NCBI RefSeq assembly: GCF_014269025.2
Contig: NZ_CP077094.1
Coordinates: forward strand, 3,100,001-3,164,000
Source: Pseudomonas promysalinigenes
GTDB taxonomy: Bacteria > Pseudomonadota > Gammaproteobacteria > Pseudomonadales > Pseudomonadaceae
DNA: 64,000 nt
Reading direction: 5' to 3'
Numbering within the stretch: position 1 is the stretch's first letter; each line of letters opens with the position of its first letter. Below, piece by piece: positions 1-64,000 of this stretch. The translations under genes and the position numbers were made by a program. The notes under the pieces are model-generated. The model was given only the letters and a program-made list of their open reading frames with translations, did not search any database and was not told where the DNA came from.

Positions 1-622
1 CGGTGTACAAGCGATAGACGATTTTGGCGGCATGGATAACCGCCTGTTGGTCTGCGCGGTCTTCGAGGCGATCCATCAGTTGCTTGTAAGTCACCATGTG
101 ATCCTGGTCGAGCGCACCGTGCGAGCTGAGGTAACTGAACGCCTGGTTAGGCAGCGCCAAGGTGCTCTGGATAGTACCTGCGGCCTGGGTGGCCAGGGCG
201 ATGCTGGTGCCTTCGAGCACATTGACCATGCCGAACAGCCCGACCGGGTTGCCCCGGGCGATCAAGTCGTACAAGTAGGCGACCATCAGTTCGATCGGCA
301 TCGCCGGACGGCCATCACGCACCGCCTCCCAGTCACCGCCACAGGCTTTGATGTCATTGAGAATCCACTGCTCATGGCCGTACTCTTCCTCTATGTACTC
401 GCACACCGCGCCGCGCAGCCATTCCAGCCGCGACGGCAAGCGCGCACCACAGGCCATCATCAGCGGCACGGTGTGACGAACGTGGTAGTAGGCCTGGGTC
501 AGGAAGGCGATGTAACTGTCCAGGCTGACCTTGCCAGCCAGGGCATCACGGATGACCGGCACGGCGAACAATGCCTGACGCTCTTGGGCCGTTTGAGTTT
601 GCAGCGTGTCGAAAAAGGACAT
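1..622 (-). CDS. Haem-oxygenase-like iron-containing redox enzyme (TenA/CADD/UndA superfamily), C-terminus cut by window edge
   Basis: The reading frame begins at the ATG at 622 (MSFFDTLQTQ...) and is still open at base 1, giving 207 visible residues. The all-helical sequence carries the iron-ligand pattern of haem-oxygenase-like diiron enzymes: Glu80-x-x-His83 (EYGH), Glu137 (NVLEGTS) and Asp172-x-x-His175 (DQDH). Family members include TenA-like proteins, CADD and the fatty-acid decarboxylase UndA, so oxidation or N-oxygenation of a small or acyl substrate is possible, but the substrate cannot be told from sequence. The gene follows the AMP-forming ligase by 8 bases, so the two are probably co-transcribed, and an activated acyl substrate is a reasonable guess. 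RBS AAAAAGGA lies just upstream. Confidence is good for the fold and low for the reaction. Confidence 0.75.
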   Translation of the reverse strand, partial: MSFFDTLQTQTAQERQALFAVPVIRDALAGKVSLDSYIAFLTQAYYHVRHTVPLMMACGARLPSRLEWLRGAVCEYIEEEYGHEQWILNDIKACGGDWEAVRDGRPAMPIELMVAYLYDLIARGNPVGLFGMVNVLEGTSIALATQAAGTIQSTLALPNQAFSYLSSHGALDQDHMVTYKQLMDRLEDRADQQAVIHAAKIVYRLYT

Positions 623-630
623 GGCGTACC

Positions 631-2094
631 TCACTTGAGAAGGTCGGATAACAGGGTTTGGTAACGCTTGAAGATCGCCTGGCGTCGCGGGCGTCCGTTG
701 GCGGTCAAGGTTTCGTCTTGCTGGCTCAGGGGGGCCGGCAAGCGGTACCAGGCATGCACCTGGGCGTAATCAGGCAGTTGCGCGTTGCAACGCTGCACGG
801 CTTGGTCAATGGCAAGATCACTGAGGTTAGGGTCCAGCGGCCACAGCAGTGCCACGTTGCGCGGCAGGGCTTCGCCATGCACGAACGCCTGAGCGATCAC
901 ACCGCCCTGGGTCAACTCGGACTCGACCCATTCTGGGTTGACGTTGCGCCCGAAGCTGGTGATGAACTGGTGCTTCTTGCGCCCATCGAGGTATAGATAG
1001 CCGTCTGCGTCTAGGTGCCCGAGATCGCCGGTGGCCCACCATGCCTGAGTGACAGGGGCGTCTTCCAGGTAACCCAGCAAGGTCGAGCCGGCAACCAGCA
1101 CCTCACCATCCTCGGCAATGCGCACTTGAACATGGGGCAGTGGTTTGCCGACGCTGCCAGGGCGCATCGCCCCCGGACGGTTCAACGCCACGACAGAAGC
1201 GCATTCTGACAACCCATAGCCCTCGAACACCGGCAACCCCACCGCCTGCGCCCGCGCCAGCAAACTGGGCGAGACCCGCGCCCCTCCCACCGCAACGAAG
1301 CGCAACTGGCCTACCTGCATCAGCCCGCGTTCGATGGCCGTGACCAGCCCCAGCAGCAGCTGCGGTACCAGGATCAAGCTCTGTGCGCCACTGAGGGCAA
1401 TGGCGCCCAGAAGGCGCTTGAAATCCACTTGGCTGGCACCGCCCACGCCCAGCTGCTCCTGCGGGTAAAGCTGCACACAGGCCCCAGCCATGAGCGCGGC
1501 GTACACACCGAGGTTTTCCAACAACACCCCCAGAGGCAGTACCGCCAGGTACCGTTGTGGGGAGGTGGGACGGCTGGCAGCCTCCAGCTCCCGTGCTACC
1601 CGCAATAGGCTGCCAGCGCTCAGGCACACCCCTTTCGGGCTACCGGTACTGCCAGAGGTGTAGGTCACCTTGGCGGTGCCGACCGGTAAAGCAACCCGGC
1701 TCGACGCCTCCCGGACCCAAAACTCGCCTTGCTGTACAAAGCCCTTGCCCGCCAATTGCGCCGCCCACCGCGGCGTACACAACACAACCGATGCACCGCT
1801 TTGGTTGATGCAGTGGTCGAACTGGGCGGCGCTGAAGAACGACGGCACGATCACGCAAGGGCGTTCAGCGAACAGCGCGGCCAAGTCCCAGAACAACTGA
1901 TCTGGGCCGTTGTCCAGTGCCAACACCAAGGCACCTGCCGGTTGCCCATGCATGGCATGGGTGCGCAGCCCGACTTCGCCGAGCAACTGCTGATAGGTAT
2001 AGCGGTGCGTTTGGCCTTGCACCGCCACCGCCTCGACATGATCGGCTGCATATTCGCCCAACCGTTGCCGAAATTGCTGCAACTCATGCGGCAT
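631..2094 (-). CDS. AMP-dependent acyl ligase/synthetase (ANL superfamily)
   Basis: An adenylate-forming enzyme of 487 residues when started at the ATG at 2094, which has a GAGGAGG Shine-Dalgarno seven bases upstream; an upstream GTG at 2112 is less likely. Visible motifs are the phosphate-binding loop YTSGSTGSPKG, the A5 motif EGYGLSE, ATGDLG (ATP ribose binding) and the C-terminal catalytic-lysine region NGRPRR, giving both N-terminal and C-terminal lid domains. It should activate a carboxylic acid, probably a fatty acid, as an acyl-adenylate. Its start overlaps the end of the upstream hemolysin-family gene by 11 bases and it precedes the haem-oxygenase-like gene by 8 bases, a tight three-gene operon. 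No carrier-protein domain is fused. The specific acid is unknown. Confidence 0.85.
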   Translation of the reverse strand: MPHELQQFRQRLGEYAADHVEAVAVQGQTHRYTYQQLLGEVGLRTHAMHGQPAGALVLALDNGPDQLFWDLAALFAERPCVIVPSFFSAAQFDHCINQSGASVVLCTPRWAAQLAGKGFVQQGEFWVREASSRVALPVGTAKVTYTSGSTGSPKGVCLSAGSLLRVARELEAASRPTSPQRYLAVLPLGVLLENLGVYAALMAGACVQLYPQEQLGVGGASQVDFKRLLGAIALSGAQSLILVPQLLLGLVTAIERGLMQVGQLRFVAVGGARVSPSLLARAQAVGLPVFEGYGLSECASVVALNRPGAMRPGSVGKPLPHVQVRIAEDGEVLVAGSTLLGYLEDAPVTQAWWATGDLGHLDADGYLYLDGRKKHQFITSFGRNVNPEWVESELTQGGVIAQAFVHGEALPRNVALLWPLDPNLSDLAIDQAVQRCNAQLPDYAQVHAWYRLPAPLSQQDETLTANGRPRRQAIFKRYQTLLSDLLK

Positions 2095-2761
2095 GGCCTG
2101 CCTCCTCGGCACGGGCGGGAAAGCCCAGGCGTTGGAACACGCCGGCTCGGCTCAAGGCATCGTAGCCGTAGCCGATATTGCCGGCGAACACCTGGGGGTG
2201 TTGGTCGTAATAGGTACCCCATTGATCGACCTGCCCCTGCAGGCGCTCGGGGTCGGCCGGGGCCAATACCGTCGGCACCAGCCCCAGCCGCTGGAAACTG
2301 TTTATCAGCGTGGCGGCGCCGGTGAAGGCCACCCATTGCAAGCCGCGCGCAGCCAGCAACCAGGTCACGGCAATGATCATGATGCGTGCGCTGCCGGCGC
2401 TGAGCGATGCCAGGTTGCCGACCTCGACCATGCCAGTGCGGGGCAGCTCGGTGCCGGCTATGCGGGACACCTGCACCTCCAGCGGCTGGTCCAGATACCG
2501 CTCGAGAAACAACGGGCCCTGCGCGGCCAGGCGCACGCCAGCGGCGGCTACCAGTTGCCCGTGGCTATCGTGCAAGGCCAGCAGTTCGGGCAGGTAATGC
2601 TGCACGTCCGCGTGGTGCGCTGTGGCAAAGCAGTGGTGGATGAAGTGCTCCAGGCCTGGGCGGCCAGGGTCTCCAACAGAATGAAGCGATAAACGAGCAT
2701 GGTGATCGGCATGGGTACCGATCGCTAACGGGAGCAGGCTGCTCCATTGAATCTGGCTCAT
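2084..2761 (-). CDS. Thermostable hemolysin-family protein (GNAT-like)
   Basis: A 225-residue protein starting MSQIQWSSLL at the ATG at 2761, with a GGGGGA ribosome site upstream; a longer reading to 2884 lacks such support. The sequence matches my memory of the thermostable hemolysin family, which has an acyltransferase-like (GNAT/AHL-synthase-like) fold: note the conserved RIAGTELPRTGMVEVGNLAS stretch and the ERYL motif. No signal peptide is visible, so a role as a cytoplasmic acyltransferase is more likely than secretion as a toxin; that is an inference. It heads an operon with an acyl-activating ligase and a haem-oxygenase-like oxidase, which fits a small lipid or amide pathway. Confidence 0.75.
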   Translation of the reverse strand: MSQIQWSSLLPLAIGTHADHHARLSLHSVGDPGRPGLEHFIHHCFATAHHADVQHYLPELLALHDSHGQLVAAAGVRLAAQGPLFLERYLDQPLEVQVSRIAGTELPRTGMVEVGNLASLSAGSARIMIIAVTWLLAARGLQWVAFTGAATLINSFQRLGLVPTVLAPADPERLQGQVDQWGTYYDQHPQVFAGNIGYGYDALSRAGVFQRLGFPARAEEAGHAA

Positions 2762-2856
2762 GAAAATCCCCCAACTGGGTGCGATGGGCGGATTATCTGG
2801 GGCGAATCTGAAGGGAATCTGAAGTCGGCGAAAACAGCTGCAGGTGGGATCGAACG

Positions 2857-4248
2857 GTGAAATCGACCATACTTCAGCCTTCAAACCAATCTGTGCGTCC
2901 GATGCCTCAACTCACGCCCTCCCCGCTACCCTCATCCTGGGCCCAAACGACCTGGCGAGCCTGGCGTCAACGCCTGGCGTTCTGGATCGGTGCATTGCTG
3001 GTTGGGCTGACGGCCCTGGCGTTCGCCTGGCTGGCCGACGCTGCATTCGCATCGTTCAAACAACTGCTGGAATGGGCTCCCTGGTCCCCACTGGTGGTCA
3101 CCCCTGCGGGGTTTGCCTTGCTCGCATGGCTGACCCACCGCTGGTTCGAGAATGCCAAAGGCAGCGGTATCCCGCAGGTCATTGCGGCGCTGGAGTTGCC
3201 CTCCGGTCGGTTGCGAGCGCGCTTGCTGTCACTGCCTGTGGCTGGCGCGCGCATGTTACTGACCCTTGGCGCGCTGACAGTCGGCGGCTCGGTAGGCAGA
3301 GAGGGCCCGACCGTGCATATCGGCGCTGCCGTGCTCTATGCCTTTGGCCGCCGCCTTGGGCTGCATGGGCGGCGCACCCTGGCTGGCCTGATCCTGGCGG
3401 GTGGCGCTGCGGGCATCGCGGCCGCGTTCAACACGCCATTGGCCGGGGTGGTGTTTGCCATCGAAGAACTCAGCCGGACCTTCGAACAACGCTTCAGCGG
3501 GCTGGTGCTCACGGCAGTACTGATCGGTGGCATCGTGACCCTAGGGGTGTTGGGCCAATATGCCTATTTCGGCCAGATCGGCGGGCGCTTGCCCATCGGT
3601 TGGGGGTGGATCGTGGTCCCTGCGTGCGCGGTATTGGGAGGCGTTCTGGGTGGGTTGTACGCCAAGCTGGTGCTGCCATCCAACAAGGGCATCCTAGGCC
3701 GTATGTGTGCACTGCGCGGGCGCTATCCAGTGCGCTTCGCTGCCGTTTGCGGGCTGGTGCTGGCTGTACTCGGCGTGATCTCGGGCAACCATGTATTCGG
3801 TACAGGGTATGAAGAAACCCGCAAACTGCTCGAAGCGCAACCTATTACGGACCCTACGTTTCTGCTCTGGAAATTCCTGGCCAATGTCGCGTCTTACCTT
3901 GCCGGCATCCCCGGCGGCCTGTTTTCACCGTCACTGAGTATCGGGGCGGCCTTCGCACCGCTGCTGAGCTTGCTCCCTGACGTCGACCCGCAGGCGTGTG
4001 CGCTATTGGGGATGGGCGCCTATCTGGCCGGTGTGACCCGTTCACCGCTGACCGCTTCGGTGATCGTGCTCGAACTCACCCACAGCCCGGACCTGGCAAT
4101 CCCGATGTTGGCGACCACGCTGTTGGCAACCGGTATTTCAGGCTGGATATCACCGGTTTCGTTGTATCACGCACTGGCACACAGCGTCATCGACAGGTTG
4201 CAGGCACCCGAACCCTCCACGGGGGCTGAAGCGATAAACCGTAGCTAG
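2857..4248 (+). CDS. ClC-family chloride channel/H+ antiporter
   Basis: A polytopic membrane protein of 463 residues. It contains the three ClC selectivity-filter signatures: KGSGIPQV, GREGPTVHIGA with the gating glutamate, and GGLFSPSLSIGA. The intracellular proton glutamate equivalent is also present in AIEELS, pointing to a Cl-/H+ antiporter rather than a channel. No CBS domains follow the membrane part. The start used is a GTG at 2857; an ATG at 2902 (MPQLTPS) is an equally plausible start because neither has a strong RBS. It stands alone, divergent from the hemolysin-family operon. Likely role: chloride/proton exchange in acid or osmotic stress. Confidence 0.88.
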   Translation: MKSTILQPSNQSVRPMPQLTPSPLPSSWAQTTWRAWRQRLAFWIGALLVGLTALAFAWLADAAFASFKQLLEWAPWSPLVVTPAGFALLAWLTHRWFENAKGSGIPQVIAALELPSGRLRARLLSLPVAGARMLLTLGALTVGGSVGREGPTVHIGAAVLYAFGRRLGLHGRRTLAGLILAGGAAGIAAAFNTPLAGVVFAIEELSRTFEQRFSGLVLTAVLIGGIVTLGVLGQYAYFGQIGGRLPIGWGWIVVPACAVLGGVLGGLYAKLVLPSNKGILGRMCALRGRYPVRFAAVCGLVLAVLGVISGNHVFGTGYEETRKLLEAQPITDPTFLLWKFLANVASYLAGIPGGLFSPSLSIGAAFAPLLSLLPDVDPQACALLGMGAYLAGVTRSPLTASVIVLELTHSPDLAIPMLATTLLATGISGWISPVSLYHALAHSVIDRLQAPEPSTGAEAINRS

Positions 4249-4323
4249 TTGCACAACGGGCGGATTGGGCGCTCAAATATAGCAATGCGCCACCCCTGAA
4301 ATGGACTTACATCAGGAATCACC

Positions 4324-5823
4324 GTGAAGCGAGATATTCACCTAGTCGTTCTGCTGTTGTCAGTGATTGGTTGTTCCCTCGCTTCATTGACCTTATGGAA
4401 GGTCGTCGCTTCGCGAGAGCGAGCTTTGGAGGAAGCCAACGTCCATGCTCTGAATTTGACCCAGGCCCTTTCCACCTATGCAGACGGTATCGTGCGGCAA
4501 AGCTCGGTGATCCTGCTGGGCCTGGTCGAGCGCCTGGAAACCGAAGGTAGCGGCCCCCAACAGATCGAGCGGCTTCGACAACTGGTGGCCAGCCAGCAGC
4601 CACTGATGCCCCAGCTGAGCGGCATTACCGTTTACGGTCGTGACGGCAGTTGGCTGATGGCCTCCAATCGCCCCATTCCGGCAGGCGCCAACAGCAGCGA
4701 CCGAGCCTATTTCATCCACCACCGCGACGACCCCTCGCGCGAGCCATTCATCGGCATGCCGATCCGCAGCCGCGCCAACCATGAGTGGGTGATCACCATC
4801 AGCCGGCGCTTCGACGATGCCCAAGGGCAGTTCGCCGGGGTCGTGGCGGTGACACTGGGCGTTGAGAACTTCCTGCGCCTGTTCGGCCAGATCAACGTGG
4901 GCCAGGACGGTGCCATCGGGCTGACCCATACCGATGGTGCGCTACTGGTGCGCTACCCCTTCCGCGAGCAGGACATGGGCCGCAACTTTTCACGCTCGCC
5001 CCTGTACGCCAAATACCTGGTGGACCGTTCCGTCGGCACGGCGTCATACAAGTCCAGCCTGGACGGCGTTGCCCGCTTGTATGCGTTTCGCAAAAGCGAT
5101 AGCCAGCCGCTGGTGACCACCGTGGCACTGGGCAAGGACGAGTCACTGGCCGGGTGGCGGTTGGAAACTGAGCTGTCAGTACTGGTGGTATGCGGGTTGC
5201 TAGGGCTGACGGGGGGCATCGGTTGGCTGCTGATCCGGGCAATGCGCCGGCGCAGTGAGGCCGAAGGCGAATTGCTCATCACCCAGCAACGCCTGCTCGA
5301 CTCCAATCAACAGCTGGAGCGCCTGGCCAAACACGATGCGCTGACTGGGGTGGCCAACCGGCGCTTTTTCGACGAAACCCTGGCCAAGGAAACCAGCAGG
5401 GTACAACGCAGCCATGCAAGCCTGGCCTTGCTGATGATCGATATCGATCACTTCAAGCGCTACAACGATAGCCTCGGCCACCCTGCAGGTGATGCGTGCC
5501 TCAAGCGTGTGGCCACGACACTGGCCGGCTGCTTGCGCCGGCCCAATGACTTGCTTGCACGGTATGGCGGCGAAGAACTGGCCGCCATACTGCCCGATAC
5601 AGACTGCGCGGGCGCAACCATGATTGCCAAAGGCATGCTTGAACGCCTGGCGCTGGAACCTATCGCTCACCCGGACAGTCCTTTCTCACAGGTGACCGTG
5701 AGTATCGGTATAGCCTGCATCAGCCCAAGCCAGCCAGACCTGGTGTCATCGCTGTTGGAAAGGGCTGATCGCGCGCTCTATGTCGCCAAGCAGGAAGGTC
5801 GCAACCGGCTGCACGTCGGTTGA
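4324..5823 (+). CDS. Membrane diguanylate cyclase with dCache-type sensor domain
   Basis: A 499-residue protein with an N-terminal membrane segment (residues about 7-27), a large periplasmic region with Cache-like features (SDRAYFIHHRDDPSRE, FIGMPIRSR, WVITISRR), a second membrane segment at about 280-300, then a GGDEF domain. The active site reads YGGEEL, and an inhibitory I-site RPND (RxxD) lies five residues before it, so it should make c-di-GMP and be feedback inhibited. Start is a GTG at 4324 with AGGA upstream. It is monocistronic. The ligand is unknown. Its product could feed the PilZ-containing Alg44 homologue of this window, which is only an inference. Confidence 0.9.
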   Translation: MKRDIHLVVLLLSVIGCSLASLTLWKVVASRERALEEANVHALNLTQALSTYADGIVRQSSVILLGLVERLETEGSGPQQIERLRQLVASQQPLMPQLSGITVYGRDGSWLMASNRPIPAGANSSDRAYFIHHRDDPSREPFIGMPIRSRANHEWVITISRRFDDAQGQFAGVVAVTLGVENFLRLFGQINVGQDGAIGLTHTDGALLVRYPFREQDMGRNFSRSPLYAKYLVDRSVGTASYKSSLDGVARLYAFRKSDSQPLVTTVALGKDESLAGWRLETELSVLVVCGLLGLTGGIGWLLIRAMRRRSEAEGELLITQQRLLDSNQQLERLAKHDALTGVANRRFFDETLAKETSRVQRSHASLALLMIDIDHFKRYNDSLGHPAGDACLKRVATTLAGCLRRPNDLLARYGGEELAAILPDTDCAGATMIAKGMLERLALEPIAHPDSPFSQVTVSIGIACISPSQPDLVSSLLERADRALYVAKQEGRNRLHVG

Positions 5824-5852
5824 GCCCGGCACGTTAGTCAAACACGGTGCGT

Positions 5853-7112
5853 ATGCCCGATCGAGGCGCAGACTTGGACGCTATTAAGCAAAGTGCCGTG
5901 CACAGCCGCGCACTCGACTGGCTGAACTTTTTCCTGGCCGATGTACGCGATGGGCTAGGGCCGTACTTGGCCATCTATCTGCTCGCCGTACACCAGTGGC
6001 AGCCGGCGAGCATCGGCTTGGTGATGACTCTGGCCGGGGTGACAGCGCTGGTGGCGCAAACGCCAGCTGGCGCACTGATCGACCGCACCCGGGCCAAGCG
6101 CGCGGTGATCGTCATCGCTGCCTTGCTGGTGACCGGTAGCTGCCTGCTGCTACCGTTCATGGCATCGTTCACCTTGGTGGCGTTGACCCAGACCGTCAGC
6201 GCCCTGGCCGGTTCGGTATTCGCCCCCGCGATTGCGGCCATCACGCTGGGCATCACTGGGCCCAAGGCGTTCACCCGTCGTTTCGGGCGCAACGAAACCT
6301 TCAACCACGCTGGCAATGCCTGTTCGGCACTGCTTGCTGGCGGGCTTGCGTATCTGTTCGGGCCGGTCGTGGTGTTCTACCTCATGGCAGTGATGACGGT
6401 CATGAGTATCATCGCCGTCGCCAGGGTGCCCGCTGACGCCATCGATCATCAGCAGGCACGGGGCTTGAGCGACGCGGCCCATGGCCACGATCAGCCCGCT
6501 GGCCTCAAGGTGCTGCTGCACAACCGCACCTTGCTGCTGTTCGCCGTGTGCTGCGCACTGTTCCACTTGGCCAATGCCGCCATGTTGCCTCTGGTCAGTC
6601 AGAAGCTTTCGCAGATCGACCTGCGTCTGGCTACGCCCCTGACCTCGGCCTGTATCGTTGCCGCGCAACTGGTGATGGTGCCGATGGCAATGCTGGTCGG
6701 CAACAAGGCCGAGCAGTGGGGTCGCAAACCCTTCCTGGTGGCTGGCTTTTTCGTGCTTGCACTGCGCGGGGCGCTGTATGTGCTGTCAGACAACCCCTTC
6801 TGGTTGGTGGGTGTGCAATTGCTCGATGGCGTGGGTGCCGGCATTTTCGGCGCGCTGTTCCCCATCGTAGTGAAGGATCTGACGGCAGGCACTGGCCGCT
6901 TCAATGTAAGCCTGGGCGCGCTGACTACCGCCTTTGGCCTGGGCGCGGCTTTGAGCCCTGGCATAGCCGGGCTGGTGGTTCAGGCGGCAGGTTACGATGC
7001 CGCATTCCTGACCTTGGCCGCTATCGCCACGGCCGCTTGGCTGTTGGTGTGGCTAGCACTGCCAGAAACCGCCCCTCAGATGGACCGGACGCTGGAGTAC
7101 GCCGAAAGCTGA
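5853..7112 (+). CDS. MFS transporter
   Basis: Twelve hydrophobic helices over about 419 residues with the MFS loop motif DRTRAKRAV after helix 2 and the repeat signature around GNKAEQWGRKP in the second half. The start is uncertain: a GTG at 5847 or the ATG at 5853, neither with a clear ribosome site. The pattern suggests a drug/metabolite efflux-type permease. It lies 29 bases after the diguanylate cyclase with no obvious terminator, so partial co-transcription is possible. The substrate cannot be assigned. Confidence 0.83.
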   Translation: MPDRGADLDAIKQSAVHSRALDWLNFFLADVRDGLGPYLAIYLLAVHQWQPASIGLVMTLAGVTALVAQTPAGALIDRTRAKRAVIVIAALLVTGSCLLLPFMASFTLVALTQTVSALAGSVFAPAIAAITLGITGPKAFTRRFGRNETFNHAGNACSALLAGGLAYLFGPVVVFYLMAVMTVMSIIAVARVPADAIDHQQARGLSDAAHGHDQPAGLKVLLHNRTLLLFAVCCALFHLANAAMLPLVSQKLSQIDLRLATPLTSACIVAAQLVMVPMAMLVGNKAEQWGRKPFLVAGFFVLALRGALYVLSDNPFWLVGVQLLDGVGAGIFGALFPIVVKDLTAGTGRFNVSLGALTTAFGLGAALSPGIAGLVVQAAGYDAAFLTLAAIATAAWLLVWLALPETAPQMDRTLEYAES

Positions 7113-7241
7113 AGGGCCAGCGCGCAAAACTGCAGCGCTACACCCCTGGCGAGTGAGTCCTTGCACGCGCACACTTTTCAGAGACTGCAAAACCTGTAGA
7201 ATCCGTGGCCGATTGCCCTGACCAATGCCTGAGCTTCGCCC

Positions 7242-7631
7242 ATGACGCTGGCCCGCCACACACATTCGAAAGTCGCCTGGCTGCTGTATTTCAGCATCCT
7301 GTTCGGCTCGTTGCTGTGTGCCATGGGGCATGGCCAAATGGCCGGGTTGCGCCTGGCCGGCCTGAACGACGCCGCGTGGTGCGCGGCGCACAGCAGCGGC
7401 ACAGGCAGTGCCAACCAGGACGTCGCCGACCCTGTGCTGCCGACCGGCGCCGACTGCGTAATCGCCAGCCTGTTCAGCGCTACGCTGCTGGCCGTGTTCT
7501 TCGGCCTACTGGCCTTGCTCGGCAGCGAACCACGTACCTTCCTACCTAGGCAACCCACGCCACGTCTGCCCAAACAACGCTGGCCAAGGGTCAACCCACG
7601 CGCCTCGCCTGCCTCGCTTCTTGTGCTCTGA
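7242..7631 (+). CDS. DUF2946 family protein, partner of TonB receptor
   Basis: A 129-residue protein starting MTLARHTHSKVAWLLYF with an N-terminal membrane segment, a small Cys/His-containing middle (MGHGQMAG, WCAAH, GADCV), a second hydrophobic helix (ASLFSATLLAVFFGLLALLG) and the tail QRWPRVNPRASP. DUF2946 proteins are often found next to metal-related TonB receptors in Pseudomonas; the Cys/His content is compatible with metal binding, but function is unproven. It sits 70 bases upstream of a TonB-dependent receptor, and the whole arrangement is repeated at 10.5-13.1 kb. Confidence 0.7.
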   Translation: MTLARHTHSKVAWLLYFSILFGSLLCAMGHGQMAGLRLAGLNDAAWCAAHSSGTGSANQDVADPVLPTGADCVIASLFSATLLAVFFGLLALLGSEPRTFLPRQPTPRLPKQRWPRVNPRASPASLLVL

Positions 7632-7701
7632 CATCGCCACGCCTCGATGCCGTCTGATCGGCTAACGGCGTGCGCTCACCTTTTCAGCCAGGAAGCCTTG
7701 C

Positions 7702-9855
7702 ATGTTCCGCATGACCACTTTGGCGCTGCTTGTTGGCAGCGCAACCTGTGCCTGGGCGCAGGACAACACCCTCACCCTGCCCGCCAGCGACGTTACCGCC
7801 AGCGCCGAGCCGCCCAATCAAGCAACCCGCCTGGACCTTGACCGCCCCATCGGCAGCGGCTCGAACCTGAACCTCAGCGCCCGCGAGAACCCGGCCTCGG
7901 TCAGTGTCGCCGACCGTGACACCATGGAGCGCATCGGCGCGCGTAACTTTCAGGACGCGGCCAACGCCCTACCCGGCGTAAACGCCTCGGCACCGCCCGG
8001 CTGGGGTGGCTACGTAGCGTACCGAGGCTTCAATGGCGCGCAGATCAGCCAGCTGTTCAATGGCATCAACCTGCAATACGGCGCCGCCGCACGCCCGGTG
8101 GGCGCCTGGATCTACGACCGGGTCGAACTGCTCGGCGGGCCTTCGTCATTCCTCAACGGCAGTGGCGCAGTAGGTGGTAGCCTCAACGTCATCACCAAGC
8201 TGGCCAGCCGCGATCAAGACAGCTTCGAAGGACGCATCAGCTACGGCCGCTACGACACGATGGAAACATCGGTCGGGGTCAATCAGGCGCTCAATACCGG
8301 CGACGGGCCACGCCACTATGCTCGGCTCGACTATAGCCGCACCAGCAGCAATGGCTATATCGACCGGCAGGCGAACGGAGCCGGTAACCTGGCCTTCTCG
8401 TTGCTGAGCGACATCAATGACCAGCTTTCCCACACTCTGGCCATCGAATACCTGGAAGAGAAAGAAGACAGCCCATACTGGGGCACGCCGGTGCGGCAAC
8501 CATTGGCGGGCACACTGCATATCGACAAACACAACCGCTTCAACAATTACAACGTCAAGGATGGTCGCTACGAGCAGCGCACCCGCTGGCTGCGCTCGAT
8601 CACCGACTATCGCTTCGACGACAACACGCAGTTGCGCAATACCTTCTACCACTACAACGGCCAGCGCGATTACCGCAACCTCGAGGTGTATCGCTACAAC
8701 GCCGACAACAGCGCCATCGCCCGCTCCGGTGGCTACCGCCAGCGCCACGACCAGGAAGTCAACGGCGACAAGGTCGAGCTGACCCATCAGAGCCAGCTGC
8801 TGGGCATGGCCAGCGACTGGGCGTTGGGCATGGACTACAGCACCAACCAGCAGACCAATTACCCGCTGTCCAAGGGTGCGTTCGATACCGTTGACCCCAA
8901 TGGCTTCGCGCCCGGCCACTTCCTCGACATACCTGGCATGGGCGCCCCCATGAGCAAAGGCCGCAGCAGCACTACCAACACCACTTCGGCCTTCGTCGAG
9001 AACCGCACTCGCCTGACCGACCAACTGTCGTTGGTCACTGCGCTGCGCTACGACCACATCGATTTCGACGTGGTCGACCATGTGGCGCGAGCCAAACTGG
9101 ACCGGCGCTGGGACGCCATAACCGGGCGCTTGGGCCTGGTCTACGACCTGACCGCCAACGTCAGCCTGTATACCCAGTACAGCACCTCGGCCGAGCCGCC
9201 GGGAGGCACCCTGACCAGTGCGTCGATCAGCCAGGTCGGTGACTTCGACCTCAGCACCGGGCGGCAGGTCGAAGTGGGCAGCAAGTTCGACTTCCTCGAC
9301 GGACGCGGCAGCGCTACCGCAGCGGCTTACCGGATCGTGCGCAAGAACATCTCGGTGCCCTCCTCGACCGTGCCCAACACCACCGAGCAAGCTGGCCAGC
9401 AGACCTCCACCGGTATCGAACTGGCGGCCTCGTTCAAGGTAACGCCCAAGTTGCTGGCGGCAGGCAACTTCAGTTGGGTGAACGCCGAATACGATGAATT
9501 CAACGAGACCATCAGTGGTGTGGTGTATTCGCGCAAAGGCAAGACGCCGGTGAACATCCCTGACCGGGTGGCCAACCTATGGTTGACCTACGACCTGGCA
9601 CCCGGTTGGCAGCTCGGCGCCGACGCCCGCTACGTATCGTCGGTGTACGCCAACACCGCCAATACCGCGTGGGTACCGTCATATACCGTCTACGGGCTGT
9701 CCATGACCCACGACCTGGACCAGCACGTGCAGCTCAGCGCCCGCCTGCGCAACCTCACCGACGAGGTCTACGCCCGTTTCATCCACCAGACCAATACCCA
9801 GTACTACCTGGGTGAACCACGCAGTCTGGAAGTTGCTGTGCAGTGGCGCTACTAA
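7702..9855 (+). CDS. TonB-dependent outer-membrane receptor (siderophore type)
   Basis: A 717-residue precursor with signal peptide (MFRMTTLALLVGSATCAWA), a TonB-box-like stretch near residues 24-34 (TLPASDVTA), a plug domain (about 60-170; NFQDAANALPGVNAS, YRGF, VELLGGPSSFL, GGSLNVITK) and a beta-barrel ending in a C-terminal aromatic (VAVQWRY). No extra N-terminal signalling domain is seen, so it is not a FecA-type transducer. RBS AGGAAG precedes the ATG at 7702. It should import an iron-siderophore or another metal complex across the outer membrane; pairing with a DUF2946 gene argues for a metal substrate. Confidence 0.9.
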   Translation: MFRMTTLALLVGSATCAWAQDNTLTLPASDVTASAEPPNQATRLDLDRPIGSGSNLNLSARENPASVSVADRDTMERIGARNFQDAANALPGVNASAPPGWGGYVAYRGFNGAQISQLFNGINLQYGAAARPVGAWIYDRVELLGGPSSFLNGSGAVGGSLNVITKLASRDQDSFEGRISYGRYDTMETSVGVNQALNTGDGPRHYARLDYSRTSSNGYIDRQANGAGNLAFSLLSDINDQLSHTLAIEYLEEKEDSPYWGTPVRQPLAGTLHIDKHNRFNNYNVKDGRYEQRTRWLRSITDYRFDDNTQLRNTFYHYNGQRDYRNLEVYRYNADNSAIARSGGYRQRHDQEVNGDKVELTHQSQLLGMASDWALGMDYSTNQQTNYPLSKGAFDTVDPNGFAPGHFLDIPGMGAPMSKGRSSTTNTTSAFVENRTRLTDQLSLVTALRYDHIDFDVVDHVARAKLDRRWDAITGRLGLVYDLTANVSLYTQYSTSAEPPGGTLTSASISQVGDFDLSTGRQVEVGSKFDFLDGRGSATAAAYRIVRKNISVPSSTVPNTTEQAGQQTSTGIELAASFKVTPKLLAAGNFSWVNAEYDEFNETISGVVYSRKGKTPVNIPDRVANLWLTYDLAPGWQLGADARYVSSVYANTANTAWVPSYTVYGLSMTHDLDQHVQLSARLRNLTDEVYARFIHQTNTQYYLGEPRSLEVAVQWRY

Positions 9856-9955
9856 GGCGGCGCAGCCTCTGAGGGGTGCCAAACAAGGTCGAACTTGGCG
9901 AACAATGCTGCAGTGTTCACACTAGCGCGTTGTTCGCTGCCCGATAGGATTGATC

Positions 9956-10447
9956 ATGCTTTATATCGTGATGCTTGGCGGTCGCCACCCTCGTGCACAC
10001 ATAGAGGTACATGACGTGGTTTTTGCCCAGGCCGATAGCCTGGCGCAACTGCACCCGCACCTGCGCCATACGTGGTTCGGCAGCCCTGAGGGCCTGCACA
10101 TTGACTCCTGGCTGGAAGTCGACGGTGTCGATGGCTACCGGGTCGAGCTGAGCCAGGCAGCACCGGGGCCTGGCTCCATGCGCCTGTTTTTCCTGAACTT
10201 GGGTGGCTATGAGCGGCAGGTATTCGGCGAGGCGCATCGTTACGCGCTGGTAGCAGCCGTCGACAAGGCCCAGGCCAAGCGCCTGGGCAAACAGCGCATG
10301 GCACAGGGCTGGTTCAAACCCCATACAGACGCGGTAATCGATATCGACGACTGTTTGCCGGTGGACCTGGTGAGCGGGCGTTATGTGCACTTGGTCGAGG
10401 GCGAACATGCAGGCATCCGCCAGTTCAGCGACTACATCGTGCTGTGA
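9956..10447 (+). CDS. DUF1543 domain protein
   Basis: A 163-residue cytoplasmic protein beginning MLYIVMLGGRHPRAHIEVHD at the ATG at 9956 with AGGA eight bases upstream; a TTG at 9950 would add two residues. The start and the repeated second-half motif (GKQRMAQGWFKPHTDAVIDIDD) fit the DUF1543 family of uncharacterised proteins. It lies between two DUF2946/TonB-receptor modules on the same strand, but nothing links its function to them. No catalytic motif is recognised. Confidence 0.65.
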   Translation: MLYIVMLGGRHPRAHIEVHDVVFAQADSLAQLHPHLRHTWFGSPEGLHIDSWLEVDGVDGYRVELSQAAPGPGSMRLFFLNLGGYERQVFGEAHRYALVAAVDKAQAKRLGKQRMAQGWFKPHTDAVIDIDDCLPVDLVSGRYVHLVEGEHAGIRQFSDYIVL

Positions 10448-10471
10448 TGGGTTCAGTTGCTGCGCCTTCAC

Positions 10472-10487
10472 GCGACAAAGTGGCGCA
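10472..10487 (+). promoter_or_regulatory. Operator-like motif, one of three related sites
   Basis: The 16 bases here, read on the minus strand, are TGCGCCACTTTGTCGC. They resemble motifs at 25876-25896 and 34941-34961; the shared core is GCGYCACTTTRTSGC. This copy lies upstream of the second DUF2946 gene. Which protein binds it is unknown. Confidence 0.3.
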
Positions 10488-10552
10488 CCGCTGACCTTTT
10501 ACAGCGACACCAGGATGCGGCTTAATGCTCGCCTCATCCATCCGGGGGCGTC

Positions 10553-10960
10553 ATGACTCTACGTGCTCGCGCACATTTGTGTCTGTTTGCCTGCTTCGCC
10601 GTGCTGTTCAACCTGCTGGCGATGCCGCTCGACCGTGCCTTGCAAACACCCCGCATCGATAGCCAGTCACTTATCCTCGGCAGCTTCTGCAGCCTGCATG
10701 GTGCGCAGAGCCTGCCCAAGTCATTGCTGGCGCAGCTCAAGGCCGAGCTGCCGCAACTCGATGATCAACCGGAAACGAAACACCCGGCGGGTGACTGCTG
10801 TTGCGGGCACGCCGGGCATGCCTTGCTGGCCAGCGACTATTATCGCCACCTGTTTCCCCGCTTCTGGCCCGACGCACTGCTGCTCGGTGACAGCCACAGG
10901 CTGCCACTGCCACGCGAACAGTGGCCAAAGCTGAACCCCCGCGCCTCCCCCCTGGCCTGA
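10553..10960 (+). CDS. DUF2946 family protein, second copy
   Basis: 135 residues starting MTLRARAHLCLFACFAVLF, with one hydrophobic N-terminal segment and a Cys/His cluster GDCCCGHAGHAL at about residues 80-91 that looks able to bind a metal. The C-terminus REQWPKLNPRASPLA shares the WPxxNPRASP tail with the other DUF2946 protein at 7.2-7.6 kb, although the middles differ strongly. It lies 75 bases before the second TonB receptor. An exported or membrane-anchored metal-handling helper is the best guess. Confidence 0.68.
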   Translation: MTLRARAHLCLFACFAVLFNLLAMPLDRALQTPRIDSQSLILGSFCSLHGAQSLPKSLLAQLKAELPQLDDQPETKHPAGDCCCGHAGHALLASDYYRHLFPRFWPDALLLGDSHRLPLPREQWPKLNPRASPLA

Positions 10961-11035
10961 GCCGTCGTTGTTTGCCCACAGCTGCCCCGTGACTGCGGTG
11001 TGCAGCCCTGCCCGACAGTTTCCAGGAAACCACTC

Positions 11036-13087
11036 ATGTCTGCGTTGCGTTGCACCGCACGTGCCGTTCTGCCCGTGCTCGCTTTGTACAGCCTCAGCCC
11101 ATTGTCGTTGGCCGTTGCCGAAACACTGCCCGCTGAAAACTCCACCCTCACCCTCGGCGCGGTTACCGTGACCGGCAATCAAAGCGGCCCGCTGGCCACC
11201 AGCAGCGTGCTCAGCTCGGTGGACATCCTGGGCGGCGATATCCTCGAAAAAATGCCCGTGACCTACAGCTGGGAGTTGTTCAACCGCGCGCCAGGGGTGA
11301 TGCTCACCGAATTCAACCAAGGCACCACCTCGGGCAAATTATCGTTTCGCGGCTTCAATGGCGAAGGCGAAGTGAACGCAGTGAAGCTGTTGATCGATGG
11401 CATCCCCAGCAACACCAACGACGGCAACATGCCCTTCATCGACTCGGTGTTCCCCATGGACATCGACAGCATCGAAGTGGTGCGCGGCACCAGCGACCCA
11501 CGCTACGGCCTGAACAACATCGCCGGCAACGTCAACATCAACACCCGCACCGGCGGCAACTACAACAAGGCGCGCGTGCGCTACGGCAGCTTCAACACCC
11601 GCGAAGTGCAACTGGCCAAGGGCATCGAGACCAGCAACTGGACGCAGAACTATTTCTTCGGTCGCCAGCAGGTCGACGGCTATCGCGACCATGCCGACAC
11701 CCAGCGCTACAGCTTTGGCGGCAAGTGGTTCTACACCCCTGACGATGGCAGCTACCGCCTTGGCCTGATCGCCCGCCACTACGAGTCCGAAGCCCAGGAG
11801 GCCGGCTACCTGACCGAAGACGATGCCCGCCATCACCCGCGCATGAGCAACGCCTACAACGCCACGGACAAAGGCACGCGGCGGATGAACCAGGTCAGCG
11901 TGCACTTCGACACAGACCTGGCCGACACCCTGTCCTGGTCGGCCAAGACCTACCTCAACACCTTCGACGACCGCCGTTGGACACAGTACTGGCGCACCAG
12001 CTCACAACAGGAGCGCGACACCTACGAAGACCAGTACGGCGCCATCACCTCGCTGACCTGGCGGCCGCAGGTGGACTGGCTGCACGCCTTCGCCCTGGAA
12101 GGGGGCAGCGATGTGCAGAAGCAGCAGAACCGCAGCGAACGCTATCGCACCGTGGAACGGGTGCGTCAGGCCCAGACCCGCGACCAGGACTTCGACTTCA
12201 ACACCGTCGGGGCCTACGTGCAGGCAGAGATCGAGCCGTTCGAGTCACTGAAGATCGTGCCCGCGTACCGGGTGGACAAGATCAGTGGTGACTTCACCAA
12301 CAAGATCACCGGGCAGGACTACGACATCAACGACTACGGGCTGATCAAGCAGCCCAAGCTCAGCATTGTCTATTCGCCATGGAAGTTCGCCAGCGTTTAC
12401 GCCAACTGGGGCCGGACCTTCCAAGTCGGGACCGGCGCCGCAGCCTACAAGGTGCCGCCACGCAACGAGGACCTGGACCCATCGATCAACGAAGGTTGGG
12501 AAACCGGCGTCAAGTTCACCCCAGCCAGCTGGATCGATGGCCGCGTGGCCTACTGGCGTCAAGACGCCTCTGGCGAAGTGAGCCGTCGCTTGAATGACCC
12601 GAGTGGCGAGTCGGACAACGTCGGTGAAACGCGTCGTTGGGGTTACGATCTGCAAGTCAACGTGCACCCGGACGAGCGTACCGAAGTGTGGATGTCGTAC
12701 TCCTGGCAATACTCGAAGATCCTTGAACCCAGCAGCGCATTGCCCGACAGCAAAGGCAAGGAAATCGACCACGTACCGCACCACCTGTGGAACACCGGCA
12801 TCAGCTACCAAGCCACCCCTGCCCTGCAACTGAGCGCCTGGGCGAACGGCCAGACCAACTACTACCTGGAGCGTGAGAATACCCAGGGCACGTACGGCGG
12901 CTACGTACTGATGAACCTGGGCGCGACCTACAAGCTCAGCGAAACGATGAGCGTGGACCTGCAACTGAAGAACCTGACCAACCGCTACTACGAGTACGTC
13001 TGGTACGACCCTGATGGTGCCGATGCCTCGCTGCATTCACCTGGAGATGGCCGGGCTTTGTATGCCGGGGTGACGTTCGACTTCTGA
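11036..13087 (+). CDS. TonB-dependent outer-membrane receptor
   Basis: A 683-residue protein when started at the ATG at 11036 (MSALRCTARAVLPVLALYS), preceded by CCAGGAAACC; a GTG at 11000 is an alternative. It has a signal peptide, the TonB-box-like TLTLGAVTVTG, a plug (NRAPGVMLTEF, LSFRGFNGEGEVNAVKLLIDG, IEVVRGTSDPRYGLNNIAGNVNI) and a barrel ending in the outer-membrane signature YAGVTFDF. It is not closely similar to the receptor at 7.7 kb by eye. It forms the second DUF2946-receptor pair and is followed by a strong hairpin. The substrate is probably a metal chelate but is unknown. Confidence 0.9.
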   Translation: MSALRCTARAVLPVLALYSLSPLSLAVAETLPAENSTLTLGAVTVTGNQSGPLATSSVLSSVDILGGDILEKMPVTYSWELFNRAPGVMLTEFNQGTTSGKLSFRGFNGEGEVNAVKLLIDGIPSNTNDGNMPFIDSVFPMDIDSIEVVRGTSDPRYGLNNIAGNVNINTRTGGNYNKARVRYGSFNTREVQLAKGIETSNWTQNYFFGRQQVDGYRDHADTQRYSFGGKWFYTPDDGSYRLGLIARHYESEAQEAGYLTEDDARHHPRMSNAYNATDKGTRRMNQVSVHFDTDLADTLSWSAKTYLNTFDDRRWTQYWRTSSQQERDTYEDQYGAITSLTWRPQVDWLHAFALEGGSDVQKQQNRSERYRTVERVRQAQTRDQDFDFNTVGAYVQAEIEPFESLKIVPAYRVDKISGDFTNKITGQDYDINDYGLIKQPKLSIVYSPWKFASVYANWGRTFQVGTGAAAYKVPPRNEDLDPSINEGWETGVKFTPASWIDGRVAYWRQDASGEVSRRLNDPSGESDNVGETRRWGYDLQVNVHPDERTEVWMSYSWQYSKILEPSSALPDSKGKEIDHVPHHLWNTGISYQATPALQLSAWANGQTNYYLERENTQGTYGGYVLMNLGATYKLSETMSVDLQLKNLTNRYYEYVWYDPDGADASLHSPGDGRALYAGVTFDF

Positions 13088-13114
13088 ATGCGTCCTGGCT
13101 CAGCGATGAGTGAA

Positions 13115-13153
13115 CCTGGCCGTGCGCTGCGCCCTGACTTGCGCACGGCCAGG
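13115..13153. terminator. Stem-loop between convergent genes
   Basis: A perfect 13-bp inverted repeat (CCTGGCCGTGCGC with its complement, loop of 13 bases) lies between the convergent TonB receptor and the small gene at 13162. It lacks a T-run on either strand, so it may stabilise mRNA ends or terminate inefficiently. Confidence 0.55.
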
Positions 13154-13161
13154 CCAAATCC

Positions 13162-13491
13162 CTACACCGCTTGCTCGCTACATACCAGGCGGCAATATTC
13201 GGCCCAGTCCATCTCGAGCATACTCGCCAGCTGGCCATGGGCTGCCAGCAAAGCAAGGTTGAACTGATCGACGCTGCGCGACGCACAGATGACCTCCAAC
13301 TCCCATTGGGCAATGTGTAATTGGCGAGCGACTCGGCACATACGGCCCTCACGATGGTCGGCGTGAATCAGGATATCGCCCATCAAGCGTTCCAGCTTGT
13401 TCAACCCATAAGGGTGCGCAACCATGGCAGCCAAACGGCAAGCCACCTCTGGACAGCCTGGAGCACGTACATCTTTTAGATATTCGAACAT
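13162..13491 (-). CDS. Hypothetical protein downstream of cheV
   Basis: A 109-residue protein (MFEYLKDVRAPGCPEVACRL...) with no motif that I recognise; it is mostly helical with four Cys and no signal peptide. The ATG at 13491 overlaps the cheV stop by 16 bases and has GAGG upstream, which suggests translational coupling. Its place as third gene after a chemoreceptor and cheV makes a role in the same chemotaxis/energy-taxis module plausible but unproven. Confidence 0.6.
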   Translation of the reverse strand: MFEYLKDVRAPGCPEVACRLAAMVAHPYGLNKLERLMGDILIHADHREGRMCRVARQLHIAQWELEVICASRSVDQFNLALLAAHGQLASMLEMDWAEYCRLVCSEQAV

Positions 13492-14447
13492 GGCTGACTT
13501 GCCTCGCCGAGGGATGTATCCAGAGCGAACTGACGGATGCGCGCCGTTACCAGGCCTGCCAGTTCGTCAGGACGGAACTTGGCGACGAACTGATCCGCGC
13601 CAACCTTTTTAACCATGGCTTCATTGAACGCCCCGGAAAGAGAGGTGTGCAGCACAATGTGCAGGCTCGCCAGCTGCGAGTTGGCGCGAACCTGCGCGGT
13701 GAGCGTGTAGCCGTCCATCTCCGGCATTTCGATATCGCAGATCATCATCAGCAGCTCCTTGGGGGGCTGCTTGCCTTCGGCCAGCATGGTGTTCAGCATT
13801 CCCAACGCTTGGCCGCCGTCATTGCAGGCCAACACCTGAACGCCTATAGCCTGCAGGCACCGGCTAACTTGCCGCCGCGCCACGCAAGAATCATCGACGA
13901 TCAGTACTTTGAAGCAGCTGGCCTGCTGCCGAAGTGCGGCATCAAGGGTTGCCTCGCTCAGTTGCTCCGCAACCGGCGACACCTCGTTCAGCACTTTTTC
14001 CACATCGATGATCTCGACCAATGCTCCGTTGACGTTGGTGACGGCGGTGAGATAGTTGTGCCGCCCACTAGCACTGGGTGGCGGATGAATGCGCTCCCAG
14101 TTCAGGTTGACGATATGCTCGACCGCACTGACCAGAAAGCCCTGAGTACGGCCGTTGTACTCAGTGATGATGACGTAGGCCTGCTCAAGGTTTTCCAACG
14201 CCTGTAGGCCAGTAGCCCGGGCGAGGTCAAGAATCGAGATCGATTTGCCACGTACGTTGGCCACGCCGCGGACCACGGGGTGCGAACCGGGCAAGTGCGA
14301 CAGCGGTGGGCACTTTAGGATTTCTCGCACCTTGAAAACGTTGATGCCGTAGCGCTGCTTGTCCGCGAAGCGAAACAGCAATAACTCCAGACGGTTCTTG
14401 CCAGCCAGCTGGGTGCGGCTGTCGACGGTTTCCAGTAAACCAGCCAT
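13476..14447 (-). CDS. cheV: Chemotaxis coupling protein CheV
   Basis: 323 residues with a CheW-like domain (about 20-165; LLLFRFADKQRYGINVFKVREI, RGVANVRGKSISILDL, GFLVSAVEHIVNLNW) followed by a receiver domain (about 180-310). The receiver has the acidic pair IVDDS, the phospho-acceptor in CDIEMPEMDGYT and the conserved Lys in VAKFRPDE. CheV couples receptors to CheA and is thought to tune adaptation through phosphorylation. It starts 27 bases after the chemoreceptor stop, with a GAGGTG site, so the two are an operon and probably partners. Pseudomonads carry several CheV paralogues; which one this is cannot be told. Confidence 0.9.
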   Translation of the reverse strand: MAGLLETVDSRTQLAGKNRLELLLFRFADKQRYGINVFKVREILKCPPLSHLPGSHPVVRGVANVRGKSISILDLARATGLQALENLEQAYVIITEYNGRTQGFLVSAVEHIVNLNWERIHPPPSASGRHNYLTAVTNVNGALVEIIDVEKVLNEVSPVAEQLSEATLDAALRQQASCFKVLIVDDSCVARRQVSRCLQAIGVQVLACNDGGQALGMLNTMLAEGKQPPKELLMMICDIEMPEMDGYTLTAQVRANSQLASLHIVLHTSLSGAFNEAMVKKVGADQFVAKFRPDELAGLVTARIRQFALDTSLGEASQPCSNI

Positions 14448-14474
14448 TTTTTCACCTCATCTTGCCGATTGGAT

Positions 14475-16040
14475 TCAGCCATTGAACCGTGTGACCAACG
14501 CGTTGAGGGCATGAGCGGTGTTCTCCAGGTCGCCGCCCAAAGCGCACGAGTTTTCGGCGATATCGGCGTTCTGCTCCGAGACTTGGGCGATGCTGGTGAT
14601 CTGCCGGGAAATTTCTTCGGCAACATGGGCCTGCTGCTCTGAAGCGGTAGCCATCTGTTGGCTCATCTCATGGATACGGCTGACTGCGGTGTTGATACCG
14701 TCCAACGCTTGTTGCGTGCTGATCACCTGGGCCACACCGCTGACTGCTTCGCCGCTCCCTTGGCGCGCCACGGCCACTGCCTGATTGGCCACGTCCTGAA
14801 GGGTCTGAATGATGCGCTGAATGGTCTGCGTGGACTCCTGAGTCTTAGAAGCCAAGGCCCGTACCTCATCGGCGACCACGGCAAAACCTCTGCCTTGTTC
14901 CCCGGCGCGTGCAGCTTCAATGGCCGCATTGAGTGCCAGCAGGTTGGTCTGTTCGGCAATCGAACGGATCATGTTCGCCGCCTGCTGTATGGTCTGAGTT
15001 TCGTTGGCCAGCCCCTCGACTGAATGGCTCACAGCTTCGACCGTCTCTGCCAGTTTCTCGATGACGTGCCGGGTCTTTTGCGCTTCCTGCGAACCGGTCT
15101 GGGTGAGGAGGTTGACCTCATCGGCTGCTTTGGCGGTGTGATTGATATGCACGGCCACTTCTGCAATCGACATTGCCATCTGATTCATGGCGGTGGCGGC
15201 CATGTCAGCCTCGTCCCGCTGTTTGGTCAGGGCCTGTTCGGACTGGCGGGACAGTGACTGGCTCTGGGTCGCAAGCGCCGCTGTCTGGTTGGCGAAGTCG
15301 CCCAAGCGGCTCAGCGCCGTGCGAATTTTGGCTTGTTCACTGATCAGAATCATCTGCAGTTGCCCAGCCATGCCCCGCTCATCGGTGTAGGTTCGAGCGA
15401 TCAGCTCACTATCGAAACTGCCTGCCGAAACACTGCGGATGCTGTTGAGTGTCTTGCGTGCCAACACTTCGGCAAGCCCTTGCAGCGCGAACATGCCAGC
15501 GGCGGCGGTCAGAGCCCCTGGCAAGGTGCCGGCCAGCTCGAACACTCCGGCACTGACTGCCGCCATCAACGTGGGCGGCAGCAGCATGCGTACCCAGAAC
15601 CCCAGGCGCTCGCGAACAGCCCTGGTCTGCTTGTTATTCTTGAGCCTGGCGTACAGGTCGATCGCGCGCTGGATCTGGTCTCGATCAGGTTTGACCCGCA
15701 CCGACTCGTAGCCGGTCAGCACGCCCTGGGAAAAGATCGGTGTGACATAAGCGTTGACCCAGTAGTGGTCGCCGTTACTACAGCGATTTTTCACCACCCC
15801 CATCCAGCTCTTGCCCTCTTTGAGGTAGGACCACATGTGCGCAAACACCGCACTGGGCATATCGGGGTGCCGGACGATGTTGTGGGGGCTGCCAAGCAGT
15901 TGCTCACGGGTATAGCCACTTACCGCCACGAATTCGTCATTGCAGTAGGTGAGCTTACCGTGCAGATCGGTTGCGGAAATCAGCCGCTGACCTGCTGAAA
16001 ACTCGAGTTCTTTTTGAGTGACCGGAAGATTAGTTCGCAT
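14475..16040 (-). CDS. PAS-containing (Aer-like) methyl-accepting chemotaxis protein
   Basis: 521 residues: an N-terminal PAS domain (about 8-115; [38 protein letters not shown]) as in the FAD-binding aerotaxis receptor Aer, a hydrophobic stretch at about 150-185 ([20 protein letters not shown] and following), then a long coiled signalling domain with the hairpin-tip motif [20 protein letters not shown] and [12 protein letters not shown]. There is no large periplasmic sensor, so it probably senses redox state or electron transport internally. The C-terminus lacks a CheR-binding pentapeptide. It heads an operon with cheV and a small gene. Confidence 0.9.
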
Positions 16041-16519
16041 GATGCAAACCCTCTTTGAACGCTGTAGGCAATGTTATGTGTATGGCTAGTCGTTAGCGCT
16101 CACATGCGTCCTGCGGTTCGGGCGAGGCGGTCGGGATGGGGTTCTGGGTGATGGCACCTGTCTCAGGTATGAGATGAAGTGGAGCCTAATAGGTGGCCAT
16201 TTGATGTCAATCCGCCACTGAGAATTATCTTGTTACATCTGTCGTTTTTGCATGCATCTTTGAGCCACGTCAGTACTTAGCCTGCTATCTACGTGTAAAA
16301 GCGACAGGTTTGCATCCGCGATTTATAAACTGGGGATATCCCCTGCGATTTGGAAATTTTTATTATTTCGCTCCGCCCTGAAAAGACACGTTTGCAACGC
16401 TCCTTTGTTTCCTAGAATGAGTCGACGAAGGGAGTTTGAAATTTGAGCTGGTGAGCGATAAAACGAATAGTGTCTGTATGCCACTATCATTGCTGCCAGT
16501 CGGCATGCAAGGAGGCGAA
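16041..16519. other. Divergent promoter region, chemoreceptor/kinase
   Basis: About 480 bases without a gene between the divergent chemoreceptor and hybrid kinase. It is more AT-rich than its surroundings and contains a perfect 12-bp palindrome GGGGATATCCCC at 16332-16343 and a possible -10 TAGAAT near 16413. I could not identify a convincing FliA or sigma-54 promoter by eye. Confidence 0.4.
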
Positions 16520-19378
16520 ATGAGCAAGAGCCATGGCCGTGTCATGTTGCGACAGTGGATGTGGCGCGCATTCATGCGCAGCGCATTGATACCGCTGGTG
16601 CTCGTCGAAACGGTCCTGGTTGGCTGCTATCTGCTGAGCAACCAGGCCATCCGCGACGCACAACTGGGCTATCTGGACCGTAGTGCCAGCGAAAGCCTGG
16701 CCGCCAGCGCCGAGCAGAATGCACAGATCATCGAGAATCAACTTGAGCACATCAGCGCCACTGCAAGCTTGCTGGCACGTCTGACCCAACGTGCGTTGCA
16801 GGGCCCAGCCCCGGCAACCACAGAAACCCTGGCAGTATCACCGCAAGGCGCACGGTTCAGTGCTACCGACGTGGGCGGCGCAGCTTCTTTCTACTCGGCC
16901 GCTACCCCACTGGAGCACCACGACCTGAACAAAGTCGCCCGGCTGGCCACGCTGGATACCGTGTTCGTGGAAATCCAACGCCATGATGCGACCATCGCCA
17001 GCCTCTATTTCAACAGTTGGGACAGCTACAACCGCATTTACCCCTGGTTTCGCACCGACGAGCAATATCCGCCCGACATGCGCATACCTGACTTCAATTT
17101 TTATTATCTGGCTGACTCGGCGCACAACCCACAACGAGAAACGCGTTGGACCGACGTCTACCTAGACCCCGCTGGCCACGGCTGGATGATGTCGGCGATC
17201 GCGCCCGTCTACACAGCCGACTTCCTCGAAGGGGTGATTGGCATCGATGTAACCATCGGCGGCGTCTTAGGCCAGCTGGAAAAGCTCAATGTGCCTTGGG
17301 ATGGCTACATGCTGCTGGTGGGACGTGATGGAACCATCATGGCGATGCCTGAAAAAGCCGAACACGATTTCGACCTGCAGGAGTTACTCAAGGTGCCAAG
17401 CCAAAACAAGCTCAGCACCGAGCAGTTCAAACCACAGAACTTCAATTTAAGGTTACGCAGCGACACCGCACGGTTGGCCAGCCAATTGAACGACAGCCCA
17501 TCAGGCAACCTGCAAATGGCGCTCAAAGGCAGAGAGCATTTGATCGCCTGGAGCGCGATTGGCAGTACGGGGTGGCATCTGCTGGCAGTTGTCGACAAGG
17601 AAGCGGTCATGAGTACCACGAACGCACTGGCGGCCCACTATCGTAATATCGGCTACCTGATGATCGCCGGTCTGGTGCTGTTCTACCTCGCTTATTTCAG
17701 TGTGCTGTGGCGGCGTTCGCGCAGGCTCAGTGAGCGTTTACGCAAAACCATCGACGACATCAGAGGCATGCTGAGCGAAATCGGCAAAGGGCAATGGCAA
17801 CCATTGCGTGCCGAATCGCAGATTCAAGAACTCGACGCGATGGCTGGCGACGTGCTGACCATGGGCGGGCAGTTGGCAACCAGCGATCTGCATCGACGCA
17901 TGGCACAGCATCGCCTGACATTGATCATGGATTACCCCACTTCGGGCATGTGGGAATATCACCTGGAAGACGATTGCATGAGCCTGCACGGTGGTTTGTG
18001 CAAGCGCCTGGGGTGGCCCAATAACCAGATATCCCGTGAAGCATTCCTGGAACGGCTTGATGCCCAAAGCGCGAGGCAATTCCAGGGGGTGCTCGATAGC
18101 CTTCGCAGTGGCAATACCCAGCGTATCGAGTTGGAGTTGAAGGTGTGTCAGGCCGACGGCAATTCTTTGTGGGTGTTGTGCCAAGGTCGCATGCTCGATG
18201 TCTCGGTGGGTACCCAGCGCGCTGCGCTAGGCACGTTGGTCGATATCGACAGGCTCAAGCTGGCCGAGGCCGACCTTAAGGAGCGAACCCACCAAGCGCA
18301 AGCGGCGAACCGGGCGAAGTCGCGATTCATTTCCAGCATCAGCCATGAACTGCGAACGCCCCTGAATGCCATCCATGGCTTTGGCCAGCTGATGCAGATG
18401 CACGTGCAGGATGCAGTTGTCCGGGACCAGACCCAGGAGATCCTGGCAGCGAGCAGCCACCTCGGCAATCTGGTGGACGATCTGCTGGACTGGTCGAGCC
18501 TGCAAGCAGAAACCCAGCACCTAAGCCTGCGACCAGTTCAAGTCGCCCCATTGTTGGAGGAGTGCGCTGAGATGATGGCGGCTCAAGCCCAGGCGGTCGG
18601 GCTCAGGCTTGAGCTGCGGCCTGTACCGGAAAACTTTTGGGTACAGGCCGAGCCCAGGCGTCTGCGCCAAGTGCTCTTGAACCTTCTCTCCAACGCGATT
18701 AAGTACAACCGCCCCGAGGGTATGCTGTGCGCAGGTGCCGAGTCGCTGGCCGGGGCCCTGCGCCTGTATGTAGAAGATGGCGGTATGGGCATCGAGCCTG
18801 AGCTACAGGCCGAGCTGTTCGAGCCGTTCCAACGCTTGGGCAAGGAAAACACCGCGATCCAGGGCACAGGAATCGGCCTTGCGCTATGCCGAGAGTTGGC
18901 CGGGCTGATGAACGGTTCGATGGGCGTTCACAGCGTGCCAGGTGAAGGCAGCCGCTTCTGGATCGAGCTACCTGATGCCGAGCAGTTGGAATACAAGCAA
19001 GACAAGGCCTCACCAACGGTTTTTTATGCTGGCAGCGATGTGGACATCGTCCTCCAATTACCGATGCTGGTAAGCAAACGTACCAGCTTCGTGCACGGCA
19101 CGCTGGAGGCGTGCCTGATACGAGCGCGCGAGCACGGAGCACCGAATGTGCTGTTGCTTGACTGCGATCCCGAGCAGCAGCCACTGGAGCTGCTCGGCCG
19201 AATACGGCGCGCAGCCGGTGCCGCGCAGATGTCTGTGGTCTTGATAGGTAGCGAGCCACGCAAGCTGGCAATGCTGGGTATCGAATTTCAGGGAGTGCTC
19301 GCAAAACCTGTGAGCCGTGAAGAACTCGCTGAATTGCTCACGGCGTTATTGGAACAGGAGTCCACCCATGTTCACTGA
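16520..19378 (+). CDS. Hybrid sensor histidine kinase (Cache-PAS-HisKA-HATPase-degenerate REC)
   Basis: 952 residues from the ATG at 16520, chosen because AAGGAGG lies five bases upstream; the longer reading from 16436 has no such support. Two membrane segments (about 15-38 and 375-400) enclose a periplasmic Cache-like sensor (YFNSWDSYNRIYPWFR, VIGIDVTIGGVLGQL). Then come a PAS-like region, the H-box SSISHELRTPLNAIHGFG, the N-box LLSNAIKYN and G-boxes EDGGMGIEPE and GTGIGLAL. The last 110 residues look like a receiver with VLLLDCD and LAKPVS but no clear N-terminal acidic pair, so it may be inactive. It overlaps the HD-GYP regulator by 11 bases; the pair is probably one signalling system that controls c-di-GMP breakdown. 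Confidence 0.9.
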   Translation: MSKSHGRVMLRQWMWRAFMRSALIPLVLVETVLVGCYLLSNQAIRDAQLGYLDRSASESLAASAEQNAQIIENQLEHISATASLLARLTQRALQGPAPATTETLAVSPQGARFSATDVGGAASFYSAATPLEHHDLNKVARLATLDTVFVEIQRHDATIASLYFNSWDSYNRIYPWFRTDEQYPPDMRIPDFNFYYLADSAHNPQRETRWTDVYLDPAGHGWMMSAIAPVYTADFLEGVIGIDVTIGGVLGQLEKLNVPWDGYMLLVGRDGTIMAMPEKAEHDFDLQELLKVPSQNKLSTEQFKPQNFNLRLRSDTARLASQLNDSPSGNLQMALKGREHLIAWSAIGSTGWHLLAVVDKEAVMSTTNALAAHYRNIGYLMIAGLVLFYLAYFSVLWRRSRRLSERLRKTIDDIRGMLSEIGKGQWQPLRAESQIQELDAMAGDVLTMGGQLATSDLHRRMAQHRLTLIMDYPTSGMWEYHLEDDCMSLHGGLCKRLGWPNNQISREAFLERLDAQSARQFQGVLDSLRSGNTQRIELELKVCQADGNSLWVLCQGRMLDVSVGTQRAALGTLVDIDRLKLAEADLKERTHQAQAANRAKSRFISSISHELRTPLNAIHGFGQLMQMHVQDAVVRDQTQEILAASSHLGNLVDDLLDWSSLQAETQHLSLRPVQVAPLLEECAEMMAAQAQAVGLRLELRPVPENFWVQAEPRRLRQVLLNLLSNAIKYNRPEGMLCAGAESLAGALRLYVEDGGMGIEPELQAELFEPFQRLGKENTAIQGTGIGLALCRELAGLMNGSMGVHSVPGEGSRFWIELPDAEQLEYKQDKASPTVFYAGSDVDIVLQLPMLVSKRTSFVHGTLEACLIRAREHGAPNVLLLDCDPEQQPLELLGRIRRAAGAAQMSVVLIGSEPRKLAMLGIEFQGVLAKPVSREELAELLTALLEQESTHVH

Positions 19379-20492
19379 TATTCCAGACGATGTGCGCATC
19401 GTGGTCGTCGACGATGTCGCTGCTAACTTGCGCTTGCTCAGCTCAAGCCTGAAAGCCTTCGGCTTGGCAAATGTCACGTGTTTTTCTGATTCGGCTGCGG
19501 GGCTGCAGTGGCTGAAGACCAACTCATGGGACTTGCTATTGCTCGATCTGGATATGCCAGAGCCTAACGGTTTTCAGATACTGGAACACCTGAGCGAGCG
19601 GGATCGCTCTCGCCAGCCGGTCATCATACTTACTGCGCTGACCGACGCTCAGAGCAGGCGTAAAGGCCTGGAATTGGGCGCGAATGACTATCTGCCCAAA
19701 CCGTTGGACCTGCCCGAGCTGGTATTGAGGGTGCGCAATTGTCTGCGCCTGGCGCAGGCCACCAGCCGCTTACAGAAGGCCAATCTCGATCTGGAAGTAC
19801 AGGTGTTGCAGCGCACCTTGCAATTGCAGGAAAGCTACCGCGCTGCGATCCGCGCATTGGGCCGGGCTGCGAGTTATCGGGACAATGAAACCGGTGATCA
19901 TATCCAACGAATTGGCGATTCGGCAGCACTGATCGCAGCAGCGATTGGCCAGCCCGCCAGTTGGTGCGAGCGTCTGAGAATGGCAGCGCCAATGCATGAC
20001 CTTGGCAAGATCGGCATTCCTGACCACGTTCTGCTCAAGCAAGGGCCGCTGACCGAACAGGAACGACAAGTCATCATGGAGCATCCCGGCATCGGTTATA
20101 GCATTCTGCACAATGGCGCGATGGACGAGCTGACTGAAATGGCGGCGCAGATCGCTTACTGCCACCATGAGAAATGGGATGGTTCGGGCTACCCACGGGG
20201 TCTGAGCGGCGAGGCGATACCCCTCGCCGCGCGAATCGTGGCGCTGTGCGACGTCTATGATGCGTTGCGGATGCCCCGCCCTTACAAACCCAGCTGGAGC
20301 GCTCAACGGGCGCAGACGTTTATCCGGGAGCAGGCTGGCCAGCATTTCGATCCGAGGCTGGTGGAAGTCATTGAGGGTTGTTTCGAGCAGATCGAGCAGT
20401 GCTTCGAAAAGTCGAGGATCACCGACCACGACCCATCCAGGCGTGAGCAATTGCTTCAATCATCCCATTCGCAGCCTGCGGGCCGTCACTAA
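19368..20492 (+). CDS. Response regulator with HD-GYP phosphodiesterase domain
   Basis: 374 residues from the ATG at 19368 (ACAGGAG upstream). The receiver domain (about 8-125) has VVDDV, LLLDLDMPEPNG and YLPKPLD. After a coiled linker, the HD-GYP domain shows HDLGKIGIPDHVLLK, a HHEKWDGSGYPRG motif and LAARIVALCDVYDAL, so the metal ligands and the GYP triplet are intact. It should hydrolyse c-di-GMP when phosphorylated. Overlap with the upstream kinase implies translational coupling. It opposes the GGDEF protein at 4.3-5.8 kb in effect. Confidence 0.92.
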   Translation: MFTDIPDDVRIVVVDDVAANLRLLSSSLKAFGLANVTCFSDSAAGLQWLKTNSWDLLLLDLDMPEPNGFQILEHLSERDRSRQPVIILTALTDAQSRRKGLELGANDYLPKPLDLPELVLRVRNCLRLAQATSRLQKANLDLEVQVLQRTLQLQESYRAAIRALGRAASYRDNETGDHIQRIGDSAALIAAAIGQPASWCERLRMAAPMHDLGKIGIPDHVLLKQGPLTEQERQVIMEHPGIGYSILHNGAMDELTEMAAQIAYCHHEKWDGSGYPRGLSGEAIPLAARIVALCDVYDALRMPRPYKPSWSAQRAQTFIREQAGQHFDPRLVEVIEGCFEQIEQCFEKSRITDHDPSRREQLLQSSHSQPAGRH

Positions 20493-20712
20493 CGCCTTGC
20501 TACGTGTAGTGCCTCATTGAGGCGGGTTCAAATTCGCCCCATGAAAATCTTGATCGTGCTCTTTCCGTTCAAGAGGGTATGACTGGGGCCCTCGCCTTTT
20601 AAGCCATGAAATATTCGAAGCGAATCGCTATTAACCGAGCATCACACATACACACTTCAATATATTGAATCTTAATCATAGAGATAGGCATTAACTAATA
20701 AGCGATATCAGT

Positions 20713-20742
20713 TTGACATCACGCCTGCGTCGCGGCTATACA
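20713..20742 (+). promoter_or_regulatory. Sigma-70-type promoter upstream of the DUF6765 gene
   Basis: TTGACA at 20713-20718 and TATACA at 20737-20742 are separated by 18 bases, and the gene starts at 20789 behind GGGAGG. The surrounding 300 bases (20493-20788) carry no gene and are noticeably AT-rich, with a short hairpin around 20509-20535. Confidence 0.6.
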
Positions 20743-20788
20743 TTCCCCCCGGGCGACTTCCATCATATAACCGCCCACGGGAGGCAGC

Positions 20789-22228
20789 ATGGATCAGGAT
20801 TTTCATTATTACGGCACTTTCCACTCAGCAATGTGTGCAGGGTTTGACAACGCCGATGCAACGTTGATTGCAAAGGCGTCCAACTTTATCGACTTCTTTC
20901 ATGAGGGCGAGTACAACGCTGACTGGTCATTGGTGAGTGAGACAAAGAAGTCCGCTCACTACACAATCATTGCCAAGATGGACAAGCCTCGCTACACCTT
21001 CCAACACGGATATTGGGGTACCTTCAAACATCCTGAAGACAGCGTGTGGTGCGCTTATCACTTCATCCCTGGCAACTACGACGACCCGGCAGGCACGCCC
21101 AGCCGAGAGGACGTCCATGGCGCAACCGTTGCCGATTATTTGCCTCGCCACATCAAGCGTGATACCCGAGGCGGCGAGTACATATTAAGAAAATACAACC
21201 CGGGCACAGTGAAAGACCTAGAGTTCGGGCAAATGCTCAATCGGCCGCAAAGTGCACTGTCCAGAAAGCTGGTTGAGGACGCCGTGCTGTGCGCAACCGA
21301 CGACGACCGCTTGGCAAGGATCATCAGCCTGGCCGCAGGTGGCCCAGAGATGCTAGGCACCGATCGTTCGGACGTTCTGCACAGGTTCAAGTTGATTCTG
21401 CTGGGTGTGCGGGCGCACGTGATTGCCGATACCTGGGCGCATCAAGACCATTGCGGCCTGGACAACGTGATGAATACCTACTGGGATGCAGACTACGACC
21501 CAGACTCCTGGAACCCGCTAAAACAAGGGCTTGGGCGGCAAAGTATCTATTACACCGATGGTTCGTCCAAAGATTGGAAGCAGACGGTGCTGACCATGCA
21601 TAACAGCGCCATTGGTTATTTGACTCAGCACGTGCCTAATTCGAATTTCGAAGCCACTCCCAATGCAACCAGCTACCTGGGCCACGGCTGGCTAGGGCAC
21701 TTCCCAGACTTCAGCTCGGTCAAGTTCCGCTACAAGCCGTGCTGGTCAGACCCTAGAAAAACGATCGAGCGAGACAACCCCAGGGAATATGAAGCCGCCT
21801 GGGTCGAGCTGACCAGTTTGTTCCACCAAGCCAAGACTGGGCGCCGGCTTGAAATGGATGAAGCATTCAAAGCCAATCTTCGAAATGCCAAACAAGCAAT
21901 TGAAACACCTTGCGAACTCGGCAAATTCGTACCAGGTCGGTTAGTTTCGCAATTGGCATGGCAGCGGGTGCTGACCGAACAACCCCTGGCGCAGATAGAC
22001 ACCCTTCCAGAGCCGGATGCCAAAGCGGTGTTGGCAGGCGTGCTCGACAAGAATGGCACGACCTACGTAAACGCCAAAAGTGATCTTTACCTGTTCCAGA
22101 TTGCGGCAGATTACCACTTCCACTTTATCAAGCACTATCTCAAGGCTAATGGTATCTATCAATTTACCGGGGCGTGGTCGAAGCAGCACAGCACGCTGTC
22201 TGACAGCATCGTGAATCTGTTCGAATAA
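20789..22228 (+). CDS. DUF6765 family protein, possible metal-dependent hydrolase
   Basis: A 479-residue protein starting MDQDFHYYGTFHSAMCAGF behind a GGGAGG site. It resembles the uncharacterised DUF6765 family. Conserved histidines occur as DFHYYGTFH at the N-terminus, RAHVIADTWAHQDHCG at about 207-222 and YLGHGWLGHFPD at about 292-303, a spacing that recalls zinc-dependent phospholipase C/nuclease folds; that comparison is an inference. There is no signal peptide. It is next to secreted hydrolases and a decayed type VI locus, so it could be a leftover effector, but no secretion marker is visible. Confidence 0.6.
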   Translation: MDQDFHYYGTFHSAMCAGFDNADATLIAKASNFIDFFHEGEYNADWSLVSETKKSAHYTIIAKMDKPRYTFQHGYWGTFKHPEDSVWCAYHFIPGNYDDPAGTPSREDVHGATVADYLPRHIKRDTRGGEYILRKYNPGTVKDLEFGQMLNRPQSALSRKLVEDAVLCATDDDRLARIISLAAGGPEMLGTDRSDVLHRFKLILLGVRAHVIADTWAHQDHCGLDNVMNTYWDADYDPDSWNPLKQGLGRQSIYYTDGSSKDWKQTVLTMHNSAIGYLTQHVPNSNFEATPNATSYLGHGWLGHFPDFSSVKFRYKPCWSDPRKTIERDNPREYEAAWVELTSLFHQAKTGRRLEMDEAFKANLRNAKQAIETPCELGKFVPGRLVSQLAWQRVLTEQPLAQIDTLPEPDAKAVLAGVLDKNGTTYVNAKSDLYLFQIAADYHFHFIKHYLKANGIYQFTGAWSKQHSTLSDSIVNLFE

Positions 22229-22243
22229 GCCAATTGACCCCAG

Positions 22244-22273
22244 GAATCCGATACCCGATGAGGTATCGGATTC
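22244..22273. terminator. Bidirectional hairpin between DUF6765 and RNase T2 genes
   Basis: A perfect 12-bp stem (GAATCCGATACC and its complement) with a six-base loop lies between two convergent genes. T-rich bases follow only weakly on the plus strand, but position and perfection argue for a shared terminator. Confidence 0.7.
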
Positions 22274-22285
22274 TCTATTAGCGCG

Positions 22286-23011
22286 TCAACCCCCGGATCG
22301 GAGCGCCCCCCGAGGAATCCAAGTGTCCTGCTCAGCACACTGGACACCAATTTGCAGATTCTTCTCCTGCTCGTAGGGATGGCCGCCCTCGTCGACCAGG
22401 TAAAAAACCTCGTGCAGGTATTGTTCGCCCTTGTGATCTCGGTAGCATCGAAATGCCGTGTTGGCTGGGAAGACTTTACGTATTTTCGCGAACGGCGTAG
22501 CGCGCCCGATCATGCTGTCGAATTTCGCCGGATTCTCGATGACGACCGACTTTCTAAGGTCGACGAAATCTTGAAAGTAGCGCTGAACGGTTTTGCCCGA
22601 ACAGGTACCGTGTTTCCTCCACTCGTGGGCGAACATCCCTTCAGGATCGCGGGTAACCAGCTTTCTCAAGGCCTCATTGGCGAGAACGTGCTTCATATCG
22701 CTCTCACTCATTGCGCAAGCCTCACCCTTACAGCTTGGAGAGGTGCTGCAAAACTGCGGGTGGCGGTTGGTACGATCGCCTACACTCGCGCTGTACGGCC
22801 ATATACCGTGGGTCAAAAATGCTTGAGGCACCTGATCACAACCTCCAGTCATGGGGCGCATGATGCAGAACGTGGGCTGCCAGGTTACCGAGTAGACTAG
22901 AAATTGGGCAGGCGGGGCGTCAGCACCGGCCTCTTCGTTAGCATCCAACGCAGCCGCGTGGGTACCCCAGAACGATGTGAGTAGAAGTAAAAAGGTCATA
23001 TGGGAGCGCAT
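22286..23011 (-). CDS. Secreted ribonuclease T2 family protein
   Basis: 241 residues with a signal peptide (MRSHMTFLLLLTSFWGTHAAA). Both catalytic segments of the T2 family are present: CAS I as FLTHGIWPYSA and CAS II as FAHEWRKHGTCSG, giving the two histidines and the glutamate needed for RNA cleavage through a 2',3'-cyclic phosphate. Several Cys suggest disulfides, so it should act in the periplasm or outside the cell. Its ATG overlaps the stop of a small upstream ORF as TAATG. Likely role: RNA scavenging, or an antagonistic toxin. Confidence 0.9.
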   Translation of the reverse strand: MRSHMTFLLLLTSFWGTHAAALDANEEAGADAPPAQFLVYSVTWQPTFCIMRPMTGGCDQVPQAFLTHGIWPYSASVGDRTNRHPQFCSTSPSCKGEACAMSESDMKHVLANEALRKLVTRDPEGMFAHEWRKHGTCSGKTVQRYFQDFVDLRKSVVIENPAKFDSMIGRATPFAKIRKVFPANTAFRCYRDHKGEQYLHEVFYLVDEGGHPYEQEKNLQIGVQCAEQDTWIPRGALRSGG

Positions 23012-23208
23012 TATTCAGTCCTTTGATAGTAGGGCGCCCGGTCAGCGGCGTAAGCCCAGTCAATCAGCTCTGAATACGCAGCGTCTACTGGTAAAAAATG
23101 ATGGGGGCTCACGCTGTCAAGGTTTCGATGAGCACCCAAACTGACCATCGTTTCCAGCAGATGCGCACACCCGTGCATAGAAGATTCCCATTTGAATCGG
23201 GGTGCCAC
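23011..23208 (-). CDS. Small ORF coupled to RNase T2
   Basis: A 65-residue frame (55 residues if started at the ATG at 23178, MHGCAHLLETMVSLGAH). No family is recognised and there is no signal peptide. Its stop overlaps the RNase T2 start (TAATG), the usual sign of coupled genes. It could be a remnant of a longer gene or a small partner of the nuclease. The evidence is only the overlap, so confidence is low. Confidence 0.35.
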   Translation of the reverse strand: MAPRFKWESSMHGCAHLLETMVSLGAHRNLDSVSPHHFLPVDAAYSELIDWAYAADRAPYYQRTE

Positions 23209-23269
23209 GCCAACGGCTTCGTCTTACGGAACAAAGATGCCCCGTGTACGACGGCCAGTGCGCGCTGAA

Positions 23270-24370
23270 CTATTTGTTCCCGAATGTCACCACACTGTAT
23301 ACAAACTCATGGTCCTGGCGCTGCACGTTACTCTCAGGCTCCTTGATTTTCATTCGATCATCGTCATGAACAATCAATACACTGCGACCATCCAGCACTT
23401 CGACCCCCTCTGGCTTGTTGATGAAGGCCAGCGCAGAACCATCATTTAGTCTTACAGGCTGTGGCCTACCGGGTTTGCCTTCGGTAAGCGGCAAGACCCA
23501 GAGAAATCCGCCAATCTTGTCATCGCGCTCGAAACTTGTGACTGCGTAAAAGCGATCTTGGTTGTAGCGATCGAACTCAATACCAGAAATACCCAACTCT
23601 GGGTACGCACCGGCCTCCATTCCCAGCCTCTGGGCCAACTGGTCAGGTGTTAGGTTCCACAGGGTCTCAACCTCGTCGCCAAGCTCGACCCCTTGCTCAC
23701 TGATTGAGCAAGGAATCGACAGCAGCAAGAACGCATAATCTGCGGAATTGCTATTGACTCCGAACTTACGAATGCCCACTAGCAGACGATCACCAGGGGC
23801 GGTTGAGAGCGCTTCGACCTGAAAATAAGGCGAGCCTACCGCTTTACCGATCCGTTCTCGTAACCCACGCGAGCTGGTAATCTGGCCACGGGTCGATGGA
23901 ACGATGATCGCTGCTTTCTCTGGATTGCCAACTGGCCAGTAAAGCAGCGTATTCAAGGCGTCTGCCGAAGGATTCTGCGCTGTTCCTTCCTTATTGAAGG
24001 CCGTGATGGCAATGACGTACTTCCCGTCGAGCGTGGTGGTCAGCCCCTCAAACTTGTCTGCGCTTCGCAGCATGCTGCTTTCCAAGTATGAGGGAGTACC
24101 GACAATCTTTTGCTTGTCGAGCTTCAACGTGAATATTGCTGGGTCGCCTGCCTTAGGCATTTGCTTGTCATTGGCAAGTACGAGGCTCTCCCCGGTGAGC
24201 GCCACAGCCGAGACTTCACAATTGACGCCTTTACCCACTTCGAAGCACGGAGCTAGATAGCTTTGCACAGTCGCCGCTGGCGTCGCGATTGCGGCAGCAT
24301 AAAGGCTTGGGAGGTACAACATCATTCCCGCGAATGCGAGCGAATTGGTAGATTTAGGCACAGGTTCCAC
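23270..24370 (-). CDS. Secreted propeller-like protein (esterase-like phytase type), function unknown
   Basis: 366 residues with an N-terminal export signal (SLAFAGMMLYLPSLYAAAIA). The body looks like a beta-propeller: repeated short strands and turns such as EGLTTTLDGKYVIAITAFN and GISGIEFDRYNQDRFYAVTSF resemble the 'esterase-like activity of phytase' family, but I see no decisive catalytic motif. The start is a GTG at 24370, or a GTG at 24361 with a better placed GGAG. It is followed by the small ORF and RNase T2 on the same strand, so these may form a block of exported proteins. Confidence 0.6.
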   Translation of the reverse strand: MEPVPKSTNSLAFAGMMLYLPSLYAAAIATPAATVQSYLAPCFEVGKGVNCEVSAVALTGESLVLANDKQMPKAGDPAIFTLKLDKQKIVGTPSYLESSMLRSADKFEGLTTTLDGKYVIAITAFNKEGTAQNPSADALNTLLYWPVGNPEKAAIIVPSTRGQITSSRGLRERIGKAVGSPYFQVEALSTAPGDRLLVGIRKFGVNSNSADYAFLLLSIPCSISEQGVELGDEVETLWNLTPDQLAQRLGMEAGAYPELGISGIEFDRYNQDRFYAVTSFERDDKIGGFLWVLPLTEGKPGRPQPVRLNDGSALAFINKPEGVEVLDGRSVLIVHDDDRMKIKEPESNVQRQDHEFVYSVVTFGNK

Positions 24371-24603
24371 TCCATGGATGGGCTATTTCGCAACAAGTAG
24401 CAACTTACATAAGATCAGAAATGCACGAAACTGACATTTTTGATAGGAAGCGACTCGAATGCACCATTCAAGCCGCTAAGCCCCATTATTTAATTAGCGA
24501 GCGCGCACCCGTTTTAGTTAGCCATCGCAGTGCGTTGGGCGGGGCTGCTACTGATACGGGAGCGAGTGCTCGATTCACTGGCCTGCTCTTGCGTTTGCCT
24601 TAA

Positions 24604-25818
24604 CTACCTCGCGACAGACCGGCTTGCGTGGTCACCCCCAAGCTGGGCCGACTTCTGCAACAACCCTCGGGGCAACCGAAAACCTTTGAAAGGCTCTTGC
24701 GTGATTGGGTTGTAGGCCTTCTGGGCGCTGAGCCTGTACCGCATCACGCCATCGCCAGTCCTGAAACTCAGATCCACGCTGGTCGCCGTCCGCCCATTGA
24801 GCGATCCGCGGCTGAGCAAGCGAAACATCGACCAGGGGCCTCGGTATTCCAGGCTACTGCTGCTGCCGTTCTGCCTGAGCAAGGTCAGGTTACTGCGTAC
24901 CTGCTGCCCCAAAGTGTTTGGCCAGACGATGCCGGTGATCTGGCTCGGGCCATGGGTGTAGGAAATCAGTTGACCGTCCAGGTCCAATAAGCTCGTGCGC
25001 TGGTTGGCACTCAACCCCAACGGTTCGATGCTGAACTGCACGCTCAGGTTGCCGCGCTGATCGAAGAAGGTCTCGCGGATTCGATCTGCGCGCTCCAGTT
25101 GTTCGAGCACATCCCTGCGGATCAGCGATTGCCCCTGCTGGCCGGCCTGCAGGGCTTCGAGGTTATCCTTCAAGAAAACCTTCAAGTACTGGTCATGGAA
25201 TTGCTGCAGCCGCCCCTTAGGCCCGAAGAAGGCTTCGAAGTCGTCCAACGAGACATCCGGCGCCCGTACCACGAAGGGGTAGCGCTCAGCCAAGCGCTGC
25301 TGGAAGAAACTGTACACCTCGACATCCCAGCGTCGCTCCAGCTCGCGCAAAGCTTCGACATTCAGCACTTGTGCCGTTTGATCCGCCAGTTTTCTGACCT
25401 GGTGGTTGATTGGCTCTGGCAAGCCGGTGGAAACCCGCTGCAAGGTGCCGATTGGATCTTGCCCTTTCATCGAAAAGCGCTGATGCACAGCCTCGAGTGC
25501 TGCTTTGCCTCTGTCGGGGCTGTCGTTGACCGCTTTGGCGTAATCATGGACCGCCGCAATGGCACCGAGGGTTTCATCGTAGTAGCTGGGCTTCTCGCCC
25601 GTTACCCGCAGCATGGCGCTCAGCCCGGCAAAAGACCGCTGAATAGCCCATGCCTGCCGTTGCTCGGGGTTGCTGCTTCTCGGTTGCAGCGCTTGAGCCT
25701 CTGCGGGCGAATCAGCGCCTGCAGAAGAAAGTGTGGTGTTTTCCCTAACCGTGTCCAATAACCGATGCAAAGGGGCCGCAGGTGAGGCCAAAGTGTCAGC
25801 AGGTACCCAAATCATCAC
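24604..25818 (-). pseudogene. tssM: tssM (IcmF/VasK) type VI secretion gene, C-terminal remnant
   Basis: The 404 residues match only the last third of TssM, the inner-membrane component of the T6SS, normally about 1,100-1,200 residues. Typical C-terminal features are present: SYYDETLGAIAAVHDY, GLPEPINHQVRKLADQT, EALRELERRWDVEVY, RYPFVV with DVSLDDFEAFFGPKG, the FLKDNLEAL stretch and the beta-rich end with GPSQITGIVWPN and EYRGPWSMFRLL. The membrane helices and the GTPase-like domain are missing. The protein could not anchor a T6SS, so this is a decayed remnant, in line with the broken tssB and tssC next to it. Confidence 0.8.
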
Positions 25819-25875
25819 CTAGTCCTCCGCAAGGCTCAGACGAAACCTCAAGTCACCTGGCGCACGCGCCAGTTA

Positions 25876-25896
25876 TTGCGCCACAAAGTGACGCAA
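25876..25896. promoter_or_regulatory. Imperfect palindromic operator-like motif
   Basis: Nine-base arms TTGCGCCAC and GTGACGCAA with one mismatch around AAA. It shares the core GCGYCACTTTRTSGC (read on the minus strand) with sites at 10472 and 34941. The regulator is unknown. Confidence 0.35.
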
Positions 25897-26286
25897 TATA
25901 TGCGCGTCGTGCTCTTGCGCTGATCACTCCCTGTGTGCGCCGGAGTGCAGGCTGCCAGGTCGAAACATGCCAAACGCTCAGTGTTAGAAAAAATTCGCGG
26001 ACGGTCCGTTGGCTCGAATGCCACTACAGGCCTCGAGCACAGTGTTAATAAAAGCCAAAATCCATTTGGATACACTGCGGCCATCCCTTTACGACTATCT
26101 TCTTCGCTAGCACGCAGACGCCAGCACCCAGCCGGCAACTCCCCAACAGCGAAAGAGCCTAGTACACCAACACGACTACTTACAAGAACTTATTTTGTTA
26201 CACATTCAAACTCGACTTCAGCAAAACTTTAAGCGCATGGTTTTTTAGCAAAATGACATTCAAGCCCCGGTCGCTTGCTTAACTAA

Positions 26287-26302
26287 CGTTTAATATTAAA
26301 CG
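26287..26302. repeat. Perfect 16-bp palindrome
   Basis: CGTTTAATATTAAACG is its own reverse complement. It lies 57 bases upstream of the tssB start, so it is a candidate operator for the former T6SS promoter. Confidence 0.5.
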
Positions 26303-26308
26303 CCAACT

Positions 26309-26326
26309 TGTAGGACGCTTCCTACA
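26309..26326. promoter_or_regulatory. GacA-box-like inverted repeat upstream of tssB
   Basis: TGTAGG-N6-CCTACA has the same layout as the GacA recognition sequence TGTAAG-N6-CTTACA that precedes Gac-controlled small RNA genes. One base differs in each half. It sits 33 bases before the tssB start codon, which is closer than usual for an activator site, so this is a resemblance and not an assignment. Confidence 0.3.
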
Positions 26327-26358
26327 TATAGGCCTCACGCCAGCAAGGATATATAGCC

Positions 26359-26839
26359 ATGAGCAGATCATCCGGCTCCGTTGCCCCCAAAGAGCGCATC
26401 AACATCAAGCACGGACCCGCCCCCGGCGACGAACGAGTCGAAATAGAGCTATCGCGCAAAATGCTGGTGCTGGGCGATTTCGGCCTGGACAACCGCGCGC
26501 ATGAAGACCGCCCTGTAATGCGCATCGATAAACACACGTTCAACAACGTGTTGAACGATGCCTATGTCAACCTGGCCATGTCTGTGCCCTCGGAACTGAG
26601 CACAGCCCGAGGCGGGGCTCGCAGTCAGCCTGCAGTTCAAGTCCATCAATGATTTCGGGCCAGACAGCATAGGCCGCCAGGTTCCGGAGCTGAAAAAACT
26701 GCTGGAGCTTCGCGAAGCGCTCGTCGCCCTCAAAGGCCCATTGGGCAACGTGCCTACGTTCCGCAAGCAGTTGCGGCACCTGCTGAACAACGAGCAAGCG
26801 TGCCAGCAGCTGGCAGAAGGACTGGGCCTGGTGCTTTAG
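26359..26839 (+). pseudogene. tssB: tssB, T6SS sheath subunit, frameshifted
   Basis: The first frame (MSRSSGSVAPKERINIKH..., about 85 residues) matches the TssB N-terminus with VEIELSRKMLVLGDFG and NNVLNDAYVNLAMSVPSEL. At about 26610-26620 the match moves to another frame and continues SINDFGPDSIGRQVPELKKL and FRKQLRHLLNNEQACQQL to the TAG at 26837. The original frame ends soon after the shift. A small indel near a GGCGGGGC run explains this. The joined length (about 160 residues) is normal for TssB, so only the frameshift kills it. TssB and TssC form the contractile sheath. Confidence 0.85.
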
Positions 26840-26874
26840 GCGCCAGAAGAAGACTGAGACAACGGAGCGACACC

Positions 26875-27201
26875 ATGTCAAAACAAAACAACTCGACCGT
26901 AACGGCTGAAGTCACAACAGCAACACTGAGCAACGCCACGCTGCTCGAGCAGATCATGGCAGAAACCAAGTTGGTGCCCAGCCAAGAGGGTTATCAAGTC
27001 GCGCGCCAGGGCGCAGCTGCCGTTATTGCCGAAATCCTTGAAAGTCATGATCCAGATCAATTGATCAATAAACACAGTGTCGATCACATGATTGCCGAGA
27101 TCAACCGGGTACTCAGCAAACAGATGGATGCCATCCTGCATCACCCCGAGTTCCAGAAACTTGAGTCCGCTTGGCGCAGCTTGAACTTCTGGTCGACATA
27201 A
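26875..27201 (+). pseudogene. tssC: tssC, T6SS sheath subunit, truncated N-terminal fragment
   Basis: 108 residues match the N-terminal part of TssC (normally about 490): SNATLLEQIMAETKLVPSQ, GAAAVIAEIL, HPEFQKLESAWRSLNF. The usual continuation LVDR appears in another frame (one base missing before TGGTCGAC), and homology then stops near 27199 where unrelated AT-rich DNA begins. So the gene was cut by the event that brought in the cassette at 27.3-30.4 kb. A GGAG site precedes the ATG, as in an intact tssBC operon. Confidence 0.85.
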
Positions 27202-27342
27202 ATCGCAGGCGCATTTGCAGTTAAGCACTGCCCACGCTTCGCCGCGCTAAGCGCTGCGCATATTGCACCTAGCGACCAATTTTAAATTTGAGACGAGGTA
27301 AACCTCCCTGTCCGCTCACAAAACGTGTTAAGGAAGAAACCT

Positions 27343-28725
27343 ATGAATATTGTATTGATTGGCTACGGAACTATCGCGTCTGCGCTTATGCCGAATCTGC
27401 TCACTGAGTTTGGTAGAGATATTAAAAGCCTTAAGGTGATAGACCCATGTGGCGCCAAGAAACCAAGTGCCGAATTCGTCAGTCCTGTGACGTGGGTGGC
27501 AGAAAGTATTACCAGGGACAATCTTGAGGAGTTGTTATGTGACTTGGACGCCGAGTCATTTGTAGTCAACCTTTCAGTTGATGTCTCCAGTGTCGCCCTT
27601 GTATCGCTTTGCCAGAAAAAGGGAGCAAGGTACATTGATACGTGCATTGAACCATGGGCTGGACATTATGTGAATGCAGATGCAGAGCCTGCAGAACGTA
27701 CAAATTACGCATTGAGAGAAACGATGCTTGCATTAAAGTCTCAATGTCAAAATGGCCCTACAGCCGTGGTGGCGCATGGTGCCAATCCGGGTCTAGTTTC
27801 TCATTTCGTAAAGCAGGCGCTTCTGAATCTTCGCAGTGACATATTTGGTGTCAGTCAGCCTATCCCACAGACCCGTCAGCAGTGGGCGAAGCTGTGTGCG
27901 GATCTCGGCGTGAAAACAATTCACATCGCGGAGCATGATACTCAGATTGCAAAGCTGCCCAAGCGACCTGGTGAGTTTGTTAATACTTGGTCAATTGATG
28001 GCTTTATTGGTGAGGGTTGCCAGCCTGCTGAGTTAGGCTGGGGGACTCATGAGCTTAGTTTTCCGCCAGAGGGGCAGCGCCATACTACTGGCTGCAATAG
28101 TGCAATTTACTTGAATCGCCCGGGTGCCTCGGTCAGATTGAGAACCTGGACACCCGCCTTTGGCCCCTGCTTAGGTTTTTTGATTACTCACAATGAGTCG
28201 ATTTCTCTATCTGACTATCTAACCTGCTTTGATAATGGACAGGCTACTTATCGGCCCACTGTCAATTATGCTTACCACCCTTGCAATGACGCAGTTCTTT
28301 CAATTCACGAGCTTAGTGGATGCTCTTGGAACTCGCAGCCAGATAAAAGAATCTTGCATGGTCGGGATATCGCCTTTGGAGGCGATTATCTTGGCGTACT
28401 TATAATGGGGCATGAAAAAAATGCTTATTGGTTTGGATCTTATCTAGAGAACGCGGTAGCGCAGAAGCATAATGCTGAAAGTTCTGCTACCTCATTGCAA
28501 GTCGTGGCCGGTGTGGTATCGGGCATGAAATGGGCAATTAATAACCCTCACTGCGGCATCGTTGAGGCAGAAGAGATGGACTTCAATTTTATTCTTGATA
28601 GTGCTAGGCCCTATCTGGGCGAGATGCTAGGCGAATATACAGATTGGAGCCCAATAGGAGAAGACAAAGGATTGTTTGCCATCTCCCGGTCTGACAAGTG
28701 GCAGTTTAAAAACTTCATGGAATAA
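27343..28725 (+). CDS. Homospermidine synthase-like NAD-dependent enzyme (saccharopine dehydrogenase superfamily)
   Basis: 460 residues from the ATG at 27343, which has AAGGAAG seven bases upstream. The N-terminus IVLIGYGTIASALMPNLL is a Rossmann NAD-binding loop; VVAHGANPGLVSHFVKQALL and PAELGWGTHELSFPP are typical of bacterial homospermidine synthases, and the length fits that family (about 470). Such enzymes use NAD+ to oxidise an amine and join aminobutyl groups from putrescine or spermidine. In this cassette the product may be a precursor modified by the diiron protein encoded next. Base composition is far more AT-rich than the flanks, a sign of horizontal transfer. Confidence 0.82.
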   Translation: MNIVLIGYGTIASALMPNLLTEFGRDIKSLKVIDPCGAKKPSAEFVSPVTWVAESITRDNLEELLCDLDAESFVVNLSVDVSSVALVSLCQKKGARYIDTCIEPWAGHYVNADAEPAERTNYALRETMLALKSQCQNGPTAVVAHGANPGLVSHFVKQALLNLRSDIFGVSQPIPQTRQQWAKLCADLGVKTIHIAEHDTQIAKLPKRPGEFVNTWSIDGFIGEGCQPAELGWGTHELSFPPEGQRHTTGCNSAIYLNRPGASVRLRTWTPAFGPCLGFLITHNESISLSDYLTCFDNGQATYRPTVNYAYHPCNDAVLSIHELSGCSWNSQPDKRILHGRDIAFGGDYLGVLIMGHEKNAYWFGSYLENAVAQKHNAESSATSLQVVAGVVSGMKWAINNPHCGIVEAEEMDFNFILDSARPYLGEMLGEYTDWSPIGEDKGLFAISRSDKWQFKNFME

Positions 28726-28742
28726 TTGCAAGGAGCGTAATC

Positions 28743-29471
28743 GTGAGCTATTCGAAGTCCTCCATTGGTTTGAAAAGTTATGACTGGTCTTCAGTTGACT
28801 TGCTTAAAGATCTGACCTCAGAGAGCATCACGGGCTCTCAGGAAGTCATTAAGTCTCGGCAAGAACACTTCTGGCATGACATGAGTTCAGAATTCGATTC
28901 TAAACATTTTCTGATATACCTAATAAATAGAAGTGACTTAAAGTTGAGCGATGATTTTCTAGAGTTCGTATGCCTCTGGCACTTAGATGAACAAAATCAC
29001 TACAGAGGCCTCAGGAAGATCAATAGCGTTTTGTATGGATTTCTCGAAGATGATATTGACAGGGCAATTAAATCCAGGCAGCCGGAGTTCGACTCTATCT
29101 CATCGTTCATGGCTGATGAGTTCACCATATTGGTATCGATTGCATTTGATGAAATAACTAGCACCAGGGCTTACAAACAAGACTTCAAACTTTTTGATAG
29201 CCTTGGACCCGACTGCTTGTCCGAATGGATCCGCAATGCAGCCAAAGATGAAGCAGCGCACTACGGGAACGCGATAAAACTATTGAAGAAAAACCACTCA
29301 TCACGGTTCAACGAGCTTCCAGTCATTCTAGATAAAATAGTGAGTCTCGAGACATCTGATGGGTTTGGCTACAATAATACATTTATCTTTGATCATGATA
29401 CTGATGACTTTTCGAACGAGCTGTTGATTGACAGCAAAAATACCATTCTTGAGGTTCTCGGGAGAGAATAA
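28743..29471 (+). CDS. Ferritin-like diiron protein, possible amine oxygenase
   Basis: A 242-residue helical protein starting at a GTG with AAGGAG seven bases upstream. It has the four-helix diiron ligand pattern: Glu83-x-x-His86 in WHLDEQNHYRGL, Glu137 in AFDEITSTRAY and Glu170-x-x-His173 in AAKDEAAHYGNA, with an additional Glu/Asp earlier (Glu41 or Glu50). This suggests an O2-activating oxygenase rather than an iron store, because it is short and sits between a polyamine-type synthase and an exporter. It ends as TAATG into the transporter start. The reaction is unknown; N-oxygenation or oxidative cleavage of a polyamine is a hypothesis. Confidence 0.7.
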   Translation: MSYSKSSIGLKSYDWSSVDLLKDLTSESITGSQEVIKSRQEHFWHDMSSEFDSKHFLIYLINRSDLKLSDDFLEFVCLWHLDEQNHYRGLRKINSVLYGFLEDDIDRAIKSRQPEFDSISSFMADEFTILVSIAFDEITSTRAYKQDFKLFDSLGPDCLSEWIRNAAKDEAAHYGNAIKLLKKNHSSRFNELPVILDKIVSLETSDGFGYNNTFIFDHDTDDFSNELLIDSKNTILEVLGRE

Positions 29472-30382
29472 TGACCTGGTTATACTTCGCACTTCTGGCT
29501 CCGCTGTTTTGGAGCCTCTCAAATATTGTTGATAAATTTGCCATTAACCATATCACCTCAAACTGCATCTCCTTTATTTTCCTACTGAGCATTGGAAATA
29601 TTTTCTTTGCAGGAGCCATTTATGCCTATTTTCAGCCTACTGATTTAGATTTGCACATAGCAGTGATTAATATCTGCTCAGGACTTGCAATATTTTTGCA
29701 ATACTTTGCATATAGTTATTCACTAGAAGACATGGATGTATCTGTAGTGATCCCAATTCACCAATCTGAACCCATCTTCGTATTGGCAGCATCCATTTTG
29801 ATTTTTCATGCCATCCCAACATCTTGGCAGGTGGCTGGCTTTGCTATGATCGTTGTTGGCATTCTAATATTGTGCATGTCAAGGCAGACAATAAGAGGGC
29901 TCGGCCACCCCAGACATGTAGTTGTTTTGTTGGTTTCTGCTTTTTTTGGGGCTGTCTCAACTGTTATTTCAGACGAGATACTGCAATTGAAAAGCTTGGA
30001 GTCGGTGCTGATTTTTAACTTTGCTGGTTATTCTCTAGGCGGCATGTTGCTTTTGTTGGTGCCGAAATGGCGGAGACTCATTACTAACGATCTAAAGACC
30101 TTGAATTTAAAGCAGTTTGGGATTTTTGGAGTGACAAACATTTTTGATGTTGGCGGCTATGTTTTTTTCACGGCTGCACTTGCAGCGGGAGGCGGTGCTG
30201 CCTTGGTTTCGGTTGTCGTCAGTATTCACCCGCTATTCGTTTTAGCGTTAGGGTTTCTGGCAACGAAACTATTCCCGAAGTTTATCGCCGAAGATATTGC
30301 TCCAGGTGGTGTCGTGAGAAAGTTTTTATCAATCGTGATTATCGTTGTCGGTGTGGCCGTGATATCGCATCAAGCCATGTAA
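29471..30382 (+). CDS. EamA/DMT-family transporter, likely exporter of the cassette product
   Basis: 303 residues with about ten hydrophobic helices in two repeated halves, as in the drug/metabolite transporter superfamily (EamA): WLYFALLAPLFWSLSNIVDKF at the start and VVVSIHPLFVLALGFLATKLF near the end, each ahead of the repeat boundary. It starts at the ATG overlapping the stop of the diiron gene by one base, so expression is tightly coupled. A role in exporting the product of the two preceding enzymes is an inference from context. The gene is AT-rich like its two partners. Confidence 0.85.
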   Translation: MTWLYFALLAPLFWSLSNIVDKFAINHITSNCISFIFLLSIGNIFFAGAIYAYFQPTDLDLHIAVINICSGLAIFLQYFAYSYSLEDMDVSVVIPIHQSEPIFVLAASILIFHAIPTSWQVAGFAMIVVGILILCMSRQTIRGLGHPRHVVVLLVSAFFGAVSTVISDEILQLKSLESVLIFNFAGYSLGGMLLLLVPKWRRLITNDLKTLNLKQFGIFGVTNIFDVGGYVFFTAALAAGGGAALVSVVVSIHPLFVLALGFLATKLFPKFIAEDIAPGGVVRKFLSIVIIVVGVAVISHQAM

Positions 30383-30743
30383 GCTGGGCTCGAAAAGAAA
30401 CACAACTGGAGTCGGTTGGAGCATTATGTCGAGGCCGGTGATTTACCGATCGACAACAACCTGGCGGAGCGTGCGATCAAGCCATTTGTGATCGGACGCA
30501 AGGCCTGGCTATTCAGTGACACGCCCAACGGCGCCACGGCCAGTGCGCAAATCTATAGCTTGGTCGAGACTGCCAAGGTCAACGGCCAGGAGCCCTATAC
30601 ATGGCTACGCCACATACTCGAGCGGTTGCCGGATGCCTCGTCGGTAACAGACTACGAAGCGTTGCTGCCGTGGAACTGCTCGCCAGATATGCCACGATAA
30701 ATCACGGCCTCACATGTGTTAGGTGGGGCTCATCGATCGCTTT
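30383..30743 (+). mobile_element. IS66-family element remnant (transposase C-terminus and right end)
   Basis: The frame 30383-30700 encodes about 105 residues typical of the IS66 TnpC C-terminus: [29 protein letters not shown] and [13 protein letters not shown]. It begins directly after the stop of the EamA gene with no start codon, so the rest of the element has been lost. The bases following the stop, ending GATCGCTTTC near 30743, resemble a degenerate IS66 right terminal repeat. The remnant sits at the right edge of the AT-rich cassette and may have taken part in its capture. Confidence 0.78.
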
Positions 30744-30744
30744 C

Positions 30745-31005
30745 GGACTACCGCCAGACGCTGTCACGCGGGTTGACGGGCAAAGGCTAGCGCCAAGGGT
30801 GAAAATCTTACCGATAGCCTCAGCATGGCAACCCTTCCCATCCGAGAGGGCCATGTGGGAGCTCCTTAGTTCGATTCAAAGGCTAGATGCCGGTAACGCT
30901 CTACGCTTCCCTCCAGCAACGAACATGGGCTATCGATTCTATCAATTCATGGACTCATTGCTTGAAGGGCCCGAATGCCCACGAGTCCGAATGAATTGGA
31001 CTTAA
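30745..31005 (+). pseudogene. Unidentified C-terminal coding remnant
   Basis: After the IS66 end an open frame continues to the TAA at 31003-31005 and encodes ...ERAMWELLSSIQRLDAGN...GYRFYQFMDSLLEGPECPR.... It looks protein-like but has no start of its own and no family that I recognise. It may be the tail of a gene of the lost T6SS locus. Low confidence. Confidence 0.3.
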
Positions 31006-31006
31006 A

Positions 31007-31037
31007 CGAAAAAAAGACGCCTAAGCGTCTTTTTTCG
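31007..31037. terminator. Bidirectional rho-independent terminator
   Basis: A stem with arms AAAAAAGACGC and GCGTCTTTTTT around CTAA gives A/T tracts on both sides. It lies 40 bases beyond the 3' end of tRNA-Gly and would end the gacA-uvrC-pgsA-tRNA unit on the minus strand and the remnant ORF on the plus strand. Confidence 0.85.
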
Positions 31038-31077
31038 ATGATTTACAGAATTCTGTAGAACGCTATAAATCTTAATT

Positions 31078-31153
<76 letters not shown>

Positions 31154-31216
31154 GTCGTGATGGGTGCCATTCTAGCAATATCTGAAATAGCGTCAACCCC
31201 TTGATTCAAAAAAGTT

Positions 31217-31777
31217 TTATTTTTTTTCAGAGCCTTCGCGCAGGTGCGGCCAGGCTGCCACCAGGTAGTGCACCATCGACCACAGGGTGAGCGCGGCCGC
31301 CACCAGCAGCAGGCCATAGCCCAATACCACCCAGAAATTCACAACGGGCGGGTTGCCTAACAGAATCACCAGCGCCAGCATCTGCGCCGCCGTCTTCCAC
31401 TTGCCAAGGCTGGAAACCGCCACATGCGCCCTCGCCCCCAGCTCCGCCATCCACTCGCGCAATGCTGACACCACAATTTCGCGGCCGATGATCACTGCTG
31501 CGGGCAATGTTAGCCAGAAGTTGGCGTGCACCTGCACCAGCAGCACCAAAGCCACCGCCACCATCAATTTATCGGCCACTGGGTCGAGGAAGGCACCGAA
31601 TGGGGTGCTCTGCTGCAGCCGGCGCGCCAGGTAACCGTCCAGCCAGTCAGTGGCAGCGGCGATGGCGAACACCGTACTGGCGGCCATGTAGCTCCAGTGA
31701 TAAGGCATGTAGAACAGCAGGATGAAGATTGGGATCAGCAGGACGCGCAGAACGGTGAGCAGGTTTGGAATATTCAT
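31217..31777 (-). CDS. pgsA: CDP-diacylglycerol-glycerol-3-phosphate 3-phosphatidyltransferase
   Basis: 186 residues, strongly hydrophobic, with the CDP-alcohol phosphotransferase signature [10 protein letters not shown]...[10 protein letters not shown] (D-G-x2-A-R-x8-G-x3-D-x3-D). It makes phosphatidylglycerol phosphate, the first committed step to phosphatidylglycerol and cardiolipin, in the inner membrane. It lies 33 bases after uvrC on the same strand, the conserved gacA-uvrC-pgsA order of gammaproteobacteria. Confidence 0.96.
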
Positions 31778-31810
31778 CGGTACGACTGGCTGCGGGTTGA
31801 GCCCGGCATT

Positions 31811-33634
31811 CTACTCGCTATGCAGGCTGGCATAAATCGACTCGGCAAGCTTTTTACTGATGCCAGGCGCCTTGGCGATCTCGTCGACACTGGCGCGGTT
31901 GAGTTCCTGCAAGCCGCCGAAGTGTTTCAGCAGGTCGCGGCGGCGCTTAGGCCCCACCCCGGCAACGTCCTCCAGGCTCGAAGTGCGTCGGGCCTTGCCA
32001 CGCCGGGCACGGTGCCCAGTGATGGCAAAACGGTGCGCTTCATCGCGGATCTGCTGGATCAGGTGCAGTGCTGGGTTATCGCCCTTGAGGGTGAACTCAT
32101 GGGCCACATCGTTCAGATACAGCGTTTCGAAGCCGGCCTTGCGCGTTACGCCCTTGGCCACACCCAGCAGGGTGAGATCGTTGAAGGCCAGCTCCTGCAT
32201 CACTTCGCGGGCCATGTTCAACTGGCCCTTGCCGCCATCGACCAGCAGCACATCGGGCAACTTGCCCTCCCCGTCCTTGATGCGCCCGTAACGGCGGGTA
32301 AGGGCCTGATGCATGGCGGCATAATCGTCGCCTGCTGTCACCCCTTCGATATTGAAGCGCCGGTAATCGGACTTGATCGGGCCTTCCGGGCCGAACACCA
32401 CGCAGCTGGCGACCGTGGCTTCGCCGCTGGAGTGGCTGATGTCATAGCACTCCAGACGCTGCGGTACTTCATCCAGGCCGAGGACCTCGGCCAGCGCTTC
32501 GAAACGCGCAGCCATGTGCTGACGGTTGGCCAACCGGGCATTGAGGGCCTGCTCGGCATTGGTTACCGCCAATTGTTGCCAGCGGGCGCGGGTACCCCGG
32601 ACGCGATGACTGATCGCAAGCTCCCGACCCCGCAGGCTCTGCACGGCGTCAGTGATGGCCTGAAAGTCTTCGTGCAGCACGTTGACGATCAGTTCACCTG
32701 GCATTTCACGTTCGGCATTGCCCAGGTAATACTGCGACAGGAACGCAGCCATGACGTCGGCCACTTCCTCCTCGATACCCACTTGCGGAAAGAAGTTCTT
32801 GCTGCCCAGCACCCGGCCGCCGCGAACACTGATCAAATGTACGCATGCGCCGCCCGGGTTGACGAAGGCGGCCACCACATCGACGTCGCCAGAGCCGCCT
32901 TCGATGTACTGCTGATCCTGCACCCGTCGCAGCAGGGCGATCTGGTCGCGTAGTTCGGCAGCCTTCTCGAAATCCAGAGCCATGGCGGCCTTCTCCATGG
33001 TTTCGTTGAGCTCATTGCCCAACTGCTGGCTGCGCCCCTCGAGGAACATCACCGAGTGACGTACGTCCTCGGCATATTCTTCGGGCGTGACCAAGCGGGT
33101 GCACGGGCCTTTGCAGCGCTTGATCTGGTACTGCAGGCACGGGCGAGTGCGGTTGGCGAAATAGCTGTCTTCACACTGGCGGACAGAGAAGGCTTTCTGC
33201 AGCAAGCTCAGGCTTTCGCGAATGGCTCCGGCACTGGGGTACGGTCCAAAATAACGCCCCTTGGCTTTCTTGGCGCCACGATGAATACCCAACCGCGGAA
33301 ACTCGCCGTCCGAGAGAAAAACGTATGGGTACGACTTATCGTCGCGTAACAGAATGTTATACGGCGGCCGCCACTGCTTGATCAGGTTCTGCTCAAGCAG
33401 CAATGCCTCTGTTTCATTGGCGGTGATGGTGGTTTCCACCTGGGCGATGCGGCCCACCAGCGCAGCAGTCTTCGGCGCAAGGCCAGTCTTGCGAAAATAA
33501 CTGGCCAGGCGCTTCTTGAGGTTTTTGGCCTTGCCCACGTAGAGCAACCGCGCCTCGGCGTCGAACATCCGGTATACGCCTGGGCGGCCACTGCAGGTGG
33601 CCAGGAACGCGCTGGCATCAAAAATTTGAGACAT
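31811..33634 (-). CDS. uvrC: Excinuclease ABC subunit C
   Basis: 607 residues from the ATG at 33634 ([11 protein letters not shown]); a longer frame upstream runs into gacA and is ignored. Domains in order: GIY-YIG nuclease (residues about 15-95, GVYRMF...[12 protein letters not shown]), UVR motif (about 205-240), the RNase H-like C-terminal nuclease ([13 protein letters not shown]) and a tandem helix-hairpin-helix ([32 protein letters not shown]). It makes both incisions in nucleotide excision repair. It starts five bases after the gacA stop and is thus co-transcribed with it. Confidence 0.97.
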
Positions 33635-33639
33635 GAGGG

Positions 33640-34278
33640 TTAGAGGCTTGCGTCGACCATACCGTGGCGAACGGCCAGCAGCGTCAGCTCGACGTCGCTG
33701 GTAACCGAGAGTTTTTCGAAGATCCGATAACGATAAGTATTGACGGTCTTGGGCGAGAGGCACAACTTGTCGGAGATGATCTGCACCTTTTGGCAGCCGA
33801 CGATCATCAAGGCAATCTGGATCTCTCGTTCCGACAGCGCATCGAAGGGCGAGCCTTGAGGCTGGAACGACTTAAGCGCCAGTTGCTGGGCGATCTGGGG
33901 GCTGATGTAGCGCTGGCCGGCGAAGGCCATGCGGATGGCCTGAACCATTTCGTCAAGCCCAGCCCCTTTGGTCAGGTAACCGGCGGCACCCGCCTGCATC
34001 AGCCGGGTGGGGAACGGGTCTTCTTCACAGACAGTGACAGCCACCACCTTGATGTCAGGGTGACTGCGCAGCAACTTGCGGGTGGCTTCAAGGCCACCGA
34101 TGCCAGGCATCTTCACGTCCATCAGCACGACATCAGGTTTCAGTTCCCGGGCGAGCTTGAGCGCCGATTCGCCCGAATCCGCCTCACCTACCACCTGCAG
34201 GCCATCGATATCGGCCAACATGCGAGTAATACCGGTTCGAACCAGATCGTGATCGTCGACCACTAGGACCCTAATCAA
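33640..34278 (-). CDS. gacA: Response regulator GacA (UvrY)
   Basis: 212 residues with a receiver domain (VVDDHD, phospho-acceptor in [12 protein letters not shown], Lys in YLTKGA) and a LuxR-type helix-turn-helix ([31 protein letters not shown]). The start is a TTG at 34278, which I recall as usual for Pseudomonas gacA. With the sensor GacS it activates the small RNAs that titrate RsmA/CsrA, controlling biofilm polysaccharides, secondary metabolites and T6SS. It is upstream of uvrC as in other gammaproteobacteria. The alginate-like operon close by and the T6SS wreck are both of types often under Gac control. Confidence 0.96.
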
Positions 34279-34341
34279 GCAGACACCTCGTCAACAGGGC
34301 GATTGGATCCCGTCACCTTAACAAAATTTTTCATGGCGGAC

Positions 34342-34731
34342 CTAGCGTAAAACTTCCGTCAGAAATGTCCGACACCCAGGCTGCATCTGCGGCGCCGATT
34401 CCACACGACTGCCCTCACCCGCCAAACGCCCCAGCACATGCCGCAACGCTGCCTTGTCAGCCGCAGGTAAACGGCGAAATGCGCCCAATAGACCGGTTTC
34501 ATCCGCCGTCAGGCTTTCCAGCGGCGCAGGGGTGCGCTGACCACTGAGCACATACAGTGCATCCACTCCTCGGTTTGCCAAGGCCGCTAAGTAGTCCGCC
34601 CGAGGCGTGCGCTCGCCGCTCTCGTACTTGCCTTGCGCGTTGGGTTCGACGCCCCCGATGTCACCAAATACCCGCTGGGTCATGCCTAAACGTTCACGCT
34701 CTTCGCGCAGGCGTGGGCCGAATCCTTTCAT
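34342..34731 (-). CDS. XRE-family (Cro/CI) transcriptional regulator
   Basis: 129 residues from the ATG at 34731 (MKGFGPRLREERERLG) with AAGGAG upstream; a frame continuing to 34833 lacks support. The N-terminal helix-turn-helix (about 5-60) reads LREERERLGMTQRVFGDIGGVEPNAQGKYESGERTPRADYL in two parts, followed by a short C-terminal helical region without a peptidase. It is divergent from the algD-like gene across 511 bases that contain several palindromes, so control of itself and possibly of the polysaccharide operon is plausible. It could equally be an old neighbour of gacA with no link to the operon. Confidence 0.85.
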   Translation of the reverse strand: MKGFGPRLREERERLGMTQRVFGDIGGVEPNAQGKYESGERTPRADYLAALANRGVDALYVLSGQRTPAPLESLTADETGLLGAFRRLPAADKAALRHVLGRLAGEGSRVESAPQMQPGCRTFLTEVLR

Positions 34732-34940
34732 GCCAGATCTCCTTCTTCCTTGGCCTTCATGGCTGCTGATCACGCGCGTGCCAGCAGTTGTAGAGATGAC
34801 AGGCACTATGCCCATCGCCGCGCAGTGTCGCAAGCCAGCACGACCCTAGCAGAAGCCTTGATTTTGAAGGTCTTTATTCATGGATGCAGTCCATTGAGGG
34901 GTGTCGCGCCAGCGGCAGAACCGGGCCAACGCCATGTGAT

Positions 34941-34961
34941 TGGCGTCACTTTATCGCCACA
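34941..34961. promoter_or_regulatory. Operator-like motif near the XRE gene
   Basis: Five-base arms TGGCG and CGCCA flank TCACTTTAT. It contains GCGTCACTTTATCGC, related to the sites at 10472 and 25876. It lies about 210 bases upstream of the XRE start codon. Confidence 0.35.
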
Positions 34962-35029
34962 CGACAGGCATTCATTTTTTTGGCGCCCAACTAACAGCAA
35001 CTTTAAGTTATTGATTTTAAAGTGTTTTT

Positions 35030-35056
35030 TAACTTTAACGAAGAAAGTTAAAGTTA
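35030..35056. promoter_or_regulatory. Perfect inverted repeat upstream of the alginate-like operon
   Basis: TAACTTTAAC and GTTAAAGTTA, 10-base perfect arms with a seven-base spacer. A looser relative (AACTTTAAG...TTTTAAAGTG) precedes it at about 34999-35024. These are candidate binding sites for a dimeric regulator about 190-240 bases before the first start codon. Confidence 0.5.
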
Positions 35057-35107
35057 TTTTTAAATTACCGAGCAACAACGCTTGCAACAAAAATTAAAAT
35101 CCATTTA

Positions 35108-35121
35108 GTCTGTAATCAGAC
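35108..35121. promoter_or_regulatory. Second inverted repeat upstream of the alginate-like operon
   Basis: GTCTG-TAAT-CAGAC, with weaker outer symmetry (TTAGT...ACTAA). A candidate operator about 120 bases before the algD start. Confidence 0.4.
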
Positions 35122-35242
35122 CACTAAGAAACAGCCTGCAACGCCACTTCCGAGCGCGGCTTAATTCTGCGCGTCTGCCACTTATAAAATTCATAAACGA
35201 TGTATCTCGGCCGGCCTTGCCGCGCCCCAGAGAGAGGGATCT

Positions 35243-36550
35243 ATGCACATCAGTATCTTTGGACTTGGCTATGTTGGCGCGGTCTGCGCGGGGTGCCTAT
35301 CGGCCCGCGGCCATCATGTGCTGGGGGTCGATATCTCCCCGGCAAAAATCGAACTGATCAACCAGGGCAAGTCGCCCATTGTCGAACCCGGCCTGGAACA
35401 ACTGCTGCAAGAGGGCGTGAACAATGGCCGGCTGCGCGGAACAACCGATGTGCAAGGGGCCATTCTTGCCACAGATATGTCGCTGCTGTGCGTCGGCACC
35501 CCGAGCAAGAAGAACGGTGATCTGGACCTGGTGTACATGGAAGCGGTGTGTCGGGAAATCGGCACGGCGCTGCGCGACAAAGCTAGCCGCCACACCGTGG
35601 TAGTGCGCAGCACCGTACTGCCAGGCACCGTCAAGAATGTGGTGGTGCCCATTCTGGAGGAGTTTTCGGGCAAGCGAGCTGGCGTCGATTTCGGCGTAGC
35701 GGTCAACCCGGAATTCCTGCGCGAAAGTACCGCGATCAAAGATTATGACTTCCCGGCCATGACGGTAATCGGGGAACTGGACAGCCAATCGGGCGATCTG
35801 CTCGAGTCGCTGTACAAGGAGCTCGATGCACCGGTGATCCGCAAGACCATCGAAGTGGCCGAGATGATCAAGTACACCTGCAACGTTTGGCACGCCGCCA
35901 AAGTCACTTTTGCCAACGAGATCGGCAACATTGCCAAGGCTGCCGGCGTCGACGGCCGCGAGGTGATGGATGTGGTCTGCCAGGACCACAAGCTCAACCT
36001 GTCGCGCTATTACCTGCGCCCAGGGTTCGCCTTTGGTGGCTCGTGCCTGCCCAAGGATGTGCGTGCCCTGACCTACCGCGCCGCCAGCCTGGACGTGAAG
36101 GCGCCGCTGCTCGATTCGCTGATGGCCAGTAACGCTTCGCAGGTGCAGAACGCCTTCGACCTCATCGAACGCCAGGACAAACGCAAGATCGCCCTGTTGG
36201 GCCTGGCGTTCAAGGCCGGCACCGATGACCTGCGGGAAAGCCCATTGGTGGAACTGGCCGAGCGCCTGATCGGCAAGGGCTACCAATTGCACATTTTCGA
36301 CGAGAACGTCGAGTACGCCCGGGTGCATGGCGCAAACAAGGAGTACATCGAAGCGAAGATCCCCCACGTTTCGTCGCTGCTGCACGGCAACTTGCAGCAG
36401 GTGATCGAGGAAGCCGAGGTGATCGTGCTGGGTAACAACGACCCACGCTTTGCCAGCGTGCTGCAAGCCGGCCACGGCAAACAGGTGATCGATCTGGTGG
36501 GCTTCATGCCTGGCCTGAGCGACAGCCAAACCCAGGGCATCTGCTGGTAA
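35243..36550 (+). CDS. algD: GDP-mannose 6-dehydrogenase, AlgD homologue of the second alginate-like cluster
   Basis: 435 residues starting MHISIFGLGYVGAVCAGCL behind AGAGAGGGA. It oxidises GDP-mannose to GDP-mannuronate with two NAD+, the committed step of alginate-type synthesis. The NAD-binding GxGYVG, the catalytic-cysteine segment GFAFGGSCLPKDVRALTYRA and SPIVEPGL are intact. Compared with P. aeruginosa AlgD as I remember it, the match is high along the whole length, much higher than for the other proteins of this operon. First gene of eleven on one strand; the supply of GDP-mannose must come from elsewhere because no algA follows. The equivalent in the P. alkylphenolica epm cluster would be epmD. 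Confidence 0.93.
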   Translation: MHISIFGLGYVGAVCAGCLSARGHHVLGVDISPAKIELINQGKSPIVEPGLEQLLQEGVNNGRLRGTTDVQGAILATDMSLLCVGTPSKKNGDLDLVYMEAVCREIGTALRDKASRHTVVVRSTVLPGTVKNVVVPILEEFSGKRAGVDFGVAVNPEFLRESTAIKDYDFPAMTVIGELDSQSGDLLESLYKELDAPVIRKTIEVAEMIKYTCNVWHAAKVTFANEIGNIAKAAGVDGREVMDVVCQDHKLNLSRYYLRPGFAFGGSCLPKDVRALTYRAASLDVKAPLLDSLMASNASQVQNAFDLIERQDKRKIALLGLAFKAGTDDLRESPLVELAERLIGKGYQLHIFDENVEYARVHGANKEYIEAKIPHVSSLLHGNLQQVIEEAEVIVLGNNDPRFASVLQAGHGKQVIDLVGFMPGLSDSQTQGICW

Positions 36551-36641
36551 CCACCCCAGCACCCACCCTGCTCCACCCGCCACAGGGTCACCCCTGGGCG
36601 GTGTGGCGCGCGGCCACCGGCAAAACAGGAGTCAAGGCGAC

Positions 36642-38171
36642 ATGGATCGACAGCACCCACCCTTCGTAGCACCCGGCTACCTGCGCGCAGGCGCCAGCTT
36701 CTTCGGCTGGGCGTGCCTGGCCGGGCTGATTGCGCTGGCGTCGGAGATGGTCGCCCCGCAGTATCTGGACCCAAACCACCACCTGTTCATCTTCATCATC
36801 GGCACGCTGGGGATGTGGCGCTATGGAAACGCCGTCGTTCACTACGTGCGCGGCATGTATTTCCTGCATTGGCAATTTCCAAGGCTGCGCCGCCGGGTGG
36901 AGCGCCTGGGCGATGCGGCGCTGCCCTCGCACATGTTCATGGTGGTAACCAGCTTTCGCATTCCCACCATGACCACTTTCAAGGTCTACCAGTCGGTGTT
37001 CCAGGAGGTGCAACGGCTGAAAGTGCCCTGCACGGTGATCGCTTCGATCGTCGAGAAAGGCGACGAAAACTTCATCAAGGACATCATGCGCAATGAGGTC
37101 AAGAACCGCGACGACATCAAGTTGGTGATCGTCCGCGCCCGCGGCACCGGCAAGCGTGACGGCCTGGCCCATGCCTTCAGGGCGTTGTCGCGGCAGATGC
37201 CGCTCAGTGATGCCGTGGTAGGCGTGGTCGACGGCGACACCATGATGCTGCCCGGCTGTGTCGAGCGGGCAGTCAAGCTGTTCGCCGTGCTGCCGGACGT
37301 TGGCGGCTTGACCACCAACGAGTTCTGCGAAGTCGAGGGCAGCCGATGGATGCGCCAATGGCACTCGATGCGGTTCGTGCAACGCCACATCAACATGTGC
37401 TCGATGGCGCTATCACACCGGGTGCTGACGTTGACCGGGCGGCTGTCGTTCTTCCGCGCTGAAGTGATGACTGACCCCGAGTTCATCCGCGATGTCGAGG
37501 CCGACTTTCTAGAGCACTGGCGGCTCGGTCGCTTCCAGTTCCTCACCGGTGACGATAAGTCGAGCTGGCTGAGCCTGATGCGCGCCGGCTGGAACACTTT
37601 CTACGTGCCCGACAGCCACACCCTGACCGTCGAGCATCCACCCAGCGACAGCTTCTTCATCGCTACGCGGCAATTGATGTTCCGTTGGTACGGCAACTCG
37701 CTGCGCCAGAACTTTCGCGCCACGGCCCTGCTCGGCCGCGCGCGCCTTGGGCTGTTCACCCTGTACGTGCTGCTCGACCAGCGGGTGTCGATGTGGACCT
37801 GCCTGATGGGGCTGACCGCCTCGGTGGTGGCCGGTGTGGCGTTCGGCATCCAGTACCTGTTGGTGTACCTGTTCTGGGTGCTGATCTCGCGCAGCCTGGT
37901 GACCGTGCTGTTCGTGTTCGCCGGGCACCCGGTGAGCCCGATGTACCCCTTCGTCCTTTATTACAACCAGATCGTCGGTTCGCTGATGAAGGTCTACGCG
38001 ATGTTCCACATGGACCAGCAAAGCTGGACGCGGCAAAAGACCACTCTGGCCACTGGCAGCGTCGACTTCGATGCCAGCCTCAACCGCTGGTCCTCGAAGG
38101 CGATGCTGTGCTCGTCGGTCGCCATCTTCTTCGGGGTCATCACCGTTCTTCTAGAACTCTCGCAACGTTAA
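36642..38171 (+). CDS. alg8: Mannuronan polymerase, Alg8-like glycosyltransferase
   Basis: 509 residues from the ATG at 36642; an upstream start at 36603 is not supported by an RBS. It is an inner-membrane family 2 glycosyltransferase: two N-terminal membrane segments, a cytoplasmic catalytic domain with VVDGDT (DxD-type), LTGDDKSSW and RWYGN, then several C-terminal membrane helices. The segment FCEVEGSRWMRQWHSMRFVQRHINMCSMAL is closely alike in Alg8 when split at its centre. By eye only about half of the residues match P. aeruginosa Alg8, which marks it as a divergent paralogue. It should polymerise mannuronate together with the Alg44-like partner encoded next. Confidence 0.9.
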   Translation: MDRQHPPFVAPGYLRAGASFFGWACLAGLIALASEMVAPQYLDPNHHLFIFIIGTLGMWRYGNAVVHYVRGMYFLHWQFPRLRRRVERLGDAALPSHMFMVVTSFRIPTMTTFKVYQSVFQEVQRLKVPCTVIASIVEKGDENFIKDIMRNEVKNRDDIKLVIVRARGTGKRDGLAHAFRALSRQMPLSDAVVGVVDGDTMMLPGCVERAVKLFAVLPDVGGLTTNEFCEVEGSRWMRQWHSMRFVQRHINMCSMALSHRVLTLTGRLSFFRAEVMTDPEFIRDVEADFLEHWRLGRFQFLTGDDKSSWLSLMRAGWNTFYVPDSHTLTVEHPPSDSFFIATRQLMFRWYGNSLRQNFRATALLGRARLGLFTLYVLLDQRVSMWTCLMGLTASVVAGVAFGIQYLLVYLFWVLISRSLVTVLFVFAGHPVSPMYPFVLYYNQIVGSLMKVYAMFHMDQQSWTRQKTTLATGSVDFDASLNRWSSKAMLCSSVAIFFGVITVLLELSQR

Positions 38172-38187
38172 GGAAAGGCGCCTGCAT

Positions 38188-39351
38188 ATGAGTACCACGA
38201 ACATCCCCGCGGCCCCGGGCAAAACAGCGGCCAACATCGTCCACGAAGCGGTCGACGAGCGCCAGTATGTGCGCACGCGCATGAACGCCCGCGTGCGCCT
38301 GTGCAGTGCCGGCCAGGCGCCGTTCGAGGTAGCCCTGCAGGATATTTCCCTGGGCGGCCTGGGCCTGAGCCACGACGCCCCCCTGAAGATCGGCGCGTTG
38401 TATGACGCCTCCATACGCCTGCGCCTGAACCAGATCGACCTGAACATCGACAGCAAGATCCGTATCGTCTCGCAGCGTGGCAGCGAGGTGGGCGCGCAGT
38501 TCGTCGACCTTGATGCGCAGAAGCGCGACATTCTGCGCTACCTGATCAGCGCCTACATGTCTGGAGAAATCGCTGATATCAATGGCCTGTTCACGGTCAT
38601 GCAGCGCGAGAACTACATCAAGGAACGCAAGCACAAGTACGCCAGCGCCCGCACCCCAGGAGCTCGCCTGAAGGCGTTGACGGGCACGCTGTTGTACACC
38701 GCCGCTGGCATCGCCGCACTGGCCTTCGTTGGTTACAAAGGCTACCTGCTGTTCTTCCGCATCCCAGCGCTGCAGGCGCAAGTGGCGACCAACGCCCAGG
38801 TCATCAGCATGCCCGACAATGGCTATGTGAAATACCTGCTGCCTGCCGGTGCCACCGAGGTGCACGCCGGGCAGCCGCTGGCCAGCATTTCTACACAGCT
38901 GGCCACCAGCTTCACCAGCCCTGCCGACATGAAGGCTGTGGCCGACCTGTCGCCGGGTGACCTGCAAACCCTGCTCGGCCGTGCCACCATCGAGACGGTG
39001 ATCAACAGCCCCTGCGATTGCCAGGTCTACTACCCAAGCCCGCGGGTGGATGGTTACGGCTACAAGGAGGCGCCACTGATGCACTTGCTGCCCAAGGCGC
39101 AAGGCATGTTTGTGCGCGCCAATCTGCCGTTCGACAAGCTCGCCGATATCGAGCGGGTTAAGTCGGTGGACATGCAGGTGTTCGGCCTTGACCAGCACTA
39201 CAGCGGCAAGGTGGTCGACGCGCGTGTCGATGAGGCCAACCGCAATCTGGCACTGACAATCGAGCCTGACAGCCCGCTGCCGGCCGATGCCTACCAGAAA
39301 GCGGTGGCGGTCGACCTGTTCCTGGGCCTGCCGTTTGGCGCTGCGCGCTAA
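38188..39351 (+). CDS. alg44: Alg44-like PilZ/c-di-GMP-binding polymerase subunit
   Basis: 387 residues. The N-terminal cytoplasmic PilZ domain retains both c-di-GMP motifs: Arg31-x3-Arg35 (RMNAR) and Asp52-x-Ser54-x2-Gly57 (DISLGG). One membrane helix follows at about 166-190, then a periplasmic HlyD-like part (NAQVISMPDNGYVKYLLPAG) as in Alg44. It should activate the Alg8-like polymerase on c-di-GMP binding and contact the periplasmic export complex. RBS AAGGAAAGG upstream; it begins 16 bases after alg8. Confidence 0.9.
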   Translation: MSTTNIPAAPGKTAANIVHEAVDERQYVRTRMNARVRLCSAGQAPFEVALQDISLGGLGLSHDAPLKIGALYDASIRLRLNQIDLNIDSKIRIVSQRGSEVGAQFVDLDAQKRDILRYLISAYMSGEIADINGLFTVMQRENYIKERKHKYASARTPGARLKALTGTLLYTAAGIAALAFVGYKGYLLFFRIPALQAQVATNAQVISMPDNGYVKYLLPAGATEVHAGQPLASISTQLATSFTSPADMKAVADLSPGDLQTLLGRATIETVINSPCDCQVYYPSPRVDGYGYKEAPLMHLLPKAQGMFVRANLPFDKLADIERVKSVDMQVFGLDQHYSGKVVDARVDEANRNLALTIEPDSPLPADAYQKAVAVDLFLGLPFGAAR

Positions 39352-39372
39352 ACCGCCAAGGACGATGACGCC

Positions 39373-40824
39373 ATGACCGTGAACATGCCCCCCCGCCTGC
39401 TGCTGGCCAGCCTGGCCCTGGCCTGCGCCAGCACGGCCAGCGCCGGGCAGAGCCTGGAGCAGATCCGCTACACGCTATACAAGGACCCATCGGCAGAGGT
39501 CACTGGCGATCTGCGTCAACTGGCTGAGCGTGGCGATCTGGCCAGCACCTTGCTGCTTGGCGATGTACTGGCCGCACGGCCAGACTCCAGTCCCGCAGAA
39601 GTGGTGGCGTTGTATCAGAAGGCTTTCGCCGATGGCCGTGGCATGGTCCCGGCGCTGGCTTCGCTGGCTCGCCTGATCGACCGCACTCCACACCTGCGCG
39701 AAGCGCAGCGCACATGGATGACCCAGGCACTGACGCGCTACCCGGCCAACCTCGACCCGCGTAACACCAGCACCACGCTGGAAGTGTTTCTGACCTATCC
39801 CGAGCTCGTCGAACCTGCTCAGGCCGCACAACTGTTGGCGCTGTACGAACAGGCCTGCCTGCTCAACTGCCGCCCGGAGCTCTACCATGCCGTGTTGGCC
39901 GAACGCCAAGGCCGGCGCAGCGAAGCCGAACGCTGGTACCGCCAGGCGGTCAAGGTGGATGCCCGCGCCATCGACCGCTACTACGCCTTTCTCGGCGAGC
40001 AGCAGGACCGCTTGTTCCCAGCATTCGCCGACCAACTGGAGCCGGAACGCGAGCAGTTGCCGGTGGAGAACATCCACCGCATCGCCGCCTTGCTCGACAG
40101 CATTGCCAGCGTGCAGCGTGCCGAACAGGATGCCGACCGCTATGAGAGCCAGAACAGCACAGCCGGTGCCGAAAAGCTGCCGCCGACACCCGAGCAACTG
40201 GCTCGCGAAAAGGCTCAGCAAGACGCCTTGGACCTGGCTACCGCCCGCGTTCAACGCTGGCGAGACGTAGCGGTGGCCCGCGGATACGTACCAGCGATGG
40301 TATCGAAGGCCAACTACATGATCTCCAACCCGACCGAGCACAACGCCGAGGAAACCCAGGCGCTGATCGATCAGGTGCGCCCGCGCGATCCGACGCGGGC
40401 CAAGGCCTTGCAAGCTCAGTTCTACATGGTCAACAACTGGCTGACCATGGACCCGGACAAGGCCCGCGCATTGATCGAAGAACTGCGTGCCAGTGGTTAC
40501 CCCGGTGCCGGCTTGCTGCTGGGTGAGTACTACAGCAAGGGGGTCGAGGACCAACCTGACCAGGAAAAGGCCCTGGCGCTGTTCCAGGCCGAAGCCAACA
40601 AAGGCAACACCGCTGCCTGGTACCGCATGGCCACCCTGCACGCCTACGGCCGCGCGCTGTGTCACGACCCAGTCAAAGCCTACACCTATGCCCGCGTAGC
40701 GCTGGACCTGGGCGAGCGCAGCGCCAAAAGCCTGGTCAGGCGCCTGGAAAAAACCCTGCCCAAGGATGACATCGAGCGCGCCATGGCCGCTCGCAACGGG
40801 CTATTCAAGGAGGCCACCCTGTGA
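39373..40824 (+). CDS. algK: AlgK-like TPR/Sel1-repeat periplasmic protein
   Basis: 483 residues with an N-terminal signal (LLLASLALACASTASAG). The Cys in LALAC is a possible lipidation site, but the preceding residues are not an ideal lipobox. The body is made of helical Sel1/TPR-type repeats (GDLASTLLLGDVLAARP, GYPGAGLLLGEYYSKGVEDQ, GNTAAWYRMATLHAYGRA). In alginate systems AlgK guides the AlgE porin and the polymer through the periplasm. Its last codons overlap the GTG start of the algE homologue by four bases. Sequence similarity to canonical AlgK is low, so identification leans on repeats and position. Confidence 0.82.
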   Translation: MTVNMPPRLLLASLALACASTASAGQSLEQIRYTLYKDPSAEVTGDLRQLAERGDLASTLLLGDVLAARPDSSPAEVVALYQKAFADGRGMVPALASLARLIDRTPHLREAQRTWMTQALTRYPANLDPRNTSTTLEVFLTYPELVEPAQAAQLLALYEQACLLNCRPELYHAVLAERQGRRSEAERWYRQAVKVDARAIDRYYAFLGEQQDRLFPAFADQLEPEREQLPVENIHRIAALLDSIASVQRAEQDADRYESQNSTAGAEKLPPTPEQLAREKAQQDALDLATARVQRWRDVAVARGYVPAMVSKANYMISNPTEHNAEETQALIDQVRPRDPTRAKALQAQFYMVNNWLTMDPDKARALIEELRASGYPGAGLLLGEYYSKGVEDQPDQEKALALFQAEANKGNTAAWYRMATLHAYGRALCHDPVKAYTYARVALDLGERSAKSLVRRLEKTLPKDDIERAMAARNGLFKEATL

Positions 40825-42275
40825 AAGCGCACCACCCCCTGTTTGGCGCCTTGCTCGTCCTGGCGAGCGTGCCGGCGTGCTTTGCCGCCGAAGAAATCAC
40901 CGGCCCTGAAGCGGACAGCAACGAGCCGGTACGCGTCGTAGCCGCCGATGGCAGCGAACCTGTGATCACCTCCGAAGTGTTCAACAAGCTCACCGTGCAA
41001 ACCGGCTATGGCCCGCAAGACTCCCAAGTCGGCAGCGACCGGGAAATGTTCTATAGCCTGCGCTACGAACCGTCGTTCGCTTGGTACTCACCGGAAAAGC
41101 GCTGGGCGAAATGGATGGTCTACGGCCGCCTGTGGCTGAACTACGACTCCAGCCAGTCGAGCAACCTGACCCTTGAGGCGACCAACAGCAGCAAACGCGA
41201 GCAGCCCGAAGGCTGGTATGCCGAAATGCGCGAGCTGTACGTCAAGCGCAACCTGATCGGTGACGACCCGCGCTTTTCAGCCTCATTTGGCCGCCAGCGT
41301 TTCTTCGATGACTATGGCATCTGGTGGGATGACAGCCTGGAGTCGCTGCGTTTGAACTTCCAGGACACCTTCTCCGAAGCGTTCTTCGCCGTTGGCCAGA
41401 AGTTCTACAACTACAACACCGACGTCAACCAGTTGCCCGACAGTGAGGAGCGCACGACCTACCTGATGGGCCAATACGCCTATCGCTGGAGCCAGAACAA
41501 CCAGGTTGGCGTGCGCTTGATGCACGAGAACGACCACAGCGGGCACGACGCCGACGACCGCTACGACTTCAAGGGCATGCGCTACGGGTTGTTCTTCAAG
41601 GGCGACAACTTGCCTTACCCAGTGCTCAGTGACTACCACCTGGAACTGGCGGCGCTGGACGGCAAAATGGACAACACCAATGGCAACGGCGTCACCACCA
41701 CCGGCCACAGCAGCAAAGGCTGGGCAGTGCTCGGCGAAGTCGGCAAGCGCTTCGACAGCCTGGCCTGGACGCCACGCCTGGCCCTGCGCGGCGGCCTGAC
41801 CGACAAACCCAGCGATGAAAACGATGGCTTTCGCCTGAACGCGATCCAGTCCGACCGCATCACCCGTACTGGCTCCTACAGCACCCGCCTGACCAGTTCG
41901 TTCGTCGCCCTGGACCTGCGCAACCTGAGCTACTACGGCTTCGCCGTGGAAACCCGCCCCACCCCACGCAGCGCGCTGGACCTGCGGGTTACCCAACTGC
42001 AACTGCGCGACCCCGACGGCACCCTACCGATCCGCATGAACGGCGACCAGCGCACGCAGCGTAACCGCGCCATCAGCCAAGGTACCCAGGGCAACGGGCG
42101 CAACGTCGGGCAAATGATCGACCTCAACTACTACTGGAAGATGTTTCCGGTGGCTATCGATGGCAAACACCTGGACGTCAACGCGCTGGTCAGCGCCAGT
42201 TACCTCAATGCCGGCAGTGCATTGGAAACCGGCGATGACTACCAGTTGAGCGTCGGTGTGGTGATCAGTTACTAA
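40821..42275 (+). CDS. algE: AlgE-like outer-membrane polysaccharide export porin
   Basis: 484 residues, the family length (about 490), starting at a GTG with AAGGAGG upstream. It has a signal peptide (LLVLASVPACFA) and a beta-barrel rich in alternating aromatic/charged strands; GWYAEMRELYVKRNLIGDDPRFSASFGRQRF is recognisably AlgE-like in its first and last parts, as is FDDYGIWWDD. It ends in an aromatic-rich strand with final Tyr (VGVVISY). It should carry the polymer across the outer membrane through an arginine-lined pore. Confidence 0.88.
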   Translation: MKAHHPLFGALLVLASVPACFAAEEITGPEADSNEPVRVVAADGSEPVITSEVFNKLTVQTGYGPQDSQVGSDREMFYSLRYEPSFAWYSPEKRWAKWMVYGRLWLNYDSSQSSNLTLEATNSSKREQPEGWYAEMRELYVKRNLIGDDPRFSASFGRQRFFDDYGIWWDDSLESLRLNFQDTFSEAFFAVGQKFYNYNTDVNQLPDSEERTTYLMGQYAYRWSQNNQVGVRLMHENDHSGHDADDRYDFKGMRYGLFFKGDNLPYPVLSDYHLELAALDGKMDNTNGNGVTTTGHSSKGWAVLGEVGKRFDSLAWTPRLALRGGLTDKPSDENDGFRLNAIQSDRITRTGSYSTRLTSSFVALDLRNLSYYGFAVETRPTPRSALDLRVTQLQLRDPDGTLPIRMNGDQRTQRNRAISQGTQGNGRNVGQMIDLNYYWKMFPVAIDGKHLDVNALVSASYLNAGSALETGDDYQLSVGVVISY

Positions 42276-42289
42276 GGAAGGGCCGTGCC

Positions 42290-43717
42290 ATGATCTTCGC
42301 CTCCAATGTGTTCCTGTTCCTCTACCTGCCGCTGTTCCTGGCCGTGTACTTCCTGGCCAAAGCGCAGTGGCGGTCAACGGTGATCGTCGCCGCCAGCTAC
42401 ATCTTCTATGCCTGGTGGCGGCCAGACTTCCTGCTGTTGTTCGTCGGTATCACCTACTGGAACTACTGGTTCGGCCTGCGTATCAAGGCACGCCTGGATG
42501 CCGGCGACAAACCCATGGCTCTGCGCCTTCTGTGGATCGGTGTGGCCGGCAACCTGTCGACCCTGGGCTATTTCAAATACGCCAATTTCGGCGCCGAAGT
42601 ACTGGCCATGCTGCTCGCACCGCTGGGCATCAATACCTGGACGCTGGAGAACATCTTCCTGCCACTGGGCATTTCCTTTTACGTGTTCCATGCCCTTAGC
42701 TACATCGTCGACATCTACCGCAAGGACGCTACACCCACACGCAACTTCATCGACTTCGCCGCCTTCGTCGCGCTGTTCCCGCACCTGGTGGCCGGGCCAA
42801 TTCTGCGCTACAGCCAGCTGGCGCCACAGCTGCGCGAGCGCACCCACTCGCTGGAGCTGTTTTCGCTGGGGGTTTGCCGTTTCATGCTCGGCTTCATCAT
42901 GAAGGTGTTGATCGCCGACCGCCTGGCACCGATCAACGTGCTGTTCGTCAGCGAAGGTACGCTGCAGTTCAGCGACGCCTGGTTCGGCCTGGTGATCTCG
43001 ACGCTGCAGCTGTATTTCGACTTCGCCGGCTACAGCCACATGGCCTTGGGCCTGGCACTGATGATGGGCTTTCGCTTCCCGGAGAACTTCAACCAGCCCT
43101 ACGTGGCGCAGAGCATCACCGAGTTCTGGGCACGCTGGCACATGACCCTGGCGCATTTTTTGCGCGACTACGTGTACATGCCGCTGGTGCGTAAACGGGT
43201 GGCCGGTGCAATGCCGGCGCTGATCTGGACCATGCTGCTGTCGGGCCTGTGGCACGGCGCGAGCTTCGCCTTCATCTGCTGGGGCCTGTTCTTTGGCGTT
43301 GGCATGGTGCTGGAGCGCAAGTTCAACCTGGCGACCAAGGTTGGCGCGCCTTACAAGCTCGGCCGACACCTGCGCACCGGCCTGCTGATCCTGTTGAGCA
43401 TGCCGCTGTTCTTCACCATGGACCTGCGCCACAGCATCGATATCTACAAGGCGTTGTTCGGCTTCAACGGCTTCGGCTCGCTGGAGCTGTATGTGCTGGG
43501 TGCCTCGAAGATGGCCATGGCCTTCGCTCTGGTGGCGCTGGCCTGGCTGCTGCTGGCCGGCATCAATAATTTGCGCTTCTACGCCGGCAACAAGGAAGGC
43601 TACTTCATGCGCCATGTCGGCGCGTTGCACAGCGTGCTGCTGTGGGGGGGCTTCCTGCTGGCCCTGAGCAGCCTGGCAGCCAACTCGTTCTCACCCTTTC
43701 TGTATTTTCAGTTCTAG
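42290..43717 (+). CDS. algI: AlgI-like membrane-bound O-acyltransferase (MBOAT)
   Basis: 475 residues with about 11-12 membrane helices. MBOAT hallmarks are present: MIFASNVFLFLYLPLFL at the start, FLPLGISFYVFHALSY, LYFDFAGYSHMALGL, SITEFWARWHMTLAHFLRDY and the catalytic-His motif SGLWHGASFAFI. It moves acetyl groups from a cytoplasmic donor to the periplasm for addition to mannuronate. In the canonical alginate operon algI follows algL; here it comes straight after algE. RBS AAGGAAGG upstream. Many MBOAT proteins serve other polymers, but the neighbours fix this one. Confidence 0.9.
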   Translation: MIFASNVFLFLYLPLFLAVYFLAKAQWRSTVIVAASYIFYAWWRPDFLLLFVGITYWNYWFGLRIKARLDAGDKPMALRLLWIGVAGNLSTLGYFKYANFGAEVLAMLLAPLGINTWTLENIFLPLGISFYVFHALSYIVDIYRKDATPTRNFIDFAAFVALFPHLVAGPILRYSQLAPQLRERTHSLELFSLGVCRFMLGFIMKVLIADRLAPINVLFVSEGTLQFSDAWFGLVISTLQLYFDFAGYSHMALGLALMMGFRFPENFNQPYVAQSITEFWARWHMTLAHFLRDYVYMPLVRKRVAGAMPALIWTMLLSGLWHGASFAFICWGLFFGVGMVLERKFNLATKVGAPYKLGRHLRTGLLILLSMPLFFTMDLRHSIDIYKALFGFNGFGSLELYVLGASKMAMAFALVALAWLLLAGINNLRFYAGNKEGYFMRHVGALHSVLLWGGFLLALSSLAANSFSPFLYFQF

Positions 43718-43726
43718 GAGAACGCC

Positions 43727-44821
43727 ATGTATCCGGTGATGAATTCGGCCAGCAAGGCCAACGGCATTGTGTTCATTGTGGTGCTGGCGGCCATGTTCCT
43801 CTATTCGCTGCCGCCGGTGTTCAGCTTTGCGCGCACCTCGACCGACACCTGGAACCTGTTCGTCGACGGCAAACTGCTGCGCAAGTTCGAGCAAGCCTAC
43901 GACAAGCGCTTCTTCCTGCGCGACCCGTCGGTTGAGTTGTGGGCCGACGCCCAGTTCCATCTGTTTGGAGAAGGCACCAAGGGCGTGGTACTTGGCAAAG
44001 ATGGCTGGCTCTACACCAATCAGGAATACCGCGTACCCAACGATCTAGACGCCAATCTGGCGGCACAACTTGAGCAGATCGCCAAGGTGCGCCTGCAACT
44101 GGCAGAGCATGGCAAGCACCTGGTTATTCTGCCATTGCCGATGAAGCTCGACGTCTACGCAGCCCACGCCCAGCATGCTTTCGACCCACGGGTAATCAGC
44201 CTCTACGACCGCTTTGTCAGCGAGTTGCAAGGCCGCCAGATGGATGTGGTGCCGTTGCGTGCGGCCTTCCTCGCCAACCTTGAAGGCCCACAGCTGTTTC
44301 TCAAGTCCGACACTCACTGGAGCCCTGAAGGCGCACGGCTGTCGGCCTATGAATTGGCACGTCAGCGCCCGCAATTGCTCGGCGACCAAGTCTACGTTTC
44401 GCACAAGGCCGGCGACAAAAGCGTCAAGGGTGACTTGATGAATTACATCCAGTTCGACCACGCCCGCCTGGCCCCCCAGTTCGGCCCCAACTCCATCGCC
44501 CTCTACGAAACCCTCAAGGCCGAGCAAGGTGCCGACGACCTGTTCGCCGAACAAGACCAGAGCCTGATGCTGGTCGGCACCAGCTACAGCAAGATCGACG
44601 ACTGGAACTTCGTCGGCTTTCTCAAGGAAGCGCTCAACCGCGACCTGTTGAGCATTGCCGTGGAAGCGCGGGGCCCGTTCGAGGCGATGAACCAGTTCCT
44701 CGCCAGCGATCAACTGGCAAGTACCCAGATCGACACCGTGGTGTGGGAATTCCCGCTACGCACCCTGCTCGCCCACCGCCCAGGCTCACTTAGCCGTAGC
44801 GCTGCGCCCCAGCATTTCTGA
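43727..44821 (+). CDS. algJ: AlgJ-like polysaccharide O-acetyltransferase
   Basis: 364 residues with one N-terminal membrane anchor (GIVFIVVLAAMFLYSLPPVF) and a periplasmic SGNH-like domain. The catalytic Asp-x-His is in KSDTHWSPEGA and the Ser in LVGTSYSK, the same arrangement as AlgJ. GVVLGKDGWLYTNQEY is also typical. It transfers acetyl with AlgI and AlgF. It begins nine bases after algI with AGGAG upstream. Confidence 0.9.
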   Translation: MYPVMNSASKANGIVFIVVLAAMFLYSLPPVFSFARTSTDTWNLFVDGKLLRKFEQAYDKRFFLRDPSVELWADAQFHLFGEGTKGVVLGKDGWLYTNQEYRVPNDLDANLAAQLEQIAKVRLQLAEHGKHLVILPLPMKLDVYAAHAQHAFDPRVISLYDRFVSELQGRQMDVVPLRAAFLANLEGPQLFLKSDTHWSPEGARLSAYELARQRPQLLGDQVYVSHKAGDKSVKGDLMNYIQFDHARLAPQFGPNSIALYETLKAEQGADDLFAEQDQSLMLVGTSYSKIDDWNFVGFLKEALNRDLLSIAVEARGPFEAMNQFLASDQLASTQIDTVVWEFPLRTLLAHRPGSLSRSAAPQHF

Positions 44822-44840
44822 CGAATCAAGGAGAGTCCGA

Positions 44841-45470
44841 ATGAAGCTTACCCACCTGTTCACCGCCATCGCCCTGGCCACCGCCGGCCATACCGTTTTG
44901 GCTGCCGAGGGCAACGCTGACCTATACGACGCCGTGGCCCCTGCCGACTCGGCCTTCGTGCGGGTGCTGAACCTGTCCGACAGCAACATCGACGTCAGCC
45001 TCAGTGGCAAGGTCAACCCGCAGCGGGTCGCCGCCGGGCAGCTCAGCGGCTATCGGTTCACACCCGCAGGCCCGCACAAGATCACCATCGCCGGTAAATC
45101 CATCGAACCCCAGCTCAAGGCCAATGCCGCGAGCACCGTGGTGTACGACGGCAAGCAGCTCAAGCTGATCAGCGACAAGTACGTCAATGAGCCGAAAAAG
45201 GCGCAGATCGCCTTCTATAACCTGACCCAGAACCCGGCAGCGCTGAAGACCTCCGATGGCAAGCACGACGTGGTGCAGACCCTGGGCAATGGTGAGACCG
45301 GCACGCGCATGGTCAATGAGATCAAGATCGACTTCGCTGCCTACCAGCAGGACACCAAAGTTGCCAGTTTCGACGAGCAGTTCCTGAAGAAGGGGCGCTC
45401 GTACAGCTACGTACTGCTGCCGGGCAACCGCAGCATGACCCTGGCCAACAGCATCGACCCGACCGAGTGA
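44841..45470 (+). CDS. algF: AlgF-like periplasmic acetylation protein
   Basis: 209 residues, close to the AlgF length (about 215), with a signal peptide (MKLTHLFTAIALATAGHTVLA) and the family stretches AFVRVLNLSDSNIDVSLSG and KAQIAFYNLTQNPAALKTSD, beta-rich. AlgF binds AlgJ/AlgX and is needed for acetylation, although it has no known catalytic site. RBS AAGGAGAG upstream. In canonical operons algA follows; here algX follows. Confidence 0.9.
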   Translation: MKLTHLFTAIALATAGHTVLAAEGNADLYDAVAPADSAFVRVLNLSDSNIDVSLSGKVNPQRVAAGQLSGYRFTPAGPHKITIAGKSIEPQLKANAASTVVYDGKQLKLISDKYVNEPKKAQIAFYNLTQNPAALKTSDGKHDVVQTLGNGETGTRMVNEIKIDFAAYQQDTKVASFDEQFLKKGRSYSYVLLPGNRSMTLANSIDPTE

Positions 45471-45497
45471 CGATTGCTCAGCAAGGATGAATGGCAC

Positions 45498-46901
45498 ATG
45501 AAGACCCTTGTACCTGTTGCCCTGAGCGTTGCCATCGCGCTGCTCAGCCTGCCCAGCCAGGCCGCGCAACCCGCCCAGGCGGGCAAGCCTGGTTGCGAGA
45601 ACCTGCAGTGCATGGTGTGCCCGGCTTTGAGCGACCCGCAACGCTATGCCGAAGGGCGCATGAAGTTGATGCGCGAGATCGTGCCTGGCAAGGATCGCTG
45701 GCTGTTCCGTTCGGCCGTAGACCTGACCAATGAATTCGGTATTCCAGCACCGATGCGCCCGGAGTTCGCGCGCCTGATGCATGCGTTCGAACGCCAGGGC
45801 ATTCATGTGGCCATGGCGATCCAGCCGACCCGCGGGCTGATGCACCGCGACAAGCTGTTCGCCAACCAGCTGCACGGTTTCGACTACGCCCGCGCCAGCG
45901 GTAATCTCGCCACCTACCTTGGCCAACTGCGCCAGAGCGGCGCGGTGGTAGCGCCGATGATGCAACTGGTACAGCAGCCGCCCAAAGGCGAGTACTTCTT
46001 CCGCCGTGACCACCACTGGACACCAGCTGGGGCTGAGGCCACGGCGAAGCTGATGGCCGAAGAAATCCGTCGCCAACCGTTCTATGCCGGGCTGACCAAA
46101 AAGCAATACCGTACCGAGCCGGGCGTGATGGTGCCAAAGGACGGCACGCTGAACCTGGCGATGAGTTCACTGTGCGGCAACAACTATGGTTTTCAGTACG
46201 TGCGTGGCTACCAGACGGTTCCGGTGGCCAGTGGCGGCGATGCGCTGTTCGATGACGCGCCGGACCCTGAGGTGATCCTGGTGGGTGACAGTAACGCCGC
46301 CGCCCGCGAGGACGAAAGCAAGCAGTTCAACTTCGACGGCTACCTCAAGCAATACCTGAACGTCGACGTACTGAACTATGCCCTGCCTGGGGTTGGCGAA
46401 GACGGCTCGCTGCTCGAATACCTGTTGTCCAGCGACTACAAGCCCAAGGCACCGCCCAAGCTGATCGTCTGGGAGCTGCCGGCCAACTACCGGTTGGACT
46501 CGCCGTTGATGTACCGGCAACTGGTGCCGGCCATTCAAGGCGGCTGCGCGGCAAGCCAGCAGGTTCTGGAAAGCAAACTTAAGCGTCCGGCCTTGAAGGT
46601 GGGTGAGCGCATCGAGCTGCTGAGCAATGCGGGCAGTGGCCGCCAGTCGCTTTCCAAAGGCTTTCTGGACATTCGTCTGAGCGACAAGAACGTCAAGGAT
46701 TTCTACATCATCGTCTATTACGACAACGGCGCGCGGGACAAGGTGTGGTTCCGCCGTGAGGCGGCGGTGACTGGCGGCCAATATTATCTGGAACTGAGCA
46801 AAGCACCGGAATTCGCCGGCGCCAACCTGTTATCGGTATTCATGGAGCCGACCAAGGCCGGTACCGCAGCGACCGCCGTGGAGACCCGTCTATGCCTATG
46901 A
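45498..46901 (+). CDS. algX: AlgX-like polysaccharide acetyltransferase
   Basis: 467 residues from the ATG at 45498 (MKTLVPVALSVAIALLSLPSQA), with AAGGA upstream; a TTG at 45474 is less likely. The SGNH-like domain shows the Asp-x-His pair in RRDHHWTPAGAEA and a Ser block VGDSNAAARED, and is followed by a carbohydrate-binding-like C-terminal domain (about 345-460). KTLVP start, CENLQCMVCPAL with paired Cys and PPKLIVWELPANY are AlgX-like. AlgX does the final acetylation of the polymer and bridges the export complex. Its end overlaps the algL homologue by 10 bases. Confidence 0.88.
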   Translation: MKTLVPVALSVAIALLSLPSQAAQPAQAGKPGCENLQCMVCPALSDPQRYAEGRMKLMREIVPGKDRWLFRSAVDLTNEFGIPAPMRPEFARLMHAFERQGIHVAMAIQPTRGLMHRDKLFANQLHGFDYARASGNLATYLGQLRQSGAVVAPMMQLVQQPPKGEYFFRRDHHWTPAGAEATAKLMAEEIRRQPFYAGLTKKQYRTEPGVMVPKDGTLNLAMSSLCGNNYGFQYVRGYQTVPVASGGDALFDDAPDPEVILVGDSNAAAREDESKQFNFDGYLKQYLNVDVLNYALPGVGEDGSLLEYLLSSDYKPKAPPKLIVWELPANYRLDSPLMYRQLVPAIQGGCAASQQVLESKLKRPALKVGERIELLSNAGSGRQSLSKGFLDIRLSDKNVKDFYIIVYYDNGARDKVWFRREAAVTGGQYYLELSKAPEFAGANLLSVFMEPTKAGTAATAVETRLCL

Positions 46902-48019
46902 GCAAACTATTACCGGGCATCGGGTTACTGGCCATGAGCCTCGTGTTCCCCCACGCCCATGCGGCGCAGTCCATCTGGCCGGCACACCCCACGCCGCAAT
47001 CGGCCATGATTGCCGATTACCGTACCCTGGTCTGCACCAAGGAACCGCCAGCACCTTTTACCGGCAGCCTGCGCCTGCAGAGCAAGTACGACCAGCGCGA
47101 TGCAAGCAAGTCGACACTGCGCAGCAGCCCCGACGCCGACAGTGAACGTATCGGCAAGCAGGTCAAGCAGTTCGTCGGCGGCCTGATCTACGCCAGCAAG
47201 CGCTTCCAGGGCGCCAAGAAGCCGCAGGACGCCAACATGGCGCTGGCCTGTCAGGACCAGTGGCTGCAGCGCTGGGCCGACGCTGGCGCCCTGCTCAACC
47301 CTGATGCCACCGGCACCGGCATGGCGGCGCGCAAATGGGCGCTTGCGGCCATGGCTGGCACCGTGCTGCTTACCCAGGCAGCCAGCAACGGCAAGCTGCA
47401 ACTGAGCGATGCACAGCGTACCTGGTTCACCGACCTTGGCGAGTTGGTGATCCGTGAATACGACCCCCGCCGCAGCGCCAGCGGCGTGTACTTCAACAAC
47501 CACGACTATTGGGCAGCCTGGGCGGTGGCAGCCACCGGCATGCTGGTTGGCCGCGACGACTTCATCCGCTGGGCCGATGGTAATTTGCGCCGCGGCCTGG
47601 CTCAGGCCGTGCGCTCCAACCAGGGCAACTACGCCTACCTGCCGCTGGAGGTGGCGCGCAGCAAGCTGGCAGCCAACTACAGCCAGTACGCCCTGGTGCC
47701 GCTGGTGCTGCTGAGCGAGTCGGCGCGCGCCAACGGCCTGCCGTGGAGCAGCCAAGACCAGCAGACACTCGACCTGCTGGCCAATTTCGCCGCGCGCACG
47801 GTGCTCGACCCCGCCGACCTACCGGAACTCAAAGGCCAGTCGCAAAGCGATGTGGCGCCATACAAGATGGCGTGGCTGATCCCGTTTCTGCAGCGCAATC
47901 CTGGCCATGCGCTGGCGCGTCAGCTGTACGACAGCCAAGACGGCGAGGTGGACAACTACAGCCAGCTCGGCGGCCCGATCAAAGCCTTCTATTCCCCTCT
48001 GCCCGGATCAAGGAGCTGA
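46892..48019 (+). CDS. algL: AlgL-like periplasmic mannuronate lyase
   Basis: 375 residues with a signal peptide (LLAMSLVFPHAHAAQ) and the alpha/alpha-barrel of PL5 lyases. The catalytic Asn-His motif is kept in YFNNHDYWAAWAV, Lys/Tyr in LQSKYDQRD, and Arg and Tyr in VARSKLAANYSQYAL; the residue after that Tyr, His in P. aeruginosa as I recall it, is Ser here. AlgL degrades polymer that strays into the periplasm and is needed for viability when polymer is made. The start at 46892 overlaps algX; 46898 is an alternative. Confidence 0.87.
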   Translation: MPMSKLLPGIGLLAMSLVFPHAHAAQSIWPAHPTPQSAMIADYRTLVCTKEPPAPFTGSLRLQSKYDQRDASKSTLRSSPDADSERIGKQVKQFVGGLIYASKRFQGAKKPQDANMALACQDQWLQRWADAGALLNPDATGTGMAARKWALAAMAGTVLLTQAASNGKLQLSDAQRTWFTDLGELVIREYDPRRSASGVYFNNHDYWAAWAVAATGMLVGRDDFIRWADGNLRRGLAQAVRSNQGNYAYLPLEVARSKLAANYSQYALVPLVLLSESARANGLPWSSQDQQTLDLLANFAARTVLDPADLPELKGQSQSDVAPYKMAWLIPFLQRNPGHALARQLYDSQDGEVDNYSQLGGPIKAFYSPLPGSRS

Positions 48020-48022
48020 CCC

Positions 48023-49477
48023 ATGGCTGCCCTCGCCCGCTTTTCCATCACCTGCCTGGCTGCGCTGTGGCTGGCAGGCGCTGCCCAGGCCGCCAGCCAG
48101 GCGCTACCGGCCAACCAGATCGTCGATACCCTGCCGGCTGAGCAACGCCAGCTCAAGGCCGATCAATTGCGCCAGCAGGTGCGCCAGGCAGTCGCCTTTG
48201 AGCAAACCGAACGGCAGCGCCCGGCCGGGCGTGCCAGTGTCAGCCTGCAACCGATGTTTTCTTCCCAGGCCGGCAGCTGGCCCTTCGAGCCATTGGTCAA
48301 CAACGGCCTGTTCCGCGCCATCGCCGGTTATCAGGCACACCACCCACAAGTGGTGATGCTGCGTGGTGGCAGTATCACGCTGGCGCAGTTGCATGACGCA
48401 CTCAACAACCCGCGAGTGCTCAAGCGCTACAAAGACGGCTACCTGTTGAGCTACCCGCTGATGATCGGCAGCGACGCCGGCCTGGTCCTTGAAGGCACCA
48501 GTCTGTACCTGGCGAGCTTCTCCGGTACGGCACTGATCAACCAGGGCTGGCTTAGCCTGAACCAGTCCAGCCTGCAGAGCATGGCCGGCGACAAACCGGC
48601 TAGCACCGACCGCGCGTGGCGGCCCTTCGTTGTGGCCTGGGCTGGCAGCCATACCCAGGTGCTGGGTTCGACCCTCAAGCGCCTGGGCTACAACGCCAAC
48701 CTCTCGCGGGGCTTGACCACCGCCTTAAGTTCTCAGCAGGCAGCCAGTACTCGCCTGGCCACGGTGATCATCCGCGATAGCCAGTTCAGCGAAATGTCCA
48801 CGGCGGTGGAGTTGCAGCATAGCCAGGCGACCATCAGCACCAGCCAGTTCGAGCGCTCGCAACAATACGCCGTGGATGTGCAGAACAGCCAGGTCAAGTT
48901 GCAAGGCAACCAACTACGTGGCATCGACAACAACAGCGGCGTACGACTGCGTGGCAAGACGCGGGCCTTGGTCGAAGACAACCTTATCCTTGGCGCGACC
49001 AAGGCTGGGATCGAAATCACCGAACAACAGGGCGCAGTGCTGCTGGCTGGCAACCGCATCGGCGACAGCCGCGGCAACGGCATTCAGTTGCGCAGCCTGA
49101 CACCAACTGCGGCGGCGCCACTGGTAATCGACGACAACCTGCTGGCCAGCAGCCAAGGCAGCGCAGTGGACGCCAGCGAGGTCGGCGCCGTGGCCCTGCT
49201 GGACAACCGTATCGGCAATACCGCCGAATACGCCGTCAGCCTGCGCAATACGACGCCGCTGGCCGGGCCGTTGCTGCTCAGTGGCAACCGCCTTGGCCGG
49301 GTCGGCAAGGCGCTGGTCAGGGTCGAGGGGGTTCGGGACGTGGTGTTGGGCGGCAACAGCTTCGACGGCAAACCGTTGTTGCAGAACCTGTTGATTGGTG
49401 ACTTGTTGCCGCTGCAAGGGCAGCTGCTAGAGGCGACTGTTCGCCAGGGCGCAACGGTGCGGGTAAGGCAGCCATGA
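48023..49477 (+). CDS. algG: AlgG-like beta-helix protein without the epimerase catalytic motif
   Basis: 484 residues (canonical AlgG about 540) with a signal peptide (CLAALWLAGAAQA) and a right-handed beta-helix from about 240 to 450 with repeated short strands (FSEMSTAVELQHSQATIS, GKTRALVEDNLILGATKAGI). Canonical AlgG carries Asp-Pro-His-Asp as the C5-epimerase centre; the aligned segment here is YAVDVQN, so the catalytic His and second Asp are gone. It therefore probably does not convert mannuronate to guluronate but may keep AlgG's structural role in the periplasmic complex. Last gene of the operon; the end position is also unlike canonical order. Confidence 0.82.
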   Translation: MAALARFSITCLAALWLAGAAQAASQALPANQIVDTLPAEQRQLKADQLRQQVRQAVAFEQTERQRPAGRASVSLQPMFSSQAGSWPFEPLVNNGLFRAIAGYQAHHPQVVMLRGGSITLAQLHDALNNPRVLKRYKDGYLLSYPLMIGSDAGLVLEGTSLYLASFSGTALINQGWLSLNQSSLQSMAGDKPASTDRAWRPFVVAWAGSHTQVLGSTLKRLGYNANLSRGLTTALSSQQAASTRLATVIIRDSQFSEMSTAVELQHSQATISTSQFERSQQYAVDVQNSQVKLQGNQLRGIDNNSGVRLRGKTRALVEDNLILGATKAGIEITEQQGAVLLAGNRIGDSRGNGIQLRSLTPTAAAPLVIDDNLLASSQGSAVDASEVGAVALLDNRIGNTAEYAVSLRNTTPLAGPLLLSGNRLGRVGKALVRVEGVRDVVLGGNSFDGKPLLQNLLIGDLLPLQGQLLEATVRQGATVRVRQP

Positions 49478-49513
49478 GGTATCGGTTGCAGTGATTTGCC
49501 GGGCCGGCAGCGG

Positions 49514-49945
49514 TCAACCAATGGTCCGTTGCATCCTCACAAAACACTCATCGTTACCCATGTCGATGAAACCCTGGCGCAGGTACAACTGCCGCGCCGG
49601 GTTGCTCTTGAACACCATCAATCGCAGCAGCGGCAAACGGCGCTGCGCGGCCCATCCCGCCAGTGTCTGCAACACCTGACTGCCTACCCCTCGCCCCCGG
49701 TGTTGCTCACTCAGGTGCAGTTCACGAATGAACAGTGCCTGCCGATCCTGGCTAAGGCTACAAAAACCCAGCACCTGATCATCCTGCATCACCAGCCATT
49801 GCTCGCGCCAAGCCCACGCTTGATCGAAGGCCTCCTCGACCCACAATAGGCCGAACTCGTGGTAATAGGGCAACATCGCCCGCCGAGTAAGGTCACGGGC
49901 GAAGTCGCGATGGGCATCGCTTGCGCCAATCAATTCAACGGGCAT
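49514..49945 (-). CDS. GNAT family N-acetyltransferase
   Basis: 143 residues from the ATG at 49945 (MPVELIGASDAHRDFARDL). The acetyl-CoA-binding motif is HRGRGVGSQVLQTL, preceded by the strand FIRELHLSEQ and followed by LPLLRLMVFKSNPARQLYLRQGF. The substrate is unknown. It converges on the polysaccharide operon with only 36 bases between them, and no terminator is obvious. A longer frame upstream lies inside the GST gene and is not used. Confidence 0.85.
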   Translation of the reverse strand: MPVELIGASDAHRDFARDLTRRAMLPYYHEFGLLWVEEAFDQAWAWREQWLVMQDDQVLGFCSLSQDRQALFIRELHLSEQHRGRGVGSQVLQTLAGWAAQRRLPLLRLMVFKSNPARQLYLRQGFIDMGNDECFVRMQRTIG

Positions 49946-49983
49946 GCTGCACACCTGCGGCGTTCGAGGTTCAGCCTCGCTGG

Positions 49984-50679
49984 TCAGGCTGGGATATTGA
50001 GGCCACGCTGTACCGCCGGGCGCTCGAGGAATTTCGCCAATACCCGCTGCACCTGCGCAAACTGATCGAAACTCACCAGTTCGCGGGCGTTGTAGCGCTC
50101 TACCAGGTTGCGCACCCATGGGAAAATGGCGATATCGGCAATGCTGTATTCATCGACCATCCAATCACGCCCCTTCAGGTGCCGATCGAGCACACCCAAG
50201 AGACGCTTCGATTCATTGACATAACGGTCACGGGGGCGCTTGTCCTCGTATTCCTTGCCAGCGAAGAAATGGAAGAAGCCCACCTGGCCGAACATCGGCC
50301 CGATGCCGCCCATCTGGAACATCAGCCACTGCAGGGTTTGATAACGTTGGGCCGGGTCGTTGCTCAGCAGCTGGCCGCTTTTCTCCGCCAGGTACTGCAG
50401 GATTGCCCCCGACTCGAACAGCCCCAGCGCCTGGCCGCCTGGCCCATTGGGGTCGAGGATGGCCGGAATCTTGTTATTGGCGCTCAGCGAGATGAACTCG
50501 GGGCTCAACTGGTCATCGCTATCGAAGCTGACCTTGTGCGGCTCGTAGGGCAGGCCAATCTCCTCGAGCATGATCGAGACCTTCACGCCATTGGGAGTGG
50601 GCAGCGAGTACAGCTGCAGCCACTCGGGATGCTTGGCGGGCCATTTACGGGTGATGGGGAAAGCACTCAAGTCGGTCAT
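49984..50679 (-). CDS. Glutathione S-transferase (YghU/nu-class like)
   Basis: 231 residues from the ATG at 50679 (MTDLSAFPITRKWPAKHPEW). The N-terminal thioredoxin-like domain has LYSLPTPNGVKVSIMLEEIGLPYE, a NNKIPAILDPNGP cis-Pro loop and the glutathione-binding LFESGAILQYLAEK; the C-terminal domain is helical. The Thr-Pro-Asn near the active site and the length fit YghU/YfcG-type enzymes with disulfide-bond reductase activity. Single gene between GNAT and thioesterase genes on the same strand. Confidence 0.9.
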   Translation of the reverse strand: MTDLSAFPITRKWPAKHPEWLQLYSLPTPNGVKVSIMLEEIGLPYEPHKVSFDSDDQLSPEFISLSANNKIPAILDPNGPGGQALGLFESGAILQYLAEKSGQLLSNDPAQRYQTLQWLMFQMGGIGPMFGQVGFFHFFAGKEYEDKRPRDRYVNESKRLLGVLDRHLKGRDWMVDEYSIADIAIFPWVRNLVERYNARELVSFDQFAQVQRVLAKFLERPAVQRGLNIPA

Positions 50680-50753
50680 GGTCAATTTTAGCCTTGGGGG
50701 TGGACGTACCACTGTAGTGACATCCCGCGCGGCTGACCATCACCGGCCATTGA

Positions 50754-51254
50754 TCAACTGGCCTTGCCATGGGCCTTGAGTTTGAGCTTTTCGGTATCCA
50801 CCCGCGCGAATACCGAGTCGGCACTCACCGTCAGCACATCGCCGGCCCAGACTTCACAGATCACCCGCGTCTTGCGCCCGACTTCACCTTCGACCCGGGC
50901 CCTGAGCAGCAGCTCCACGCCCATGGGGGTAGGTTTGAGGTAGTTCAGCCCAAGGCTTGCGGTAACGCAATCGATGCGCGGCAGGCTCCCCGCTTCCCGG
51001 CCTTCGGCGCGGTAGTGATGCGCCATCGCCGTCCAGTTCGAATGGCAGTCGACCAACATGGCCAGCAGGCCACCATAGACCAGGCCAGGCCAGCCGATGA
51101 AGGTGCTGTCGGGTGAATGCCGGCACAGCAGGTGAATGCCGTCGGCATCCCAGTAGCTTTGCAGGTGCAGCCCACTTGGGTGGGAGCAGCCGCAGCCGTA
51201 ACAGGTACCTTCGGGTGCGGCCAGTGCTTGAAGGGAGGGAATCGGATCGTTCAT
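50754..51254 (-). CDS. PaaI-family hotdog-fold thioesterase
   Basis: 166 residues from the ATG at 51254 (MNDPIPSLQALAAPEGTCYG). The hotdog central helix segment GWPGLVYGGLLAMLVDCHSNW has the Gly-Gly turn and Asp of PaaI-type acyl-CoA thioesterases; TASLGLNYLKPTPMG is the following strand pair. A CYGCG Cys cluster near the start might bind a metal or be incidental. It follows the amino acid permease by about 56 bases on the same strand. The acyl substrate is unknown. Confidence 0.83.
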   Translation of the reverse strand: MNDPIPSLQALAAPEGTCYGCGCSHPSGLHLQSYWDADGIHLLCRHSPDSTFIGWPGLVYGGLLAMLVDCHSNWTAMAHHYRAEGREAGSLPRIDCVTASLGLNYLKPTPMGVELLLRARVEGEVGRKTRVICEVWAGDVLTVSADSVFARVDTEKLKLKAHGKAS

Positions 51255-51310
51255 ACGCTGCCTGTGCTTGTTGAAATGGGGGCGCGAAACGCCCCCATTA
51301 AAGCAGAAGC

Positions 51311-52693
51311 TCAAGCCGGTTGGGCGAGCGCCTTTCCACCCTTCTGGGTCAGCGACACCAGCAGGATGAATGCGGTCACGCCAGCGGTCATCAACGTCTC
51401 GTAGCGATAGGCGTCGCTGAGCAGCATGTAGCCCAGGACCATGACGATAGTGCCGATGACCAGCCAGGTCAGCCAAGGGAACAACCACATCTTCAACTCC
51501 AGTGCACGCCCCTCCCGCTCGGCACGTGCCCGCATGCGCAATTGCGACACGGCGATCACCAGGTACACCAACAATGCGATGGCACCGGTGGTGGACAGCA
51601 GGAACCCGAACACCTTGCCTGGCAGTACATAGTTCACGAAGCAACCGACGAAGCCTGCCAGGGTGGAGACGATCACCGCAACGGTCGGCACACCGGCACC
51701 AGAAATACGCTTGGTCATGCTCAGAGCCTGGCCGCGGGCGCCCAGTGAATAGAGCATGCGCGAAGCGGTGTACAGGCCAGAGTTCATGCAACTGGTCACA
51801 GCCACCAGCACCACCAGATCGACCAGCAGCTTGGCGCCTGGCACGTTCAGCACCTCAAGCACTCGCTGGAACGAGCCCACTGCCTTGAGGCTCGGATCGT
51901 TCCAAGCCACCAGCGACACCACCAGAAAGATCGACGCCAGGTAGAAGATCGCGATGCGGTAGACCACAAGGTTGGTGGCACGGCGGATCTTGTCCTTGGG
52001 GTTGGCAGTTTCGTCGGCCGCAATGGTGACGATCTCAGCGCCGAAGAACGAGAAGATGGTGATCAGCACCCCACCGAGCACTGTGCCGAAACCGTTGGGC
52101 ATGAACCCACCGTTTTGCCAAAGATGGCCAATGCCAGATACCTCGGCCAGCGGCCAGAAGCCGAACACCGCCAGGCTGCAGACCACGATGAAGGCGATGA
52201 TCGCGACCACTTTGACCAATGCGAACCAGTACTCGAACGCACCGAAGTTCTTGACGCTGATCAGGTTGGTGGCCGACAGCACCACCATGATCACAAAGGC
52301 GAACAACCAAGACGGCACGTCGGGGAAATAGGCATGCAGGATGTCTGCGCCAGCGATGGCCTCGACCGGAATGATCAATACCCAGAACCACCAGTAAAGC
52401 CAGCCAATAGTGAAGCCGGCCCAAGGGCCGATCGCCTCGCTGGCGTAAGTGGAGAACGACCCGCTATTGGGGTTGGCAATGGCCATCTCCCCCAGCATGC
52501 GCATGACCAGCAGCACCAGTAAGCCGGTCATGGCATAGGAAATGAGGATGGCTGGGCCGGCGGTAGCGATGGCGTTCGATGAGCCAATGAACAGGCCGGC
52601 ACCAATGATGCCAGCGATTGAAATCATCGACACCTGACGCGAAGTCAGGCCGTGCTGCAAGGACCGCTGTTTGTTCTTATTTGGCGAAACCAT
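51311..52693 (-). CDS. Amino acid permease of the APC/GABA permease type
   Basis: 460 residues from the ATG at 52693 (MVSPNKNKQRSLQHGLTSRQ), with GAGGG upstream. Twelve membrane helices, and the AAT-family signature SIAGIIGAGLFIGSSNAI in helix 1 plus the SFFGAEIVTIAADETANPKD motif. The sequence is close to GabP, so it probably imports GABA or a related omega-amino acid. The LysR gene and class III aminotransferase divergently encoded next to it would then handle the same compound. Confidence 0.9.
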   Translation of the reverse strand: MVSPNKNKQRSLQHGLTSRQVSMISIAGIIGAGLFIGSSNAIATAGPAILISYAMTGLLVLLVMRMLGEMAIANPNSGSFSTYASEAIGPWAGFTIGWLYWWFWVLIIPVEAIAGADILHAYFPDVPSWLFAFVIMVVLSATNLISVKNFGAFEYWFALVKVVAIIAFIVVCSLAVFGFWPLAEVSGIGHLWQNGGFMPNGFGTVLGGVLITIFSFFGAEIVTIAADETANPKDKIRRATNLVVYRIAIFYLASIFLVVSLVAWNDPSLKAVGSFQRVLEVLNVPGAKLLVDLVVLVAVTSCMNSGLYTASRMLYSLGARGQALSMTKRISGAGVPTVAVIVSTLAGFVGCFVNYVLPGKVFGFLLSTTGAIALLVYLVIAVSQLRMRARAEREGRALELKMWLFPWLTWLVIGTIVMVLGYMLLSDAYRYETLMTAGVTAFILLVSLTQKGGKALAQPA

Positions 52694-52955
52694 GGTGAAC
52701 CCTCGAATGGGTCGGCCGCTATACGGCACTCGGCCGTGGCGGCTGAAAGTTGAAGCAGAATTCAGGTAATAGGGTGTTCGTTGTTTTTGTTTTATATCGC
52801 CGGTTGCGCATAGCCCTCCTCTTTGCGGTACCGGTTGTAATCGTTGTTCAAGGTCAGTATTAATCTATAAGGCGAGGTCAACAAACGACCTTTTCGAAAC
52901 ACATGATTCCATTGCGGAATGAACTCTTTCCTTTTTTGCTGGGTACGCCTTTGCT

Positions 52956-53855
52956 ATGTCCAAACGCCTGATGCCCTCGACCACTGCCCTGCAGTGCTTC
53001 GAAGCTGCCGCCCGGCACCTGAGCTTCACCCGTGCAGCCCAAGAGCTGCACCTGACCCAGAGCGCCGTCAGCAAGCAGGTCGCGCAGCTTGAAGAGATGC
53101 TGTCGCATTCGCTTTTCCAACGGATTCGCAGGCGCCTGCACCTGACTCCGGCTGGGGCGCTGTACCTCACTGAAGTGAACAAGATCCTCACCCAGATCGA
53201 CATCTCCAGCCGTTACATCCTCAGCTACGGCGACGAGACCGAGGTGCTGCGCATCGCGACCCAGCCGACCTTCGGCGCACGCTGGCTGATACCTAGACTC
53301 AAGGGTTTCGGCGAGCGCCATCCTCGCATTCACTTGGACATTCGCAACGAACTGGAGCCATTCGACCTGGTGCAGGCCAAAGCTGACATCGCGTTCTTTT
53401 TCGGTCAGGGCACCTGGCCCGGCGCCACATGCATCGCGTTGTTCAGCGAGGACGTGGTTCCTGTGTGCGCGCCAGAGCTGCTGGCCCGGCACCGGTTCGA
53501 CAGCGCAGAGGCGCTCATCGAACACCGCCTGCTGCAATGCGCATCGCGCCCTGAAGCTTGGCACGAATGGTTCCAGGGGTTGGGTCTACATAGCCAGAAC
53601 AGCTACCACGGCCCACGCTTCGACACGTTCTACCTGTGCATCCGCGCGGCCATCGCCGGCTGCGGGGTCGCTCTGATCCCACGCTACCTGGTGGCCGAGG
53701 AACTGAGCGAAGGCAAGCTGGTGATCGCCTGGGACCACCCGGTGCCAAGCAACGGTCGGCATTTCATCGCCCATGCCGAACATGCCGCCGAAGTGCCCAA
53801 GGTCAAAGCGTTCGTGCAGTGGATCCGCGAGCGGGTGGCCGAGCACGACCAGTAA
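52956..53855 (+). CDS. LysR-family transcriptional regulator (GcvA-like)
   Basis: 299 residues with an N-terminal winged HTH (TALQCFEAAARHLSFTRAAQ, LTQSAVSKQVAQLEE) and a periplasmic-binding-like effector domain (LRIATQPTFGARWLIPRL). It lies between the divergent permease (263-base gap, with no other gene in it) and an aminotransferase 81 bases downstream, and so probably controls one or both. A LysR-type box is not evident by eye. The ATG at 52956 has only a weak RBS. Confidence 0.9.
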   Translation: MSKRLMPSTTALQCFEAAARHLSFTRAAQELHLTQSAVSKQVAQLEEMLSHSLFQRIRRRLHLTPAGALYLTEVNKILTQIDISSRYILSYGDETEVLRIATQPTFGARWLIPRLKGFGERHPRIHLDIRNELEPFDLVQAKADIAFFFGQGTWPGATCIALFSEDVVPVCAPELLARHRFDSAEALIEHRLLQCASRPEAWHEWFQGLGLHSQNSYHGPRFDTFYLCIRAAIAGCGVALIPRYLVAEELSEGKLVIAWDHPVPSNGRHFIAHAEHAAEVPKVKAFVQWIRERVAEHDQ

Positions 53856-53936
53856 AGATCGCGAATTCAGGGAATGATCGCAATCGAATAATTCGTTTGC
53901 AGAATAATACCGCGGCGCGCTTGGATAATAGGAAAC

Positions 53937-55208
53937 ATGAACAAGGTCCGCGTGCCCATGAAGCTGGAAAGTATCAGTCAATCCATCGCCATCGTTCACC
54001 CGATTACACTTTCCCATGGCCGCAATGCCGAAGTCTGGGATACCGATGGCAAGCGTTACATCGACTTTGTCGGCGGTATCGGCGTGCTGAACCTGGGCCA
54101 TTGCAATCCGGCTGTGGTCGAAGCGATCCAGACCCAGGCCAGCCGCCTGACCCATTACGCGTTCAACGCCGCGCCTCATGGCCCCTATCTGGAATTGATG
54201 GAGCGCCTGAGCCAGTTCGTGCCGGTCAGCTACCCGCTGGCAGGCATGCTCACCAACAGCGGTGCCGAAGCCGCCGAAAACGCTCTGAAGGTGGCACGCG
54301 CAGCCACCGGCAAACGCGCCATCATCGCCTTCGACGGTGGCTTTCATGGCCGTACCCTCGCCACCCTGAACCTCAACGGTAAGGTCGCGCCATACAAGCA
54401 GCGGGTCGGTGAGCTGCCGGGGCCCGTCTATCACCTGCCCTATCCCAGCGCAGATACCGGCGTCAGCTGCGAGCAGGCGCTCAAGGCCATGGAGCGCCTG
54501 TTCAGCGTGGAGCTGGCGGTGGAAGATGTAGCGGCTTTCGTCTTCGAGCCCGTGCAGGGCGAAGGGGGCTTCCTCGCCCTGGACCCGTCATTCGCCCAGG
54601 CGCTGCGGCGGTTCTGCGACGCGCATGGGATCCTGATCATCATCGACGAAATTCAGTCCGGTTTTGGCCGCACTGGCCAGCGCTTTGCCTTCCCGCGCCT
54701 GGGCATCGAGCCGGACTTGCTGCTGCTGGCCAAGAGCATTGCCGGTGGCATGCCGCTGGGCGCAGTGGTCGGGCGCCAGGACTTGATGGCCGCCCTGCCC
54801 AAGGGTGGCCTGGGAGGAACCTATTCGGGCAACCCGATCGCCTGTGCGGCGGCACTGGCCAGCTTGGCGCAGATGACCGACGAGAACATCGCTACCTGGG
54901 GTGAACGCCAAGAGCAGGCGATTGTGGCCAGGCATGCCCGCTGGAGGGCCGCTGGCCTGAGCCCATACCTCGGCCGCCTGACCGGTACAGGCGCCATGCG
55001 CGGCATCGAGTTGGTCAATGCAGACGGCAGCCCTGCACCGGCTCAGCTGACCAAGCTGGTGGAGGCCGCACGGGCCAAAGGCTTGTTGCTGATGCCTAGC
55101 GGCAAGGCACGGCACATCATTCGCCTATTGGCGCCGCTGACCATCGAAGCTGAGGTACTCGAGCAGGGGCTGGATATCTTCGAGCAGTGCCTGGCCGAGC
55201 TCGAGTGA
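53937..55208 (+). CDS. Class III aminotransferase, 4-aminobutyrate type
   Basis: 423 residues. The PLP enzyme signatures are clear: NSGAEAAENALKVARAATGK, FDGGFHGRT, LIIIDEIQSGFGRTG with the Asp that binds the pyridine N, and the Schiff-base Lys in LLLLAKSIAGGMPLG. The best match is GABA/omega-amino acid:2-oxoglutarate aminotransferase, giving succinate semialdehyde and glutamate. No succinate semialdehyde dehydrogenase is adjacent. Start ATG at 53937 with TAGGAAAC upstream. It is a GabT paralogue that should work with the adjacent permease. Confidence 0.9.
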   Translation: MNKVRVPMKLESISQSIAIVHPITLSHGRNAEVWDTDGKRYIDFVGGIGVLNLGHCNPAVVEAIQTQASRLTHYAFNAAPHGPYLELMERLSQFVPVSYPLAGMLTNSGAEAAENALKVARAATGKRAIIAFDGGFHGRTLATLNLNGKVAPYKQRVGELPGPVYHLPYPSADTGVSCEQALKAMERLFSVELAVEDVAAFVFEPVQGEGGFLALDPSFAQALRRFCDAHGILIIIDEIQSGFGRTGQRFAFPRLGIEPDLLLLAKSIAGGMPLGAVVGRQDLMAALPKGGLGGTYSGNPIACAAALASLAQMTDENIATWGERQEQAIVARHARWRAAGLSPYLGRLTGTGAMRGIELVNADGSPAPAQLTKLVEAARAKGLLLMPSGKARHIIRLLAPLTIEAEVLEQGLDIFEQCLAELE

Positions 55209-55211
55209 AGC

Positions 55212-55514
55212 TTACAGGCCCAGTTCTTCCGGGGTGAGCATGTCGGATTCGAAGGCGATCCAGCCGCCTTCGAGTTCGGCATGGCCGTTGACGATCGGGC
55301 CATAGTAGGTAAGGCCGTTTTCCAGCGTTACGCAGATGTGCGTTGCCGATTTCTCCGAGGCTGCCAGCGTACCGACGAAATGCACCTTTTTCAGGGTTTC
55401 GGTCACCGCTTCCAGGCCAACACGCATGCCGGGGTTTTCCGAGGCCTCGGTATCGCCCCCGCGGTCTTCGGCGCTGACGGTCACGGTGGCAGTGTAAGGG
55501 TACTTGGTGCTCAA
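55212..55514 (-). CDS. Conserved hypothetical protein
   Basis: 100 residues beginning at a TTG (STKYPYTATVTV) with GAGGTAA upstream. The protein is small, beta-rich and acidic, with no signal peptide or motif I recognise. It converges on the aminotransferase, leaving three bases between the stops. The good RBS and codon pattern support a real gene; function unknown. Confidence 0.6.
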   Translation of the reverse strand: MSTKYPYTATVTVSAEDRGGDTEASENPGMRVGLEAVTETLKKVHFVGTLAASEKSATHICVTLENGLTYYGPIVNGHAELEGGWIAFESDMLTPEELGL

Positions 55515-55698
55515 GCGGGTTACCTCGAAAAATGTCTAAGCGTGAAGGCGCGTAGAGTACGGCAGGTGATTCCAGTTGTCTCTACCAGCCTCCTCACAGG
55601 TGGCCTGCACCAACAGGCCAGCCTGCAACAGGTGATCTGAAGGGGCTGATCTGTTAGGGTGCCCGCCGATGTACGCCATACCACACGAGGACACCTGC

Positions 55699-56124
55699 GT
55701 GAGCGCCGAACAACCCATGATCGCCGACCTGTTCGAGGTCGACAAACGCCTGACCCTCAAGCCCGTCGTGGACTTCAACAGTTATCTGCGCAACGCCTTC
55801 GGCGAAGGCCCGTGCAGTTGTCACCGCTGTGCCGAAGGCTGCGACCAAAGCGGCTACAGCCACGCGCACACCTTCACCTTCGAAGGCCGCCAATGGCACC
55901 GCCGCTTTGCCAGCACTGCTGGCAGCGACGTGGCGCAAGTTCTGAAAAAGGCCTGGCTGTCCTACACCAAAGCCGATCTGAGCTTGGTTGGCGCGCTGGA
56001 CTTCAGCACCCTCAAGACCTTCACCGAACCTGCCTTGCACGAACGCCTGCTGGTCCTGTTGCCCGCCAGCGGGCTGGCCCGCGAAATCGACGGCCAGTGG
56101 GTGCTGCAAGCGCAGGCGGACTGA
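55699..56124 (+). CDS. Conserved hypothetical protein upstream of EF-G2
   Basis: 141 residues from the GTG at 55699 (SAEQPMIADLFEVDKRL) with GAGGAC upstream; an ATG at 55669 would add ten residues but has a poor RBS. A Cys/His cluster CSCHRCAEGCDQSGYSH at about 40-56 could bind zinc or another metal. No family is recognised. It is 73 bases before the second elongation factor G on the same strand. Confidence 0.6.
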   Translation: MSAEQPMIADLFEVDKRLTLKPVVDFNSYLRNAFGEGPCSCHRCAEGCDQSGYSHAHTFTFEGRQWHRRFASTAGSDVAQVLKKAWLSYTKADLSLVGALDFSTLKTFTEPALHERLLVLLPASGLAREIDGQWVLQAQAD

Positions 56125-56197
56125 CGGCCCGACGGTCAAGCAAGATTCGCCTGCTCTGCTACCGTGGGAGAATCCGTACCGCCGCAGGTAGTCCACC

Positions 56198-58309
56198 ATG
56201 GCCCGCACAACCCCCATCGAGCTGTACCGCAATATCGGTATCGTCGCCCACGTTGATGCGGGCAAGACCACCACTACCGAGCGCATTCTGTTCTATACCG
56301 GGGTCAACCATAAGATGGGCGAGGTGCACGACGGCGCCGCGACCATGGACTGGATGGCCCAAGAGCAGGAGCGCGGTATCACCATCACCTCGGCGGCAAC
56401 TACAGCATTCTGGCAAGGCTCGACCAAGCAGTTTCCCGATAGGTACCGCTTCAACATCATCGACACACCCGGCCACGTCGATTTCACTATTGAAGTCGAG
56501 CGTTCACTGCGCGTGCTCGACGGCGCGGTCGTGGTGTTCAGTGGCGCGGATGGGGTCGAGCCGCAGTCAGAGACGGTTTGGCGCCAGGCCAACAAATACC
56601 ACGTGCCACGCCTGGCCTACATCAACAAGATGGATCGCCAGGGTGCCGATTTTCTACGGGTGGTCAAGCAGATCGATCAGCGCCTGGGCCACCACCCGGT
56701 GCCGATTCAGCTGGCCATCGGCAGCGAAGAAAACTTCATCGGCCAGATCGACCTGGTGAAGATGAAGGCCATTTACTGGAACGACAACGACCAGGGCACC
56801 AGCTACCGCGAAGAAGAGATTCCCGCTCAATTGCAGGCGCTGGCCGATGAATGGCGCGCACACATGGTCGAGGCCGCCGCCGAGGCCAATGATGAGCTGA
56901 CCCTCAAGTTTTTGGAGGGTGAAGAGCTGAGCATCGATGAAATCAAGGCCGCCTTGCGCCAGCGCACCATCGCCAATGAAATCGTTCCGACCATTCTCGG
57001 CTCTTCGTTCAAGAACAAGGGCGTACCGCTAATGCTCGATGCGGTTATCGACTACCTCCCTGCTCCGTCGGAAATCCCAGCGATCAAGGGCACCGACCCG
57101 GACGATGAAGACAAGCACCTGGAGCGCCACGCCGACGACAAGGAGCCCTTCTCTGCCCTGGCCTTCAAGATTGCCACCGACCCGTTCGTTGGCACCCTGA
57201 CCTTCGCCCGTGTGTATTCAGGCGTGCTCAGTTCGGGGAATGCTGTGCTCAACTCGGTCAAAGGCAAGAAGGAACGCATCGGCCGGATGGTGCAGATGCA
57301 TGCCAACCAGCGCGCCGAGATCAAGGACGTATGCGCCGGCGACATCGCCGCGCTGATCGGCATGAAGGATGTCACTACCGGCGACACGCTATGCGACATC
57401 GACAAGCCCATCATCCTCGAACGCATGGACTTCCCCGACCCAGTGATCTCGGTGGCAGTGGAGCCCAAAACCAAGGGCGACCAGGAAAAAATGGGCATAG
57501 CGCTGGGCAAGCTGGCTCAGGAAGACCCCTCCTTCCGCGTGCGCACAGACGAAGAAACCGGCCAGACGATCATCTCTGGCATGGGCGAGTTGCACCTGGA
57601 CATCATCGTCGACCGCATGAGGCGTGAATTCAACGTCGATGCCAATATCGGCAAGCCGCAGGTGGCCTACCGCGAAAAGATCCGCAACACCTGCGAGATC
57701 GAAGGCCGCTTCGTGCGCCAGTCTGGCGGGCGCGGCCAGTATGGCCATTGCTGGATTCGGTTCGCTCCGGGCGATGAAGGCGCCGAAGGCCTGGAGTTCA
57801 TCAACGAAATCGTCGGCGGCGTGGTACCGCGCGAGTACATCCCGGCAATCCAGAAAGGCATCGAGGAACAGATGAAGAATGGCGTGCTGGCCGGCTACCC
57901 GCTGATCAACCTCAAAGCAGCAGTGTTCGATGGCTCGTACCACGACGTTGACTCCAATGAAATGGCCTACAAGATCGCCGCCTCCATGGCCACCAAGCAG
58001 TTGTCGCAAAAAGGCGGCGCAGTGCTGCTGGAGCCGGTGATGAAAGTTGAAGTGGTAACGCCGGAGGAGTACCAAGGCGATATTCTGGGCGACCTGAGCC
58101 GGCGCCGCGGGATGATCCAGGACGGCGACGAGACGCCGGCCGGCAAAGTGATTCGTGCTGAAGTACCGCTGGGCGAGATGTTCGGCTACGCCACCTCGAT
58201 GCGCTCGATGACCCAAGGTAGGGCGAGTTTTTCCATGGAGTTCACCCGGTACGCCGAGGCGCCGGCAAGTATCGCCGACGCGATCGTGAAGAAGAATCGC
58301 GCAGAATAA
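56198..58309 (+). CDS. fusA2: Elongation factor G, second copy
   Basis: 703 residues with the GTPase motifs [15 protein letters not shown] (G1), RGITITSAA (G2), DTPGHVDFT (G3) and NKMDRQGAD (G4), then domains II-V with [18 protein letters not shown]. In Pseudomonas the main fusA is in the ribosomal str operon; the present gene stands outside it, next to metabolic genes, so it is the paralogue (fusB/fusA2) whose role may be in ribosome recycling or growth at altered conditions. Which of these applies is not visible in sequence. Confidence 0.93.
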
Positions 58310-58423
58310 GCCTTTGTTCTGCGCTGGCCCACTCGGCTATGGCCGCACACAGGGGCGAATGCATGCTTTGAGGTGCCCACCAACCTGCGTGGGCTTTAGT
58401 CGCGAAAGTACCAGCACCTTCCT

Positions 58424-59863
58424 TCAGTGCTGCTCGCCCGCGCGTCTGAGCAACTTCTTGCAGCGCTCCGACAGGTGCACCACGCGCAGGTGCTTACCCG
58501 CCTTTTCATAGCGCTCACGCAGGGTCTGCAATGCAGCGATGGCCGAATAATCGACAAAACTCAAATGCTGGCAGTCTAGGGTGACCTTGGCCGGGTCATT
58601 GGCTGGATCGAACTGGTTGAGAAAGGGCGTGACCGAGGCAAAGAACAGCGTGCCATGTACCTGATAATGCTTGCCCTCGCCGTCCTGATGGCTGTCGGCG
58701 TAGAGCTCGCGAGCATGCTGCCAGGCAAAATTCACGGCGGCGATGACGATGCCGAACAGCACCGCCATGGCCAGGTCGGTGAACACAGTCACTACCGTTA
58801 CCGCGATGATCGCTAGCACGTCGCTCAGCGGTACCTTGTGCAGCACTCGCAACGACGCCCAGGCAAAGGTCTGCTGGGCCACCACGAACATCACCCCGAC
58901 CAGCGCCGCCAGCGGAATACGCTCGATCAGCGGCGACAGGAACAGCACGAACAGCAGGATCATCACCCCGGCCGCCACGCCCGAGAGCCGGCCACGGCCA
59001 TTGGAGCTGAGATTGATCACGGTCTGGCCAATCATGGCGCAGCCACCCATACCGCCGCACAGTCCGGAGACCATGTTGGCTGCACCCAACGCCACGCACT
59101 CGCGATCCGGGTAACCGCGGCTTTCGGTGATCTCGTCGGTTAGGTTCAATGTAAGTAGCGTCTCGAGTAGGCCCACCATCGCCATCAGCACCGCATAAGG
59201 CGCAATGATCTTCAGGGTTTCCAAGCTCCAAGGCACATCCGGCAGCGCCAGTTGCGGCAAGCCGCCGGCAATGTGCGCCATGTCGCCAAGGGTGCGCGTG
59301 GGCAGATCGAGCAGGTACACCAGTGCGCCAACTCCAAGAATCGCCACCAGTGCTGGGGGCACCGATCGGGTCAGCTTCGGCAGCACGTAGACCACCAGCA
59401 TGGTCAGCGCCACCAGGCCGATCATCAGATACAGCGATGTGCCCTTGAGCCAATGCTCACCCTCCTTGAAGTGTTCCAGCTGAGCCATGGCAATGACGAT
59501 CGCCAGGCCATTGACGAAGCCAAGCATCACCGGATAAGGCACCAGCCTTACCAACTTGCCCAGGCGCAGCAAGCCGAACAGAATCATCACCCCACCGCCG
59601 AGCAAGACCGTGGCCAACAGATACTGCACACCGTGTTGCACCACCAGCGCGACGATGACCACCGCCATGGAGCCTGCAGCCCCGGATATCATTCCTGGGC
59701 GACCGCCGAACAACGCAGTCAGCGTGCAAATGATGAAGGCACCATACAGCCCCATCAAAGGGTTGAGATGGGCTACCAAGGCAAAGGCAATGCACTCGGG
59801 AACAAGGGCGAACGAGGTGGTCAGGCCGGCGAGCAGGTCGGCACGTAGTCGGGCGGGCTTCAT
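58424..59863 (-). CDS. SulP-family inorganic anion transporter with STAS domain
   Basis: 479 residues with an N-terminal transporter domain of about 12-14 helices (LLAGLTTSFALVPECIAFAL, ISGAAGSMAVVIVALV, NMVSGLCGGMGGCAMIGQT) and a C-terminal STAS domain (VTLDCQHLSFVDYSAIAALQT). SulP proteins carry sulfate, bicarbonate or C4-dicarboxylates; the GGMGGCAMIGQ signature is common in the group often annotated as sulfate permeases. The substrate is open. It is convergent with EF-G2. RBS CAGGA precedes the ATG at 59863. Confidence 0.9.
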   Translation of the reverse strand: MKPARLRADLLAGLTTSFALVPECIAFALVAHLNPLMGLYGAFIICTLTALFGGRPGMISGAAGSMAVVIVALVVQHGVQYLLATVLLGGGVMILFGLLRLGKLVRLVPYPVMLGFVNGLAIVIAMAQLEHFKEGEHWLKGTSLYLMIGLVALTMLVVYVLPKLTRSVPPALVAILGVGALVYLLDLPTRTLGDMAHIAGGLPQLALPDVPWSLETLKIIAPYAVLMAMVGLLETLLTLNLTDEITESRGYPDRECVALGAANMVSGLCGGMGGCAMIGQTVINLSSNGRGRLSGVAAGVMILLFVLFLSPLIERIPLAALVGVMFVVAQQTFAWASLRVLHKVPLSDVLAIIAVTVVTVFTDLAMAVLFGIVIAAVNFAWQHARELYADSHQDGEGKHYQVHGTLFFASVTPFLNQFDPANDPAKVTLDCQHLSFVDYSAIAALQTLRERYEKAGKHLRVVHLSERCKKLLRRAGEQH

Positions 59864-59954
59864 GGGTATCCTGTGGTGCGGTCCAGGCGGACGGGCGATG
59901 AATCGGGGGCGCGATGTTACGGAATTCGTCTGACAGCGGCCAGCGCAAGGTGTT

Positions 59955-61115
59955 TCAGCAAAGGCTGCGGGTCAGCCATTGGGCCATCGAAGCATCTTCC
60001 AAGGCATATTCGCCGCGATTGGCTTTCCACACCAGTTCCTTGTCGCGCAGGGCGTCCAGAGCCTTTTGCACGTTCGGCGTACTGGCTGTGACCTCCACGC
60101 CGCCCTGCTCAAGCTTGCGCGTTATCTGCAGCAAGGTGTGCTCGGTGAATGGCGAGAACGGCTGTCGGCTCTGCGCTCGCTCGGCCATCACCTGAAGCAC
60201 TGCCTGTTGCAAGGGCGAAAGCTCGTTCCAGGCACTTTCGTAATCGCTCCAGACTCCAGCTTGGTGATTGAGTGCACCGGTGCGTAGCAACTCTCCAAGG
60301 TTGGCCGCTTCGCCCAGCCCGACACTGACCTCAGCCAGCAGTTTATTGAGCATTTCCGGCCGCCGCCCAACCAGTTCGAACGCATACTCCATGTCCTGTA
60401 CCTTGAACTGGTTGCTGTCGGCCAGGCGCTGGTTCCACAACTCGGTAATGAAGCCGACGTACTCCCGGCCTAGCAATGGAAACGGGGTAATGCTGGCCCC
60501 ATAGAAGGGCTGCTTGCTCTTGAGCACCAGGTTGGCGAGCTTGTCGCGGCTGGACCCTGTGAACACCAGGCGCAGACCGTCCGGGCAGTCGCCCCGGTTG
60601 AGATGGTCACGGGCGGCCTTGAGGGCGAACATGGCGTTAAGGCCATCCTCACTGTTAAGAGCGTGCTGAGCTTCGTCGATGATCAACACTATCATTTGCC
60701 CTGAGATCTGATGCAGTACTGCCAGCGCCTGGGCCAGGGTAGTGCCTGCGGGTAACTGGGGCTTGGTGAAGTCCCAGCTGAGGGTGCGCAGCAGGTTGAT
60801 CTTGTCGATGCCGGCTTTTTTCGCCGCCTTCGCCAGGGCGCCCTCGAAACTACTCAACGCCGCGCCAATCGCCCCGCTGATCAGATCAGCCGGAGCTGCG
60901 TCCCGATCTGACCACAGGTCGACATACACCGGTAGCCAACCCCGCAGCCTGCACTGCGGGATGAAATCATTATTGAGGAAGGTACTTTTGCCGGTACGCC
61001 TGGGTGCAGCCAGAAACATACCGGAGCTGTAGTCCACCAGGGACTCACCGGCCAAGTCCTGCGCCAGCGCCTTGGCAAGCGGTTCACGACGCAAAAGCGG
61101 GCGGGAGGGCGACAT
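59955..61115 (-). CDS. AAA-type ATPase (Orc1/Cdc6-like fold), function unknown
   Basis: 386 residues with Walker A APRRTGKSTF, Walker B VLIIDEAQHAL and a sensor-1-like LVFTGSSRDKLANLV. After the ATPase core (about 20-230) a helical lid and a winged-helix-like C-terminus follow (SPLQQAVLQVMAERAQ, VQKALDALRDKELVWKANRGEYAL). The plan resembles Orc1/Cdc6-type and STAND-like ATPases that bind DNA or partners. It stands alone, with an unusual repeat-rich AT promoter of its own. It might be a defence or mobile-element-linked gene, but no partner nuclease or protease is adjacent. Confidence 0.78.
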   Translation of the reverse strand: MSPSRPLLRREPLAKALAQDLAGESLVDYSSGMFLAAPRRTGKSTFLNNDFIPQCRLRGWLPVYVDLWSDRDAAPADLISGAIGAALSSFEGALAKAAKKAGIDKINLLRTLSWDFTKPQLPAGTTLAQALAVLHQISGQMIVLIIDEAQHALNSEDGLNAMFALKAARDHLNRGDCPDGLRLVFTGSSRDKLANLVLKSKQPFYGASITPFPLLGREYVGFITELWNQRLADSNQFKVQDMEYAFELVGRRPEMLNKLLAEVSVGLGEAANLGELLRTGALNHQAGVWSDYESAWNELSPLQQAVLQVMAERAQSRQPFSPFTEHTLLQITRKLEQGGVEVTASTPNVQKALDALRDKELVWKANRGEYALEDASMAQWLTRSLC

Positions 61116-61118
61116 GGG

Positions 61119-61180
61119 ATTATCCTGAATTATCCTGCTGACTATAATTTATAGCCTACAAGATAAAATCAGATAAAGCA
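61119..61180. promoter_or_regulatory. Repeat-rich promoter region of the AAA ATPase gene
   Basis: Two copies of ATTATCCTG at 61119 and 61129, a 13-base palindrome CTATAATTTATAG at 61142-61154 and two AGATAAA copies at 61161 and 61171, the repeat pairs being ten bases apart, i.e. one helical turn. The ATG of the ATPase is at 61115. It looks like an autoregulated promoter with iteron-like sites. Confidence 0.5.
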
Positions 61181-61255
61181 CCGTGCGTGACCCGAGCCCG
61201 GCAAACGGCTGGCAAATTTGCCATCATGTGGATTCCAATCGCGGAGAACATGAAC

Positions 61256-61990
61256 ATGCCGCTACGCCCTCTATTCGCATCGCTGCTGCTGGCAGTCAGC
61301 GTACCTGCGCTGGCCGCCACCGAAGTTGTGCCGCTGCAGCATCGCAGCAGCGCCGAACTGCTGCCGGCCGCCCAGGCCTTGATCGGCCGCGACGGTACCG
61401 TCAGCGCTTTCGAGAACAAGCTGATCGTCAATGCCAGCGCCGAGCGCATCGACGACTTACGCGCCTTGCTACAGCAACTGGACACTGTACCCAAGCGCCT
61501 GGTGATCAGCGTCGACAACAGCGACAGCAATTACCAGGACACCCGCGGCGAAGGCCAGGTGATCCATTACGGCACCAGCAACCGCGAGGGCGGCCTGCAA
61601 CAGATCCAGGCCAGCGAAGGCCAACCGGCACTGATCCAGATCGGCCAGAGCATCCCGATCACCAGCACCAGCACCGACGGCTACGGTCGCGTCCAAAGCA
61701 ACACTGAGTACCGCAATGTAACCCAAGGTTTTTATGTTACGCCGAGCCTGATCGGGGACAGGGTTCGCCTGCAAATCAGCAGCAATAATGATCGATTGAT
61801 CCAGGAACGTGCTGATGTAGTGAAGGTACAAAGCACCGACACGACAGTCAGCGGAAGGCTTGGCGAATGGATCACCCTGGCCGGTTACAACCAGCAGAGC
61901 CAAGCCGAACGCGACCCTTCGAGCCGTACATACAGCACCCAACGGGGTGAAAACATGACATTGCGGGTCAAAGTCGAGCTTCTGGACTGA
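61256..61990 (+). CDS. Secretin N-domain (NolW-like) periplasmic protein
   Basis: 244 residues from the ATG at 61256 (MPLRPLFASLLLAVSVPALA), chosen over 61250 because GGAG is then nine bases away. After the signal peptide, residues about 22-90 form a secretin N1/NolW-like module (VVPLQHRSSAELLPAAQALIG, NKLIVNASAERIDDLRALLQQ). The rest resembles the beginning of a secretin domain (ASEGQPALIQIGQSIPITST, FYVTPSLIGDRVRLQIS), but the barrel and the gate are missing, so it cannot form a pore alone. Such stand-alone proteins are common in pseudomonads; function unknown. Confidence 0.8.
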   Translation: MPLRPLFASLLLAVSVPALAATEVVPLQHRSSAELLPAAQALIGRDGTVSAFENKLIVNASAERIDDLRALLQQLDTVPKRLVISVDNSDSNYQDTRGEGQVIHYGTSNREGGLQQIQASEGQPALIQIGQSIPITSTSTDGYGRVQSNTEYRNVTQGFYVTPSLIGDRVRLQISSNNDRLIQERADVVKVQSTDTTVSGRLGEWITLAGYNQQSQAERDPSSRTYSTQRGENMTLRVKVELLD

Positions 61991-62477
61991 TCCCTGCAAA
62001 TTCAAGGCCTCGACCAAAGGCCTCGAAACTGACTGCCAAGTCGCATTAGACCAAAGATGTAGTAATAGAAAAAAAGCACTACAAAACGTTTGACAGGGTG
62101 TTTTTCCCAAGGGCATGATGGCCTCGCTCCCGCTAATCAGGGGCCCTGACAAGGGCCTTCGAGGCGCACTCCTCTCACCCCTGGAGGCGTCTCGTGTCTA
62201 TACGGCCCACAAGGCGGTTCGACGGGATTGCGACTGCAACGAAGAAGTTGTCCCGAGGGACGGAAGCGCATCACCGCAGTTCTGGCAATCGCGTCGCACC
62301 GCAGCAAGGCATCCACGAGCCGACCTGCCGGAGCACACTGGCGCCTGGCCTGCACCTCCTTCCCCTTCGAGCCTTCGCGTTCGCCGCCGCACGCCCTGAC
62401 AGACACCCGCCTGGCCCCTGCTTCGCCCCGAGCATCAGCACAATTAACCCAAGATCGATGCGACGAGGTTTATTTCC
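61991..62477. other. Leader/promoter region of aceA
   Basis: 487 bases without a supported gene; the small frames here have no RBS and lie in several conflicting frames. TTGACA at 62090-62095 with CATGAT at 62114-62119 (18-base spacer) is a candidate promoter, which would give an unusually long untranslated leader of about 350 bases before the aceA start. I found no named riboswitch in it. Confidence 0.4.
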
Positions 62478-63803
62478 ATGGCACTGACACGCGAACAGCA
62501 AATTGCAGCCCTCGAGAAAGACTGGGCCGAGAACCCGCGCTGGAAAGGCGTGACCCGTACCTACTCCGCCGCCGATGTCGTTCGCCTGCGTGGCTCCATC
62601 CAGCCCGAGCACACTTTTGCTCGCCAAGGCGCTGAAAAACTGTGGAAGCTGGTCACCGAAGGTGCTCACCCGTCCTTCCGCCCCGAAAAAGATTTCGTCA
62701 ACTGCATGGGCGCCCTTACCGGCGGCCAGGCAGTGCAACAGGTCAAAGCCGGCATCCAGGCCATTTACTTGTCCGGCTGGCAGGTGGCTGCAGATAACAA
62801 CTCGGCCGAGTCCATGTACCCGGACCAGTCGCTGTACCCGGTGGACTCGGTCCCCACCGTGGTCAAGCGCATCAACAACGCTTTCCGCCGTGCTGACCAG
62901 ATTCAATGGAAAGCCGGCAAGAACCCTGGCGACGACGGCTACATCGATTACTTCGCTCCGATCGTCGCAGACGCCGAGGCCGGGTTCGGCGGCGTGCTGA
63001 ACGCATACGAGCTGATGAAGAACATGATCGAAGCAGGCGCTGCCGGCGTGCACTTCGAAGACCAACTGGCCTCGGTGAAAAAATGCGGCCACATGGGTGG
63101 CAAGGTATTGGTGCCGACCCAGGAAGCGGTGCAGAAGCTGGTAGCCGCGCGCCTGGCTGCCGACGTGTCGGGGGTACCAACCATTATCCTGGCCCGTACC
63201 GACGCCAATGCCGCTGACCTGCTGACCAGCGATTGCGATCCGTACGACCAGCCGTTCGTGATTGGCGAGCGTACCCGTGAAGGCTTCTACAAGGTGCGCG
63301 CTGGCCTCGACCAAGCGATCGCCCGCGGCCTTGCCTACGCCCCTTACGCCGACCTGATCTGGTGCGAAACCGCCAAGCCGGATCTGGATGAGGCCCGTCG
63401 CTTCGCCGAAGCGATCAAGAAGGAGTACCCGGACCAGATCCTGTCGTACAACTGCTCGCCTTCGTTCAACTGGAAGAAGAACCTGGACGACGCCACCATC
63501 GCCAAATTCCAGCGCGAGCTGTCGGCCATGGGTTACAAGCACCAGTTCATCACGCTGGCCGGTATTCACAACATGTGGCATGGCATGTTCAACCTGGCGC
63601 ATGACTATGCCCGCAACGACATGACCGCCTATGTGAAACTGCAGGAACAGGAGTTTGCCGACGCCAACAAAGGCTACACCTTCGTGGCGCACCAACAAGA
63701 GGTGGGCACCGGCTACTTCGACGACATGACCACCGTGATCCAGGGTGGCGCTTCGTCGGTGACTGCACTGACCGGTTCGACCGAGGAAGAGCAGTTCCAC
63801 TGA
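62478..63803 (+). CDS. aceA: Isocitrate lyase
   Basis: 441 residues, the length of the Pseudomonas-type enzyme. The catalytic Cys signature is [37 protein letters not shown] and [12 protein letters not shown] are also typical. It cleaves isocitrate to succinate and glyoxylate, the first step of the glyoxylate shunt used for growth on acetate and fatty acids; malate synthase is encoded elsewhere. RBS is GAGG (CGACGAGGTTTATTTCC). A strong terminator follows directly, so it is transcribed alone. Confidence 0.96.
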
Positions 63804-63822
63804 TAGGGGGTTGCTGATGAGC

Positions 63823-63861
63823 AAAGGCCCGGGGCTTGCGATAGCCCTGGGCCTTTTTTTT
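63823..63861 (+). terminator. Rho-independent terminator of aceA
   Basis: Stem AAAGGCCC...GGGCCTTT with inner pairing GGGCT/AGCCC and a following run of T. It lies 20 bases after the aceA stop. Confidence 0.93.
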
Positions 63862-63907
63862 ATGCAGCGTGGTGGCGCTTGTGCATGGCGCGAGGGTTGC
63901 AGCGCTT

Positions 63908-63965
63908 GTGAGATCGAGCGCCGCCCGCGCGGCGCATCGCGAGCTGCGCTCGCTCCTACGCTTGT
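63908..63965. repeat. REP-like palindromic repeat
   Basis: GC-rich inverted segments (GCGCCGCCCGCGCGGCGC, then GAGCTGCGCTC followed by GCTCCTACG) resemble the extragenic repeats scattered through P. putida-group genomes. Only one copy is seen in the window, so the assignment rests on memory of the family. Confidence 0.5.
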
Positions 63966-64000
63966 TTCGGGCCAGTAACGCCTGTGACAGGCGCGCGCGA

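Follow-up and report, generated by a model that had tools for sequence, protein, structure and literature searches.

A second, epm-type alginate-like cluster in Pseudomonas promysalinigenes encodes an AlgG-fold protein without the epimerase motif and may make an unepimerised mannuronate polymer

The epm cluster of Pseudomonas alkylphenolica, the subject of a 2014 study by Lee et al., is reportedly needed for aerial structures and multicellular biofilm, and that study is said to have pointed, in a preliminary way, to a substituted polymannuronate and to have found epmG to be required. It is cited in PMC8745256 and PMC5890197. In alginate production itself, Alg8 and Alg44 synthesize polymannuronate, AlgI, AlgJ, AlgF and AlgX acetylate it, AlgG epimerises it, AlgK and AlgE export it and AlgL serves clearance (PMC4444821, PMC4432689, PMC9734138). 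A 2015 review places AlgG in all alginate-producing bacteria and states that no natural mannuronan producer had been identified (PMC4444821). A further described system, Operon II of Ectopseudomonas guguanensis G3, is printed as algDA-8-44-Un-Un-IJFXLG, with algG labelled as C5 epimerase in the figure legend (PMC13296017).

The window analysed here, a stretch of 64,000 nucleotides of P. promysalinigenes, contains eleven adjoining plus-strand ORFs between positions 35243 and 49477 (Table 1). All eleven reading frames are open and the spacing between them ranges from -10 to +52 bases, which makes a single operon likely. Pfam and NCBIfam searches assigned the D, 8, 44, E, I, J, F, X and L homologues clearly and K weakly, and for epmG they returned Beta_helix/NosD plus a Mesothelin match below the cut-off and nothing else. 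The epmX ORF starts with TTG, and an ATG eight codons further is a possible start. The cluster is an orthologue of the already published epm system. In P. alkylphenolica xwS2 and PSB00016 (loci L027 and L030, neither being the published strain) the genes D to L stand in the same order with EpmG next (at G001:C30:452712 and G002:C8:65910), the pgsA-uvrC-gacA-XRE flank is the same, and identity reaches 87% for Alg8 and 72-73% for EpmG. Compared from the genes alone, sequence divergence is the only difference seen. The earlier note on this DNA had read eleven same-strand genes in the order D-8-44-K-E-I-J-F-X-L-G and had matched them to the P. alkylphenolica cluster; the ORFs and domain searches bear out the first reading, and gene order, flank and identity in these two strains the second. 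The locus of E. guguanensis strain JCM 18416 (L037) is likewise epm-type. Unlike our cluster, Operon II of strain G3 carries algA (PMC13296017).

Table 1. Features of the epm cluster and its upstream surroundings (positions in the window)
Feature	Position	Strand	Evidence
gacA, flanking marker gene	33640..34278	-	Response_reg + GerE; synteny
XRE-family regulator gene, divergent neighbour outside the operon	34342..34833	-	HTH_31/HTH_3
Divergent intergenic region	34834..35242	+	best conserved stretch includes 34978-35007
epmD, GDP-mannose 6-dehydrogenase (AlgD homologue)	35243..36550	+	UDPG_MGDP_dh domains; 79% to own AlgD; groups with epm AlgDs
epm8, GT2 polymannuronate synthase (Alg8 homologue)	36603..38171	+	GT2 Pfam; DGDT, GDDK, RWYGN
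epm44, PilZ c-di-GMP receptor / co-polymerase (Alg44 homologue)	38188..39351	+	PilZ; own RQYVRTR, DISLGG
epmK, AlgK-like protein	39373..40824	+	no Pfam; NCBIfam AlgK E 3.5e-14, 52 bits vs cut-off 700
epmE, AlgE-like outer-membrane porin	40821..42275	+	Alginate_exp PF13372
epmI, MBOAT O-acetyl donor (AlgI homologue)	42290..43717	+	PF03062; RWH, GLWHG
epmJ, SGNH acetyltransferase-like (AlgJ homologue)	43727..44821	+	PF16822 (ALGX); DTHWSP, GTSYS
epmF, AlgF homologue	44841..45470	+	PF11182
epmX, O-acetyltransferase with C-terminal CBM (AlgX homologue)	45474..46901	+	PF16822 + PF16824; PDB AlgX 4knc 5e-75
epmL, PL5-type lyase (AlgL homologue)	46892..48019	+	PF05426; NF001469 above cut-off; PDB AlgL 4ozv 1e-34
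epmG, AlgG-fold beta-helix protein without DPHD catalytic motif	48023..49477	+	

The same genome (5.05 Mb, one contig) has a second, canonical alginate operon on the opposite strand with algA last. Every gene of the canonical Pseudomonas operon (algD-8-44-K-E-G-X-L-I-J-F-A) but algA has an epm homologue, and the motifs of 8, 44, I, J, X and L are kept. The cluster differs in its gene order, which is not the canonical one, in the absence of algA, in an EpmG without DPHD and in the separate clades of its proteins. By BLASTP, identity between the epm proteins and their own canonical counterparts is 79% for D, 54% for 8, 46% for I, 35% for J, 32% for E (127 aa), 31% for X, 30% for F and for L, 28% for 44, 27% for K (134 aa) and 21% for G (290 aa), in agreement with the earlier description of a highly conserved AlgD beside diverged Alg8, AlgK, AlgI and AlgL. 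Gene conversion of algD as the cause of the 79% identity was considered and rejected: in the tree epm and canonical AlgD are largely separated, the label changing 2 times where shuffling gives a mean of 12.6, with no single clean split and 4 of 42 rows unlabelled, and the AlgD of the cluster belongs to a group of nine exclusively epm rows at 98%. Judged from these sequences, constraint is the likelier explanation. The GC content of the cluster (0.623) is close to that of the canonical operon (0.625) and thus gives no sign of recent foreign origin; a megablast search of the plasmid collection for the cluster gave no match.

To follow the family we used a genome scan with the Alg8 homologue, considering the best 80 of 559 confirmed loci, of which 73 are epm-type and seven canonical by best match. 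The gene order recurs across the 73 epm-type loci, barring cut flanks and a few oddities (a locus reaching the contig or flank end, an inserted algA, D missing upstream), which indicates that it is not due to chance. In 42 of the 73, 8 comes immediately after D, in 26 algA lies in the D-8 interval, and in five (L050, L054, L057, L061 and L067) D was not seen upstream of alg8. Absence of algA therefore holds for our cluster, where the gene sits in the canonical operon instead, and fails as a general epm trait. Several individual loci have features of their own. P. mangrovi has two epm-type clusters, perhaps placed head to tail: L051, in which X-L-G precedes D-A-8-44-K-E-I on a single strand, and L045, with D-8-44-K-E-I. 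The alg8 match of L038 is in two pieces. In two Alcanivorax loci (L111 and L112) the AlgG-like gene has an algA-like gene close by on its own strand, and this pair seems to be oriented towards the D-8-44 genes, which differs from the arrangement in Pseudomonas. The genomes of L034 and L040 (G008 and G010) have three AlgG-like and three AlgD matches each, sequence matches hinting at a third alginate-type operon. L026, whose GacA identity is 99%, is an epm locus of the P. putida type in a record titled Pantoea sp. Cy-639, probably a misnamed Pseudomonas.

Among 249 genomes sampled evenly across the genus, 27 have an epm-type Alg8 (at least 74% to the query; the next matches listed are at 51-56%), and 25 of these 27 have a further Alg8. 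The family is also present in several other gammaproteobacterial genera. We built trees of Alg8, AlgI and AlgE by a quick method under LG+G4, each from 38 rows of which 31 were epm and 7 canonical, and with long-branch warnings. In these trees a branch with SH-aLRT 100 separates the epm proteins, our cluster included, from the canonical ones. This placement, together with the canonical operon that resides in the same genome, supports the proposal of the earlier note that the locus is a separate polymer system of the epm kind.

The genes divergent from epmD, all on the minus strand, are the XRE-type gene, gacA, uvrC and pgsA, so that the cluster does not lie directly downstream of gacA and the XRE gene as had been stated. 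Within the best 80 of 559 loci, 33 are P. putida-type, and 30 of these carry PgsA, UvrC and GacA upstream of epmD; of the other three, L024 and L049 end at a contig end and P. costantinii L066 has another surrounding. The same flank was found in none of the 40 remaining epm-type loci, some of which have incomplete flanks. A search of 29 genomes gave 24 gacA regions, in which XRE adjoins gacA with epmD in three cases (our own included) and without epmD in six, indicating that the XRE gene is independent of epm. One of these six, L168, is an empty site: its genome belongs to the same genus and has no Alg8 among the matches listed. The divergent intergenic region is AT-rich (GC 0.455). In P. putida-type loci (27 aligned upstream regions, 12 displayed) the stretch around 34978-35007 is conserved, as is largely the AGAGGGA directly before the epmD start, a candidate Rsm-type site. 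Screening positions 34800-50200 with the strict sigma-70 promoter consensus gave 0 matches.

A point absent from the earlier reading is that the "AlgG" of the cluster misses the AlgG catalytic motif. The flanks of nearly all loci stop before or inside G, and EpmG was examined separately in 28 epm genomes; DPHD is absent from EpmG in every relative examined. The predicted model of EpmG is a right-handed parallel beta-helix as in AlgG. Compared with the AlgG mannuronan C5-epimerase (PDB 4nk6, 16% identity), the DPHD histidine is gone while other charged residues are conserved. As read from the alignments, the catalytic histidine (H319) is replaced by Q287 in our EpmG, at a position that varies across the family, whereas the equivalents of Tyr314 and Asp317 are kept in 58/60 and 60/60 rows, and EpmG has near-invariant residues of its own, R308, K327 and E331 (59/60 each). 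The charge-neutralising arginine, which we take to be Arg345, corresponds to G311 by profile alignment and to R310 by MAFFT, a one-residue ambiguity, and the R310 position is Arg in 40 of 60 rows. An arginine in this role is described for AlgG (PMC4444821). For EpmG, dN/dS is 0.133 in the comparison with P. taiwanensis, where the other ten genes span 0.044-0.157, and 0.214 in that with P. alkylphenolica, where they span 0.125-0.263; EpmG falls inside both ranges, the values being rough at dS 0.5-1.0. We found no report of the missing DPHD motif in epm in the open-access literature; an earlier mention is possible, and as far as that literature goes motif loss throughout the sampled AlgG-like family looks unreported.

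The other proteins of the machine keep their motifs. Epm8 has DGDT, GDDK and RWYGN in 74 of 74 epm rows. In EpmL, SKY was found in 98 of 99 rows and NNHDYW in 97, with NNHDHW in two (some loci are counted twice), and Arg and Tyr are kept in the variants listed. The PilZ, AlgX/AlgJ Asp-His and Ser, and MBOAT motifs are kept with small variation. We assume that the motifs scored in Epm8, Epm44, EpmL, EpmX, EpmJ and EpmI are the catalytic ones. Loss of the AlgK lipobox in EpmK was dropped as a candidate: 5 of 74 EpmK rows fit the lipobox pattern and 6 of 8 canonical AlgK rows fail it too, and a Cys is missing from the first 40 residues in only 16 of 74 EpmK rows.

We consider it probable that epm is a second alginate-type machine in which EpmG is a non-epimerising guide or protector, the product being unepimerised acetylated polymannuronate. 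GDP-mannose would be supplied by the canonical operon's AlgA or a further enzyme of the AlgA type and oxidised by EpmD, and Epm8 together with the PilZ protein Epm44 would polymerise mannuronate at high c-di-GMP. The polymer would be O-acetylated by EpmI, EpmJ, EpmF and EpmX and exported through EpmK and EpmE, with stray periplasmic polymer cleared by EpmL. All alginate steps except epimerisation are predicted to run in epm, and the cluster may have a role in multicellular structures. EpmG keeps the AlgG beta-helix and has lost the catalytic histidine, so that AlgG-type C5 epimerisation is most likely absent; EpmG would bind the chain and guide or protect it. Mutants without AlgG release unsaturated oligomers in place of alginate (PMC4444821), and a protein that is kept yet non-epimerising therefore fits such a role. 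Co-immunoprecipitation in PMC9734138 gave no AlgK-AlgG contact, so that a scaffold role of AlgG-like proteins is less certain.

The kept Tyr314 and Asp317 equivalents together with R308, K327 and E331 are as compatible with an altered enzyme as with a binding protein. It is thus possible, though in our judgement unlikely, that EpmG still modifies polyuronate, a rebuilt active site of D285, R308, K327 and E331 epimerising, cleaving or otherwise altering the polymer. Such a site might use the Lys/Arg chemistry of PL6 lyases, in which a catalytic Lys/Arg pair works with a neutralising Ca2+. R308 and K327 are near-invariant, but their order and spacing differ from those of PL6 Lys-249 and Arg-270, PL6 structures rank far below AlgG in the structure ranking of the EpmG model, and the two Alcanivorax rows lack both D285 and K327.

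When searched with EpmG, 19 of 28 epm genomes, a set that leaves out L022, gave a further AlgG-like match which, with the further Alg8 noted above, means that most of these genomes might have a canonical AlgG acting in trans. On this basis, and with the high identity of AlgD and the same synthase motifs, epm could be a redundant alginate operon that uses canonical AlgG and AlgA in trans and makes ordinary M/G alginate. We regard this as improbable, because AlgE, AlgK, Alg44 and AlgG homologues are strongly diverged, the clades of Alg8, AlgI and AlgE, and mostly of AlgD, are separate, and in 9 of the 28 genomes EpmG is the sole AlgG found. A canonical AlgG query against these nine (L042, L048, L050, L058, L062, L065, L069, L072 and L075, some of them drafts or metagenome bins) gave a single match each, at the place of EpmG, AlgE-type epimerases lying outside the search; in the control genome, L027, it found both EpmG and AlgG. 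AlgA-type matches (E 1e-60) were sought in ten epm genomes, the nine less L058 plus L054 and L061, and each had at least one. The sole match in the L062 genome contains one stop and that in the L050 genome is on a different contig; in the L061 genome algA and algD follow EpmG on the opposite strand. That the cluster is a decaying paralogue is barely credible, since the lost AlgG motif and the description of the equivalent E. guguanensis operon as less likely functional (PMC13296017) stand against eleven open frames, dN/dS of 0.04-0.26 over eleven genes and two comparisons, kept motifs in the other enzymes and an order conserved across genera.

An alginate-type operon family with a motif-less AlgG-like protein is thus present in 27 of 249 genomes of the genus, some of them with no other AlgG found. 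As far as sequences tell, an epm "epimerase" without the motif may leave an unepimerised mannuronate polymer. We are inclined, if only slightly, to the broader view that epm operons are natural makers of guluronate-free polymannuronate, with a clade of AlgG-fold proteins that has lost the epimerase histidine, carries a new D285-R308-K327-E331 site outside Alcanivorax, and handles the polymer without chemistry or by a chemistry undescribed for AlgG-type proteins. If the product is polymannuronate, its chain would be stiffer than that of alginate (PMC4444821) and would be expected to gel more weakly with calcium, the polymer would be obtainable from wild strains, and the C5-epimerase annotation of epmG-type genes would be wrong.
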